Assembly: GCA_034231615.1 (NCBI GenBank)
Contig: CM067299.1
Coordinates: 16,164,834 to 16,228,833 of the forward strand
Length of the DNA: 64,000 nt
Direction of reading: 5' to 3'
From: Meghimatium bilineatum
Lineage: Eukaryota > Mollusca > Gastropoda > Stylommatophora > Philomycidae
Shown here: one piece after another, positions 1 through 64,000 of the stretch
Layout of the letters: every line of letters starts with the position of its first letter
How positions within the stretch are numbered: the stretch's first letter is position 1
Notes under the pieces: generated by a model
What the model was told of the DNA's origin: nothing
The model's database searches: none
The model's input: the letters and a program-made list of their open reading frames with translations, nothing else
Program-made: the position numbers and the translations under genes

Positions 1-1850
1 TTCCATACCGTCCTGCATGTCTTTCAGACTGGTAGTGTTGAGTGCACAATCGTCGGCGAACAAGAGGTTGCGAACAATGTCCATGTTAGTTTTGGTCTTG
101 GCCTTCAATCTACTAAGATTAAATAGCCCCCAATCAGCTCAACAGTGAAAGTAAACCCCTGTACTGTCATTCCGGATGGCATTCAACACAGCAGAGAATA
201 CCATGCTGAAGAGCGTTTGAGTCAGGACGAAACCTTGTTTGACACCGTTAGTTATTGGAAACAGGTTTGAGTGTGCGCTGTTATCCCGCAAAAGTCATCA
301 CACCACCATGGTACCAGCGAACCAATCTAGTGAACCTTTCGGGACATCCAAATTTGGCATGATCTTTCATAGTTCTTCACGATTTACAGTGTCGAATGCC
401 TTAGTTAGGTCAATAAATGCAGTGCAGAGACCAATGTTCCGCTCGTGACACCTTTCCTGTAGTTGTCTGGCTGCTAACAGCATGTCAACCGCACCTCTGC
501 CCTTTTGGAAGCCACATTGGCTCTCTGGGAGGAGACCTGCTTCAAGATGGGCTTGTATTCTGTTTAACAGGACCCTAGCCAGGATCTTGCCTACTATAGA
601 GAGCAGGGATATGCCTCTGTGGTTGTCGCAAGCTAGGCGACTTCCTTTTCTCTTGTATAGATGTATGATGGAAGCATCCTTAAAATCTTGGTATCGCTTC
701 CAGGTTCCACATTGTCTAGAAGATCTCTTTGAGTTAAGTAGTCATTACAGGGTCACTGATGGCATAAACTTCAGTTGGAATGGAGTCTGGACATGGCGCT
801 TTTCCTGTGGACAAGTTTGAGATGGCTTTCTCCACCTCCTCAAGGCAAGGAGGCTCCGATAATGAATGGTTTATTGGTGTTTGCGTGATGCGCACAGTCA
901 CTTTGTCATTGATGTTGGAGGGGCAGTTTAGTACATTTTCAAAATGTTCAGCCCAAATGTTTTGAAAATTTCCTCTCTGTCAGTGATTTCCATCTGCACT
1001 GAAGAGACGTTCCTGAAGACTGAGGGCCATAGATTGCTGTTAGTGCTGAATAGAATGCCTGCATATTATTGCTGTAAGCGTAATGCTGTATCTCTTTGGC
1101 TTAGCTATTAAATCATGTCTTGAATCCTCCTTAGTTCTCTTTTAGCATTTTTCTTTGAGATTTCGTCGTGTCTTTTTGCTGGTTGACGTAGGGTCTTTTA
1201 GATAAGCTTTATGCTATTTATGCTTGTTGTCCAGGAGAGCTTTGATCTGTGCATCGTTTTCATCAAACCAGTCTTGATGCTTGTGAATAGCAATACCTAC
1301 CACTTCTTCTGTAGTTCTCTAGACAGTGTCACTGAGGTTTTCCCAGCTTTTTAAAATGTCTATGGAGTTGACTGTCAATGGTGCAATTTGGGTATCCATT
1401 GAGCTGCGCAGAAGCTGTTTATAAAGTGGATCTTTCAGCTTGGAGATGTCGAGACGTTTTGGCTGTTTGCTATTTTGAGGTCGCCGGAGATGCTGAGTAT
1501 GGAGATTCATTTTGGAGACTAGCAGTCTGTGGTCCATCCAGCAGTCGACACCACACATAGATGTAGTGACTCTCACATCTTGCTTATCATGTTGTCTCAC
1601 GATGACATAATCAATATGTTGCCTTTATTTCATCGTGGGTGCATCCATGAAGTCTTATTACAATAGTTGAAAGACATTATTGGAGATGAGTAGGTTAAAT
1701 GCTTCGCATGTTTTGACCAGTAGCTGTTCATTGTTATTGAATTTGCCAATGCCATGCCTCCCCAGCACACCATTCCAGTCTGAACACACTTGTGTGTTAA
1801 AGTCACCAAGGATGATGAGTTTCATTCAGGCGTCACCTTGGTTACTCAAC
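1..1850 (-). pseudogene. Decayed LINE of the same type as the intact 7.1-kb element, cut by the window edge
   Basis: On the minus strand the order is endonuclease (GDFN-like, WNGVLGRHGIGK near 1740-1800), CGVDCWMDHRLLVSKMN (about 1500-1560), then the reverse transcriptase down to an FADDCAL-like active site near 20-70. Many stops and frameshifts. The spacing is about that of the intact copy, so there is no large deletion, only decay. Confidence 0.8.
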
Positions 1851-1915
1851 TGAGGAGGACCTGTACTTTTGTCAGAATGGATATGTTGAGGAGAACCCTA
1901 TATATCACAGCTCAT

Positions 1916-2208
1916 CACAGCTAAAGGGATTATTTCATCATCATCATGTGTCAAGAGCTACCTGCTCACAGCTAAAGGGATTATTTCATCATCATCATGT
2001 GTCAAGAGCTACCTGCTCACAGCTAAAGGGATTATTTCATCATCATCATCATGTGTCAAGAGCTACCTGCTCACAGCTAAAGGGATTATTTCATCATCAT
2101 CATCATCATGTGTCAAGAGCAACCTGCTCACAGCTAAAGGGATTATTTCATCATCATCATGTGTCAAGAGCTACCTGCTCACAGCTAAAGGGATTATTTC
2201 ATCATCAT
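1916..2208. repeat. Minisatellite, ~51-bp unit x6, with an internal (CAT)n that varies
   Basis: The unit begins CACAGCTAAAGGGATTATTT, has a run of 4-6 CAT (or ATC) triplets, then GTGTCAAGAGCTACCTGCT. Copies differ by whole triplets, so an open His-rich frame appears by chance at 1948-2226. Confidence 0.9.
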
Positions 2209-2469
2209 TATTTAACATTCAAATAAAACAATTTAGTGAAATGTTTTTTTGAACCAGATATAAATTTCAATAAATAAATAATGTAATTACGATGTAAACC
2301 ATGTATCATTTTCTTTCTTGTCCACATGCTGTTGATTTTAAAATATGTAAAGTATGTGTTCTGTGTCATTTGTATTTTCCAAAGAGAACTAGATTTCTGA
2401 ACAATGTGAATCCAATAAGGATATGAGACAAGGTAACAATAAAACATTATTTGCCACTTTGAAAAGTTA

Positions 2470-4100
2470 ACAAAACCACACCTACCAAGAAAAGCCATCA
2501 TTGGAGATAATGGAGCGATGCTCAATGAAAAAGAAGATACCGGTATAATGAAAAAGTTTGCAGAATATTGCAGAGATTTGTATAAATGTGAAGTGTCCAA
2601 GACTGTCAAGTATTCAAAGACATTTTGCTTAATAACAAAAGAAAATTAGGAAATGCAAAAATAATGAGGGAGGAAGTGTCAATTGAACTAGGATCATTGA
2701 AGGAAAATAAATCACCAGCTGTAGATAATTCCAGCAAAACTCCTAAAACATGCAGGAAAGGAGTTCATCAGTGTTATAACAGCCATCTGCCAGAGAAAAT
2801 ATGAAATAGAAAAACGTGGCCTAGAAAATGGACAATTATTAGTGATACTAATTCTTAAGAAAGGCAACAAAAAACTGTGCAAGAATTAAAGAAACTATTA
2901 CCGGGTAGTCCAATCACTCTTTCTAGCAAGATGATGCTAAAGATCATTCTCAACAGAATATATGTACAAGCTAAATCAGAGGAATTGTTAGCAGAAGAAC
3001 ATGCTAGTTTCCATAAACACAGAAGTACCACAGAACATATTTTTAACCTCAAAATTTTGATAGAAAAACATTTACAACATGAACGTGCATTGTGTCATAA
3101 GTTCATTGATTCCACAAATGCATTTGATCGTGTGTGGCACCAAGGTCTGTGGCAGATCATCATCAGGTGCCATACCGGCTGCCGTAGGCAATCATGGCTC
3201 TCCACAGCTCTATCTCCAGTATTGTGTATCAGGATCGTTGTTGCTTCCCTGCCGTGCTAGGTTGTTAAGCTGTCTAATATTCTCTCACGTTGGCACCCTC
3301 TGTTTCTGTTGCCTTAAATCTTGCCTGTTGTGACTATGTTCTCCAAACTTCCTTGTCTCATAACATAGCCAAACAATGAAGGTTGTTTTTTTCTTATATT
3401 ATTGATTAAACTCCGACTCACATTTGACTCGTTAAACAAATCCACATTAGTTTTCCTGGCAGTCCATGATGTTATCAGCATTCTTCTGTAGAACTACATC
3501 TCTACTGCCTATAATTTCCCACTTTCCTGTTTGTTTATTTTCCAAGACTCGCATCCATATGTTTGTGTAGAAGTTATATAGCACTGCAGAACTCTCTACC
3601 TCACCTTTAACGACAAGGTCATATTACACACTATTTTTCTGAATTAAGCTTTTACCTGCCCTATTATGTTTCTTATTTCTGTTGAACGTCTTCCATCTGC
3701 TTTAATCGTTGTACCTAAATATTTAAATTGGTGGACCTGTTTTAATGCTATATCGTTCACTTTGATCTTGCAAGTTGCGGTGTTTTGTTTCTTTAAAATA
3801 ACCATTACTTCTGTTGCTTTATTACTTTATTACTATGGCAAATACTGAGACATAACTTCGGAACATAGTCATAGAAGGTATTGAAGCGCTGTATAAAGAT
3901 ACAAGCAGTGCTATTTTCATAAACAATGATATTGGTGAATGGGTGCACAAGGGGTTCACAAGGCGCATGTGTGATTCTCAGGGCTAGCAGAAAACGGATC
4001 GTGTCCGTGGATGTGGCGAATGTAGATGAAATGAGAATTGACTGCAAAAATACATGCAATATCTCGAGCACATCTGCGCCAACGCAACCAGTGGCATCGT
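2470..4100 (+). pseudogene. Decayed LINE reverse transcriptase, split by a nested LINE (3158-3838)
   Basis: 2470-3157 reads AEYCRDLYK-like linker, then HASFHKHRSTTEHIFNLKIL and FIDSTNAFDRVWHQGLWQ. After the insert the frame resumes at about 3836 with WQILRHNFG, then VIEGIEALYKDTSSAIFI and NDIGEWVH. Frameshifts throughout. Confidence 0.7.
3158..3838 (-). mobile_element. 5'-truncated LINE, minus strand, nested in another LINE
   Basis: Read on the minus strand: YGCESWKINKQ, FYRRMLITSWTARKTNVDLF, LINNIRKK then a QRENI-type C-terminal block, ending in a GATGATGAT tail. The same 3' end occurs at 60040-60210. CTGTGGCAGA/CTATGGCAAA at the borders may be a decayed TSD. Confidence 0.7.
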
Positions 4101-4201
4101 CGACACACGGTGATGCAAGACATTATGGCGTGTTTATCCAAAATACAGATGCATGGGGGGGGGAGGCCAATGACGATGTCCCAATATGGGTAGATGTCAT
4201 C

Positions 4202-4349
4202 ACGGTATAGCGATGCTTTGAGCACACATTGAAACAGTATAGCGATGCTATGAGCACACAATGAAACGGTATAGCGATGCTTTGAGTACACATCGAAACG
4301 GTATAGCGATGCTTTGAGTACACATTGAAATGGCTTGAGTACACATTGA
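4202..4349. repeat. 32-bp tandem repeat, about 4.6 copies
   Basis: The unit is ACGGTATAGCGATGCTTTGA followed by GTACACATTGAA, with few changes between copies; the last is partial. Confidence 0.9.
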
Positions 4350-4582
4350 ATCTGGAACAGGCAACATGCGCTATAGGGCGCAGCGATGTGCATGAGAAAT
4401 ATTCAGTGGAAATGAAGTTACAACTCTCTAGAATGAGACCGGTTAGCGGAAGTGTTGTTCATGATCGAGAATACACAGAAACACACTTTTTGATATTTTT
4501 AGAGTGGCTCCTCTATGACTATGAGGGGTTATAGGTTTGATGATGACATGCAGTAGAATCCTGGACTGTATGCAAGGCAGCT

Positions 4583-4742
4583 TATACTTCTTCAGCATTC
4601 ATTCTCAAACTCCCGCTGGATCTCTCTTGTAACGGGAAACTGGTCCTACTAGATTTCTAGTAGAATGTAGTCCAGAGAATGAAAATGCGTTGTGTCGCCG
4701 TTTATGTGCGCCAATTACCTGACACATCCGTCTTCTGCGGGT
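4583..4742 (-). mobile_element. SINE-like family A element
   Basis: Flanked by a perfect 12-bp TSD, TGCAAGGCAGCT (4571-4582 and 4743-4754). The minus strand starts with the GAAGACGGATGTGTC-like head and ends CTGAAGAAG. Confidence 0.85.
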
Positions 4743-4754
4743 TGCAAGGCAGCT

Positions 4755-5264
4755 AAACTCATTTTCATGAGAGTAGTCTCCATGGCGACTAAAATATCAT
4801 ACACCCTGATTTTACTGTCTCCTTTTTCCAGCCTATAATGCTCAACAATCGCTGGCAGTCTACGTGACCATCTTATGGCAGATGTCATTTCTACGGAGAA
4901 ACCTTATAGTTTGTCAACTCTTATCACCACCCAAGTTCAGTAGTAGACTGGACATAGTCCAAGATATCTTTATAATTCAGCTGTGTCATGCGACTGTGCT
5001 AGTCACGGAACTGTTTCATTGTCTTCCTAGCCTGGAAGTTCCATTTCAACCACTTCAGTAACTTTTAAACATTCGTGCACAGTGTTAAGATCAGTACACA
5101 AGAAGTTTCTAAAGTGATACACGATTGTTTATTCGTGCAGCTTTGTGATAACGTTGGTTATGAGCACATGTTAACATCAGCACACATGGGACATGTTTGT
5201 AGTCTCTCTGATTCTCATATCAATAAATCCATCAACGGTTTTGCGGTGGAGTTACTGTCCAATC
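4755..5264. other. No gene recognised
   Basis: No coding signature. Part (about 5190-5250) resembles 5885-5935, sharing CTCTGATTC and AATAAATCCAT, so an old dispersed repeat is likely. Confidence 0.4.
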
Positions 5265-5440
5265 CCTTAGAGGGTCAAAATGATCCAGAAGCCATGCTGA
5301 AGTTGGATGTGTCTGGAGGAAATGCACAGATAACTCAGCAAAGCTGTAACCTATGACACATCGCATTCATTCTCCGGACTGTACTATATCTTGCTAATCT
5401 ACTGGAGTGTGAGAATGAACACAGAAGAAGATGTGCGTTA
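5265..5440 (+). mobile_element. SINE-like family B element, decayed 3' half
   Basis: Contains AGCCATGCTGAAGT, GGATGTGTCTGG, CTGTAACCTATGACACATCG and TGAGAATGAACACAGAAGAAG in family-B order. Confidence 0.7.
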
Positions 5441-6184
5441 ACCATAGATTAGCAAAACTTCCTTACCCTGTTCCAAGTTTCGCATGTTGAATCACAGTTT
5501 TGCTGGAATGATTACCTATTATCGATTTTCAACTATGGAGTACCTTTGAGTGGGATTCATGTTTTTGTAATATAAGTGCTACAGACGTTTGTTTAAAAAA
5601 AAATAGTTGGGCCTATATAGAACATAGGCCTAAGACAAATATATTCACATGGCAGCAAATAAATAAACTCACAGGTTATGAGTTGTGACTGCTGGTTATC
5701 ACCAGGGCCGTAGTGTGCTATGATGCATGCAAGAGGATGCTACATCAGAGGTTGCCAATCAAAATACATTGTCTGGTGGGGTGACAGTTAGAAGAAAAAC
5801 CATTACGGGGAGGAGCGGCATTTTGAAGACTGGCATCATACGGAGAAAATCTACCGCACGCTGGTTATTATCAGCGAACATTGGACAAGTCCATAGGTGC
5901 TCTGATTCCCATCTAAATAAATCCATAAGAGGCTGACTATACTAGTTCAATGCTGCGTAATCAGCCACTTCATATATCTGTTTCTTTTTTGTATAGCACT
6001 GTTTCTTTTTGCGGACTGTTATGATTTTTATACCATATCCCACAAAGTCTTGAGAACGACCATGATTCACACTTTTGAAACTTGCAGGTTACCAAGCCAA
6101 TGACCATGTTTGGCAGTGATATAACGGCATATCCGTGTTTGGTTTGGACATGTAGCGAGTCACAACTCACTTTCTAAAATTATT

Positions 6185-6570
6185 TTGCAAGAAAAAGTAG
6201 AGTTAAGGAAAACGGGCGGTAAAAGAAAATCCTGGATTAACAACATCAAGGAATGGTCAAAATCAGGAATGAAGCACTAAGGAAACAATTAGGGATCAAA
6301 CCAATAATAGAATACATACAGAAACAACAAGTTAAATGGTACGGCCATATAACCAGACAGAAAGAGCAAAGTATTATCCAAAAAACACTTAACAAACGAT
6401 ACGAAAACAGGAGACCTATTGGACGCCCTCGTAAAAGGTGGATAGATAGTGTATTAGAGACACTCGGAAATATAACAGCAGAGGAGGCAAATAGAAGGGC
6501 AAAAGACCGTACACTCACTCTCCCCTCAACACCGAAAGGTACATGAGGACAGAAAGAAGAAGAAGGAATG
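6185..6570 (+). pseudogene. LINE reverse transcriptase C-terminal fragment
   Basis: An open frame at 6253-6546 reads RKQLGIKPIIEYIQKQQVKW, YGHITRQ and GRPRKRWIDSVLE, the usual C-terminal block of LINE enzymes. It is followed by an AGAAAGAAGAAGAAGG tail. 5'-truncated. Confidence 0.75.
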
Positions 6571-7122
6571 GTCTAGCTATATTTATCTACTCTCGTCCAA
6601 ATGGTTGAGGCCAGAAATGTTTGGAGGATTTTTGTGTTCTGATGTATCCACTCAAATCCTTCCTTAACGGGAAAAATACAATATGAGTTTGTTTTTTATG
6701 TCTCCAGTGTGGACCCCCCCCCCCCCCTTTTTTTTACAACCATGCCGGGTTATGGGTCATTATTATTAATTATTAACATTGAGTAAGACTGCTCAGGCTA
6801 AAGCACTACTTAATTCCTAACATATTTTAATAAGATCCATAGCGATATGTGAAAAAAGTTTAAGTATAGAGCTGATAACATCTTCCCCTGCATATTTATC
6901 ACAAATGAATTCCCCCCCCCCCTTTACGTCTTCTGCTGAGTAATCAGAGTAGAAAGTAGGAATTTAGTAGAAAAATGAATTTAACCTTACTTTGGGAAGG
7001 CGCGCCCCTTTCAACCAGCGGACAATGTCCAAGTAGACTATATCAGGACGCACAACCAAAAAGTATTAGAGGTCACAAAGAGCCCTAACATTGTATTAAG
7101 AGTAGAATGACAGAGAAGCTAT
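6571..7122. other. No gene recognised; homopolymer C runs
   Basis: Contains C14 (6714-6727) followed by a T run, and C11 (6912-6922). Otherwise featureless up to the TSD of the LINE. Confidence 0.5.
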
Positions 7123-7133
7123 AATATAAGGAA

Positions 7134-10100
7134 CGGTATAATATAATTACGGGTACATAGGCGCTAACAGCAGAGCTGTGTGGACAGCATAGGGCACAGT
7201 TAGACACATAGTACGCTCTGGCCATCCACTGCACCTGATTTTCTCCCAGTTGTCTCGACTTTGTCTTGCCACTGGACCAAGATAAAACTCAGGAGAGAGA
7301 GTGTGGTTGACGATTAGCGCAACTCTTCCACACTATAAACCAACTTCAGCGCTAGTCATTTCTCAACCCATTTATTTATTTATCTTTATTAATTAAATAT
7401 GAAGAGAACAAAGTGTGAATCAATCCTAGTTGGTTCATGGAATGTTCGGACACTTACGGATATCTCAGATGTAAACAGACCAGAAAGAAGAACAGCACTA
7501 ATTGCTAAAGAATTGGCCCGTTATAATCTGGATATTGTTGCACTTAGTGAAACGCGGTTTGCAGATGAGGGTCAGTTGACAGAGAGAGGTGGAGGGTATA
7601 CATTCTTCTGGATAGGACGTAAAAACACAGAGAGGCGTGAATCAGGTGTTGGTTTTGCTATAAAATCATCTCTGGTGCAGAAACTTCCAGGTCTGCCTCG
7701 AGGAATTAGCGATCGCTTGATGTCGTTGCGATTGAAAGTGAGCAAAAATAACTTTGCCACATTACTTTCTGCATATGCGCCGACAATGACAAATCCTGAT
7801 GAGGAAAAGGATAAATTCTATGAAGAGTTAGATGCCGCTATATCTGGTACACCGAGAACTGATAAACTCATTATCCTGGGTGATTTCAATGCCCGAGTTG
7901 GCAAAGACTCCCAGACATGGCAAGGTGTTCTTGGACGTCATGGGATCGGTAAATGTAACAGCAATGGTTCCCTTCTTTTAAAGCTATGTTCTGTGCACGA
8001 ACTCACTATCACCAACACTATGTTTCGTTTGCCAACGCGCAAAAAGACCTCTTGGATGCATCCACGCTCCAAGCAGTGGCATCTTATAGACTATATCATA
8101 ACCAGAAAAAGGGACATCAAGGATGTTCGTGTCACAAAAGCAATGTGTGGAGCTGAATGCTGGACTGATCACCGGCTTATAGTATCCAAACTAAATTTCA
8201 CCATTGCAAGAAAAAGACGTCCACAGGGACAAAAGATAGAAAAACGCCTAAACACTGATCGGTTGAGTAACCACGATATAAAAAATAATCTCTCCAAGGA
8301 TCTCGACGTAGCCTTGGGAGACTTAGATCTTCTTAATACCACATCTGAAGATAGCTGGGCTTCGTTTAAAGGAATTATTTACGCCAAAGCGAAGGAACAT
8401 TTGGGAGTGAAGGTACATAGACACCAAGACTGGTTTGATGATAATAATTTTGAGATAACATCCTTGTTAGAAGAGAAACACAAAGCTTTCAAGAAACTAC
8501 AAGGGGCAGCATCTTCACCGTCCAAGAAAGTAGCCTATAACAAGATCCGTAACACTTGTCAAAAGAAGCTTAGAGAGATAAAGGATAAATGGCTAAGTCG
8601 AAAAGCTGAAGAAATTCAAATGTTTGCAGACAGAAAGGACTATAAACGATTCTATGAGGCTTTAAGAACTATCTATGGTCCACACTCATCGGGATCACCA
8701 CCTCTATTAAATGCCGATTCGTCGAAGCTTCTCACTGATAAAAATGACATCTTAAATCGTTGGGCTGAACATTTTGAAGAAATCCTAAACAAACCATCAG
8801 TAATAAATGAAGAAGTCATAAACAGAATACCACAACTTAGGATAAGAGAAGAACTCGATATACCCCCAAGCAGTCAAGAGGTTATGATAGCGATTAAACA
8901 AATGTCAAATGATAAAGCTCCAGGTTTGGATGCCTTACCTGCTGAAATTTATAAAAATGGCGGACCACTGCTGATTAAAAAACTAACTGACATTTTTGGT
9001 ATTTTCTGGAACTCAGGTACATTGCCTCAAGATCTAAAAGATGCTTCTATAGTGCACCTATATAAAGGCAAAGGTACCAAACAGTCTTGCGATAATCATA
9101 GGGGCATATCACTTTTGTCTATAGCTGGTAAAATTCTCGCTCGTGTCATACTCAACAGACTAAATAATTCTCTACTAAACGAGCTACTCCCAGAGAGTCA
9201 GTGCGGTTTTCGTGCAGGTCGTGGTACAGTTGATATGATATTCTCTGCACGACAAATTCAGGAAAAGTCACAAGAGCAACATAGTGAACTCTTAGCAACA
9301 TTTGTGGACTTAACTAAAGCATTCGATACCGTTAACAGAGAAGGACTGTGGAAGGTGCTTACAAAGTTCGGATGCCCCCCAAAACTTGTCACTGTGATAC
9401 GACAATTTCATGACGGTATGATGGCTAGTGTTATCTGCGACGGAGGAGTATCTCCTGCATTCCCTGTCACAAATGGTGTAAAGCAGGGATGTGTGCTGGC
9501 CCCTACTCTTTTCAGCCTGTTATTTACAGCCATGTTAACGGAAACACACTATAGTAATGAAACAGCAGGCATAATGATCAATTACAGAACGGATGGTGGT
9601 CTTTTCAATTTACGTCGTCTAAAAGCAAACACGAAAACTAAATCTAGTACTGTTAGAGAATTACTTTATGCTGACGACTGTGCATTGTATGCTGACTCTG
9701 TCGTAAACATGCAGAGCACCATAGACCGCTTCTCAAAGGCCTGCAACAACTTTGGTCTCACTATTAACACCAAAAAAATAGAAGTCATGCACCAAGCAAC
9801 ATCAAATAGCCAACATACTGCTACTTCCATCATCGTCAATAAGGAAAAACTGCAGGTAGTCGACAATTTTACTTACCTTGGAAGCACTCTCTCTCGCGAT
9901 GTCAACATTGATGTGGAAATTAACAATAGACTGGCAAAAGCTAGTGCTGTATTTGGCAGATTACGCAACAATGTATGGGACAGAAGAGGTATAAGAACAA
10001 CCCCCAAACTACAAGTATATCATGCTGCTGTTATACCAACCTTACTATACGCCTGCGAAACGTGGACAGTGTATGCTAGACATGCAAGAAAGTTAAATCA

Positions 10101-10689
10101 TTTCCATCTTACCTGCCTACGTAAATTACTAAACATCCATTGGTGGGACAAAGTACCAGACTACGAGGTCTTGGAAAAATCAACCTCAATAAGCATCCAC
10201 ACAATACTTATGAAGGCGCAGGCACGCTGGGCAGGCCATCTTGTGCGTATGGAGAACTCGCGATTGCCAAAACAAATATATTATGGAGAACTCAAGGCAG
10301 GATTTCGAAAAGCTGGTGGACAGAAAAAGCGTTTCAAAGACACGCTCAAGTCATCCTTGAAACATCTTAACATTGACGTAGGCGCTTGGGAGAGCCTCGC
10401 TCAGGATAGAGCAGCATGGCGTTACAGCATTAGAACGGGAGCACTAGCGGCAGAAGAATTCAGACAAGAAACTGCAAGACAGAAGCGGACACGTAGAAAA
10501 GAAAAAACATCTCAACCTCACACAGATACCTTCTATTGTTGTCAATTCTGTAAAAGAACATTTTGTGCGCGCATTGAACTTGCTAGTCATTTAAAAACGC
10601 ACTATTAACTTTATTATTTTATTATTTATTGTTATTATTATTATGGTTGAGTTTTTGGTCATCGTCGATCACGACGGACGAACATCATC
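7134..10689 (+). mobile_element. Full-length non-LTR retrotransposon (RTE-like / 'craniofacial development protein 2-like' type)
   Basis: Bounded by a perfect 11-bp direct repeat, AATATAAGGAA, at 7123-7133 and 10690-10700, so 3556 bp long. It has a ~265-bp 5' UTR, one intact ORF, and a short 3' UTR ending in ACATCATC. A perfect TSD, intact ORF and complete 5' end point to a recent insertion. Assignment to the RTE side of LINEs rests on the WNVRTL start and ATC-rich tail and is tentative. Confidence 0.88.
7399..10608 (+). CDS. LINE endonuclease/reverse transcriptase polyprotein, 1069 aa, intact
   Basis: N-terminal APE-type endonuclease: SWNVRTL at 13-19, catalytic-type SETRF with E51, GDFNARVG at 161-168, and DHR at 257-259. 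The central reverse transcriptase has NDKAPGLDALPAEIYK, QCGFRAGRGT, DLTKAFDTVNREGLW, GVKQGCVLAPTLFSL and the YADD active site at 757-760. At the C-terminus is a canonical C2H2 finger (C1048, C1051, H1064, H1068), followed by one residue and the stop. No frameshift or internal stop was found, so the enzyme could be active. The role is nicking target DNA and copying its own RNA at the nick. The first ATG follows an AT-rich leader and fits the family's MKRTK-like start. Confidence 0.93.
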   Translation: MKRTKCESILVGSWNVRTLTDISDVNRPERRTALIAKELARYNLDIVALSETRFADEGQLTERGGGYTFFWIGRKNTERRESGVGFAIKSSLVQKLPGLPRGISDRLMSLRLKVSKNNFATLLSAYAPTMTNPDEEKDKFYEELDAAISGTPRTDKLIILGDFNARVGKDSQTWQGVLGRHGIGKCNSNGSLLLKLCSVHELTITNTMFRLPTRKKTSWMHPRSKQWHLIDYIITRKRDIKDVRVTKAMCGAECWTDHRLIVSKLNFTIARKRRPQGQKIEKRLNTDRLSNHDIKNNLSKDLDVALGDLDLLNTTSEDSWASFKGIIYAKAKEHLGVKVHRHQDWFDDNNFEITSLLEEKHKAFKKLQGAASSPSKKVAYNKIRNTCQKKLREIKDKWLSRKAEEIQMFADRKDYKRFYEALRTIYGPHSSGSPPLLNADSSKLLTDKNDILNRWAEHFEEILNKPSVINEEVINRIPQLRIREELDIPPSSQEVMIAIKQMSNDKAPGLDALPAEIYKNGGPLLIKKLTDIFGIFWNSGTLPQDLKDASIVHLYKGKGTKQSCDNHRGISLLSIAGKILARVILNRLNNSLLNELLPESQCGFRAGRGTVDMIFSARQIQEKSQEQHSELLATFVDLTKAFDTVNREGLWKVLTKFGCPPKLVTVIRQFHDGMMASVICDGGVSPAFPVTNGVKQGCVLAPTLFSLLFTAMLTETHYSNETAGIMINYRTDGGLFNLRRLKANTKTKSSTVRELLYADDCALYADSVVNMQSTIDRFSKACNNFGLTINTKKIEVMHQATSNSQHTATSIIVNKEKLQVVDNFTYLGSTLSRDVNIDVEINNRLAKASAVFGRLRNNVWDRRGIRTTPKLQVYHAAVIPTLLYACETWTVYARHARKLNHFHLTCLRKLLNIHWWDKVPDYEVLEKSTSISIHTILMKAQARWAGHLVRMENSRLPKQIYYGELKAGFRKAGGQKKRFKDTLKSSLKHLNIDVGAWESLAQDRAAWRYSIRTGALAAEEFRQETARQKRTRRKEKTSQPHTDTFYCCQFCKRTFCARIELASHLKTHY

Positions 10690-10700
10690 AATATAAGGAA

Positions 10701-10956
10701 GAAATCGGGAAGTTGGCCACTTAAGCATAACAAATCTTGTTATGTTAATATATTAATATAAAGTATTTACATTTCTGAAAGTTATTGTGCAAGCACAATC
10801 ATAGTTTTTTTTTCTACAAAGCGACATTAAATAACGAAATAGTAGTATATGACATTACAAATTGTATTTTATTAATGTTAAAATTTAATTAATATAATTT
10901 GGCTTTTCTGAGAATGATAGTCTGGCTACAGAAAAAAACCAAAACATTGGACAAAG
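10701..10956 (+). promoter_or_regulatory. RMND5A 5' flank / 5' UTR
   Basis: The 256 bp between the TSD of the upstream LINE and the RMND5A ATG must hold the 5' UTR and perhaps the core promoter. It is AT-rich, with a T9 run near 10805, and no clear TATA or CpG feature. If the promoter lies further up, the LINE has separated it from the gene or the 5' UTR contains LINE sequence. Confidence 0.35.
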
Positions 10957-11092
10957 ATGGATGCTAGTTATACGGTAGATAAAGAGTTGGACAAATTAAT
11001 TGAAAAATACGAGTCTGTTAATAATAGGGGCCAGCAAACTCTGGATGAATTCATAACAGCAATTAATATATTTAACAGCGAATTACTTACAA
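10957..11092 (+). CDS. RMND5A: RMND5A exon 1 (codons 1-45 plus 1 nt)
   Basis: Starts at ATG GAT GCT AGT. It ends before the strong donor GTAAGTAA at 11093; reading on meets an in-frame stop within three codons. It encodes the N-terminal helix beginning [13 protein letters not shown]. Confidence 0.92.
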
Positions 11093-14000
11093 GTAAGTAA
11101 TTGAGGAAATTATTGTACTATTTTAATTATTTTTTATGAAGTGGTTCTATTTTGAAAGCTGGGTTTGGTTTTTTTATTTATGATTTAAATTTGTAAATAG
11201 TGAGTAGTAGTGAGTTATAAATAATAGTAATAGTCTATTAGGACTACTAATTTGTATTAGGCTCTAGATTTTAAAAATAGTAATCTTATTTTTCGTTATT
11301 ATTTTTTAATGTCATATTTAATATTCTGTTGTTAGGCCAATTTAATTGTTGGAAATTATTTTTAATAATTTAGCTTTAGGCTAGGGCACTTATTATAAAT
11401 TTACCGCGTTTCTGGTATCTAGTTAATCTAGATCTTGAATTCCCGCATTTATTTATCGTATGTAATTTAAATGGGGCTTAGTAGTAAAAGTAAATGTAGG
11501 CCTACTATATATATATATACATACATTCTTTATACTTTATTATCGTCCTCGGTGTTACTGGATCCGAAATGGCAGCAAATAATGTGACACAGTCAACTGC
11601 AGTAGGGGCTTATAAAACATAACATATAAGTCAAAGAGTGGTTGGTAACCATTACAAAGTTATTTATAGAAGTATTTAATTCGAATATTTTCATAAGGCC
11701 TACTGACAGTGAAATTAATCACACCCCCCCCCCCCCCATTGTTGATTTATGAACTAGTTCATGTAAAATTTGTATTTATCACTATCAAGTTAGTGCAATG
11801 AGCTTATAATCAATTGCCCTTACCTATTGCTATTACCACTGCTTCTTACTTATTGCTCTCAGAATGTTTTCTTCATACAGAAAAATGGGTACAAATTTGG
11901 TTGCGTCCACCGCTATGCTAGCACACTGTTTACATTTTTAACTAGCCGATGTCACAGATTTCTGCGGACAACCAATCAAATTTAAGAATGCAGTGACGTC
12001 ACATCCCCCCGACATAACAAGGCTTTTTTGCTGAATAAATTTTGAATTCATTCAATTTGATTGATTTATACACGGAAATCCATAGTCGAGTAGTTAAAAA
12101 TGTAAAATGTTATATTAAATTAAACACCTTATTCATCGGCCTGTGGTGGATAAACTCAAACCATGAATTATTTCTAACACAAAACTAACTCAAATCATAA
12201 GCTCCGGACATTTGCTCTACTTTGTTTAAATAGTGGGCAACTCTAACCCAGTGTTGCCAACTCATTCCATCATAAATGCACTAGAAATGTCTCTAAAAAG
12301 CAACAGAACAAGCTAAATAATGGCACAAAAGCACTACAACGCACCAGCAAATTTGTGAAAAGCAATAAACATTTTGGCACCAGATGGTATGAAAAAGCAC
12401 CAGATCTGGTGCATAAAGCACCAAAATGGCAACCTTGCTCTCGCCGTAGACCCAAAATGTAATTATTTTTTTAAAATAACTTTATAATTTGAAATAATAG
12501 CTGGGGGAGGACCCCCCCCCCCCCCAGGCTTCCCCCTTATTTAAATGGGAAAGGATATCCTGGGACGCGAAGACCCCAGCCCCCTCTCCCCTTTTTTATT
12601 GTAAAAAATTAAACAATCATTCATTGGACAGTCTCGATGAGACTCGAGATTTATTTGTTTTTCTAAACAATTAGCAAAAAAAATTATATTTTGCAAAAAT
12701 AATGAGAAAATTTACGCCTTTTTTGTTAAATACAATTAAAACAAGTTTCTTCCCCCCCCCCCTTGAAGTAATCATAAACAGCGCTGTATGACTTAGATTT
12801 TCTTCTGCGTTCGTTCTCAAACTCCTGCAGATTAACAGGATGTAGTCCGAAGAACGGAATGCGTTGTGTCATGGTTTACAGCATTGCTGCGATATCTGCA
12901 CCTTTCAGCCTGACACATCTGACTTCAGCATGGCTTTGGGTCACTGACCCTGTATGGGATGGGACAGCCAACTCCATCCCATAACCTCACTAGTCACCTT
13001 TTACGACATGCGTGGAAGGTAAACAGTGTTGCTATTCTTTGCTCCCCTTTCGGGCCCTGGCAACACACAGGCGACTTAGATTTTGATGCTTTTTATTTTA
13101 TCAGCAAGACCAAAGTAATTTATGAAAATACAAAATATTCAAGTCCCACAAACTAATGAAGTAATGCACCATTAAAATGAGTGTTTATTTCTTAAAATTC
13201 TTATTTACATCAGCGAGAAATAGTAAACCGTAACTGGTACTGTGCTTGGCCTCATGAAACATGTGCAGAAAATTCATGTGACTAGGCAACACAAATCTGG
13301 CCTAAATCGGACAAAATTGAACCGGAGCTGACGCCGGATTTGCCAGAGCCGAAATCCGGTACACCTCTATTTCTCTGTAGAGACTTTGATGTAACTTACC
13401 TTTTTTTTCAGAGCCACAAGATGAACAAATTTCTGATGGGGTTAGAGAATCCATACAAGACTTTGTTAACAGAGCCAGATCAGCAGCCACAAGTGTGAGT
13501 ACAGCACATAAAGAACTCCATGGATCAGTATCTAAGCTTGGCAAATGTATTGATAGAGTGAGTACTAATCTATGCTGTTGATTTTGTAAGCTATATATTC
13601 ACAACTTCCATTTGTTTGGTTAATTTAATTGAATATTCATGGAATTCTTGCTTTAATATTTGCTCATTCAAGTTTTATTATTTCTTACTACTTAAGGACT
13701 ATGTTCTCTCTAAAATGTTTTTTTTACAGATCAGACGATAGGTTAAAAATACGTAGAAGATTGCATTCATTGTACTTGGGTTTTCCCATATGCATTCCAT
13801 CCGTTTCAGTGAACTTGTATGAATTAACCACTACACCAGGAAGATTCCCTATTAGACAACTACAAAATTACATGCTTAGTTTAGCCGCAAATTTGTGTGC
13901 AATTCTGGGGTTTTTTCCTTCATCTTTAATAAAGACATTTTGACTCAAATATTATGTATCTATTAATAAATTGATATGTGAATTTCTTTGCTGTGATGTT

Positions 14001-17000
14001 TATTATTCATTATTGTCACTCTTTGTTTTACAGAATTTTACTTCAGACTTTTCTGCTGTAGTAACAGAAGGTGCCTTTGAGGGAGAAAGACGCCATCGAT
14101 TATTAAATGAAGTTATTTGTGAACATTTTTTGCGGCAAGGCATGTTAGACATTGCAGAATGTTTAAATGAGGTGAGAGTGAGATTTAAAATATTAATGAA
14201 AGTTTTTTTTTATCAGTGGTAGAAGCCAAAAAGTATTTTCAAAATTTAGCAGCATTTTCAGTTATTTAGCATTGTTTAGTCCTAATTTAAAACCTGATAT
14301 TACAATTGGCTGCTAGCTGGTTACAGTGTGTACACCTACCAGAAAGGGTAATTTTGTCAGACTTGTTCATGGCTGGCAGACAGTGAAAGGCTGTTTAGAA
14401 ATTGAATGTTAAATGGGATCATCTAAACTAGTTTTGTACTGGACACACAAACAGTTGTTGACTAAGTTGTATTGTTTTTCCATCACAATGTGGTGGGACA
14501 ACATATTTCACTGGTACTACCACAGAAATATCCCATTTTCCAATGTCATCTTTTAGGAATATCAAGTGAGTTGCTATAATTCCTTGCTGCTGGGAAGGTA
14601 TCCTCAGTGAGCAACCAACTTCTCTTACTGCTACCACTTAGAGGGAGAAAGAAATTATAATCCACAGTTTGATCTGCAGAAGATGCTAAGGCTCTGTGAT
14701 TGTATGGATAAGTTTGTGAACATGCGAATATGATGGTATGATAAGAACTGATTCCTGACTAGAAATTAGCATTACAGCACATGGAGCACATCCCTAAGTG
14801 CTCCGTTCCAGCAGCCATCCCAGTGTATGTAGACTCGGAGTCCCAGTCAGGTTTTTAAACACGACAGGCTGATGTTGTGCTTGAACTAAAGAGTTTAATG
14901 AGGAAGTAGATCATCGGCAAACGCAAGACGAAATTTGTCAATAATACATCGTCTGTTTACAGTCAAAATAACAGATCACATTTCAACAATACACCACTTG
15001 CGGGGAGCGGCACGCTGTATGGATGGAGAATGTGGTTGTTTTATGTAGTGTTTTCTTCAATATGAAAGGTGAAAATTGTGTGTGCACAATCCAGTCTAAT
15101 GGAGGCCAGTATAACCTACTATTTATCAAATATATTATGAGTTAACAAGAAATTCCTGCCTAGCACACATACAAATAACTTTTCGCTGTCAAACAGGAAT
15201 TCCCGTAGAAATCGACAACAACTCACTGTCCAGTATATTTAGAAATATCTGTTAGATATACAAACAACACTAGAGCTTCAGCCCTCACAGTTCGTGGACG
15301 GGCCCAGCATGGGTGGGCAGAATAACAAAGAAACCTGTTGCAGGGGCCAAGGTTGTTCCCTGATGTCAACGTCTGTTTCAGATAAGAGCTTACGGACCTA
15401 ACATTTGATGGTAAGAATAGTCTTGGAGCATGCACACGCAACTATGGACAAACTACAGTATTATCTATCACCATTGTAACACTACTGTAAACTACAACCA
15501 TGGAGTAATGAATCTGAGCCTTTGCAAGTCTATCACCTAGATAAAACTACTTGCTTTGTCCTCTTGACTATATTAAATATCTCTGAGGCATGGTCAAGTG
15601 AAACCCTCCCAAGTGGGTTTAGTACAACAAAAATGAAAAGTATACCATATAATTATATATTCTTCAATCCAAAATATTATTGTATTACTACGACCTGTGT
15701 CAAATCTTCTTCAGCCTATTTTGTTCATACTGCATTCTTCTATCCCAAATATATTGTGTCAAAATTTACTTATTTTTAATAATTGAATTTTCTTTGAATT
15801 TTCTTTGAATTTTTGATAATTATATACTCTTCTATCCAGAGCTGCTGGTTTTCATTCATAGGTAGCCCATGCCAGTTTGTACAATTTGTGTTTTATAGTA
15901 GGGACAGATTTATAAAGTGTTTCAAAAAGAACAACAGAAAATGGAGTCTCTGTCTAGTTTGATGTATACTAAAGTATAGCATTGTGTACTGTCTATAATA
16001 GGTTTTAACCTACATGTGATCTTTGTAGTTGTGATCTTTTCAACTCAAAGATGCTGTGGAACTTAGATGTCCTGCTCATGCTGGACAATTAGCAATTCAT
16101 GGTGCGGTTGGTCTGTTATGATGGAGATAGACACAGTGTACAACTTGTACAATCTCCATTAGTCTTTGGTACACAATATTTGAAGAATGTCTACATGTGT
16201 GCAAGATTCTTTGTGACTGTCACATCATGGATTAGATGTTTTTGTGAGACTGCACCATTTAGCCTTTTCTTCAGTCGCACTACATTCACTGTAACAATGT
16301 GCCATGATGAGTGTTGTGAGATATTTCTGGCTTAGTGGAATGCCAACTGTCTCCCATTGTCTTGTCACAACTTGGAAATCTTGAGTTCTCTTCGACTAGA
16401 CTTATAGTTTGCTAGAGCAGATAAGTGTCTTGCTCATGTGGGTGGGCCCAGTAGGATATCGTTTTCAGCTACTGATGGTGTGCTTTAGCACATTACCATA
16501 CCAATGGCCCTCATGTGGACCTATTAATTTAAAAAAATATTTTGTTGCCAAGGCCCGAAATAGAAGCAAAGAATAGTGACATACAGTGCACGTCATAAAA
16601 GGTATTGTTCATCCAATAGAGAAAGTGACCCAGAAGTCATGCAGGTCAGATGTCACCCTGAAAATTGTGCATATCACAGCCAAGTTGTAAACTATGATAT
16701 AACACATTCTGTTCTCCGGACTACATCCAACTAATTTTAAGAGAATGAATCCAGAAGAAAAATAAAACAAGATATTATGATTCACTTATAAATTGCTACA
16801 GATGGACCATTTTCATTTAAAATATAGGATGCACACCTGGAATTATCACATGAAAGAAAAGAACCTTTTCTTGAACTGCATAGAATTCTTGAAGCCTTGA
16901 GACAGCATAATTTGGATCCAGCTTTGGAGTAAGTAGTTCTTGTTTGATTTCAAACAGTAAACTTATAATATAATGCAAACATAATTACTGCACTCATGTT

Positions 17001-20000
17001 GTGAATGTTTCATTTCCATTTAATCATTTGTTGAGAATATATTGAAGTATAGTGACCTATAATTTTGAATATTTGGGAGCCAATATCAAAAGTGCAGGTG
17101 ACTGCGCAGCTGAAATCAAAAGAAGCACAATAGTGACTTTCAAACTACTGTATATTTCCGTGTATAAGCCGTATGCTTTTTCTTTATTACTGTAAGGAGT
17201 TCTGCTTACATACTGGATACTATGTGCACAACAATATTTTTGTTTATTTGTGTAGAAACACAAAAAAACGATAACACCAAATAACATCAAATACCTGTAA
17301 CAGAGGGGAAAAAGCTTACCAGTACAGTCCTTCAAACCCTTCATTCATACAATCTTTCAAAGTTAGAATTCTACTGGGGAAAAATGATATCAGTTAGGTG
17401 AAATTCATGATGCAACAATTAGTATGCCTACCACATGGAATTTCTTTCTCGTCCGAAATACTAGGCATATCTGACAGAGGAAATGCCACTTTCCATATTA
17501 TATTTGGTGCGCAAATCACATACATCGTGCATATGTCCATTGTAACTATGGCTGTGTCATCAGTGTACATATATGAATAATCTACATTGCAAACAAGTTG
17601 TCTTAAACTCTATCCATTAAAAAAATTTCATATCAAATTAGTTCGACATGAAAGTCTCGCTCAGTGAACGCGAAGAGGAAATGTGAACTCTGAACTACAA
17701 AGGTCACAGTTCTAAATTAATGCTGGGCAGACTCAAAATATAATATGGATCCTAGCAAAAAAAGTAAAAAAAAAGTGACTCCCTTCAACTCTAGTGGTCA
17801 AATAGTTTTAACAATCCAGAGCGTACTTATCCGTCATTACCGTGGGTGCAAGCAAAATTTTATACATCGTCATCGAAGTCTTTAAATGTTCATATAAAAT
17901 CGATCTAGTGTGAGAGAAAGGTGAACTTTTTTATGTGTTGTAATAACTGTTTGCAATTTCTGAATGAATTGAAAAACCACAGTTATTTCAGTGGCAAAAT
18001 GCTACTTATTGTAATTCTCGGCCTAGATTTACATTACTTTCTATATATCATACAATTGCGCCTTCGAAATCTCTGATATTTAAATGGTAAATACTCATGA
18101 ATGTCGTCTATATCTGTATTTCATACATGCCGCTATTTTGGAACAATGTACTTTCCCAGACGCCAAGTTATTTTTAGCAACGGGTATTGCCATATTTCTG
18201 ATCTATCATAGCAGTTTTGGCAATCATCATTATTTTCTGTGTCAGTTCTGTAACAAATTGTAGACACATCTAGTACTTCTCTAATCATATTCCATCATAA
18301 TGAATTTCAAAAACCTATTGATAGTGTTGCAATTACAACCTATTGCTGGTGTTGTGATTATTGTGATTCCTTTTTGTTTTTAATTAAATGCATTGATAAT
18401 ATTACATTGATTATTTTTAATTAAATGCATTGATAATGTTACATTTTCTATTTTGTTTTTATTATCAAATTTATTCATTTATATTAATAAACCCGACATT
18501 TCTTAAATAATTTGACTCTACAATGTGGACTACACACAACAAAACCATGAAAAAATATTATGTCATCTGGTCTTTATCAATAACTTATTCTACACAAACC
18601 CCATGTAGACATTTTTAAAGTCCAGTGTTAATTTAAGATTACATGCCATATGTTTTTATCTTACACAGTAATTGTTATCTGGGAAAGAAATGTGGGTTGC
18701 ATTAGTTTCTGATTCACCCGTGTAAAAAATTAAGTATTATTAAATCATAGAGAGGCTATTTATTAACTTATTTTGATTTCTTGTAGATGGGCTGAAAGAA
18801 ATAGAGATGAACTCAACAAGAGAAATTCACCTCTGGATTTCAAACTGCATAGACTCAGATTTATTGAATTAATCAGAAGTGGAGCAGCCAAACAGAAAGA
18901 AATTTTAGAATATGCTCGCAAACTAGCACCTTTTGCTGAACTGCACACAAAAGGTACATCTATTCTACATATGGATTTGAAAATATTTAGTTGAACCTTT
19001 TAGTTAAAAATTTATACAATTTTTGTCTCAAAAATGAATGTCAGTGTCATCATCAATGCTATGTCTGCTGATAGCATGATCGGTAAACTCCACAGCTTCA
19101 TGTTCCTAGTGTTGTTAATCAGTTTTGTAGCTGCAGTTGACTTGTTTTTTATGCCATAATATTAAGCTATCTCTTTCGTCGGCATCAGATCATCATGATT
19201 ACATTCTAGACACCTCCATATGTGCTTTGATCTCCTATTCAATATAACCATTTGCACATGGTAACTTGCTGTTTTAGTTCTGTTGGTTCCATAACTTTGT
19301 TGTTGATTTCTATGTATTGCTCATTTCTAGCAGCTCCAAACATCACTCCCGAGTCCTGCTTTCTATCCACATGCACCAAACAAGAAACACACCCTGCATC
19401 CACACTCTGCCTAACTCTTTGATTCAATTCAAAATATCATCATGATTCATGACTTGTCAATTTTGTACAGTGGCAAGTTTGTCTGCTCTTTCATTTTCTC
19501 CTCACCTCATGTCCAAGCATAAAAATAAAGTTAATTCAGTCAGTGTAGATAGTCCAATTGGATTTTTCTAAGCATATTCTAATCAGCCATAAAACAGACA
19601 TTTGCATCACCAGTCCTTTCATTGCCCTGATCACCGCCATAACCTCCATCATATTTCTAGTGATTACATTGAAATCTTCACTCTCTCTTTGTTGTCCTCT
19701 GAGGTTTTTTTTTTTGTTTGTAAATTTTTCTAACTCTTCTCTTCACACAGGTCTTGCCATATTTTTCCCTTTACTTTAATCTATCTTTGCTGCTAGCTTT
19801 CAGTTATTTCCTTTATCAATAATCCTACCTTTTTTACAACAAACCTGCTGATATTAAAAAATTAATTATCTTTTTTTCTTTCAATGATAGATATGCAGCT
19901 TCTCATGGGATCCCTGCTATATCTCAAACAAGGAATCGAAAACTCAACATACTGTTTTCTATTTGAGGCCTCAAGCTGGGCAGAGATTTGTGATATTTTC

Positions 20001-23000
20001 ACTCGGGATGCATGTAGTTTGCTGGGTCTTTCTGTTGAAAGTCCACTTAGTGTGGGGTATGTTTCAAATGATTATGATTCAAGTGATTTATTCTTTCTGA
20101 AATGAGCACTTTTTTTTAACAGATGCTCTGAACTCCACAAATCTGAGCATGCTTTAAATATATTTTACATTATTTGGCAGTACTTTTTGCTATTGTTTTT
20201 CCTTAAATTTGAAAATTATATTTAGAAAGCTACTGTAAATACAATCAATATTTAATATAATCATAATTTAAGTATATTTTGTATAGAGTATTGATTGATT
20301 TTCAGCTATTGCTGGGTTTTCTCACTGTATTAACCTTTACGGCACTAATATTAATCATGTCACCCCCACACACACACACTCTGGATTCTTGTTCAATCGA
20401 TATATTCCAAGAAGATATTTCCAAACCTCAAACCCATTTACCATTTCATAACTGAACTAACATGCTCATGATGACGTCTGTGAAAATAAATAAAACACTT
20501 AGATATCACTAACCCTCTTGATCCAGTCTTGAACAGTAGATCTACGAATTTTTCTTAGACACACTTCACACATTAGAGTGATATATTCAATGTACGATGT
20601 ACACTCCTAATCAGAAACATAATCAGGAACCAGTTTTCTGAGGCACAGCTCAGACAAGTTTTACTATTGATTTCTCTTCCCCATCCCCCTCCCTCCAACA
20701 CTGCTTAAGCTGCAAAGTTTTTAGATGTAAAAAAAAGTGACGTGTTTGCGCAAGACCGTCACATGTAGAAGACCTCTGTTCAGAATTAATTAGGACTTCA
20801 TTCTTTATGTTTCTGATTATTGTCTTGGTCACTATTTATATACTTGGAGTCGCATGTTAAAAATAGTCAAGGCCGACCAACGACAAGCACGGAAATATTC
20901 AAAATCTGCCTTTGATCACCATAGACGGTCAGTAACTGTTGTAACATTTGCTTTACCAACAACATGAAGGTGTGTGACATAGAATTCCTTTGTTTAGACT
21001 ACTGGTAGTTTGTGTTTCCCCGGACTCAAACAAGACTAGACCTAGATGATAAACGTGTGTTACTGGTAGATCAGCTTAGGCTATTTCATTTGTTTTTTCA
21101 CAGACCATTTAATTGGGTTTTTTGTGTGTCTAAAAGGATTAATGCTGGATGCAAGGCTTTACCACCATTGCTGTCTATCAGACAAGTCATGCAATCGAGG
21201 CAGGTAGCAGGAGTTTGGAGCAGCAAGGAAGAATTACCAGTAAGTTGTTTTTCCCCTTTTTTACAATGTGGTGTATTTAATTTGGGGCTTTAGCTCAGTG
21301 GTTAGTGCTTCTTAGTCCATAGTTTCTAAAGTTCAATTTCCAGTTTAATTGGAAATATTTTTAAAATCACCGACGGTTTCTAGGTCTATCAATCCTAAGG
21401 AAATGGGCTCATGGTTTAATGCTGACCACATAATATCTAGGTTTACAGTTGGAAATGGGCACCGTGTCTCATGGTTTAATGCTGACCACATAATATCTAG
21501 GTTTACAGTTGGTCAATGAAAAATATGAACCTAACAATGTATTCCCCCCAATAAGGGAATTTTACTTATATTTAATTCATTGAGAGCAGCTCAATATTCC
21601 TTCCCTCTAAACTGAAAAAATACCATTTTTATTTTTGCACAACACATAGGATACATTACAGTTTACAGCACAGAATACATTTCTGGATCTCCTTTGGCAT
21701 AGTGGTTAAGCTGTATGCTTTGTGCTCAAGAGATTGCAGATTTGTCCCTCTCTTGTTTATAAAGTTGATATTTTTCGAGGATTCCTGAAAACCAGGTAGT
21801 GTGCCACTTCATTGCGAAGGACAAAGTACACCCGAGTATAATGAAATCAATCCTCTATGCTTTTTTTATACCTTTTTTAGCATATTTTTTTTATAGCATA
21901 GGATACAATATAGTTTTCACAAAAAATGTATATTTCTGTATGTTTTAATATAAATTGATCCGTATCTATCTATAAACCCGTAACCTTCCAGTCGTAGGAG
22001 TACAATATTGGATGTATCAACACACAGTCCTCCAGCAATTTCTATCTTCAATGATGCAGACGAGTGAGGAAAGATCTTGTCTTGATACTTGTCTGTCCAT
22101 GCTTTTATTTGTCATCCTCTCCTTCCACATTCGACTGGTTCCCTGCAATATTGATTTTGGCAAGGAATCATTTAAAACCATGCAAATTCTAAAACTTGAT
22201 GCTGAAAATATGATAATTCATCATCATTTGTCTATGTTAACTGTTATAGACAATCATGGACTTCTGTACTCAGGAGAAATGACTAAGTTTATTCTTTTCA
22301 TGCCACGAAGTTAGATGTTTTTAATGTATTGTTTTTGCCTCCTTTTGTTATTTCTGTTGCAAGTACTCAAAATGGGTGAAAAAAACAGTGGTACTTTTAT
22401 CAGTCATGTGTGATCAGCCATATATGTTCTAAGAGCAACTAATTAATGGAATGTGGGATTAACAACAGCAACCTGTTGAAAGTCAAAGGGGTCAAACAAT
22501 GCTATGCTTCTTCTTCTGCGTTCGTTCTCAAACTCCTGCAGATTAGCAGGATGTAGTCCGTAGAACGTTATGCACTGTCATGGTTTACAGCATTGCTGCG
22601 ATATATGTGCCTTTCGGCCTGACACATCCAACTTCAGCATGGCTTTGGGTCACTGACCCTATATGGGATGGGGCAGTTAACTCCATCCTATAACCTCCTT
22701 AGTCGCCTTTTACGACATGTGTGGAAGGTAAACAGTGTTGCTATTCTTTGCTCCCCTTTCGGGCCCTGGCAATACACGGGCAAATGCTATGCTGAAGTTT
22801 AATGATTGGGCAGAATGGCACAAATGGTGTCCAGTTTTCAATCACAATGCAACACATTCCATTCTCTGAACTACACAAATTAGGTCTGAGTTTGAACGTC
22901 TACCAGGGAAAGAGGACCTTTATCAAAGCTATTAGGAAAATCGGCAACTATCACTATCTTTAACAAGTTATCATCTTCTGTATCAAAGCAGGAAATAACA

Positions 23001-26000
23001 AACTGAATGGCCACTTAAATAGACTAAGACTGGTTCCATCATCTCTGTATCCATGTGGGCAGGCAACACAGACAGCATAACATATCCTGCAAGACTGCAT
23101 TACACTAAACTAGTTGAGGGAGGAGCACTGGCCCACAGAGATAGATATCTGTATGGGAGCCTTTAAGAGCTTTCAAATACAGCAGATTTATCAAGAAAAC
23201 TTGCTGTATAGACATTTTAAACAGTATGGGAGCCATGTGGAGATTTCAAATACAGCATCATTTACTGTTCATCTAAAGAAATGCAACGTTTTGGGATTTA
23301 CTTTTATAAAAGATATTCACTGATTTGACATCATTCAGACTATCTATTGTGTCCACCTGGTCATTAACTTCTCATGGTTACCTGAATTGTACTAACCTCA
23401 TTATTCGTGAGGGCATGAAAGAGATTCAAAGTCAAAACAACATTTTTGGCAATAACTTGTGATATGTTCATGAGAATCCCGTGAAACTTTCTGAACACAA
23501 AACTCTCAGAGCATATTATTGAATGCCTATAAAAGATTGACTGCCTCAAATAAATTCAGTTGAAAATTCAATGCGCAAGTATGGCTAATCTCACTACAGA
23601 ATAACGATACATCATAATTGTATATTTACAGACATAATAATCGTAAGAAGTAGTGGCCAGACAATTTAATGTAGTTAGAAGCATCATTAGTCTGGGAGCT
23701 TTCAAATAGAGCAGCATTTATTTAGAAAACTTGACTTGATGTGTAGACATGTTAAACTGCAAACAAGAAGAGAGTGAATGCAGATGACAAGAAGTATTTC
23801 TATTGCAAAGTTTACCCTCAATATGTTGCAATATTTATCTGAGTTTAGCTATTGCAAAGTTTACCCTCAATATGTTGCAATATTTATCTGATTTTAGCTA
23901 TTGCAAAGTTTACCCTCAATATGTTGCAATATTTATCTGATTTTAGCTATTGCAAAGTTTACCCTCAATATGTTGCAATATTTATCTGATTTTAGCTTTT
24001 GCAAAGTTTACCCTCAATATGTTGCAATATTTATCTGATTTTAGCTATTGCAAAGTTTACCCTCAATATCTTGCAATATTTATCTGAGTTTAGCTATTGC
24101 AGAGTTTACCCTCAATATGTTGCAATATTTATCTGATTTTAGCTATTGCAAAGTTTACCCTCAATATGTTGCAATATTTATCTGATTTTAGCTATTGCAA
24201 AGTTTACCCTCAATATGTTGCAATATTTATCTGATTTTAGCTTTTGCAAAGTTTACCCTCAATATGTTGCAATATTTATCTGATTTTAGCTATTCCAAAG
24301 TTTACCCTCAATATGTTGCAATATTTATCTGATTTTAGCTATTGCAAAGTTTACCCTCATTATGTTGCAATATTTATCTGATTTTAGCTATTGCAAAGTT
24401 TACCCTCAATATGTTGCAATATTTATCTGATTTTAGCTATTGCAAAGTTTACCCTCAATATGTTGCAATATTTATCTGATTTTAGGTTGAAATTGATTTG
24501 GGTCAAGACTACAGATTTCATTCTATCTTTGCTTGTCCCATTCTGAGGCAGCAAAGTACAGAGCAAAATCCTCCCATGAGGCTTGTTTGTGGCCATGTTA
24601 TTTCTAAAGACGCCTTACACAAGCTTGTTGTTGGAAATAGTAACAGGTAATTTCAGACATTGTGTAGGGCCCATACATCTGATAAAGTGCACCCATAACC
24701 TCTTTGACACAACATATTTCTCAATCCCCTATGCATATTCCCATTTTATAGAAGCTTAGTGACTCATTCTCCCATTTTATAGAGAGCAAAGTAGCTCATA
24801 CTCCAAATTTATAGAAGCTTATTGACTCACTCTCCCATTTTATAGACAGCAAAGTAGCTCATACTCCCATTTTATAGAAGCTTAGTGACTCACTCTCCCA
24901 TTTTATAGAGAGCAAAGATATTCATTCCCATTTTATATCCCTCTTCTGCCAAATATGGCATAAAATATTATTAGTAAGTTGAGCTAATTAGCAATATCTA
25001 AAGTAGACCAATACATGATTGCTAATTGTATGTGTCATGTGACGTATTCTTTCCAGAACGTTGACTTCCATGAACTCTCTGAACCTCTTTCTGTCTTGGG
25101 CGATGCAGCTTGCATATTCCGTTGTATTCATGTTATCTTTAATGTTGTCAGTCCATCGTCTTCTTGGTCTGCCCTTTCTCCTCTACCCAAGTACCAATAG
25201 AGTACCCAAGTACTCTACCCTCCGTTATTTGTCTTTCTAAACAGTTGTGTCTAATTGTATGATTGCTAATTGTAAGTAACAGAATATAAGGGTATGTTTG
25301 GTTTGATCTCCAGAAATAACGAACAATAGAGTTCTCATTTCGTATTGTGTAATGTAATGGAGAATTCTATATTCTAAATATCATTATCATTAAGTGCCGT
25401 TTCCACAATGAAGGGTGGCTGCAACTGATTTCTAACATCCTCTGTCACTCGCCTTGGTTGTGCACTGGTTGGTTGGTTGTCGTTTGCTGATCCAGAGCTC
25501 CATGGGCTCATGCCCTTTAACTCAATGCCATTGTGTGATATGTAAATGTGTTTGTGAGCTGTTGTTTTGTTCCATATAATGTGTTCCATTTATCTGGCCC
25601 TGGAGGGAGAAACATTTTCCTGATGTCATCCAGCGCTGGGCATTAAAAAAGGTGGTGTCAACAGTTTCATAGAGATGAGTACACAGCCGGCACCCTGGAG
25701 TGTGTTGTGGTTGTATTCTGTTCAGGTGCTTGTTAAGCTGTACATGTGTTCGCAGTCTGAAGATGATACTCTGTTCTTTCCTTCCCAGGAGGTTGATGTT
25801 GTCTTTAGGATTTGGGCTGGTCATATATTTATAGATTTCCCTCCCAGTGTTTCCCATGGCCAATAATACTGACTCATCTGATGTGTGGCAGCACCCCTGA
25901 TAAAATTCTTCAACATATCTAGGCCTATTGCATTTATGTTGTTTGATAACCAAACTAGCTTAATATTGCCTGTTAAAAGAAATAAAACACGTAGATATGA

Positions 26001-26437
26001 GATACCTTGTTGAATCCATTTTTCTCTAGGTCTAATATCTGTAGTCCATGTCAATATATTTCATATTCTGCCTATAATTGTCCGGTGTCATTTCATAATG
26101 AAACTAATGTATCACTCATTTCTATTTTGATAACAAACAGAAGTTCCCAAGAATTCTTCATCATCACATCTTGTAGTTACTCGTTGATAAATGAGTACAC
26201 AGAAGTGGGTGGTGGCCACCGCCGATAACTTGCTAAAGATTAATATTTTCCTCATACCATTGAACACACTTTTAGCCATTTCTTCTCTTCTTTTAACCTC
26301 TGTTTCACATCTATCATCATTTATTCTACATATGCTACAACAGTAACATGCAAATTGTGTTCAATCTTTGTAGGTTTAAATGCCCATACTGCCCAGTAGA
26401 GATGATGACAACAGATACAAGACAGATCTACTTTTGA
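10957..26437 (+). CDS. RMND5A: RMND5A-type subunit of the GID/CTLH E3 ubiquitin ligase, complete, 9 exons
   Basis: Exons: 10957-11092, 13412-13557, 14034-14171, 16828-16928, 18787-18953, 19891-20056, 21137-21239, 24486-24646 and 26374-26437. All introns are GT-AG and the phases agree; the sum is 1182 nt (393 aa plus TGA), close to the ~391 aa of vertebrate RMND5A. The protein has the family order: N-terminal helical part, LisH (about residues 113-140), CTLH/CRA helices (about 145-300) and a C-terminal degenerate RING with C336, C354-G-H356 and C376-P-Y-C379. Signature stretches are [20 protein letters not shown] and [11 protein letters not shown]. In known complexes RMND5A pairs with MAEA as the catalytic RING module and ubiquitinates cytosolic and nuclear substrates. 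The start codon begins [13 protein letters not shown], which matches the family N-terminus. An intact LINE ends 256 bp upstream. Identification is by recognition of the family, not by a search. Confidence 0.95.
12802..13072 (-). mobile_element. SINE-like family B element, full length, in RMND5A intron 1
   Basis: A perfect 12-bp TSD, GACTTAGATTTT (12790-12801 and 13073-13084), bounds 271 bp. On the minus strand it starts at GTGTTGCCAGGGCCCGAAAG and ends GAACGAACGCAGAAGA. I see no tRNA-type A and B boxes. Confidence 0.9.
13412..13557 (+). CDS. RMND5A: RMND5A exon 2 (to codon 94)
   Basis: The acceptor is a T-tract followed by CAG at 13409-13411 and the donor is GTGAGT at 13558. The split Lys codon joins exon 1 in frame. 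It ends with [11 protein letters not shown], the counterpart of the family's SVSRVGKAID segment. Confidence 0.93.
14034..14171 (+). CDS. RMND5A: RMND5A exon 3 (codons 95-140), LisH motif
   Basis: Phase 0 at both ends, with acceptor TTTTACAG and donor GTGAGA. Contains the LisH helix pair, [20 protein letters not shown]. Confidence 0.95.
15280..15365. repeat. Dispersed repeat, inverted partner of 62480-62545
   Basis: ATGGGTGGGCAGAATAACAA then AGAAACCTGTTGCAGGGGCC matches the reverse complement of the segment near 62485-62540. Nearby GTTCCAGCAGCCAT occurs at both 14805 and 62450. Family not recognised. Confidence 0.5.
16550..16765 (+). mobile_element. SINE-like family B element, decayed, RMND5A intron 3
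   Basis: GAAGCAAAGAATAG, AAAGTGACCCAGAAGTCATG, CAGATGTCACC, CATATCACAGCC, GTAAACTATGATATAACACA and the AATGAATCCAGAAGAAA end appear in family order. Confidence 0.75.
16828..16928 (+). CDS. RMND5A: RMND5A exon 4 (codons 141-174), start of CTLH
   Basis: Acceptor AATATAG, donor GTAAGTAG at 16929. Encodes [20 protein letters not shown], typical of the CTLH helix. Confidence 0.93.
18372..18446. repeat. Two-copy tandem duplication in RMND5A intron 4
   Basis: TTTTAATTAAATGCATTGAT followed by AATRTTACAT occurs twice in a row. Confidence 0.75.
18787..18953 (+). CDS. RMND5A: RMND5A exon 5 (codons 174-230), CTLH/CRA
   Basis: Acceptor TTGTAG, donor GTACAT at 18954. Encodes [17 protein letters not shown] and [16 protein letters not shown]. 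The first codon is completed from exon 4 (GA|A, Glu). Confidence 0.95.
19891..20056 (+). CDS. RMND5A: RMND5A exon 6 (codons 230-285), CRA
   Basis: Acceptor ATGATAG, donor GTATGT at 20057. Encodes [14 protein letters not shown] and [20 protein letters not shown], the most conserved block of the family. Confidence 0.96.
21137..21239 (+). CDS. RMND5A: RMND5A exon 7 (codons 285-319)
   Basis: Acceptor CTAAAAG (weak pyrimidine tract), donor GTAAGT at 21240. Encodes [18 protein letters not shown] and [10 protein letters not shown], matching the family's linker before the RING. The acceptor was chosen because it alone keeps phase with exon 6. Confidence 0.9.
21283..21345 (+). mobile_element. tRNA-derived SINE head, RMND5A intron 7
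   Basis: GCTTTAGCTCAGTGGTTAG resembles a tRNA 5' half with an A box, and AGTTCAATTTC is a decayed B box. Cloverleaf pairing is not kept, so not a working tRNA. Confidence 0.5.
21409..21512. repeat. Tandem duplication, 60-bp period, 2 copies
   Basis: TCATGGTTTAATGCTGACCA and the following 24 bp are identical at 21409-21452 and 21469-21512. Confidence 0.9.
21688..21890 (+). mobile_element. tRNA-derived SINE, decayed copy, RMND5A intron 7
   Basis: Contains TTTGGCATAGTGGTTAAGCTG (A-box region), CTTGTTTATAAAGTTGATAT and AATGAAATCAATCCTCTATGC, the same order as the better copy at 57452. Confidence 0.75.
22509..22782 (-). mobile_element. SINE-like family B element, full length, nested in an older B copy
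   Basis: An 11-bp TSD, AATGCTATGCT (22498-22508 and 22783-22793), bounds 274 bp. The flanks (GGGGTCAAACAATGCTATG and CTGAAGTTTAATG... to about 22895) read as an older, opposite-strand B element. Confidence 0.88.
22900..23215 (+). pseudogene. LINE C-terminal (CxxC-type) fragment, RMND5A intron 7
   Basis: Broken frames read [27 protein letters not shown], then a HILQDC-like stretch. Same block as the LINE pieces at 41305, 46335 and 46924. Confidence 0.6.
23801..24485. repeat. 49-bp satellite x14 ending exactly at the exon 8 splice acceptor of RMND5A
   Basis: The unit runs TATTGCAAAGTTTACCCTCA, ATATGTTGCAATATTTATCT, GATTTTAGC. 685 bp equals 14 x 49 minus one base: the last unit's TTTTAG is the splice acceptor and its final C is replaced by the first exon base. 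Units differ by only a few substitutions (GAGTTTAG in some, CTTTTGCAAAG in others). Confidence 0.97.
24486..24646 (+). CDS. RMND5A: RMND5A exon 8 (codons 320-373), first half of Gid-type RING
   Basis: Encodes [20 protein letters not shown] and [16 protein letters not shown]. The acceptor TTATCTGATTTTAG is the last unit of a 14-copy satellite (23801-24485). The donor is GTAATT at 24647. Confidence 0.95.
24735..24940. repeat. 63-bp tandem repeat, about 3 copies, RMND5A intron 8
   Basis: The unit contains AGAAGCTTAGTGACTCACTC, CCATTTTATAGAGAGCAAAG and TAGCTCATACTCCCATTTTAT. AGAAGC recurs at 24750, 24813 and 24876. Confidence 0.85.
25030..25195 (-). pseudogene. LINE reverse transcriptase C-terminal fragment, RMND5A intron 8
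   Basis: The minus strand reads [20 protein letters not shown] and [19 protein letters not shown]. Related minus-strand debris lies at 30245-30440 and 36285-36480. Confidence 0.65.
25375..25960 (-). pseudogene. Two LINE 3' fragments side by side, RMND5A intron 8
   Basis: 25522-25953 minus encodes [20 protein letters not shown] and a C-x2-C-like block of the RNase H-bearing LINE type. 25375-25500 is another LINE 3' end, [20 protein letters not shown] then an ATGATAATGATA tail, also seen at 60555-60640. Confidence 0.65.
26374..26437 (+). CDS. RMND5A: RMND5A exon 9 (last 20 codons and stop)
   Basis: Acceptor TTTGTAG. Encodes [20 protein letters not shown] and TGA. CPYC supplies the last RING cysteines, and the ending IYF matches the family's C-terminal IFF. 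Confidence 0.95.
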
Positions 26438-26667
26438 TTAACTACAACATCAGATTGGCTATGTAGTGCAGCTTGATTGTAATCATGAAGTTTTGATGTA
26501 ATCAGATATATTGTCATGAAGATTGTACAATAGTGATATTGAGGATTGTATAGCAAAACTGGTCAAGTTTGTTGTTTGTTTGTAAAAAATGATTGTATGA
26601 TAATATGAATGGCAGAAATGGAACCAGGTAATTTGTGAATAGTTTCATAATTTCATAATTATGAAGA

Positions 26668-26673
26668 AATAAA
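26668..26673 (+). terminator. Candidate polyadenylation signal of RMND5A
   Basis: An AATAAA 231 nt after the stop codon, the first good match in the 3' UTR. No transcript evidence is available. Confidence 0.5.
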
Positions 26674-26869
26674 AGATTTTTTTTAAATTCTGATTTACAG
26701 AATCAAAAAATAATTGAAGGCATGGACCACTGCTGTGATGTAGATTTAAATTATGGCATTAAATTAGTTAATTGTTTCGTGTCAATCTCTTGAAATAGGA
26801 ACCGGTACACAAAACAACTAAAACACAAACTTAATACAAAAAAATTGTTTCCTATCATTTCCATTCCAT

Positions 26870-27020
26870 CCATATGAGATGCTAGGACAAAAATACTGTT
26901 TCATAGAAACAACACTAGAATAAAATTTCTATGGACATCTGTATGAGCTACAAAAGACAATGAAGTGTATTAAAGAGACAGAATTACAGGTATAGACATT
27001 TTAAGCGAATGAAAGATAAA
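26870..27020 (+). mobile_element. LINE 3'-end fragment
   Basis: GAGATGCTAGGACAAAAATA, then GAGCTACAAAAGACAATGAA and ATAGACATTTTAAGCGAATG. Similar sequence lies at 36725-36885, and to the 3' ends of LINE copies at 41305 and 46924. Confidence 0.55.
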
Positions 27021-27344
27021 AAACAACCCACCCCAGATGGGTTTTTAATATCTTCTGATATTCACTGTTGCCATATACAACGCTCCTGTTAATTGTTTTA
27101 TGTGTGCGTGAAACAGAAAGTAGTTTACAGTCAGCAAGTGTATAAGGCCGTAAACATAAATCTTTCTTTTGGGTAGATTATTTGTGGGTGAAACACATTC
27201 TGTGATGATTACAGACCTCCAAATACAAACTTTACTGATGAATTCTGGGCATTTTAAATAGAGAACATGAGACTAATATGTACATAAGAAGTATAATAAA
27301 GATGTACATATCCACTAAAACTGTTACTTTCAATAGTAATGTGA

Positions 27345-27525
27345 TGAAAACTTGCATGGCTTGGACATGCATGCCAGCATGATTCCTTATCAAAAACTGT
27401 ACTACAGGGAGCAGAGAAAAACAAAGAAAATCATATCCAACATAAAGGACTGAACAGGTCAGTATTTTTCCTCAATCATCTGCATTGCTAAAGATAGAAA
27501 TCGGTGGAGGACTGCCTGTTTATGC
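27345..27525 (+). pseudogene. LINE reverse transcriptase C-terminal fragment
   Basis: Reads WLGHACQHDSLSKTVLQGAE then an IAKDRNRWRTAC-like end, typical of the HVxRHDSLxKTVLQG block. Confidence 0.6.
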
Positions 27526-27617
27526 ATGCAATGTGGTACCACTACCATCCTTACAGGTTTTGGGCTTATGGATGCAATGTGGTACCACTACCATCCTTAC
27601 AGGCTTTGGGCTTATAG
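27526..27617. repeat. Two-copy 45-bp tandem duplication
   Basis: ATGCAATGTGGTACCACTAC then CATCCTTACAGGYTTTGGGC is repeated once with one change. Confidence 0.85.
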
Positions 27618-27619
27618 AT

Positions 27620-29190
27620 GGATTCAGAGTTTTACCATTGCTCAATTTTATTTTCTAGATAATAAAATTTATGCTCTGAGTTTTAAATTTGGTCTGTGTT
27701 ATTTTCTGACAGACACTCATCTTGTAATGAATGTTGGTACGATAACTATCTGCAAACAAAGAGAAACCACGACTGACACCACTAGTCTGAAAAGAATTAA
27801 ACTTTGATGTATCCCTTTCTTTCTCAAAGTTGTAATTTATGTTAATTAAAAATTGGCCTTATTTTGTTAACAATAGCATGAATGTCATATTTATTTTCAT
27901 GTTATGAGAAAATAAAATTCACTAGTTGCAGACTGAAGAACGATAAAATTCATTTTCATTAAGTGAAGTCCCATTTTGTAGCATTCGTTTGTATTCGGGG
28001 GATACAGTGTTAGACATATATTTTTCTGTGAAGTCATGTGATCCATCATTATACTGATTTCATTAGTGCCAGTACAATAATGTTATGATTTATTGTCATG
28101 TTATTCTGGTAGTGTGGATTTTGTTGCATTTGATGAAATTAGAGAGTGCATATTCTTTTAGAGATTTCAAAAATACTGAAATTTGATTAATATATGTTTC
28201 TCTAGAGATGATAATGATGAATAGGTAGCTCTTGACAGCCTATATAACCTTTCTGACAAGGGGGGGGAGGGGAGGTATTTCTTTCATACTCAAGAGACAT
28301 CAGCTTTCGGCTTTAGTGCAATGCCTATTGAAGGAGCCTTCTACTCAGAGGGGGTCTATAATTATATAAATGACATGCTACAAAGCTCCCATAAGAAAGC
28401 CTCAATATAACGGCATGTCATCTATTAAGATTTTCTGCTGCATGGGTGGTTTGTCTAGCCATTGGTGAAATCCACAGACTTGTTATGTGAATAATCCACA
28501 GATTGCAGATTGTATCAAGATTATGTACAGGCCCAACATTTTCTACAAAGTTCTCAACTTGTACTGGAAAAACTACATATGTTACTCCAGTCAACAAATA
28601 ATGCCACAATTAGGTCTAGTATCACAATTAATATCTGTCATAAATGAACACTTTTTCACAAATTCAGCTAATTTTAAAATTTTGTAATAAATAAGTCGGA
28701 TGTGACATTCTCATGATGAAAAACGAAACAAGAAACCTATCCTCTGAACTATGCAATGGTCATAATTTTAAATTAACTCTGGGTAGACTCAAAATGTAAT
28801 ATGGATCTTAGCGGAACTTTAAAAAAATGACTAGTGTTCTGCCAATGAAGGTGATGTGTGATGATTGTAGTGATCAAATGGTAACATAGCCCTTGTCTGA
28901 TTTTCTCTCAAGTTATTTTAATGATGGATGCTGATTTTAATTTATGGGTCCTAAAGTATGCTTCATGGGGATCACTGGAAAGCATGCAGGAAGCAGTGAA
29001 ACTAGCTAGGAAATATTTAAGTAGTCATGAACAGTGTTGATTCACAAACTATCCTTCAAATTATTCATCGTTCATAATAAATTGTTTAGTTAAAACTCCA
29101 GTGCATACTTTTGAACATTTCTTTATCTGGTTGTCATTAGATAATGTAAACCGGTGGGGGATTTCAGTGTTCACAGAAATCTGCTCCAGA
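27620..29190. other. Intergenic, no gene recognised
   Basis: 28690-28830 resembles 17640-17790 (both have GGTAGACTCAAAATRTAATA-type sequence followed by TGGATC), so an old dispersed repeat. No coding signal beyond short chance frames. Confidence 0.4.
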
Positions 29191-29369
29191 TATTATGCAA
29201 GAACTCAAGAAAATTAGAACTTACACCAATTTTGAAACACACATCAATCCCGATGGAAACCAAAAGGCTAATCATAAATTAAATATTCATCCCAACATGT
29301 TTTCAATGTCAAATTTGGACACTAACAAAAGAACAAGAGAGAAATTTTACTATATGGGAAATTAGATGT

Positions 29370-29744
29370 CTATGAAAAGCAGCAAACAGAATAAGAAGAG
29401 ATCGTGTGAGAAATGAGGAGATTACAAGAACTGTTAAAATAAGATCTGTGGTCAAGTATATTGAAAAACAAAGATAGAAATAGTTCAACCATCTAATGAG
29501 AGTGAACCCTTATTGGTCAGCAGCAAGAGCATACAATATTAAAATGGAAACATCAAGATACAGAGGAAGACCAAGAAAAAGGTGGATTGAAGGAATTACC
29601 AACATTCTAACACGGCACAGTATTACTGCATATCAAGGGACCAAACGTGCAATAACCCGAAAACAATCATCATTCAATCATGCGATGCCTCACAGCATAA
29701 GCAGAGAAAAGACAATAGATAGATTAAATAATATAAAATTATAG
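29370..29744 (+). pseudogene. LINE reverse transcriptase C-terminal fragment
   Basis: The frame at 29496-29744 includes YRGRPRKRWIEGITNILTRH; the upstream broken frame reads RNEEITRTVKIRSVVKYIEK. Confidence 0.65.
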
Positions 29745-30244
29745 AAATCTGTACCATTCATGAAGATCAATTAAAAGAGTTCACTTTCAAGATCATAGTT
29801 CATGTGTAGCATATATCATTTGCAAACTCAGAAAATTAAATGGATACATAATTAATGTCCATATTTTTTCACAAAATCCACTTTTTCTCTCTGAAAAATT
29901 ATATAAAGATTGCACTTATGTTAAGAAGTAGGTAGTAAGAATGTATTAAATTTGTCATCCTCTTGTCAGAGCAGTTAGTGAGTTCCTCTTGCAATCCAAA
30001 TTAACTGGAGGGTCAATGATAGAGGTCACCCATTCAAGTAGCATTGTTCATGTTACTAAACACATAAATGGGAGTATGAAAATTTCAACAGTTGAAAGCA
30101 GTGTCCTATGCAGGATATACCTCAAAAGGTGTGTTACTACTTTTGCACTGCATCAGAATTTTAAATATTTGTAAATTTTTGTTCCTTGCTGATTTGAGTA
30201 GTGCACAGAATTCTTTTGTCAAAATAGAGCATAGATTGTGAATA

Positions 30245-30440
30245 CAAACCATCATCATCATGTGACACATTTTTTCCAGACCATGGTTTTCATTTGGGAT
30301 TCTCTGAACACTCCGCAATTCTGGGCAAGTTGACCTGCAGCTAAAGACATGTTTAAGCAATTTGTTATATCACCTCACCATCATCGTCTTGGGTGGCCTC
30401 TTCCCCTGTTGCCATTAACTCTGCCTTCATCTATAACTCT
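30245..30440 (-). pseudogene. LINE 3' fragment
   Basis: Related to 25030-25195 and 36285-36480 (GTGACACATTTTTTCCAGAC, TTCTGGGCAAGTTGACCTG). Too decayed for a clear frame. Confidence 0.45.
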
Positions 30441-30784
30441 TTCCATGCTGTTATGTCTCTTTATATGACCCAAAAACAACACACAATATCTATGCTATAT
30501 ATGTTTTCACACAGAATATAATACCTGCAGATCTTATATAAGCATTCAGTGTGATCAAAAGTACTCATGATAAATTCATATAGTTCTGTTAGATAATTTT
30601 GTGGTAGGATAAAACAGTAGTTAAATCTATTTGTCTCCATCATAGCTGATCTGGAAGCAACAAATCCTGAACAGCAACTTGCATCATCCAGTGACCTCTA
30701 ATGTTCCCCCTAAGCTGTACAGGCGCACTGCCTTTAGATTAGTAGAAAGTGCCATGCACAAAATCTAGCACCGTAAACCTCAAT

Positions 30785-30940
30785 TTCATCAATGATGGAT
30801 GTGTTGGTCCATTGGCACAAATAAAATGGAGACACAATGCATTTCCATTCTCTGGACTACATCCTGCTGGAAATCTAGTAGGACCATGGTCCTACTACAA
30901 GATGGATCCAGAGGGAGTTTGAGAATTAACGCTGAAGGAG
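30785..30940 (+). mobile_element. SINE-like family A element
   Basis: Near-perfect 10-bp TSD AAACCT(C/A)AAT (30775-30784, 30941-30950). Ends GAATTAACGCTGAAGGAG. Confidence 0.8.
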
Positions 30941-30950
30941 AAACCTAAAT

Positions 30951-32037
30951 GTCTTCAAGTACTTTTGTGCTTTTATTAGAAAGGCTATAGGCTATCATGA
31001 GCTACTTGCTAAATGATTATTTCATTATCATAGGATGATCTTCTGTTATGTTGATAAGTAGTCAATTTGTAGTATACTGTGTATTAAGCAATATGTGAAC
31101 AGACAGTGGTTTAAAATACAAACGAATGCACAGAAAGATAATACACAAACTAAATGAGTTGATGGATGATTACATAAAACAGCCAGAATTGAAATGGTGG
31201 TTGAGTTTTTAATGTCATGTAGATGTAATGTTGATCAAAATAAATGAATGATTATACCGCTTCCTTATTATTTGTGTCTTGTACACGACTGCCATATTCT
31301 GAACAGATTCTATGAGAGTTTGTTAATCTAACTAAAGCTCATCAAACAATATATTTTTTAATAGCTCCTGGATAATATTATTTGTGTACAAAGAAGTCAG
31401 GTTTATGTTTTCAGTTTCACGGTGATTTCATTGCTATCTACTGTATATATTTTGTAATTTTTCTTTGTTTTTCCCCCTCATTTATCTTATCCAATCCATA
31501 TTTCATTCAATATGTACATAAATCAGTTAAAGGATTTTTGCTGTATTTTTGTATATGTGTTAAATAGCGTGATCTAATTATATACATATTAATAATTATT
31601 GTCATTGTTCTCCAAGTTCAAAGGAGATGATTTCATGAAAGACAATTTATTTGTGGTGTCACAGATTAAGATATATGCAGTACACTAAAATTATACTCTT
31701 CATTAAAATCCATTTCACTGGTTCCATTCATTTTGAATTCAATGATTATTCAATCTTAAACAGGGCTTATTTCGATTGTGTGAATCAGTGCTTTCCAACC
31801 TTATTTAAATAGGACCTGTAAATGGTTGAGAAACACTGTTATGAATTTTCCTTTTATCATATTATTTCAGCTTTTCCCAGCTGGGGGAAGATAAATTTGA
31901 TTAACTCAGTGGTTCTTAAATTTGTCATACCTGTGGACCCTCTGGCAATATATTTGTCTTCTGCCGACTCCCTATCCAGCAAAGATGCATAAACTCTACA
32001 GTACTTTTAAATATATACATAAAACACATGAGAGACC
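30951..32037. other. Intergenic, no gene recognised
   Basis: AT-rich. Short open frames without family resemblance. Confidence 0.4.
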
Positions 32038-32048
32038 ATCTTGGATAT

Positions 32049-32204
32049 CTTCTTCATCGTTCATTCTCAAACTCCCGCTGGATCTCCCTAGCAGTAGGAC
32101 TATCGTCCTACTAGATTTCCAGCAGGATGGAAACCAGAGAATGGAAATGTTTTGTGTCGCTGTTTTATTTGCACCAATGGCCTGACACATCCATCTTCAG
32201 CGGA
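32049..32204 (-). mobile_element. SINE-like family A element
   Basis: TSD ATCTT(G/A)GATAT (32038-32048, 32205-32215), one mismatch. Confidence 0.85.
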
Positions 32205-32424
32205 ATCTTAGATATAACGTCTCTATCAATCAAAGGTTGCCCAATTTGCGCTTTGCTAATGATATTGATATAACTTTAAAAAATTTTTTTAACAACTTTT
32301 ATATAAATATTGACCCAACTTATAGATGGTCAGAATAAGGACTACAAATTATTAGCAAAGTTGGAACAAGTGACCAAAAAAATCACGGGCAGACAACATA
32401 AGGACTGGATCGCCTAAGTGTTGC

Positions 32425-32685
32425 CTAGAGCAGGAGCAAAGAATAGCAATCCATTTACCTTCCCTGCATGCCGTAGATAACTAAGGAGGTTATGGGGTGG
32501 AGTTGACTCTCCCATCCCATATAGGGTCAAAGTGACTCAAAGACATGATGAAGTCAGATGTGTCAGGCAAAAAGGAATAGATATTACAGTAATGCTGTAA
32601 ACCATGACACAACACATTCCATTCTTCAGATTACATCCTTCTAATGTGCAGGAGTTTGAGAACGAACCCAGAGGAGTTTGAGGAA
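32425..32685 (+). mobile_element. SINE-like family B element, moderately decayed
   Basis: GGAGCAAAGAATAGCAA, AAGGAGGTTATGGGGTGGAG, GTCAGATGTGTCAGGC, GTAAACCATGACACAACACA and GAGTTTGAGAACGAACCCAG in family order, almost full length. Confidence 0.85.
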
Positions 32686-33174
32686 GGACTGAATTGGTCA
32701 AGAATTTTCTTCATCAACAGTTTTGAAGATAGAAGTCGCTGTAGTAGTCTGTATGTTGACACATTTGGTGTTGTCACCCCTACAACTCTGATGTTTTATA
32801 GAGGGATATAATTAGCTTTTTATTCCACTAACCCCTAAAATATTTCATAATGAAGATGATAGAACCCCAAGAGAGTACAAGTTTGTTCTTCTTGTTTTAC
32901 TATGCCAGGTGGTAGAGATTGACTTTCAGTTACAGATTAGTGTTTCTATACCATTTTGCTATGGGAAGTATTCTGTACCTTTTACAAGTCACAGATAACT
33001 GTTTGGTTTATTGTTGTAGTATATGCAAGGTAGACATACGTTCTATTACTCTGACTTTCTTTTAATCTGCATGATGCAGATTAAAGGGTTGATTCCTCCC
33101 AGCAGTTCAGGCATGTGTCTTCAATGGAGTTCATGACGGTGAAGACCATGTGATGGTCAATCCAACTTCTTTAG

Positions 33175-33326
33175 TCTTCTATCATTCTCAGACTCCCGCT
33201 GGATCTTTCTTGTAGCAGGACAATGGTTCTACTAGATTTCCAGCAGGATTTAGTCCAAACAAAGGGGAATACAGTGTGTCACCATTTTATATGCGCCAGT
33301 GGCCCGACACATCTGACTTTGGCGGA
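33175..33326 (-). mobile_element. SINE-like family A element
   Basis: TSD AACTT(C/T)TTTAG (33164-33174, 33327-33337), one mismatch. Confidence 0.82.
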
Positions 33327-33987
33327 AACTTTTTTAGCCAACCCTTTTGCCTGCATGACAAATATCAGTATTATTGTTCTCTACTTCTATTTCAGATTTC
33401 AGGTCCTGAAAACATAGTCAAAAATATTCCATGTGTTAAAGTGTCCAGGAATTAACTACCTATGTAGATGACATTTATTTAATTGTGCAAACTCAATTAC
33501 TTGTGCAGTATTTGTCATTGTTTTAGTCTTTTGTATTATTTTACGTCAGTTTATCTTTTGTATTGTTAATGTTAACACTTATATAATTTAAAATTTCATA
33601 GACTTCCTGAGAGGCATCAAGTACCCCAGGTTAAGAATCACTGTTTTTAAACCACTTGATAGTGAAGATAATTTTCTGGTAATTTTTGTTCTTGCTGTGA
33701 CCTGCTGAGATAATTTAATGCTTTTATTTTAATATTGTTAGGCTGCCCTGTTACATCAAGTGGCTAATTTAGTTTAGATTTCATTCAAAAACAGTATTCA
33801 TAAGATAAAGAAATCTAGCAATTACAATCAGTAATTTATGGGACTGCTGTAAAACTGTTGACTAATAAGTATTAATGGAAAACAAAAAGTAATAAATTTT
33901 GCTGTTGATAAAACAATCTGTAATTTTTAAAAATAGTTAACAATTTGCAAAATGTTGACTCAGTCAGTTTTTCTATGTTGTTGTTTC

Positions 33988-34134
33988 TTCTCTTTCAGCA
34001 TTCATTCTCAAACTCCTGCTGGATCTCTACCATGGTCATACTAAGTTTCCAGCAGGATTTAGTTCATAAAATGGAAATTTGGTGTGTTGCCATTTTATTT
34101 TCATCAATGACCTGACACATCCGTCATTGGTGGA
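33988..34134 (-). mobile_element. SINE-like family A element with a short internal deletion
   Basis: TSD TGTTGTTTC (33979-33987, 34135-34143). Part of the central hairpin region is missing. Confidence 0.8.
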
Positions 34135-34871
34135 TGTTGTTTCAACTCCCAGAAATTGCTGAAATTACAATAGATTAGTTTTTACTTCCTGTGTGTCACA
34201 TGGTGGATCTCTCGAGTTTGATTTCATACCCAGAAAACCAACTCTGTGCAATATTTTGAGAGAGAGAACTCCTACTTGGAGAAGTTAAAAATGTAATTGC
34301 AAAGATGAAGTGGTATAGAGCTTCCACTAAAGGAAAGTTTCACTAAATATAGTCATATCATCTACTAGGAGCTTGCAGTTTGCATTGTGGTTGTTCTGGT
34401 CAGTCACTGGTGAGATAATTACACATGGGAAACAAATAATATAGAGATATACATATATGATGCATGTAACAATTAACAAAAGTTATAGAGTTGTACATGT
34501 GAAACTCCTATCCTTGAGACAAAAGTCACATCAACAATATTTCCACTCAGAAATGTTTTTATTCACTAGAGTGTAATCAGATATCTCTGGTTGTGATTTA
34601 ATAAGAACAACTACAGTGTGCTACTAATTGGCAACAAAGTTATATACAATATGTATTGGTATACTAACATTAATTCTTCCTGGATCAATATAAGCATCAT
34701 CAGGATTGGCAGGCATCAACTTCAACCTGATCTTGTGAGGGAAATTTGTTATAAAAGAATGCGCTATAGAGGGATTCTACTTTATATAGGAGTAAGCAGC
34801 TTTGACATGCCGTGCCTATGTAGAATTCTTGGAGTTATATGGGACAGACAACAAAGTCAGTAACACTGATG

Positions 34872-35180
34872 TATTGGAAAGAATATGCAATACTTCAGTC
34901 TTTTCTATGCTCTGTCTGTGCAGACTCAGATGACTAGGATACATTAGGAGGGTGGAAGATGACAGAATACTAAACAATCTTCTTCAGCATTCATTCTCAA
35001 ACTCCAGCTGGATCTCTCTTGTAGCAGGACCATGGTCATATTAGATTTCCAGCAGGATGTGGTCCAGAGAATGGAAATGCGTTGTGTCGCCGTTTTATTT
35101 GCGCAAATGGCCCGGCACATCTGTCTTCGACGGAACTAAACAATCTACTTTATGGAGACTACAGTCTAGAAATCTGCATT
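34872..35180 (+). pseudogene. LINE fragment split by a family A element
   Basis: LERICNTSVFSMLCLCRLR then LGYIRRVEDDRILN is interrupted at 34981 and resumes after 35146 with LLYGDY. Confidence 0.6.
34981..35134 (-). mobile_element. SINE-like family A element inserted in a LINE fragment
   Basis: A perfect 12-bp TSD ACTAAACAATCT (34969-34980, 35135-35146) fixes both ends: the element is 154 bp. Because the host is a recognisable LINE reading frame, this copy defines the family's true borders. Confidence 0.93.
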
Positions 35181-35239
35181 GATACAGAAAAAATCATAGG
35201 AAAAGGATGGCATGGATTGTATTGTATGTAGAGAGAAAA

Positions 35240-35435
35240 GATCTATTGTCTTTCCCCAGGAGGTTTGTGATCCACTCTTGCCATTAAGCGTAGGGGTGAT
35301 TGAAGCTCGAGCTTGCGTTCTATCGCCAGATGTGTAACCTCGGCTGTGCTATGACCGTGTCTATACAGGATGTCACTGAAGTTTTCTATCCATCTTTTCC
35401 GTGGTCTTCTTCTGGCTTTGTACCCTGATCTCATT
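35240..35435 (-). pseudogene. LINE reverse transcriptase C-terminal fragment
   Basis: Minus-strand frame has GYKARRRPRKRWIENFSDIL. A second, weaker block (GYKARHRPCKNSFKN) lies at 35600-35784. Confidence 0.65.
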
Positions 35436-35833
35436 TGGTTATATGCTTGTAAAGATCAGGAATGATATCAAGATGAAGGAGAATATGATAGTAGTTAGTT
35501 CAAGGGCTGCACATCTAAAACAGCACACAATGGTACAAGTGGGCCTGTACATATTGTGGACTGTTTGTGGCTCAGATTGGTCATGTGGGTCATGGATTAT
35601 ATTTCTTGTAGTACAACAATAATACTCTGTCTATACGATATGGTCCTTGTTTGCCTTGCAGCATCAGGGGTAGAAGAGTTCTCTGGAGATCACCTTCTTG
35701 CATGCTATTTTTAAAGCTGTTTTTACATGGCCTGTGTCTGGCTTTATAGCCGTGATGTCTATGTGTCTTGACCATCTGTTTCATGCTGTCAGTTGGTAGT
35801 CTGGAAGTGTATGAAAACCACTTGATGTGTTTC

Positions 35834-35991
35834 TTCTTCTTCTGCGTTCATTCTCAAACTCCCGCTGGATTTCTCTTGTAACAGGACAATGCTCCTACAA
35901 GATTTCCAGTTGAATATAGTCCAGAGAATGGAAATGCGTTGTGTTGCCGTTTTATTTGCGCCAATGGCCCAACACATCCGTCTTCGGCAGA
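35834..35991 (-). mobile_element. SINE-like family A element
   Basis: Perfect 11-bp TSD TGATGTGTTTC (35823-35833, 35992-36002). Has a TTCTTCTTC run at its left, i.e. a (GAA)n 3' tail. Confidence 0.9.
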
Positions 35992-36284
35992 TGATGTGTT
36001 TCAAAACTGGTATTGTCTATAGTATAGTATGGAACCATGACTACTAATACAATATATACACATTTCAACGTTGCTAATTATTTTCAGTACCTTTTTATTT
36101 GGTTGTCTATGAAATGAGGTAGCCTTCCTGAACCCTCCATAGACATCTTTTATGATATGTATTGAGGGTCATAATGTTACAATTATTTGTTTCTGGTAAA
36201 AATCAAGAACATACATTCAAAAGCAGCTTATCAAAGGTTTGCTGAAAATGCAGATGGGGCACACATTCTCTTATAGTGTTATTA

Positions 36285-36490
36285 ATCAAGTGACATATTC
36301 TTTCCAGGCCATGTCAATGGATGCCATGACTTAACGATTCTGGGCAAGCTTAACTGATTCACCCATGGACATGTTTGAATACGTGATATCTCTTGTCCAC
36401 ATTGTCTGGGTGGCCTTTATCACTTTTACTATCAACCATGCCTTTCATTACCGGTACTAATTTTTCCATGCTATTTCAATAGATTGTTTA
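36285..36490 (-). pseudogene. LINE 3' fragment
   Basis: Shares TATTCTTTCCAGGCCATG and GATTCTGGGCAAGCTTAACTG with 30245-30440; the minus strand is the sense strand by comparison with 25030. Confidence 0.45.
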
Positions 36491-36724
36491 GTAGTTCTAT
36501 ATTTTTTCAGCCATGTACTCATGTAAATTTCAATCAATTACTTCTGGATTAGATAGTTGTGTACCAAGTGGAATATATAAAATTTAAATGTGAATGAAAA
36601 GAGCTAAAAATAAAATTTGAAAAAGAGAAATCAATTTAGTGACAAAGGGAGTTGGAAAAAACAAATTTTGTTAGATAAGAACTTTACAGAATAAAAAAAT
36701 GTTCATTTTTTTATACTCCTACTT

Positions 36725-36890
36725 GCTGAATATGAGATGTTGAGACAAATATACTGGTTCATAGAAACAACAATAAAATCGAAGCTCCATTGACTCCTGA
36801 ATTAGCTACAAAAAAACGGTGGAGTATATTTAAGAGACAAAATTGCAGGTTTATGTATATTTTAAGTGAATGAAAGAAAAAAAGTACTTG
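36725..36890 (+). mobile_element. LINE 3'-end fragment
   Basis: GCTGAATATGAGATGTTGAG, TTAGCTACAAAAAAACGG and TATATTTTAAGTGAATGAAA match the fragment at 26870-27020. Confidence 0.55.
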
Positions 36891-37499
36891 CACATGAACT
36901 GAAAAGTATTATTTTACTAAGGGACCTTCCAGAATTACAATTCAAATAAATTATATTGAACAGTAACATTACTGAATTGAGATTCAGAATGAGTTGTGTT
37001 TGAAAAGAGCTGTCCAGGCTTGGATTGAAGATATGGAAAGTTACACAAATTGTCGTTATAATAAGCTTTTTGAATTAAAAGAAAAGCTTAGTTCATAACA
37101 AATGGCATTTATGTAATAAGAAGAATGTCAGAGATAAAATCTGACAGTTGTGGGCCATATAGTAACATATTGTATGTGAAAAAGATTTCATTTCAAAATG
37201 TGTGTGTTAGTATAACAAGTTTTGGTTGTTATGTATATTGTTATTTCAGTTGTGCAGCTAAGCTTGATTTATGTGTATAATATCATTATTTTGGCAGCTG
37301 TCTTTCAACACCCCATATGAACATATCAGAAATCATCATTGCTTTCTTTGTATATATTTGAGTGTTAAATTTAAAGATAACTTATAAGACAGCCGTTCCC
37401 AGATTTATAAGGGTAAGTTTCGTGATTTATATGGGCCAGTGAATATTTTTTACCAGTCAATTAAGAATATTTTTGGAATAAACTAAAAGATTGCTTATG

Positions 37500-37640
37500 G
37501 TTGAACTAAGAAATATCTGAGGTGGAAGAAATTAAATACTTTGGTACCTGTGTAACCAGATTAGCAGTGGCCATACAAGAAATATCACAGATTAAAAATA
37601 CCTGAAGGATATGTTGGAAAATGTAGCAGTTTGCTGAAGA
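37500..37640 (+). pseudogene. LINE reverse transcriptase thumb fragment
   Basis: Reads EVEEIKYFGTCVTRLAVAIQ-E, the usual VxxFKYLG segment, with a stop soon after. Confidence 0.5.
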
Positions 37641-37971
37641 TTAAGAGTTAATGTCACTAACCACTTTAAATTTGGGAACTGTTGACTGGTGTAAATTTCA
37701 TGTGACGTGCTTAAGTGCAGTTATTGTTACAACCTTTCTTTACTTGTAGTCATTGCAAAGTGACATTGTCATACCTAAATATAAATATTTGATAAAGTGT
37801 ATATCAGGAATTTGTGACAAGTTTCTAGCATGTACTTGTCTCATTGAAAAAGACATGTTTGTGGAAACGCTATTCACTTGGGTGTTGTAAAACAATTAAA
37901 TGTTCTGGTATGATCATATTGGAGTTTTGTCCCTTATTTGAAGTGCTTATTTGCATAGTCTATCAGTATTG

Positions 37972-38133
37972 CCCGCCGAAGATGGATGTGTTGGGCTATT
38001 GGTGCAAATAAAATGGCGACACAGCGCATTTACATTCTCTGAACTACATCCTGCTGGAAATCTAGTAGGACCATGGTCCTGCTGCAAAGGAGATCCAGCG
38101 GTAGTTTGAGAATGAACACTGAAGAAGAAGAAG
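37972..38133 (+). mobile_element. SINE-like family A element
   Basis: TSD TCAGTATTG (37963-37971, 38134-38142). Ends GAATGAACACTGAAGAAGAA. Confidence 0.87.
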
Positions 38134-38537
38134 TCAGTATTGTAAGATACGAAACGTCTATATATAGAGTTATAACCTGAACTCTGCAAGACTGGAGGAC
38201 ATCCAATGTAGGATGGTACCAACAAGTTGTGCTTTTTAGGGTTTTTTCCCCTTAGTGCTCCTAGTGTTTTATGATCTCAAAGACACTGTAGGCCTATATC
38301 ATTATTATGTGCTTTGCTGATGTGTACATGGTCATGGATCTTCATAACTTTTTTCCAGTATCTTTTATCAGAATTGCTGTCGACTACATGTCATGATATC
38401 ATACTATCTAATATTTTCTAACTCTGTCGTCCTCAATATCTCTTGCAATCTTACCCATTGCAACTATTCTCCAGATCTTTCTGTCTGATAACTTGTGCAG
38501 AAAATTAAGATTGTCTTTTTTCTTATTACAAATATTA

Positions 38538-38914
38538 CAGTCATCCCTCGCTACTTCGCGGCTCAATTGTCGCGGCCTCAGTACATCGCGGATTTCTGAA
38601 AACATATTTACAGTATGTACACTTTATTTACATCTACGTATGTTACACACACACACACACGATCATATTTATATTATTTATACTTTATTTTATGTATGTT
38701 ATTTATACTATTATTTTATTTACATGTAGGAACTTTTCTTTAATGTTCTAATGATAACATATGCACTTATATGGTTTCATATACACTTATTGATATTATA
38801 CATACACAAAAAATGTACGTGTGTTAAAAATGAGAGGATGACACTACTTCGCGGATTTTCACTTGTCGTGGCCGGTTCTGGTCCCTATTAATCGCAATAA
38901 CTGAGGGATGACTG
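38538..38914. mobile_element. pogo/Tigger-like MITE, 377 bp
   Basis: Starts CAGTCATCCCTCGCTACTTC and ends GAGGGATGACTG, flanked by TA on both sides. TIRs of this form are typical of pogo/Tigger elements. No transposase. Contains a short (CA)n at 38646-38661 and internal CGCGGATTTTC repeats. Confidence 0.8.
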
Positions 38915-39394
38915 TACTCCCGTCTCGCATTCGACTCTTTCAGCACATCCTCGCTAGTTTTTCTAACTGTCTATATCAACATTAATCTACAGAACCAGAT
39001 CTCTGTTGCCTCTAATTTTTCACTATCCAGTGTATTTATTGTCCAACTCTCATCCATATGTTAGAATCTGTGTTGTGTAACACTGCAGAACCAATATTTA
39101 TATTACATTTAAATCAGTCTAGTTGACAAGTAAAAATGACTTGGCTGACCGTATTTTGCATAATCTTGATTAATAGTAGGGTGACACATAACAGACCTAA
39201 TTAGAGTTACAAACTCAAGGTTGGCAGATAATTTGTTGCTGCAGAGAATTCGAGACACTCTGTTTCTCAGCAAATATGCCACAAAAAAGAGAGCAGCTTA
39301 TTGTCTCTTAGGCTATTTTCGCATATGTTCAGAGTGTAGGTGAAAATTTCAGGTGCATATATGACTCATTAGTCTCATCCAGGTGGGTACACAG

Positions 39395-39455
39395 TCATTA
39401 TTTTCACCACACTCATTATTTTCACCACACTCATTATTTTCACCACACTCATTAT
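39395..39455. repeat. 18-bp tandem repeat x3.3
   Basis: Unit CATTATTTTCACCACACT. Confidence 0.9.
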
Positions 39456-39694
39456 CTAAGAAGTTGAACTCAATTTGTCTTTATTGACTAGTGAACGAAC
39501 AAAGATGTGAATGTGAAACACATAAGCTAATGAAAATGTGGCAAACTGCTGAGACTAGAGATTTTAAGCTCTGGAAGGGATGCAAATAGTTTTTGCACTG
39601 GTCTCATACAACTTCCACTGCTAGCAAATCAAGACTACTCTGCATTCAGGATTCTTTTGATCTTTCTAGAACTCCAGGTCAGATCAGCTACCCA

Positions 39695-39895
39695 AAAGCA
39701 AACAGTCAAGCATGTCTCCAACACCTCATAAACTCCATTAAAGAACATAGTGAAAAACAAAACCTATTTCCAAATGGAAAGAAGACCAAAATTATGACAA
39801 ACGGCAAAACCACTAGCAAGTTCTCAATCACTATCAACAACAGCGAATAAGAAAGAGTCACCAGTTTTGAATACTGTGATTCTCTTTATCAACAG
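39695..39895 (+). pseudogene. LINE reverse transcriptase fragment
   Basis: LQHLINSIKEHSEKQNLFPN then KKTKIMTNGKT, then a TSFEYCDSL-like strand: the segment just after the RT active site. Confidence 0.65.
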
Positions 39896-40129
39896 TAATT
39901 GGGATTGCTATGGGTGTGTTTTTGACGGGGGTCTGGGTTTCGGAGAACATGTTTGACCACGTTATCATAGGGGCAGACAGCGGGGGGGGGGGGGGTGAAG
40001 GTTGTGGCTACTACGCGGTGTGGGAAGGGGTTGTTTCTTTTGGGCCAGTGTTTGGTGGTGGAATATGCACTGGCAATTCTGACTTTAACCAAACTCAGAT
40101 CGAAAGACTGGATAGAGTCCGGAAACAGC

Positions 40130-41130
40130 CATGAGCGTCGTTCTTGGGTGCACAGGAGACACGTCGACGGGGACTGTGCTATGCCTGCTTGGCTGTCCTA
40201 CGGCAGAGCACAGATTACAGTATTGTCGTGCACAGGTGCACCTTCAGATACATGCAGATAAGGTGCATTCCGAAATACTGAAAGTTAAAGGTAGCAGACT
40301 TAAGACAGGGAAGTCGTGGATGAGACGCGATGAGGGTGCCATACAAAGCGTGTGCAGAATGCGAGATGTGGCGGCGAGTGCGGAGTGATTTCAGATTGCC
40401 CACACATTTCAAAATTTATTTTGGAGTTGTGGTAACACTTGGCAGGATATGCAGAGAATGGTGACTCACGTCTGTGGAGCAGGAAGTGCAGGCTTTGGTC
40501 AGTGAGAAGGCATGTTTGCAGTGGGTGGGCCTTTACAGCTCAGTGCGCATGTAAAACGATCATGGAGGAGAGTGGGGGCATTACTGTGACTACGAGTAGC
40601 ATGACCATGGAGATTATGGTGGTGACTAGGGCATTTGAGTAGGTAGGCACACAAGGTAACACAGGTCTGAATTTTGAGTGACTGTGAGTATAATTAGGAA
40701 GGTGTGGTTGGGTCTGGTTCCTGAGCGGTAGATTAAAGCCTTGGGGGGGGGGGCGAGTTTGAAGGTGGTTGCATTTGTTTTCTTGCCGGTGTACGTGGGT
40801 GTTCGAGGCATTGGAAGAGCAGATCAAACGGCGGCATGCGCGATTGTGGTACATGGCAATGGATCGAGCTGACGATTTGAACTCCATGGGAGATGTGGCA
40901 CGCGAAGGTGAGGCTGATGTGGATGATGATTCCTTTTCGATGGCCAGGATTAGAGATTGGGGTTTGAAATGCGGTGTTGCTAAAGGTGGAGGGTGCAGAG
41001 AAATGTGGTCGGTCGTCGGAGGACCTGCACTGTCAGCAGAAGTGTAATGGCAGATACAGTCAGGGAGAAATCGGAGCAACTATGGACGTGTCCAGTTTGC
41101 AGTGATGATGATCCGACGGCAAACTTAATG
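40130..41130 (+). pseudogene. RNase H-bearing LINE, decayed
   Basis: About 40265-40345 matches 44460-44540 (ISIKRGTSWMGR-type block). 40510-40640 gives an RNase H piece, SGWAFTAQCACKTIMEESGG and TTSSMTMEIMVVT. 41055-41115 gives EQLWTCPVCSDDDP. Frame broken many times; G runs at 39982-39995 and 40743-40753. Confidence 0.7.
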
Positions 41131-41304
41131 CCGAGCTAGTTGTGCTTAGGCTTGGATTAAACCTTTTGTAAAAATATAGTTCGAGATAATACAATTCAGA
41201 ACGCTGTGTCCACATTAAGTAGCTACGGAAAATTAATGCTTTTCGGTCAAACATTTAACTTTTTTAAATGTATGACTCGTATATCTACATTTTATTAATA
41301 TCTT

Positions 41305-41659
41305 CTTCTTCTTCTTTCGTTCACTTGAAACATGTCTATATCTGTAATTCTGTCTCCTTAATAAAACTCACTGTCTTTTGTAGTTCATACAGTGTCCCAT
41401 AGAGCTTTGATTCCAGTGTTGTTTCCTCTGGCCAATATGTGTGCCTCAGCGTTTCATGCTCAGAACACTCTTGAAGTATATGTTTGGCACTCTGTGCTGC
41501 CTGTCCACATGTACACATGGCAGTGTTGCCAATCTTGTACTTTGTATACATGTGACTGCGGAGTCGGTTGTGTCCTGTTCTCAGACGTAGAATTATAACT
41601 TGTTCTAATCTGTTCATAATGTGATAGTCATCTTGTGTTGGTGTTTGTGGCTTTCTATA
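41305..41659 (-). mobile_element. 5'-truncated LINE copy with TSD
   Basis: A 13-bp TSD, TTATTAATATCTT (41292-41304, 41660-41672), bounds 355 bp. The minus strand encodes RLEQVIILRLRTGHNRLRSH, MCTCGQAAQSAKHILQECSE and TYWPEET, then AGTGAACGAAAGAAGAAG. The C-terminal CxC block marks the RNase H-bearing type. Confidence 0.87.
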
Positions 41660-42549
41660 TTATTAATATCTTAAAAGTAAGTAATATATTTTGTTTGTGC
41701 ATTGGGGGTGGGAGGGACGAGTTGGTGTGTTACTGAAAAATTATACGCTATTCTTTTCCGTGAACTAAACATATCGTATATTTACTTTTTCCTAGAAAAA
41801 AAAGGCACCGCTTGTTGTTAATAATTAAATGTCGGAATATTTGATTTCTGTATCTTTGTCCAAATAATTACGATGCGAATTTTTTGTGGTGAAAATAACT
41901 TACTAAAGTGCCACAAATGCAACGCGCGTACACACACACACATGTGCGCACCACACATATAATTAAAAAAAGACAGAGCTAAGTTAATTAACTGATAGCA
42001 CACAGAGAACATACATTGTGATAAGAGCTGATACGATGGGTCTTTGTTTCCAAATGGGAAATAATTATGAAGGTCACTTCGATAGTTAGGCGACAATCAT
42101 CGCTTATAAAACAGCAATTGCAGCGCCTTAGTTATTGCGTGATATAACGCAAATGATATTTCATGTTAAATTTACATTACATTACAATATACATATACAA
42201 TACAATATGCTAATACACTACAGGGGTCGGGAACCTTTTTGTCTGAGAGAGCCATGGAAATCACATATTTTTAAAAGTAATTCTGTGAGAGACACACATT
42301 AAGTTTAAAAATAAAAATTCACGTAAATGTGTGCATTTTGTGTAATTTCAACACTAAAAGTACAATAATTATGTCTCTGAATTTTTTTAATAACATTGTT
42401 ATGTTGTTGCTAATGAATAATTAGTATTTCTTACCATTAATGCGACTTCGGATGCTTTGCTACAGTAGTCTTTAGCTCATTTGTAGAATGAAATATTGAT
42501 ATCAAATTAATATGTAGATCAAAGGAGTCTAAAGAAACATTTTTTAAAT

Positions 42550-43881
42550 GTTTGTTTGTTTTTCGTTCGCTCCATTGTAACCATCACGGATATCCGTGCG
42601 ATTTCCGCCGGGAGCGTGATTACGTTGTGCCACCGTTATGCGCCTTGTAGGCCTAGCACATCCGATTTCGGCATGCCTTGACAATTCGGGTGTGCTACCC
42701 TTAGCCTGTGACAGCCTCTATATCTGTCTCCAGGCACGCGTAGTGGAGACTCTTCGCCCAGACGATGTTTTGCTCTCGTCTGACTCGAACGAGGTGTTCC
42801 ACTGTCTATGAACTTGCCTCGTATAATTGGACGTGCTGTGCCTGTGCCCATTGGGTACCGAACCGTTTCTCATCCGTGAGCCTGGTTCCTTAAGGGGAAG
42901 AACTCAACAGAGGAGTTGGACCCTGGCTCTTTCGCCCTCTTAGCCGAGGTGTCATTCACCGACATCGTGTACCCCTTGTCCAAGTTCGAGTCTCACACCA
43001 CGCGTTTGAGAGCAAGGCGTTCTCGAGCTGAGCGTCCTTGTCCCAATAGCGCCTGAGCCCATCAGGTACTGAACCCTTTCTCTCTTCAAGTGTATTTCCG
43101 GTGTAGGAAACTTGACAGTAGAGTTGGGCCAGGGCTAAATCGTTGTCCCTTTTGTGCCTGAGCGAATCGAGTACGGAACCCTTTCTCTCTGCAAGTGTAC
43201 TTCCGGTATAGGAAACCTTGACAGTAGAGTTGGGCCAGGACTACCATCGTTGTCCCTTTCTTGCCTAAGCCCATTGGGTACAGAACCCTTTCTCTTCGCG
43301 AGCATATTTCCGGTTTAGGAAGGCTCGACATTAGAGTTGGGTTAGGTCTTCTTGCTTTACCAAACGCCAGTGGATGGGTCTGGGTCTCTGCCTGTAAGGA
43401 ACTCAGGTAACTAGAAGCCCGTCTCGAGCTGACGGAGCTTGTAGCTCCCCCTTTCCTAGGGACTTTTCACTTTCTATTTGCAGTTCGCGCTGCCCTCTAG
43501 CGCTGTTCTGCCCTTTCATTGTTTCATTGTACTCTGTATGAAATATATTTGTCTCTCGCCATGCATCTACCTTTACGTGCATTTTACATTGGCCGCCCCT
43601 CCAATGTTCGGACTGGACTGACTAGCTTCACTGTATATCGACAGTGTCGCTATATGTGGTGCTGCTGGTGGTGTCGGAGATATTGTCTGTCTCTTGTGCA
43701 GTCAAATCTCTTTCCATCTGCTACCTCCACATTCTCGGACACGATCCCCAAATGATTTGGCCAGAATCAGCTCGAGCTGTTGTATTTCTGTTTCCAGGGT
43801 GCACCGCGTGGAGGTACATTTGGGATCTTGGTTATCTGCTAACCCTGGGTCCGCCTAGAGCAATGCGTTCCCTTTGCACCC
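42550..43881 (-). mobile_element. 1.33-kb non-coding retroposon (family C), nested in hAT element
   Basis: A perfect 12-bp TSD, CATTTTTTAAAT (42538-42549, 43882-43893), fixes both ends. On the minus strand it starts GGTGCAAAGGGAACGC and ends GGAGCGAACG followed by an A/C-rich (ACAAAC)n-like tail. More GC-rich than its surroundings. Longest frames are about 80 codons and resemble nothing I know. It carries about five ~106-bp repeats (42840-43360). Its last 110 bp equals the truncated copy at 56788. Confidence 0.85.
42840..43360. repeat. ~106-bp tandem repeats inside the family C retroposon
   Basis: GCCCATTGGGTAC-type starts at 42846, 43057, 43162 and 43269, spaced 211, 105 and 107 bp. A decayed copy fills the 211-bp gap. 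Each has GAACCCTTTCTCT, TTTCCGGT(G/A)TAGGAAA and AGAGTTGGGCCAGG. Confidence 0.85.
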
Positions 43882-44029
43882 CATTTTTTAAATAATAGAG
43901 CATTTGTCTGCGAGCCAGATGCAGCCATCAATAGAGCCACATCTGGCTCGCGAGCCATGGGTTCCCGACCCCTGCACTAGAATATATAAATACACTACAA
44001 TATGACTGTATACGATATGAGGACTTCGT

Positions 44030-45364
44030 CATCCTTAAGGAGAGTGACCAAAATGATCTGGTTCGTGGGTTTAACGAAAGTATCAAGAACGGTACTATCA
44101 ATGAAGAATGTCTGCACAGCTACTTATTGTCACGTAGGAATCCCAATAGAAACCACGGAACGTCAACGGATACCGAATAATAACGATACAGAACACCACG
44201 GGCAAACTCATTGAGAAAATAATTGCACACCATCTCGCTCAAGACCTGGAAGAGAACCGTATTTTTCCGGGCTACAGTTTCGCCTACATCGTATTCGAGG
44301 ACTTCCATGCTGGTCCGGAAACGTGTGCTGTCGCGATGGGCTTGAGATCTCTCATTTATTTTCCGAGCATATCTCACAGAATTCATATGTGGCATGCCCT
44401 TTCATATCTCAGGGTGAGTTCTGACATAGACTACTCACTAAACAGCGAGCTCCCTCGTGTGAAGGGAATCAGTATTAAGAGAGGCACATCGTGGATGGGT
44501 CGTGCAGAGGATACCGTTAAACAGATGTGCGCCCTCAAGGCATAACTCCTGGCGAGGTATGGATACCTATTCTTATAGTCTTTCAAGAGGCAGTCAGGAC
44601 CGCCATTACACTCAATAGGGAATGCTGGGAACACAGCCCCGTGAGCGTGGATGCTGAGATCAAGGCACTCATCTGCGAACATGCCGACGATACAGATATT
44701 GTGATTTACACGGACGAATCGGTCATCTGTCACCACCGATGTTCATGTGCCTTTACTGCCAGATCACACGGAAGAACAGTGCACGAAGCCAGTGGAACCT
44801 TTACCGCAACAACAAGCAGTCTCACAATGGAAGTGTTTGCCGTAACGCATGCACTTAACTGGCTGCAATCGCAAACGTATTCCCATGTGTACATACTAAG
44901 TGAATTCTCAATGAATGATTCAGAAAGTCAAAACAGGTGATGTACATAGGGGATGGGTAGAGTCATTAGAGAGAGCTAAAATGCGGGCGTCACTACGAAA
45001 ACTAGTCCTTATCTTTGTCCCTGGATACGTGGGTGTGGAGGGAAAGGAACGGGCCAGTGAATTAGCTAGCCACGCCACCATAACAGATGGTCAGTCTATG
45101 GACCGAGCGGGCATAATCATTGCTCTTCGTGAGTCCGCACAATCAAAGGATTTGGAGATTAATGAGCAAGACTCAATATCGAGAATGTGCGAATTGGGAG
45201 TGAAGATGAGTGTGGCCAGTAGAGAACCCCTGACAAAGATTTCAAAAAGAGCAGTGAACCAACATAGAACCGGAACCATCAGCCGTTATTCTCAGAGAGA
45301 TTTACTGAAGCGGGGATCTGAGCACTTATGGACATATCCGGTGTGCGAGGAGGATAATCAATAA
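44030..45364 (+). pseudogene. RNase H-bearing LINE, internally deleted and frameshifted
   Basis: 44160-44330 encodes a reverse transcriptase start (KLIEKIIAHHLAQDLEENRI-FPGY). A large deletion follows. From 44640 comes the RNase H domain: DIVIYTDESVI (family D), TTSSLTMEVFAVTHALNWLQ (family E), then VPGYVGVEGKERASELASHA. The end is GSEHLWTYPVCEEDN, a CxxC-like tail. The usual Asp near SEFS is lost, and the frame shifts between 44935 and 44915. Confidence 0.8.
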
Positions 45365-46325
45365 ACAATACCAAGCTCAAATGAGCTTACCGAGACTCCC
45401 TTAACGAGAACATCTCTAATCTATATGATTCCAAAGGCCAAATTGGAGGGTTACGCCAGTGAGACGTGATAATGCAGAATTGAACAAGTTAAAAATGTTT
45501 TATTTATTGATCGATTATAGGTTGCAACTCCAGAAAAACTGCAATTCGACAGACAAATATTGGAATGGGGTAATTCATATTTTGCTAATCATTGGAAACA
45601 CAGGGCAGCACACACACACATCGACGCTTCGACCGAAAGGTCTTTATCAAAACCATAAACACCCACCTCCAGGAAGTTAGTCAGTCAAATAAGCAAAAAA
45701 AAGTCCCAACCCTCTGCAACCTACTCTTTTCAGACAGCGTGCTGCTCTTTGAGGGGGGACAGGACAGAGTAACATAGGGAAACCTGACTACAATTATAAA
45801 TCTATCTCCATTTATACAATTACTGCACGCATATTAACAATCTATCTCCCTTTATGCAAAAATTGCACGTGCAATAAAAACATAGGCCTACAGCCAGTAC
45901 CAGATCATAATATCAAAATTAGATAAGAAATCAACATGCTCTTTCATAATGGCAAGAGATTCATATCTCAAGTTGAAAAGCTGTGTCACAGCTTAAAGAC
46001 TTTAATCCCATACTTAACAATCAAACATAAAAGACAATCCTCAGCGTCTTGTGGGTGTATGTGCTTTTAATCAGAGACTCAAGCGAACTATAAATACAAT
46101 ATACCAACGAGCTTATACTTAATGCTTTTCTGTAAAAGAATTACAAGAAAACGCGTAGGGTATTGACTTCACTATACTTACGTTTCATATATGCCTCTTA
46201 TTATCTTATCAAAACGGAACACTGCTTGTCAAGAGTGCCACTCATCAGGATCGTAGATACGTCTTTGGGAGAGGGGACACCTAGAAAAAGTTATTCCTCG
46301 TTTTCGTAGTAATTTCCTCTTTTTC
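45365..46325. other. Intergenic, no gene recognised
   Basis: Contains a short CA run near 45608 and an imperfect duplication of CTATCTCC-TTTATRCAA at 45803-45870. Confidence 0.4.
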
Positions 46326-46334
46326 TTCTCGTTT

Positions 46335-46740
46335 TCAGTTTAACTTGTCTACACAGTATTGCCGGTTCTCTTGATAAATTCTGCTGTATTTGACCCCCCC
46401 CCCCAAGGCTCCTATATAGTTTTCTGTGGATCTGTGGGTCAGTGTTCCTTTCTCAAATGGTGTAATGTAATGTAGGATATGCCTGTGTTCTGCCCTCTGT
46501 GATGCCTGTCCACACGGACACAGAAGTGATGGAACCAATCTTAGTCTATTTAAGTGGCTGTTTATTTTGTTGTTTTCTGTCCTCAAGCGGAAGATGACAA
46601 CTTGCTCAGCTCTTTCGAGATAGTGATAGTTGTCTTTTGGATGATCGACTTTCCGAATAGTTTTGATGATGGTCCTTTTTTCATCGTTAGTGATTTCTTG
46701 GTCTTTTTTGTTTCTGTGATGCTCCATCTTTTGCTAGCAT
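46335..46740 (-). pseudogene. LINE C-terminal fragment (CxCG type)
   Basis: Minus-strand frame reads [41 protein letters not shown]11 at 46394-46404. Confidence 0.75.
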
Positions 46741-46923
46741 ATCTTTCAATTTCCGGTTATGCCACCGTGAGATGATATCCATTGTAGTACTATCCTTATT
46801 TTGATGCTCACTTCTCACATGACTTCTTTAGGTCTGACAGTTTATCGCTGACAAGACCTTTTAGGACAGACGTTGCATCAGTAAGAAATACCACCTGTTG
46901 ACATTGCGTTTTAAATGGCTTCT

Positions 46924-47305
46924 AATCCGCAACACATACACAGCAAAGTGGAAAAAATAAATGGAAGGGGAATACGAACATGATGCAATACATCTCCTCC
47001 AAAGATATCAACAGACCACAATATTTCGCCTTAGAACAGGCCACTGCAGACTGTTGGGTCACCTTTATCGATTAAGGATCTCATACACAGATGCATGTCC
47101 ATGTGGATCCGGAACCCAGACTCCGGAACACATACTTCAGGACTGCTCAACATACAAAGAACAGAGACAGCAGACCTGGCCAGAGGATACAGACTCGAGG
47201 CAAAAGCTATGGGGCAGTCGCTCTGACCTGGAGAAGACAGTAGACTTCGTCTTGACGACAGGCCTGACGGTATAGCATGACCACAGATGCTGAACGCAGA
47301 AGAAG
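46924..47305 (+). mobile_element. 5'-truncated LINE copy with TSD
   Basis: An 11-bp TSD, AAATGGCTTCT (46913-46923, 47306-47316). The open frame at 46961-47275 reads LLQRYQQTTIFRLRTGHCRL, DACPCGSGTQTPEHILQDCS, TWPEDT. The element ends GATGCTGAACGCAGAAGAAG, the same 3' end as SINE families A and B. Confidence 0.9.
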
Positions 47306-47706
47306 AAATGGCTTCTGTAGCAATGTGTAAGACATGTACTGCCGCAGAGTAGTTGGAACCGAAGATTCCAGTATGTGAACATGGGGGATTCAGTGTCTTT
47401 TTCTGGATATTTTTATGTAAGCCTACACTCTAGCACCTCAATTCTTCACTGCTCTGATTTGTCTTTCTTTTAATATAGGCCCTACGTATGTCCAAAATAT
47501 TTTATTCGTTTGATTTTTATTTCCTGAAATAGTTCTTTTTCATATGAAGTGTTGCTAGAATCACTTTGATTTCTTCTCTTTCCACGAAGTACCCTTTAAT
47601 AATTCTATGACAATATAGGCCCTATAAGTCCAAAAGGTCAACTTCTCTTGAACATTGGACTTATTAATTTCAAAATTTATATAACAAGTTGTTACCGCCT
47701 TAGTTC

Positions 47707-47716
47707 GTCACGTGAC
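47707..47716. promoter_or_regulatory. E-box palindrome GTCACGTGAC upstream of the DyP-like gene
   Basis: A perfect 10-bp palindrome centred on CACGTG, 157 bp before the ATG of exon 1, the type bound by USF/MITF-TFE bHLH-zip factors. Its position fits a proximal promoter. Function is inferred only from the motif. Confidence 0.4.
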
Positions 47717-47872
47717 ATCGTCATCTGAACAATGTCCTTGGCCTTAGAATCATGTTTTTCCTGTTCGCTGCACATATTGCAGGCACTTATTTCACATTTC
47801 ACAAGTTTAGAGTACCTTGACGATTGCCATTGATCACATTCACATTATCTTTCTGACTGAAACGATTCAAGA

Positions 47873-47921
47873 ATGGCATCTCTTAGGACTATTTCTGCAG
47901 CCAGGTCAGCTTTTGGCAGAG
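47873..47921 (+). CDS. DyP-like gene exon 1 (presequence)
   Basis: Encodes MASLRTISAARSAFGR plus 1 nt, with donor GTAAAC at 47922. Positive residues spaced 4-6 apart with small and hydrophobic residues suit an amphipathic import helix. The link to exon 2, 6.2 kb away, rests on phase and on the presequence continuing (ALSRHF). Confidence 0.6.
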
Positions 47922-50900
47922 GTAAACTAAATTGGAAACTAGATTGTGTAATTAGTAATTTGTAAGAATGTAAGTTCTAGGACCTATTTTTCTTTTTTTT
48001 TTTTAAATGCTGAAGTAGTGCAAGTCCTAATAATACCTGAAACATGACGCAGCAGTTTAGGTATACCAAAAAGTCTGAAGTCTTCTTTACTTACAACTTA
48101 TGAGTAGTAACACATAAGTTTGCAACAAAAACAATTTGTGTGAAGTCCACTTTTGCTTTTAATGAATTAAACGTACTTTACACTTCATTATTTAGTGATA
48201 TCCCTGACTGATACTATAAAATACTATAATACTATTATAGTATAATAGTCTGTTATAGAATTTTCTCCCAACCTTTTTCTTAACATGCCCCACCTAAGCT
48301 TTTCTAAAATTCTGATGCTCACTCTATGTAACAGAAACATTTTTTTTTTATATTCAAAAATTGAATTAGGCCTATTTCCTAATTGAAACCTAATTACAAT
48401 TGTTCAAATTGCCCCCACTGGACAATCAAACTGCCCCCCCCCCCCGTGTGGGACGTGGCCCCACATTGGGAAATATGGGTCTATAGTCTATGCCTTGATA
48501 ATTTGATAGATGGTAACCTGTCAGAGTAGCTTAGTCTATGCCTTGATTGATGGTATCTGAGATGAGTATAACATAACTGTAGGTCTACTAGTCTACGGCT
48601 ATGTACTGTAGTTAATTTATAGTTAAGTACTACCAGATCTTGTCTTATCATCTTCATGTCCAATATTTACCTGAGTAATTTTAGGTAATCATGGCTATTA
48701 GAACAGAGGGGAGCAGTGACTTTTAAAAATATTGGCCTAGGTTATTGTGGGTTATGATAGGGTTCAAACAAAATTTTGCAAACTATTTGAGATGAGCAGC
48801 AGTGCCCATTATTTTTGATGTTCCTAATATAGGCCTAACTAAATTGGACTTTCTGGTGGAGAAATAAACACCAAAAGAGACCGGTTTTTTAAAGTCAAGA
48901 AACATGTAGTCTTTAAAAAAAACTCCACTGGAATCTTTTATTTTGAAACTCCACATCTTGCTAGCACATAAAAAAAATACTGATAATACTTAACCTACAA
49001 GACACAGATATTGCTAATAATGTGAGTTGCATTTAAACTATTTCATTTTTAAATAGGCAAAGTATCTCCCTGACATACTGGTTAAGCAAGCCATTCATCT
49101 TTTCTCAAGAGGTCACGGGTTTGAATCCTTCTTGGGATATCTTGTTTATAAAGTGAATTTTATGGGGGTCCAAGGGGTTTATATCTTGAAGCTATGGAGT
49201 TACGTGCTATGAGTGGTACTCTCTGCAGTCGACATATCACTTCATTGAGAGGTACATAATACGTATGGGGTTACTCAAGTGCAGTGAGGTAAATCCTCTA
49301 CTTTTGAACTTTTTTATTTTAATGAAATATAATTGCCTGTGTTAAAATAATGGTGTACGCCATAGGCCTATAGTTAATATGGGTTTCATCAGAAATATCA
49401 GTAGCTGTTCTATCTTTTATTATTACTTGCTGTGTTTCTTCAGTACTCAGGGCCACAAATTAAATTTAATACAGATTGAGAACACAACAATTCTGTATCA
49501 CTATATACCGCTTGACTAATACTTTAGGCTACACTAATTTACACTACTGTGTTGTGCGGACTCAATTGCCAAACTTATTCCTATTCCATGTCTCACACTT
49601 CAACACCAATGAATATAACAATAGATAACACCAAAGTGAAACAAGCCAAAGAATTTAAATATCTAGGCAGGATTTTTTCCGAAGATGGAAGACTAGACAG
49701 AAAAATAGAAACAAGGTGCCAGAAAGCAAACACAGTGACTTACCAACTTTCACCATTACTTCTTCTTCCAAATATCAAGATGGAAATTAAAAAATAAATA
49801 ATATCTACAATTCAAGATAACCTTGAACAAACATGGACTAAATGCAACCTCGGCAACACATCTGGCCTTGAAATGACAGCTTAAGCTACCACCTCTACGC
49901 TTAACGGCAGGTGTGAATGCGATCAACAATCATTCACCTGGGAAAAGACAATAGACAATAGACATTTTATTATTAATTTTCATTAGGATTATGAATTTTT
50001 ATTTTAACCCTTTCAATCCAAGCTGTTCAGGAAATAATCAGGCCTTAATTCCCTGGGCAAGGGGAATAACTCAGCACAAATCAGAAGTGATTGTGCAATA
50101 AAATTAATATAAAATACAATTTGCACTCAATTTTTATGATTCAAAGTCCGATTAACAGATAAATGGAAGAGGTACTTATCTCTTACAGTATCTTTGTTAA
50201 TGTCATGTAAGATAAGTTTACTTATCATGTATCATGTGATAGGGAAAAAAATGAGCACCAGTTTCATGTTGGCTTCATTTACTTGTGTCAGTTTGTTTGC
50301 TGATAAATGTTCAAATAAAAGTTGCAAAGCAGTCTTCCTTACACAGCATGACAACAACATTCTGTAATTGTTAACTACTCTAAACATATAGGTTTGTAAA
50401 AATGTTGTAGTATTTTGTTCAAACACAATAATTCTAAAGGTCTTCCATCATGAATTTTGTTGGCCATTTTGTGATACTAGTTCTGGAACGAATACTTGAA
50501 TTTTCCTAATTGATCGGCAAAAAAAGTGAAACATTTTCATAAGAATTACGCATATCAACAAAAGCTCAAATAATCATATAATTTTTATTTGTGCATAGAA
50601 ACATTTTAAACTTTCCAAATAGTTGCAAAAATGGATATACTTTACAAAACAGTCAACTTTAGATGATAGTCACATGTTCCTGAGTCTTTTTAGGCATACT
50701 GTTTTGTTTTAGAGTTTTGCGGTCATTAGACATATGTTTTATTGAATACTTTCCTCTAATGTACTACTATTTCTGCTCTAAACAAGAAAATAGACACATA
50801 CTCTAGAAATTAAATTCTACACATTTTGATGAATAGTACATCACTGTAGGTTTACAAATACATAAAATATTACAAAAGGCTAACTGTAACTTGGAAAATG

Positions 50901-52330
50901 TAAGGTTTTTTTGCAAATTCTTCAAGCATGTCAAAAAACACGGAAATCGTCACAAAATGTTTATTTGTACATAGAAACATAGTTGCACAAATGGTTATAA
51001 TATACAAAACAATTAACTTTAGATGCTAGAGCCGTAAACCAATGTCTGACATAAAAATATTAAAAAAATTTTTTATTAAAAAAACTTTTTGATTATGTTT
51101 TATCAGAAACTTTCTTCTAGTATACTTTTTCCACTTTTCAAACAAGATAATAAACACATGTCCTGAAAATATCATTCAGTACTGCACATTGTGATGTATA
51201 GCACATCACTGTATGTTTGCAAATAAAAAATTATTTCACATAGACTAAATGTAACCACACTCTTAATTTCAAGATTCCAGAAATAAGATATGCAGATGAC
51301 ACAGTCCTCCTTACTACACATCCTGAGGGACTGAAACAGCTAATCATAACAACATAGAAATACAATGACATACAAAATTTATATCTAAACACACAGAATA
51401 AAAATTATGACAACAGACAGAACATAGATCAAATCTATAATCAAAATAGATAATGTAGAACTGGAATGTTAAACACATTCAAATATCTGGGGGAAAATAT
51501 ACCGTAAATAGCTCTGGAGATTTTTCAGTTGAGATTTTCAATTCAAAAGAAGACTCGCAATTGCAACACAAAAAATTTACTCAAATGAGAAAGCCATGAC
51601 AAAGTAGTAATAACAACAACTAAAATAACCTTTTTAAGATCATGTGTTTTTCCAGTGGCAACACATGGATGCAAGACTTGGACTTCAAACAAGACAATAT
51701 CCAAAAGGATAAATTCATTTGAAATGACGTGCTACAGAAAGATCCTACGAATATCATGCACAGAGAAAAAGAAGATCATAGATATTTTGAAATTTCTGAA
51801 ACTAAATGAAGGGTGGCCTTTGATACATTTCATAAGAAAAAAGCTACAGTATTTTGGACAAAGACATGATGGCTTCGAAAGGCTGATTCTGGATGGCAGA
51901 GTGCCAGGGAATAGAGAAGAAGAGGAAGACTAAGAAGAGAAGACATCAAAGAATGCATGAATGTCTCTGGCCATCTCAGGCCTGTTTGCCCAGGGCAGAG
52001 AGGTGTTAGAGTATCCACGACAGAGACAACGTTCTGGAAAAAATGTGTCACTTGATATATATAATCTGTAGGTCTTTCCTTTCCTATCAATTTTTTCATA
52101 CCAGTAATTGTTTTGATATTCAAGTAACAGTTGGATAATGGGTATAATATGGGAAGAAGTGCTTGCATTCCAACTTGTTAATATGTGCAGTTTCATTCTA
52201 ACTTTATTATAGTATGCACAGCGTTCGTGTCATCACTGAAATTACATCACCGGCAGACTGTTGCCACGGAAACAAAATAGCTAATTTAATCGAAGATGTC
52301 TGTTTACTGAGCTTCAAAAATCAGTAAAAC

Positions 52331-52368
<38 letters not shown>

Positions 52369-55300
52369 CCTCTCTCTCACAACCTCAACCCAACTCTAAT
52401 CGTAACCCACACCTTAAGACTATACATCCTCCCCAAACAAAAATATGCCTACTACATTAAAAAAAAGGTATATAATAAATGTAATATTTATGCTAACACT
52501 GCTTACCTTCCCCTACTTCATTTCATTAAATGATGTTGGCTGAGTTTTTGTCAAGCTTGTGGTGCGTTTCTTTAATAATGTAGGCCCCTCTTCCTGTATT
52601 GAAAGGATAATGTTTATTTCTTGGTACTTGCGCTAATGCTGATACTTTTAGCGAACTAAAATGAACTGACCACTTACAAAGAGTACTCTCACTGCATAGG
52701 TATATTTTCCATTGTTATTGTCTGTCAGATGTGCAGACTATTGTTGAAAAGTCTGATCATGTCACGTCTCGTCACTTTCCTCTCTTCTCGACAGCTTTTT
52801 GCATAAATCTAGACCCTGAAGTTCCTGCATGATAGCATGATTCAGTTGTTTCTTGAAAGTCTTCTTTTTAAACTGGTCCTAATTATGAACAGGCATGTCA
52901 CAGGAAAATATATAATCGTGAATCTATGTTGATAGCATTACAGACGGCATCATAAAGGTCAAGAAAATTTAATTGTGGTTAGCTTTGAAGTTTGCGATCA
53001 GCGTGTAGTACTGGGACCAGTTCTCTGTTATGGCTGGCCTACTAGCGATATGGGTACAGACTTCCACTGTTCAGTGGAGATGGTTAAAAACCATGAACAT
53101 ATCAGTTACCATAGCCGAAGTCAGATGTGTAGGCCATTGGCACAAATAGAACGTTTACAATGCATTTCTATTCTCTGGACTACATCCTGCTGGAAATCTA
53201 GTAGGACCATTGTTCTACTACAAATGTGATCTGGTGCAAGTTTGAGAATGATGCACCTTTTCAACATTTAAAAAAAAAAACATCAAAAAACATCAGCCTT
53301 CCATTTTTGCTTCAATAAGAAACATAAGATGAGTCTTCAATAAGATGGCTGGGTTAAGTCATCTGTCACTTATATAGCTGTCTCCTTCCTTATCTTTTAC
53401 TTGAGGATAAAGTCGAGGAGAGGCAAGCAAGTGGTGGACAGATATACAAATGGTAAACATCATGAAATGGACAGGTTACAGTTTAGTGCACCACCACGAC
53501 AAGATAAGGGATTGTTGGAGGTCCGTTACAAACCTTGTTACAGAAACAGCACTTGATGGTGATGACTTTATCCCAAGACCTTCCTCAAATGGTATCTAAT
53601 AAATGGTCTTCTTCATTGCTGTCCACACTGCTACAGATATTTCAGAACCCAGACTGAACTCCTCAGTCATCTGACTCACAAACAGCAAATCTGACATTTT
53701 TCAATGACATGCTCATCTTCGCTAGCGAAGACGAAACATTATCGAACGTCTCCTTACAGAATGTGCTTTTTCCCCCAAGTATATCTGTGCTCTCATTGTG
53801 TATGTTTCTGTGACATTTGATTAATGTTTCCAGTTCTGTGCATAACCCTCCTTATACTTTACAAATGCTTGCTATGGTTCGGTGAGCCTATTCTGCTTCA
53901 GAGCCTATTCATTCCTCTGTAATAGGGACCCAAGTATCAATGCAGTAATTTTTTTGTTCTGTGTTTCCTCATTTAAACAAAAATATTTTTTGTAAAATGT
54001 TATTTTAATGAAGTCTCAAATTTTAGATATAAAAAAAAATTAAACTCTGTTCTGTCTGAGTCTTTGTTCTGTCTTTCATGGTCCACAGCCTTATCAAGGC
54101 ACTTCAACACAAAACCGTCAGCTGCCAAAAAGAGCGGAACAATAGTACTGGGAACAGCCATAGCTGGGTTTACAGGTTATGGAGTCTACAAATACTTGGG
54201 CCATAATAAGGATGATTTGTTGAAGCATGTTCAAGAAGTTGTCGCATCACCTACCCTTACAGCAGCCTCTCCACCAAGTAGTCAACCATCTGTAAGCATT
54301 TTTGTAATGCATATTTCCCATCTCTGTTGAATAATGTGCTTTTTTGTTTAGTTCATATTAAATATATATAAAATGTTATAGAAATAGTTTTAAAATACAT
54401 TAACATTGACACGTATGGGCATCTTACTACTATATAGTACAGTGTATAAGCAAAGAGTTAAGAGAAACATTGATCTACTACTGAGGTAGGGGGATGTTTT
54501 ATTTACGAGGCGTGTTCAAATGAAAACGGGACTTGTTACACCACGCGTGATAGAGCGCACTGATATTGATGAAATTTTGCACTAGTAATGAGTATCCAAT
54601 AATTTACATACGGTCACGTGTTCATCTTCCCAGCATGCATATGTGCTGCAGAAGACTGTTAACAATATGGCGGGTGTGATTCCGAACCCGTCCAAAGTGA
54701 ATCAGCGTGCTGTGATCCAGTTTCTTTCATTTGAAGGATGTCAAGCAGTAGACATTCATCGGAGAATGAAGGCAGCATATGGTGACAAATGTTTGTCGAG
54801 GACCAGAGTGATGGAGTGGGTGCGTATGTTTAAAGACGGACGTGAGTTAACGGCAGATCTTGCACGGCCAGGTCAGGCGCATATTGTTGCAACAGAAGAA
54901 GCCATAGCCGTGCTTGATAAAGCAGTACTGACTGACCGTCGTCGGAGCATTCGTTCGCTTCCAGAAGAATTCCATATGTCAATTGGGACAGCCCACATGG
55001 TTGTTCGGAAGAAATTGAACTATCGGAAGGTGTGTTCACAGTGGGTCCCACGGATGTTGACTGACCACCATAAGGAAGAACGGATGGTGTGGAGTTTGAA
55101 CCACCTGATGCGTTACAACGCTCGTCCGCACGTCGCAAAAATTGTGCAGGAAACATTGGCAAAGAAGAATTGGGAAGTTCTTCATCACCCAGCCTATAGT
55201 CCCGATTTATCCCCGTGTGATTTCCATTTGTTCGGACCGTTGAAGAAAGCACTAAAGGGACAGCGATTCAACAGCGACGCAGACGTGAAGACAGCGGTGA

Positions 55301-58300
55301 CCACATGGTTCAGAGAACAGCCACGCAACTTTTTCTCGGACGGCATTCGACGTCTACCTAAACAGTGGGATGCTTGCCTAAATGCATACGGAGATTTTTT
55401 CTGATGAACCCAGGTGCATTCTTATTCACAAGTGGTTGCTTTGTTCAATTCCGTTGAAAATATTAAATTGCGTATGATACTTTTTAAATAAATCCACAAG
55501 TCCCGTTTTCATTTGAACACGCCTCGTAAATGATATACCGGTACGTCATTTGGTTATACACACACACTGAAATATAACAGAAATAGGCTTACCTGTACAT
55601 TTTGAGAGTTGCTGCATTCAACACAAAACTAATTCAAATTCTTAAAAACTAGAATCAGCGTCTGAATTCCTATACCATTATTGGAATTGATCCTCTGTCA
55701 ATGGAGTACTGTTTGTCATCAGAAGACATCCACTAAATCAGTTTGTCCTAAAGTCTGTTCTTAAATGGTTTGTTGACCTGTGGCATTATTTTTCTACTGT
55801 GTGCTATATACACTGTTTGGTTTAGGTATGTTGATTGTCATCTTCGCACGACAGACATGTCCATTGGTACTCAGATCTTTGCTTCAGTAAATCTCTCAGA
55901 ATGTATAGGGTAATTGACACTGACATTCTGTTCAGTGTTAGTTGTGTGTTAGTTTTTAAATTTTTGTGATGTGTTCTCTCCTTGCTACACCAATCCTCAC
56001 TCCCAATTCATGCATTCTCAATATTGACTCATGTTCATTGATCTCAAAATCCTCCAATTGTGCAGACTCTCATAGAGCATTGAGTACGGTACGGTATGTC
56101 TGCTCTATTCATAGGTTGACCACTTGTTAGTAGAACCAGCCAACTTGTTGGCTCACTCATTTCCCTCCACACCTGTGTGTCCAGACGCAAAGATGAAAGT
56201 GATTTTATGAATCATAGTATGCATGCATGAGGATAGGCTTGCGATTCCAGCCAGTTTAGGGCATTCATTACAGCAAATACCTCCATTGTTGACTACTTTT
56301 TGCTGCAGCAAAGGTCCCACTTGCATCGTGAACTATTCTTCCATGTGATCTGGTGGAAAGATCTGCACGGTCACATGCATGTTTGTGACGGATGACTGAT
56401 CCATCTGTGTAAATCACATCTATGTCATGAACATGTTAGCAGATGAGTACCTTGAACTCAGTGTCAACACTCTCAGAATTATGATCTCTGTGCTCTTTAT
56501 TGAATATAATGATGGCCTTTTAAACCCCTGGAAAATTGTTGCGACAGGTGTACATTCCTCACCTATGTACACATTTTTTGCCGCTGATAATCACATAAAG
56601 AAATAGAAAAGTAAAGTATTCTTACTCTGCTTATACACCGGTCTGCTTATACACCGGTCTGCTTATACACCAGTCTGCTTATACACCGGTCTGCTTATGC
56701 ACCGGTCTGCTTATACACTATAATATACAGTAATAAATCATCACAAAGCCATATGCTAATGATTGTTTGCTCATTTTCACTCTAGTTGCCGAAATCGGAT
56801 GTGCTAGGCCTACAAGGCGCATAACGGTGGCACAACGTAATCACGCTCCCGGCGTAAATCGCACGGATATCCGTGATGGTTACAATGGAGCGAACGCAAA
56901 ACAAACAAACAAACATTCACTCTAGTTATCACTAGTATTTTTCTTCTTCTTCAGCGTTCATTCTCAAACTCCCGCTGGATCTCTTGTAGCAGGACAATGG
57001 TCCTACTAGATTTCCAGCAGGATGTAGTCCAGAGAATGGAAAAGCATAGTGTCGCCGTTTAATTTGTGCCAATGGCCCGACACATCCGTCTTCGACAGAA
57101 TCTCTAGTATAACAACACAGATGCTTTTGCAGATTTAACTCTATGTTGTGCTACCATATACAGCACAGGTGTGCTATTTTGAAAATCTCAGCCTAGCACA
57201 TCGGAATCCAATATAGGACACCACATTAGTATTGAGTTTGCCAAATAGTGCATGTCCCAAACATATCCCTTAAATACTGACATTTTTATCTCTGGAAGTT
57301 CATTTTTAGATAAGGAAGCGCTCTTCAGTAAAGTGGGACATGGATTGCTTACTTATTCTTAGGTGATACCTCTGTAAAGAAATCTTGTGATCCAAGATTG
57401 AGTCTCAGCAATTGTAGTGACACATATATCACACTTTTTTGGGGGGTGGGGGGATCTCCCTGGCATAGTGGTTAAGCTGTTTACCTTGTGTTCAAGAGGT
57501 CACGGGTTCGAATCCGGCTCGTGTCATCTTGTTTATAAGGTGGATTTTTTTCGGAGATCCCTGTGGATTATCACTTGAAGCTACGGAGTTACGTGTTATG
57601 AGTGGTACTCTCGGCAGACGGCGTGCCGCTTCGTTGAGATGGGCGGAGTACATATGGGAAACCGAGTATAGTGAAGTCAATCTTCTACGGCTTTTAAACC
57701 CTTTTTTTGTAATATCACACTTTTTATTTTACTGGAAGCATGTTATATTGAGAGAGCATTGCTTGAAGTATTTGGTTGGTTGCTTCTGCTTCCACTCACT
57801 TTCATCAGATTTTGTACATGCCTCAAGCACCATCCTACAACACAGAAATAGAGATGACAGAGATTAGACTGAGAGATTAGACGCAGGCAGTGGCTATCTG
57901 ACATATTCATTCAGGTCACTGTCAATGTGTGTTCCTTCAGCTGATAATAAGCTGCTTTTGGATGTGGTGCTGAGAAATGCTACTTGTCTTGTGATACATA
58001 CAAATCTTCTTTACTAATCAACATCTGCAGTTTGCTCTTGATCCCTAAGCATCGGGGTGGACAAATATGTAGTGTCTGGGCTGGATGTTGCGCTTACAGG
58101 ACAAGGATTGTGATGTGAATCTAGTCTCTCACAATCGAGGTGCAGCTGATGCTGCAGAAGCTGCTGTCCTGTCTGATATTAAACTTCTAGCATATATCCT
58201 CTCATGCTCAAACATATATCCTCTCATGCTCAAACATATATCCTCTCATGCACAAACATATATCCTCTCATGCACAAACATATATCCTCTCATCCACAAA

Positions 58301-61300
58301 CATATATCCTCTCATGCACAAACATATATCCTCTCATGCACAAACATGCTATAGTAATATTTTGCATGGTGCCTCTGTTAAAAAAAGAGCTAGATATGGG
58401 ATCGATCGAGTGCGTGGCAGTATGACCAGGTCTCTCCTTTCTCTTTTCTTGTCTAATATATGCAATTGCATTATGTCCCATTTATCCATCTTCAACACTG
58501 CGAGTAACGGTGCTTTTGAGGAAAACCTGCTTGCTCTCTCATTACTGTTTTCACTTGGTCACTATTTGCTATCTCATTACTGTTTTCACTTGGTCACTAT
58601 TTGCTATCTCATTACTGTTGTCACTTGGTCACTATTTGCTCTCTCATTACTGTTGTCACTTGGTCACTATTTGCTCTCTCATTACTGTTTTCACTTGGTC
58701 ACTATTTGCTATCTCATTACTTATCACTTGGTCACTATTTGCTCTCTCATTACTTATCACTTGGTCACTATTTGCTCTCTCATTACTGTTTTCACTTGGT
58801 CACTATTTGCTCTTTCATTAATGTTGTCACTTGGTCACTATTTGCTCTCTCATTACTGTTGTCACTTGGTCACTATTTGCTCTCTCATCACTTATCACTT
58901 GGTCACTATTTGCTCTCTCATCACTTATCACTTGGTCACTATTTGCTCTCTCATCACTTATCACTTGGTCACTATTTTCTCTCTCATCACTTATCACTTG
59001 GTCACTATTTGCTCTCTCATCAATTATCACTTGGTCACTATTTGCTCTCTCATCACTTATCACTTGGTCACTATTTGCTCTCTCATCACTTATCACTTGG
59101 TCACTATTTGCTCTCTCATCACTTATCACTTGGTCACTATTTGCTCTCTCATTACTTTTGTCACTTGGTCACTATTTGCTCTCACATCACTTATCACTTG
59201 GTCACTATTTGCTCTCTCATCACTTATCACTTGGTCACTATTTGCTCTCTCATTATTGTTGTCACTTGATCATTGTTTGCTCTCTCATTACTGTTGTCAC
59301 AGTCTGATCTACAAGCCCTCGAAAACTGAAATCTAACAGCAGAAAAAATCTGAATGCAAGTTCTGATAAACTGTTGAAAAAGGGAGTAAGTATGCCTCAA
59401 CCAGGAACTGCCACCAATCATAGAATGGCAAAACATATGATCCGCAAAACTGTGAACTACAGTGGATGGTTCCTTCAAAAGGAAGAGTATTATATGCAGA
59501 CATGTCCTAACCAAATCTCCATGACAGCATAAAAATCTACACAGCAAAGAGCACACCACAATATTTAGATAATACATGTACGCCTTAACAAAAACTTACA
59601 AAGAGTTACTGCTACCATACACCATACTGTGATCACTGCAACAGACAAGAGGAGGAATCTGAAACAGTCTTGTTGAGTGCCCTTCACTATAAGACCTGAG
59701 GAAACAACTATTACCATCAAACCCCTCCGTCACTGACACCCTCTCTACAGATATAATACCACAAGACATGGAAGAAAGAGCAAAAGCTCACAACTGTAAT
59801 CGAATAAATTGGCAATCGGTAAATGCTATGATTTGATAATGTACAAAATATATTTTTTCTATTTCAGCGTTCATTCTCAAACTCTCGCTGATCTCTCTTA
59901 TAACAGGACAATGTCCTACTAGATTTCCAGCAAGATGTAGTCCAGAGAATGGAAATGTGTTGTGTCGCCGTTTCATTTGTGCCTATGGCCCGACACATCC
60001 GTTTTTGTTGGTAAAAAAATATAAGAAATTACAGTTTTCCAAGACCATCATCATCAGGTGCCATGCTGGCTGGCGTAGGGGTCATGGCTCTCCACAGCTC
60101 TCTGTCCACAGTATTATGTATCAAGATCGTTGTTGTTTCTTTGCCGTGCCAGGCTGTCAAACTGTCTAATATTTTCTCACGTTGTTGCCCTCTGTCTCTG
60201 TACCATCATGATAAAGATTTCTAAAGCTTCAATGAACAAAATTGAAAAGTATATTATGCTTGAAATTTGGTTATACCATATGTGCAACAAGTTGTCTTTT
60301 ACTCAGAAATTATTCCAGTTACATAAATAAATTAATATCTTTCAAAAGGTATGGTCCCAGGGCAAAGATCATGCTTTGTACTTGTGGATCAACCTTAAAC
60401 CTACAGCAAACAGTAAAGAAGTGGCAAAAGTAGCTGCAAAACTTCAGAAATTTGTGGATACAGTTGTGAACCCTTCATTGAGAGACGAGACAGATGAGGT
60501 GTGGGCAGGTGTGGGATTTGGACCCAATTTTTATGCCCAGGTAAGGATATGTGGTATTCTCATCATCATCATCAAGTGCCATCTCCGCAACGAAGATTGG
60601 CTCCAACTGATTTCCAACATCCTTTGTCTCTTGTTTTGGTGGTGCACTCTGCTAGACTGTAACTTGTCCATCTTGCGATGCTACTCTCCCACTTATATCT
60701 CTGCCCACCTCTTGCTAGCTTCCCTTGATTTTACTACCCTCAAGTAAGGTCTCCAACAAGGTGTCATGATTTTTAATCTGTCCAAAATATTTTATTTGCC
60801 TGATCTTTATTTCTCTTAATAATTCTTTCTTCATAGTAAGTGTTGTCACAGTGCCACTAATCTCTTCTCCCCTTTAATAAGTCAGATGTTTTGATTTGTA
60901 CTTTGTTATGCAGCTATACCTTGTTTTAAAGATTTGTTATGAAACTGTTTCATGGATTGCTGCCAACCATGTTTAAGTGGGGACAGAAAGAGAAGAAAAT
61001 ATGAACATTGTTACTCGTCATGCATGTTGTAAGAGACATCTAAGAAGATTTGGGAATGGGGTTAGCTGTTCCATCCCATAGAGAAACAAAGTGACCCAGA
61101 GACTATGCTGAAGTCTGATATGTCAGGCTGAAGGGTGCAGATATAGCAGTCAAATTGTAAACTATGACACAATGATTTCTGTTCGTCAGACTACATCCTG
61201 CTAATCTGCAGGAGTTTGATGATGAAGATCGATGGCTAAAGAGATTTAATTCAGAAATGGATAAAAGTTCACAGCTGTTATTATGACCGGGGTTTCTGAA

Positions 61301-63370
61301 TGTTGTGAAATATTTGTGATCATTGATGAGTCTAAAATAATACATTTGTAAGTCATATAATGGGCACTTGTCATGGGATGTAAATATACTGGGTTTATTA
61401 CTAATGTTGGTTTGTCTTTATTTTCTTCTTATTTGCTTGTTTCCCGCCGAAGACGTTGGGCCATTGGCACAAATAAAACAGCAACACAATGCATTTCCAT
61501 TCTCTGAACTTCATTCAACTGGAATTCTTGTAGGACTATTGTCCTGTTACAAGAGAAATCCAGTGGGAGTTTGAGAATGAACGCTGAAGAAGATTTGCTT
61601 GTTTTGCAGAACATTGTTTTTAGTTTGTTTTCTTAGTTTGTCTGGGATAATGTTCTTTGTTCATTTAATTTTTTTGGGTACTATGATCGCAGTCAAACTT
61701 CTGTTGCGCCAATTAGTGGCAACCTATGTGATTATTTCCTCTTGCCTGTGTTTATCAGTTTATGTTTATCATTTATTAATTTAAATATGGTTAGGGTTAG
61801 GATTAGTTGTGTACAACATAACTAAACATAAAAAACGAATGTTTCAATTAATTATTGATTATTTATTGATTTAATATTTAGATCAATTAACCACAAAATA
61901 TGTAGGTAGGCACTATTGAGAAACAAGAATGAAAACAGAGGTTGGATTGTGATCATAGTACCAATTATTTTATTGTGACCAATGGTTTTCCCCCATTTAA
62001 CGCAGTGGTACTCCCATTATTACTTTTATATTGTAAACAGTTTTATTTGTGTAGATTGCCATTTAGAGGCTAATCTCTGAACTATTTGAAATATGCGAAT
62101 CATACAGTTGAGATTGCAAGAAATCAACAGGAACTGCAAAGCTGGTGGACATAATTGTTTGTGAATGTGAAATAGAGGACTAGTTTGTTCTCAGACTCCT
62201 GCTGGATCTCTCTTCTAGGACAATGGTTCTACTAGTTTTCCAGCAGGTTGTAGCCCTGAGAACGGAGATATGTTATGTCCCTGGTTTATTTGGGTTAATG
62301 GCCCAACAGGATCGATTTCAACATGTATTTTGATAATGTTTTTGAACAAGCGCAAGTCAAATTGCCTTTCAGTAAAATGAAAAACGTATTCTTGATTAGC
62401 AACTGGCCTCACGGCATGTGGGGCATTCCCATAAGTGCTTTGCCCTCTGTTCCAGCAGCCATTCAACTTGATGGTGTTTCTTGATGGCCCTTGCGACAGG
62501 TTTCTTTGTTGTTCCGCCCACCCACGCCATGCCCGTAACTAGTTCAAGCACAACGTCGGTCTGTCGGAACAACATTATCGAAGGTTACGACTACGGGATT
62601 GTATAGATGACATGCCATGAAGCTTCTATAAGAAGATAACCTCAAAAAACGTTTTATGAATATAGAACTCGTCAATGCACATACATACAAATGTGAATAC
62701 TAGGGTGTTAAATTGTACTAATACTTTTCAATGAGTGTCATGATCTGTCGCTAAAAATGTTCAATTTTAGCCGGAGTTTACAATAATTTTAGTTTATGAG
62801 AATTATAATGAAAATACTATGGACATTTAAAAAAGTTAAATGCAGAGCTACCCTGAGATGCTGTGGAGAAAAAAGATGAAAAATTATGGCATAATAACAG
62901 GCACACAGGAAATATTCATAGGCATATGATAATTTGAACATTTAGTTACCATTGGAAGTGTATGGAAAGAATAGACAATGAAAAATAAAGAAGTTTCTGG
63001 ATGGACTGATTTCTTGCCCTGAGAGAATGTCACAGATGAACGTGTTAACAACACGGCAGATGTTGTTGAAGAGAGACATCATTGCCTATAATCACTGAAC
63101 ATAATACTTGAATTCTACTTAAGAGATGAACATCGTGTAAACTACTCACAGCCATATGTCATCTCTCATACTGCTGTACTTTAATAAAAAAAAACGTGGA
63201 CATATTATTTTCATTCGTATCTTCCAATACCTCATAAATTTCCAGTACAATTTGAACTTTTGCAGGTGGGAGGAAAAACCAGGAAAAGTTATGTTTACTC
63301 ACACAGAAAAGGTGCCCTAGGGGAAATGCCAAGCTCTGGTACTATCATTTTTCATGATAACATTTTTTTG
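47873..63370 (+). CDS. DyP-type (dye-decolorizing) peroxidase-like protein, mitochondrial, membrane-anchored; 5' four exons, runs off window
   Basis: Exons 47873-47921, 54089-54291, 60349-60540 and 63266 to about 63370 join in phase (49+203+192 nt; phases 1, 0, 0). Residues 1-26 are rich in Arg, Ser and Ala with no acidic residue, as in a mitochondrial presequence. Residues 33-53 (GTIVLGTAIAGFTGYGVYKYL) form one membrane segment. A Pro/Ser-rich linker follows. From about residue 82 the sequence resembles the start of DyP peroxidases: QPSVW, HALYLWINLKP and GVGFGPNFYAQ. Exon 4 gives RKGALGEMPSSG, like the R-x-G-x-(x)-G-x-MP-x-[ST]-G block before the second strand set. The haem ligand His and the GxxDG motif lie beyond the window, so catalysis cannot be judged. 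Known DyPs use H2O2 with haem. An inner-membrane protein facing the intermembrane space is my inference. Confidence 0.7.
49063..49320 (+). mobile_element. tRNA-derived SINE, DyP intron 1
   Basis: TCTCCCTGACATACTGGTTAAG, then GGTCACGGGTTTGAATCC (B box), GAAGCTATGGAGTTACGTGC and ATGAGTGGTACTCTC. Matches 57452-57700 throughout. Confidence 0.85.
49580..49800 (+). pseudogene. LINE reverse transcriptase fragment, DyP intron 1
   Basis: ITIDNTKVKQAKEFKYLGRI then FSEDGRLDRKIETRCQKAN and TYQLSPLL: thumb region of a LINE enzyme. Confidence 0.75.
49801..51270. other. DyP intron 1, no feature recognised
   Basis: Two loosely related stretches (50560-50830 and 50950-51210) share TTGTRCATAGAAACAT and AACTTTAGATG, so an old duplication. 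Confidence 0.45.
51270..52050 (+). pseudogene. LINE reverse transcriptase fragment, DyP intron 1
   Basis: Broken frames: IRYADDTVLL-like start (51290), ATHGCKTWTSN, INSFEMTCYRKILRIS, RKKLQYFGQRHDGFERLILD and a GLFAQGRE-like end. Confidence 0.7.
52329..52378. repeat. (CT)n microsatellite
   Basis: About 48 bp of CT with CCT interruptions. Confidence 0.95.
53113..53252 (+). mobile_element. SINE-like family A element, DyP intron 1
   Basis: CCGAAGTCAGATGTGTAGGC to AAGTTTGAGAATGATGC. No clear TSD, 3' tail lost. Confidence 0.75.
54089..54291 (+). CDS. DyP-like gene exon 2 (presequence end, membrane helix, linker)
   Basis: Acceptor TCCACAG, donor GTAAGC at 54292. Encodes ALSRHFNTKPSAAKK, then the membrane segment, a charged helix KDDLLKHVQEVV and a Ser/Pro linker ending SSQPS. 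RHF|NT is a plausible presequence cleavage site. Confidence 0.75.
54506..55526 (+). mobile_element. mariner-type transposon, internally deleted, DyP intron 2
   Basis: 31-bp perfect TIRs (54506-54536 starting CGAGGCGTGTTCAAATGAAA, inverted at 55496-55526), with TA on both sides. 1021 bp, against ~1.3 kb for a full mariner. Confidence 0.93.
54667..55404 (+). CDS. mariner transposase with in-frame central deletion, 245 aa
   Basis: Starts MAGVIPNPSKVNQRAVIQFL. The N-terminal paired-type helix-turn-helix region (FEGCQAVDIHRRMKAAYGD; SIGTAHMVVRKKLNYRKVCS) is whole. After HHKEERMVW the sequence jumps to SLNHLMRYNARPHVAKIVQE, so about 100 residues with the first catalytic Asp (the GDE-type motif) are gone and the Asp before NARPH is replaced (RYNARPH for HDNARPH). 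The last part, HHPAYSPDLSPCDFHLFGPL, keeps the third Asp. The frame stays open across the deletion. It cannot cut DNA, but it could bind TIRs. An upstream in-frame ATG lies at 54643; MAGV is the usual family start. Confidence 0.88.
   Translation: MAGVIPNPSKVNQRAVIQFLSFEGCQAVDIHRRMKAAYGDKCLSRTRVMEWVRMFKDGRELTADLARPGQAHIVATEEAIAVLDKAVLTDRRRSIRSLPEEFHMSIGTAHMVVRKKLNYRKVCSQWVPRMLTDHHKEERMVWSLNHLMRYNARPHVAKIVQETLAKKNWEVLHHPAYSPDLSPCDFHLFGPLKKALKGQRFNSDADVKTAVTTWFREQPRNFFSDGIRRLPKQWDACLNAYGDFF
55527..56625. other. DyP intron 2, no gene recognised
   Basis: Contains a decayed antisense LINE-like stretch (about 56100-56560, for example CACCTGTGTGTCCAGACGCA), perhaps RNase H region, too broken to frame. 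Confidence 0.3.
56626..56718. repeat. 16-bp tandem repeat x6
   Basis: Unit TCTGCTTATACACCGG. Confidence 0.95.
56788..56915 (+). mobile_element. Family C retroposon, 5'-truncated to 128 bp
   Basis: TSD TTCACTCTAGTT (56776-56787, 56916-56927). Starts GCCGAAATCGGATGTGCTAG and ends GGAGCGAACG plus (CAAA)n, equal to the 3' end of the element at 42550. Confidence 0.9.
56939..57103 (-). mobile_element. SINE-like family A element, DyP intron 2
   Basis: Short TSD CTAGTAT (56932-56938, 57104-57110); (TTC)n at the left end. Confidence 0.82.
57452..57705 (+). mobile_element. tRNA-derived SINE, best copy, DyP intron 2
   Basis: A box in CTGGCATAGTGGTTAAGC, B box GGGTTCGAATCC about 40 nt later, then a non-tRNA body (CTTGTTTATAAGGTGGAT, AGTTACGTGTTATGAGTGG, CCGAGTATAGTGAAGTCAAT) ending in T runs. 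Three copies lie in the window. Confidence 0.88.
58191..58346. repeat. 22-bp minisatellite x7
   Basis: Unit CATATATCCTCTCATGCACA plus AA. Open in more than one frame. Confidence 0.95.
58531..59300. repeat. 33/35-bp minisatellite, about 23 copies
   Basis: Unit TCACTTGGTCACTATTTGCT plus CTCTCATTACTGTTG (35 bp), or with CTCTCATCACTTA (33 bp). No frame of the unit has a stop on the + strand, so reading frames of up to 362 codons appear; no domain is visible and the repeats explain them. Confidence 0.95.
59560..59770 (+). pseudogene. LINE C-terminal fragment (CxxC type), DyP intron 2
   Basis: Broken reading has a YCDHCNRQEEESETVL-like cysteine block. Confidence 0.45.
59853..60014 (-). mobile_element. 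SINE-like family A element, DyP intron 2
   Basis: Complete in order from CAGCGTTCATTCTCAAACTC to GGCCCGACACATCCG. TSD unclear (AAAATATA nearby on both sides). Confidence 0.8.
60040..60215 (-). mobile_element. 5'-truncated LINE, 3' end only, DyP intron 2
   Basis: The minus strand reads RENILDSLTAWHGKETTTIL and HNTVDRELWRAMTPTPASMA, then a (GAT)n tail. Same end as the element at 3158. Confidence 0.75.
60349..60540 (+). CDS. DyP-like gene exon 3 (start of ferredoxin-like domain)
   Basis: Acceptor TTTCAAAAG, donor GTAAGG at 60541, phase 0 both sides, 64 codons. HALYLWINLKP is a first beta-strand; a helix with KVAAKLQKFVDTVV follows; then VWAGVGFGPNFYAQ. A downstream CAG at 60358-60360 would drop only four codons and cannot be excluded. 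Confidence 0.75.
60555..60770 (-). pseudogene. LINE 3'-end fragment, DyP intron 3
   Basis: CATCATCATCATCAAGTGCC then ATTGGCTCCAACTGATTTCC, like 25375-25460. Right after the exon 3 donor. Confidence 0.55.
61035..61232 (+). mobile_element. SINE-like family B element, 5'-truncated, DyP intron 3
   Basis: GTTCCATCCCATAGAGAAAC, AAAGTGACCCAGAGACTATG, CTGATATGTCAGGCTGAAGG, ACTATGACACAATG and CTGCAGGAGTTTGATGATGA. Confidence 0.8.
61443..61592 (+). mobile_element. SINE-like family A element, DyP intron 3
   Basis: Perfect 12-bp TSD ATTTGCTTGTTT (61431-61442, 61593-61604). 150 bp from CCCGCCGAAGACG to AACGCTGAAGAAG. Confidence 0.92.
62184..62325 (-). mobile_element. SINE-like family A element, diverged, DyP intron 3
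   Basis: TTCTCAGACTCCTGCTGGAT, TTCTACTAGTTTTCCAGCAG, GTTTATTTGGGTTAATGGCC. TSD not seen. Confidence 0.65.
62330..63265. other. DyP intron 3 remainder, no gene recognised
   Basis: 62410-62560 holds the dispersed repeat shared with 14800-15365. The rest is AT-rich and featureless. Confidence 0.4.
63266..63370 (+). CDS. DyP-like gene exon 4, 3' end uncertain
   Basis: The acceptor TTTTGCAG joins in phase to exon 3. Reads VGGKTRKSYVYSHRKGALG then EMPSSGTIIFH. The frame stays open to about 63383. Candidate donors are GTACTA at 63371 (in phase, weak) and GTACTA at 63339, which would end at MPSS with a split Gly. Confidence 0.6.
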
Positions 63371-63383
63371 GTACTAGTATATT

Positions 63384-64000
63384 GAAAAATGAAGAATTGT
63401 TCCTACTTGCTGTGTATTTATAACTTATAGGTCCATTGATCAAACATGTACAATGATGTGATATTTATATTTCTTTCGACACAAGCAATACTATTCCATG
63501 CTTCTATGTAAAATGTTATTAATTACATGTGTGCTCAATACTGGGCTATATCTTCCAGTATTGTAGTAAATATATATAATTCTGCACTTTTGACATATTT
63601 CCTCCATATACATTCAGACATATATGATTGTAATGTGTTGTTGTGTGCCACATTGACAGTGGTTATGCCCCTTCACAGATCACAAACTTTATTTCAATAG
63701 ATTTTATAGATGCTCCACATGCATAAAGTTCAGTGAATGATTGGAAGAAATTTGACTCGTGAACATGTAATTTGAATATTCATATTTATAAAATTTGTTG
63801 ACACCTTCAGAACGCAGTAACACAGCACCCAAAGCATAATGACATACAAATAGTGCTTGATCATTTTATTTTAGTATACTCGAACCATTCTTCTAAAACT
63901 TAATCCATACCCTTTGCTTTTGGTAACATTTTGCATTTGTCTCCTGAAATATATTGATGCTATAAAACTTCTTTATTTGCTTAATTAAATATCTGCTTCA
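63384..64000. other. Probable DyP intron 4, no exon recognised
   Basis: No further DyP-like block can be read on the + strand before the window ends. Confidence 0.4.

What the first reader, a model, noticed from the sequence alone, without database searches (positions are those of the whole stretch)
23801..24485. A 14-copy satellite that contains, and ends on, a functional splice acceptor
RMND5A intron 7 ends in 14 units of 49 bp. The 3' end of every unit, TTATCTGA(T/G)TTTAG, equals the real acceptor of exon 8; only the last is followed by the exon. The simplest history is that the acceptor region itself was tandemly duplicated backwards into the intron, giving 13 decoy acceptors at 49-bp spacing. 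Use of a decoy adds n x 49 nt to the mRNA, in frame only when n is a multiple of 3. Copy-number change could tune splicing of a ubiquitin-ligase RING exon.
Basis: partly seen in the sequence, partly recalled or inferred. Interest (0 to 1): 0.8.

Follow-up and report, generated by a model that had tools for sequence, protein, structure and literature searches.

The report
Repeat array ending in splice site
In one animal's RMND5A gene, the last 49 letters of an intron, including its splice signal, are copied 14 times in a row; similar arrays are known from lancelets and from a human gene linked to Alzheimer's disease, so this is a neat new example, and nothing here shows that it changes splicing.

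Summary
Window 23800-24485 is exactly 14.0 units of 49 bp (8 mismatches to consensus in 686 bp). Its last base is the last base of RMND5A intron 7 in a nine-exon, 393-aa gene model. All 14 units carry a branch-point-like TTTAC at -35 and the same terminal acceptor, with one base changed in units 1 and 6. Most likely the 49-bp intron end was duplicated, recently, into 13 decoys.

All 13 decoys give a premature TGA: n=1 and 2 in exon 8, n=3-13 in the third unit (codon 47), so multiples of three are not harmless. The stops end 100-657 nt before the exon 8/9 junction and are predicted NMD targets. Decoys are followed by C; exons 2-9 all begin with a purine. An RNA-caging idea failed when tested.

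Best reading: a near-neutral splice-site minisatellite whose last acceptor wins through exon 8. Precedents: lancelet 'mirages', and human ABCA7, whose VNTR begins with the exon 18 donor. This one is acceptor-side and contains no exon sequence. Species, copy-number variation and RNA use could not be tested.

The parts
23800..24485 (+). 14 x 49-bp array at the 3' end of RMND5A intron 7
   Evidence: TRF; unit alignment
24437..24485 (+). unit 14, whose terminal AG is the acceptor joined to exon 8 in the gene model
   Evidence: no transcript seen
23800..24436 (+). units 1-13, each ending in a decoy acceptor followed by C; units 1 and 6 have a further AG at unit position 43, shortly before the terminal AG
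24448..24452 (+). branch-point-like TTTAC of unit 14, A at -35; the only YTNAY of the unit at usual branch distance (others at -12 and -7); present in 14 of 14 units
   Evidence: motif consensus and usual distance recalled
24438..24470 (+). 8-bp inverted repeat TATTGCAA/TTGCAATA with a 17-nt loop holding the branch motif (perfect in 10 of 14 units)
   Evidence: fold not better than many shuffles, z -1.24
23800..24044 (+). units 1-5, possible source of a five-unit duplication (shared variants with units 6-10)
   Evidence: equal lag by chance 0.11
24045..24289 (+). units 6-10, possible copy of units 1-5 plus private changes in units 6 and 7
   Evidence: chance 0.11
21240..24485 (+). RMND5A intron 7, 3246 nt, phase 0, longest of the gene's 8 introns
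21137..21239 (+). RMND5A exon 7
24486..24646 (+). RMND5A exon 8 (161 nt, carries most of the RING-like domain)
26374..26437 (+). RMND5A exon 9 with stop codon

Best explanation
A splice-site minisatellite. The last 49 bp of intron 7 (branch-like motif, modest pyrimidine tract, AG) were tandemly duplicated upstream and amplified recently to 14 copies by slippage or unequal exchange. Shown: the units share the same acceptor-like sequence, the array stops exactly at the exon, and every decoy product would be truncated. Inferred: the spliceosome mostly uses the last unit because only it abuts exon 8 (exon signals, G at +1, downstream donor). Inferred: a branch point in unit 14 has only the true AG between it and the exon. 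Inferred: the few decoy products are removed by NMD, so the array is close to neutral and free to vary in copy number.
For: Array and exact edge. Unit architecture: TTTAC at -35 in 14 of 14 units, and 36 AG-free nt before the true AG. Base after the terminal AG is C in 13 of 13 decoys, G at the true site and a purine in exons 2-9, 8 of 8. All 13 decoys yield a TGA 100-657 nt before the exon 8/9 junction. Low divergence (8 of 686 bases) with both edge units near consensus suggests recent expansion. Precedents: lancelet 'mirages' with regular splicing; ABCA7 VNTR starting with the exon 18 donor, where retention of one unit is about 2% of transcripts and PTC transcripts rise under cycloheximide. 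The linear-search rule from branch point to first AG is described in PMC1431707 (passages).
Against: No RNA, second individual or related species could be examined. Locally 11 of 13 decoys are identical to the true site over the last 20 bases. The sequence after a decoy is not clearly less exon-like than exon 8 by trinucleotide score (-0.20 against -0.07; 62% and 28% of 2400 random intron 49-mers score at least as high), so the exon-definition step has little sequence support of its own. Predicted structure does not favour the last AG either; if anything it is less exposed than most decoys. A classic result, recalled and not seen here (Reed and Maniatis 1986), is that the intron-proximal of two duplicated acceptors can win when exon context is equal.
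Confidence: 0.72

Rival explanations
1. Poison acceptor ladder: decoys are used often, each producing an NMD target, so copy number sets the productive fraction of RMND5A mRNA.
For: The units are nearly identical acceptor-like sequences, and every decoy gives a stop codon far from the last junction. In ABCA7, VNTR length correlates with lower expression and with exon 19 skipping.
Against: Decoys are followed by C where exons 2-9 of the gene model start with a purine. Lancelet reports find regular splicing. In ABCA7 the unit-retention isoform was about 2% and did not change with array length.
Confidence: 0.12
2. Array first, acceptor later: a minisatellite grew inside the intron and a deletion then brought its AG against exon 8, replacing the old acceptor.
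For: Each unit is a ready-made acceptor-like sequence.
Against: The deletion would have to join the AG to the first exon base exactly, while simple duplication of the existing acceptor region keeps the working join as it was (inference).
Confidence: 0.06
3. The extra copies supply spare branch points and U2-binding sites that help splicing of the gene's longest intron.
For: 14 copies of the branch-like motif; intron 7 is 3246 nt, the longest of 8.
Against: Branch points in units 1-13 meet their own decoy AG first under the linear-search rule (PMC1431707). Introns 1 and 3 (2319 and 2656 nt) have no copies of their acceptors nearby.
Confidence: 0.05
4. Copy number or structure is an assembly artefact.
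For: Near-identical repeats are often mis-assembled (general knowledge), and no reads could be checked.
Against: 7 of 14 units carry variants, and a 686-bp array is short enough for single long reads. The exact count stays uncertain.
Confidence: 0.05

Closest known systems
Amphioxus 'mirage' minisatellites (Adh3, globin BflGb6 and BflGb9, troponin C; similar repeats in PGBD5; PMC3087553 and PMC3902484, passages read)
   Same: Tandem copies of a splice-site region at its own intron/exon boundary, many holding decoy splice signals; copy number differs between haplotypes or assemblies; said not to disturb regular splicing. In PGBD5 the first repeat immediately abuts a 5' splice site.
   Different: The globin and PGBD5 repeats overlap exon sequence; here the unit stops at the AG. 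The Adh3 paper is not held, so I do not know whether its units are exon-free. Whether this window is from a lancelet is unknown.
Human ABCA7 intron 18 VNTR (PMC5954066, passages read)
   Same: Array edge coincides exactly with an exon, and the end unit supplies the canonical splice site. Splicing at the next unit adds one unit and shifts the frame.
   Different: Donor side, 25-bp unit in a C-rich region, proven length variation and link to exon skipping; here acceptor side, 49-bp AT-rich unit, no population or RNA data.
Intron gain by tandem duplication across an intron-exon boundary (potato RdRp, PMC4974935, passages read)
   Same: Tandem duplication copies branch site, pyrimidine tract and acceptor.
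   Different: There exon sequence was included and a new intron arose; here no exon sequence is copied and no new intron is implied.

Membership tests
Amphioxus mirage minisatellite | tandem repeats that span an exon-intron boundary (wording of PMC3087553) | tested here: not met
   array ends on the last intron base and contains no exon sequence
Amphioxus mirage minisatellite | repeat units contain splice signals at an intron border | tested here: met
   14 of 14 units end in the acceptor sequence, 2 with one base changed
Amphioxus mirage minisatellite | regular splicing despite decoys; length instability | not testable with these tools
   no RNA or second haplotype available; no genome is held for the window
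Intronic VNTR whose end unit is the canonical splice site (ABCA7 type) | array edge coincides with the exon border and supplies the splice dinucleotide | tested here: met
   right edge = acceptor AG; acceptor side here, donor side in ABCA7
Intronic VNTR whose end unit is the canonical splice site (ABCA7 type) | copy number varies between individuals and alters splicing | not testable with these tools
   single sequence only
RMND5A | CTLH/CRA and RING-like domains, sequence similarity to human RMND5A | tested here: met
   Pfam CTLH 1.5e-39, zf-RING_UBOX 9.4e-07; 202 of 390 aligned residues identical to the recalled human protein

The most novel reading that the evidence does not exclude
A copy-number-tunable acceptor ladder: 13 decoy acceptors, each giving only NMD-bound mRNA, so that array length sets RMND5A output. 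A bolder form concerns origin: the nucleotide-exact edge at the 3' splice site, with no shared base at the junction, could reflect duplication templated by a spliced-out intron end rather than by DNA slippage.
Probability: 0.1. Interest if true: 0.65.

Novelty: new variant of a known kind. Interest (0 to 1): 0.4.

Why it matters
It is a natural test bed for how the spliceosome chooses among 14 nearly identical acceptors that differ in exon context. Together with ABCA7 and lancelet PGBD5 it raises the question whether minisatellites tend to stop exactly at exon borders, which could be tested across genomes. If decoys were used, it would be a length-variable dial on a CTLH ubiquitin-ligase subunit.

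Tried and rejected
RNA caging: interior units can pair with the next unit (TTGCAATA/TATTGCAA around the AG), which the last unit cannot, so I asked whether the last AG is more exposed. It is not: its mean unpaired probability is 0.23, 0.13 and 0.29 in three window settings, against 0.14-0.32, 0.16-0.45 and 0.29-0.50 for the 13 decoys. Single folds are unremarkable: one unit z -1.24 (23 of 200 shuffles fold as well), two units z -1.66 (13 of 200), array end with exon start z -1.12 (28 of 200).

Rfam: no match at gathering scores in the whole window. No tRNA by ARAGORN with the bacterial code. Exact 33-base unit pattern: 0 matches in viral contigs and 0 in genome contigs; these are collections of viral and prokaryote sequence, so this says little. 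The host species could not be named: GC 37.5%, CpG o/e 0.49, 52% identity to human RMND5A.

A five-unit block duplication (variants shared by units 1/6 and 5/10) is plausible but not significant: two shared pairs have equal lag by chance in 11% of trials.

The Cañestro 2002 and Zhuo 2007 papers on mirages and human tandem-array introns are not held and were not read. No title or abstract start in those listings announced an acceptor-side, exon-free array, but I read only listings and passages, one search listed 12 of its 19 papers, and the library lacks most subscription journals, so such an array may well be in print. A passage search in PMC8724738 for duplicated splice sites gave nothing of use.

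Full report
Observation. Window 23800-24485 is a 49-bp tandem array of exactly 14.0 copies, without indels. Eight bases of 686 differ from consensus; units 2, 3, 4, 8, 9, 13 and 14 are perfect. Neither flank continues the repeat by one base, so both edges are unambiguous. The right edge is the last base of RMND5A intron 7.

Gene. Exon 8 matches human RMND5A in the PDB (8pjn_b, 9.8e-20). tblastn with the recalled human protein placed the exons, and exact borders were set by eye on GT/AG. The nine joined exons give 1182 nt and 393 aa without an internal stop, with CTLH and RING_UBOX domains. No transcript was available. Intron 7 is phase 0 and 3246 nt long.

What a unit holds. The only YTNAY motif at usual branch distance is TTTAC with its A at -35; the others lie at -12 and -7. 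It is intact in 14 of 14 units. In unit 14, 36 AG-free nt lie between the inner AG (positions 10-11) and the terminal AG. Units 1 and 6 have an extra AG at position 43, made by their T-to-G change at position 44, and unit 7 one at position 8, so '13 decoys' counts terminal AGs only. The pyrimidine fraction at -20 to -4 is 0.65, low but within the range of the gene's eight acceptors, 0.59-0.82. Each unit is therefore a complete-looking but modest acceptor. The consistent local difference between decoys and the true site is on the exon side: C follows in 13 of 13 decoys, G at the true site, and exons 2-9 begin with A or G in 8 of 8.

Chance. With the gene's four arrays placed at random along the gene, a right edge hits an acceptor's last base with probability 0.0021, and any edge touches any junction with probability 0.016. 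This is a post hoc test on one gene. None of the other 15 junctions has a copy of its 20-mer with up to 3 mismatches within 2 kb.

Consequence of decoy use. I translated exon 8 preceded by n units for all 13 decoys. n=1 stops at codon 18 and n=2 at codon 53; both are frameshifts with the stop in exon 8. For n=3 to 13 the frame meets TGA at codon 47, in the third unit, every time (one search counts codons from zero). The stops end 100 to 657 nt before the exon 8/9 junction, all beyond the 50-55 nt NMD rule (recalled; whether this animal follows it is unknown).

History. The simplest history is duplication of the 49-bp intron end, then amplification. Low divergence and intact edge units suggest a recent burst. 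Units 1/6 and 5/10 share variants at the same lag, which suggests a five-unit block copy, but chance gives equal lag in 11% of trials.

Mechanism. My reading is that exon 8 decides: its neighbouring acceptor is defined with the exon, and a branch point in unit 14 has only one AG ahead of it before the exon. [quoted passage not shown] A trinucleotide score gave only a weak difference between exon 8 and the sequence after decoys, and an RNA-structure explanation failed. So the choice of the last site is inferred, not shown.

Known kinds. PMC3087553 (passages) describes minisatellite-like duplications of intron-exon boundaries in amphioxus globin genes, called mirages, earlier seen in Adh3 with units of 10-72 bp. 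It says that they do not seem to interfere with regular splicing, although many repeats hold AG/GT signals that could be used, and that clusters vary in length. PMC3902484 (passages) reports similar repeats overlapping exons of lancelet PGBD5, the first of them abutting 5' splice sites, with copy numbers that differ between two assemblies. PMC5954066 (passages) describes the human ABCA7 VNTR: 25-bp units, the first GT of the array being the exon 18 donor, retention of one unit at about 2% with a frameshift, not changed by array length, and exon 19 skipping rising with array length. The present array is the acceptor-side counterpart without exon sequence. By the wording 'spanning an exon-intron boundary' it is not a mirage; it looks and may work like one.

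Limits. The species, its relatives, other individuals and RNA are all out of reach: no genome is held for this window. Interest is set at 0.4: real, well-formed and testable, but with direct precedents. On checking I corrected the codon number of the common stop (47, not 46) and added the extra AGs; neither changes the odds.

Noticed in passing
7393-10605 (+): Open 1071-aa frame with endonuclease/exonuclease/phosphatase and reverse transcriptase domains, a LINE-type element with an undisrupted frame, 348 bp upstream of the RMND5A start codon.
   Followed up: partly
24734-24937: A second minisatellite (63-bp unit, 3.3 copies) in intron 8, 87 nt after exon 8, with repeated TTTTATAG motifs. It does not touch a splice site of the gene model.
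   Followed up: no
58191-59292: Two neighbouring arrays, 22 bp x 7.1 and 33 bp x 22.5, inside a 381-aa stop-free frame 58191-59336; gene context unknown.
   Followed up: no
54592-55401 (+): Mariner-like transposase remnant: DDE_3 and HTH_48 matches below the Pfam cut-offs.
   Followed up: no
2859-3257 (+) and 44521-44937 (+): Fragments resembling reverse transcriptase and RNase H, both below the Pfam cut-offs.
   Followed up: no
1915-2208 and 43051-43341: Further minisatellites (51 bp x 5.6; 107 bp x 2.7); the window gave 21 TRF rows, some overlapping.
   Followed up: no
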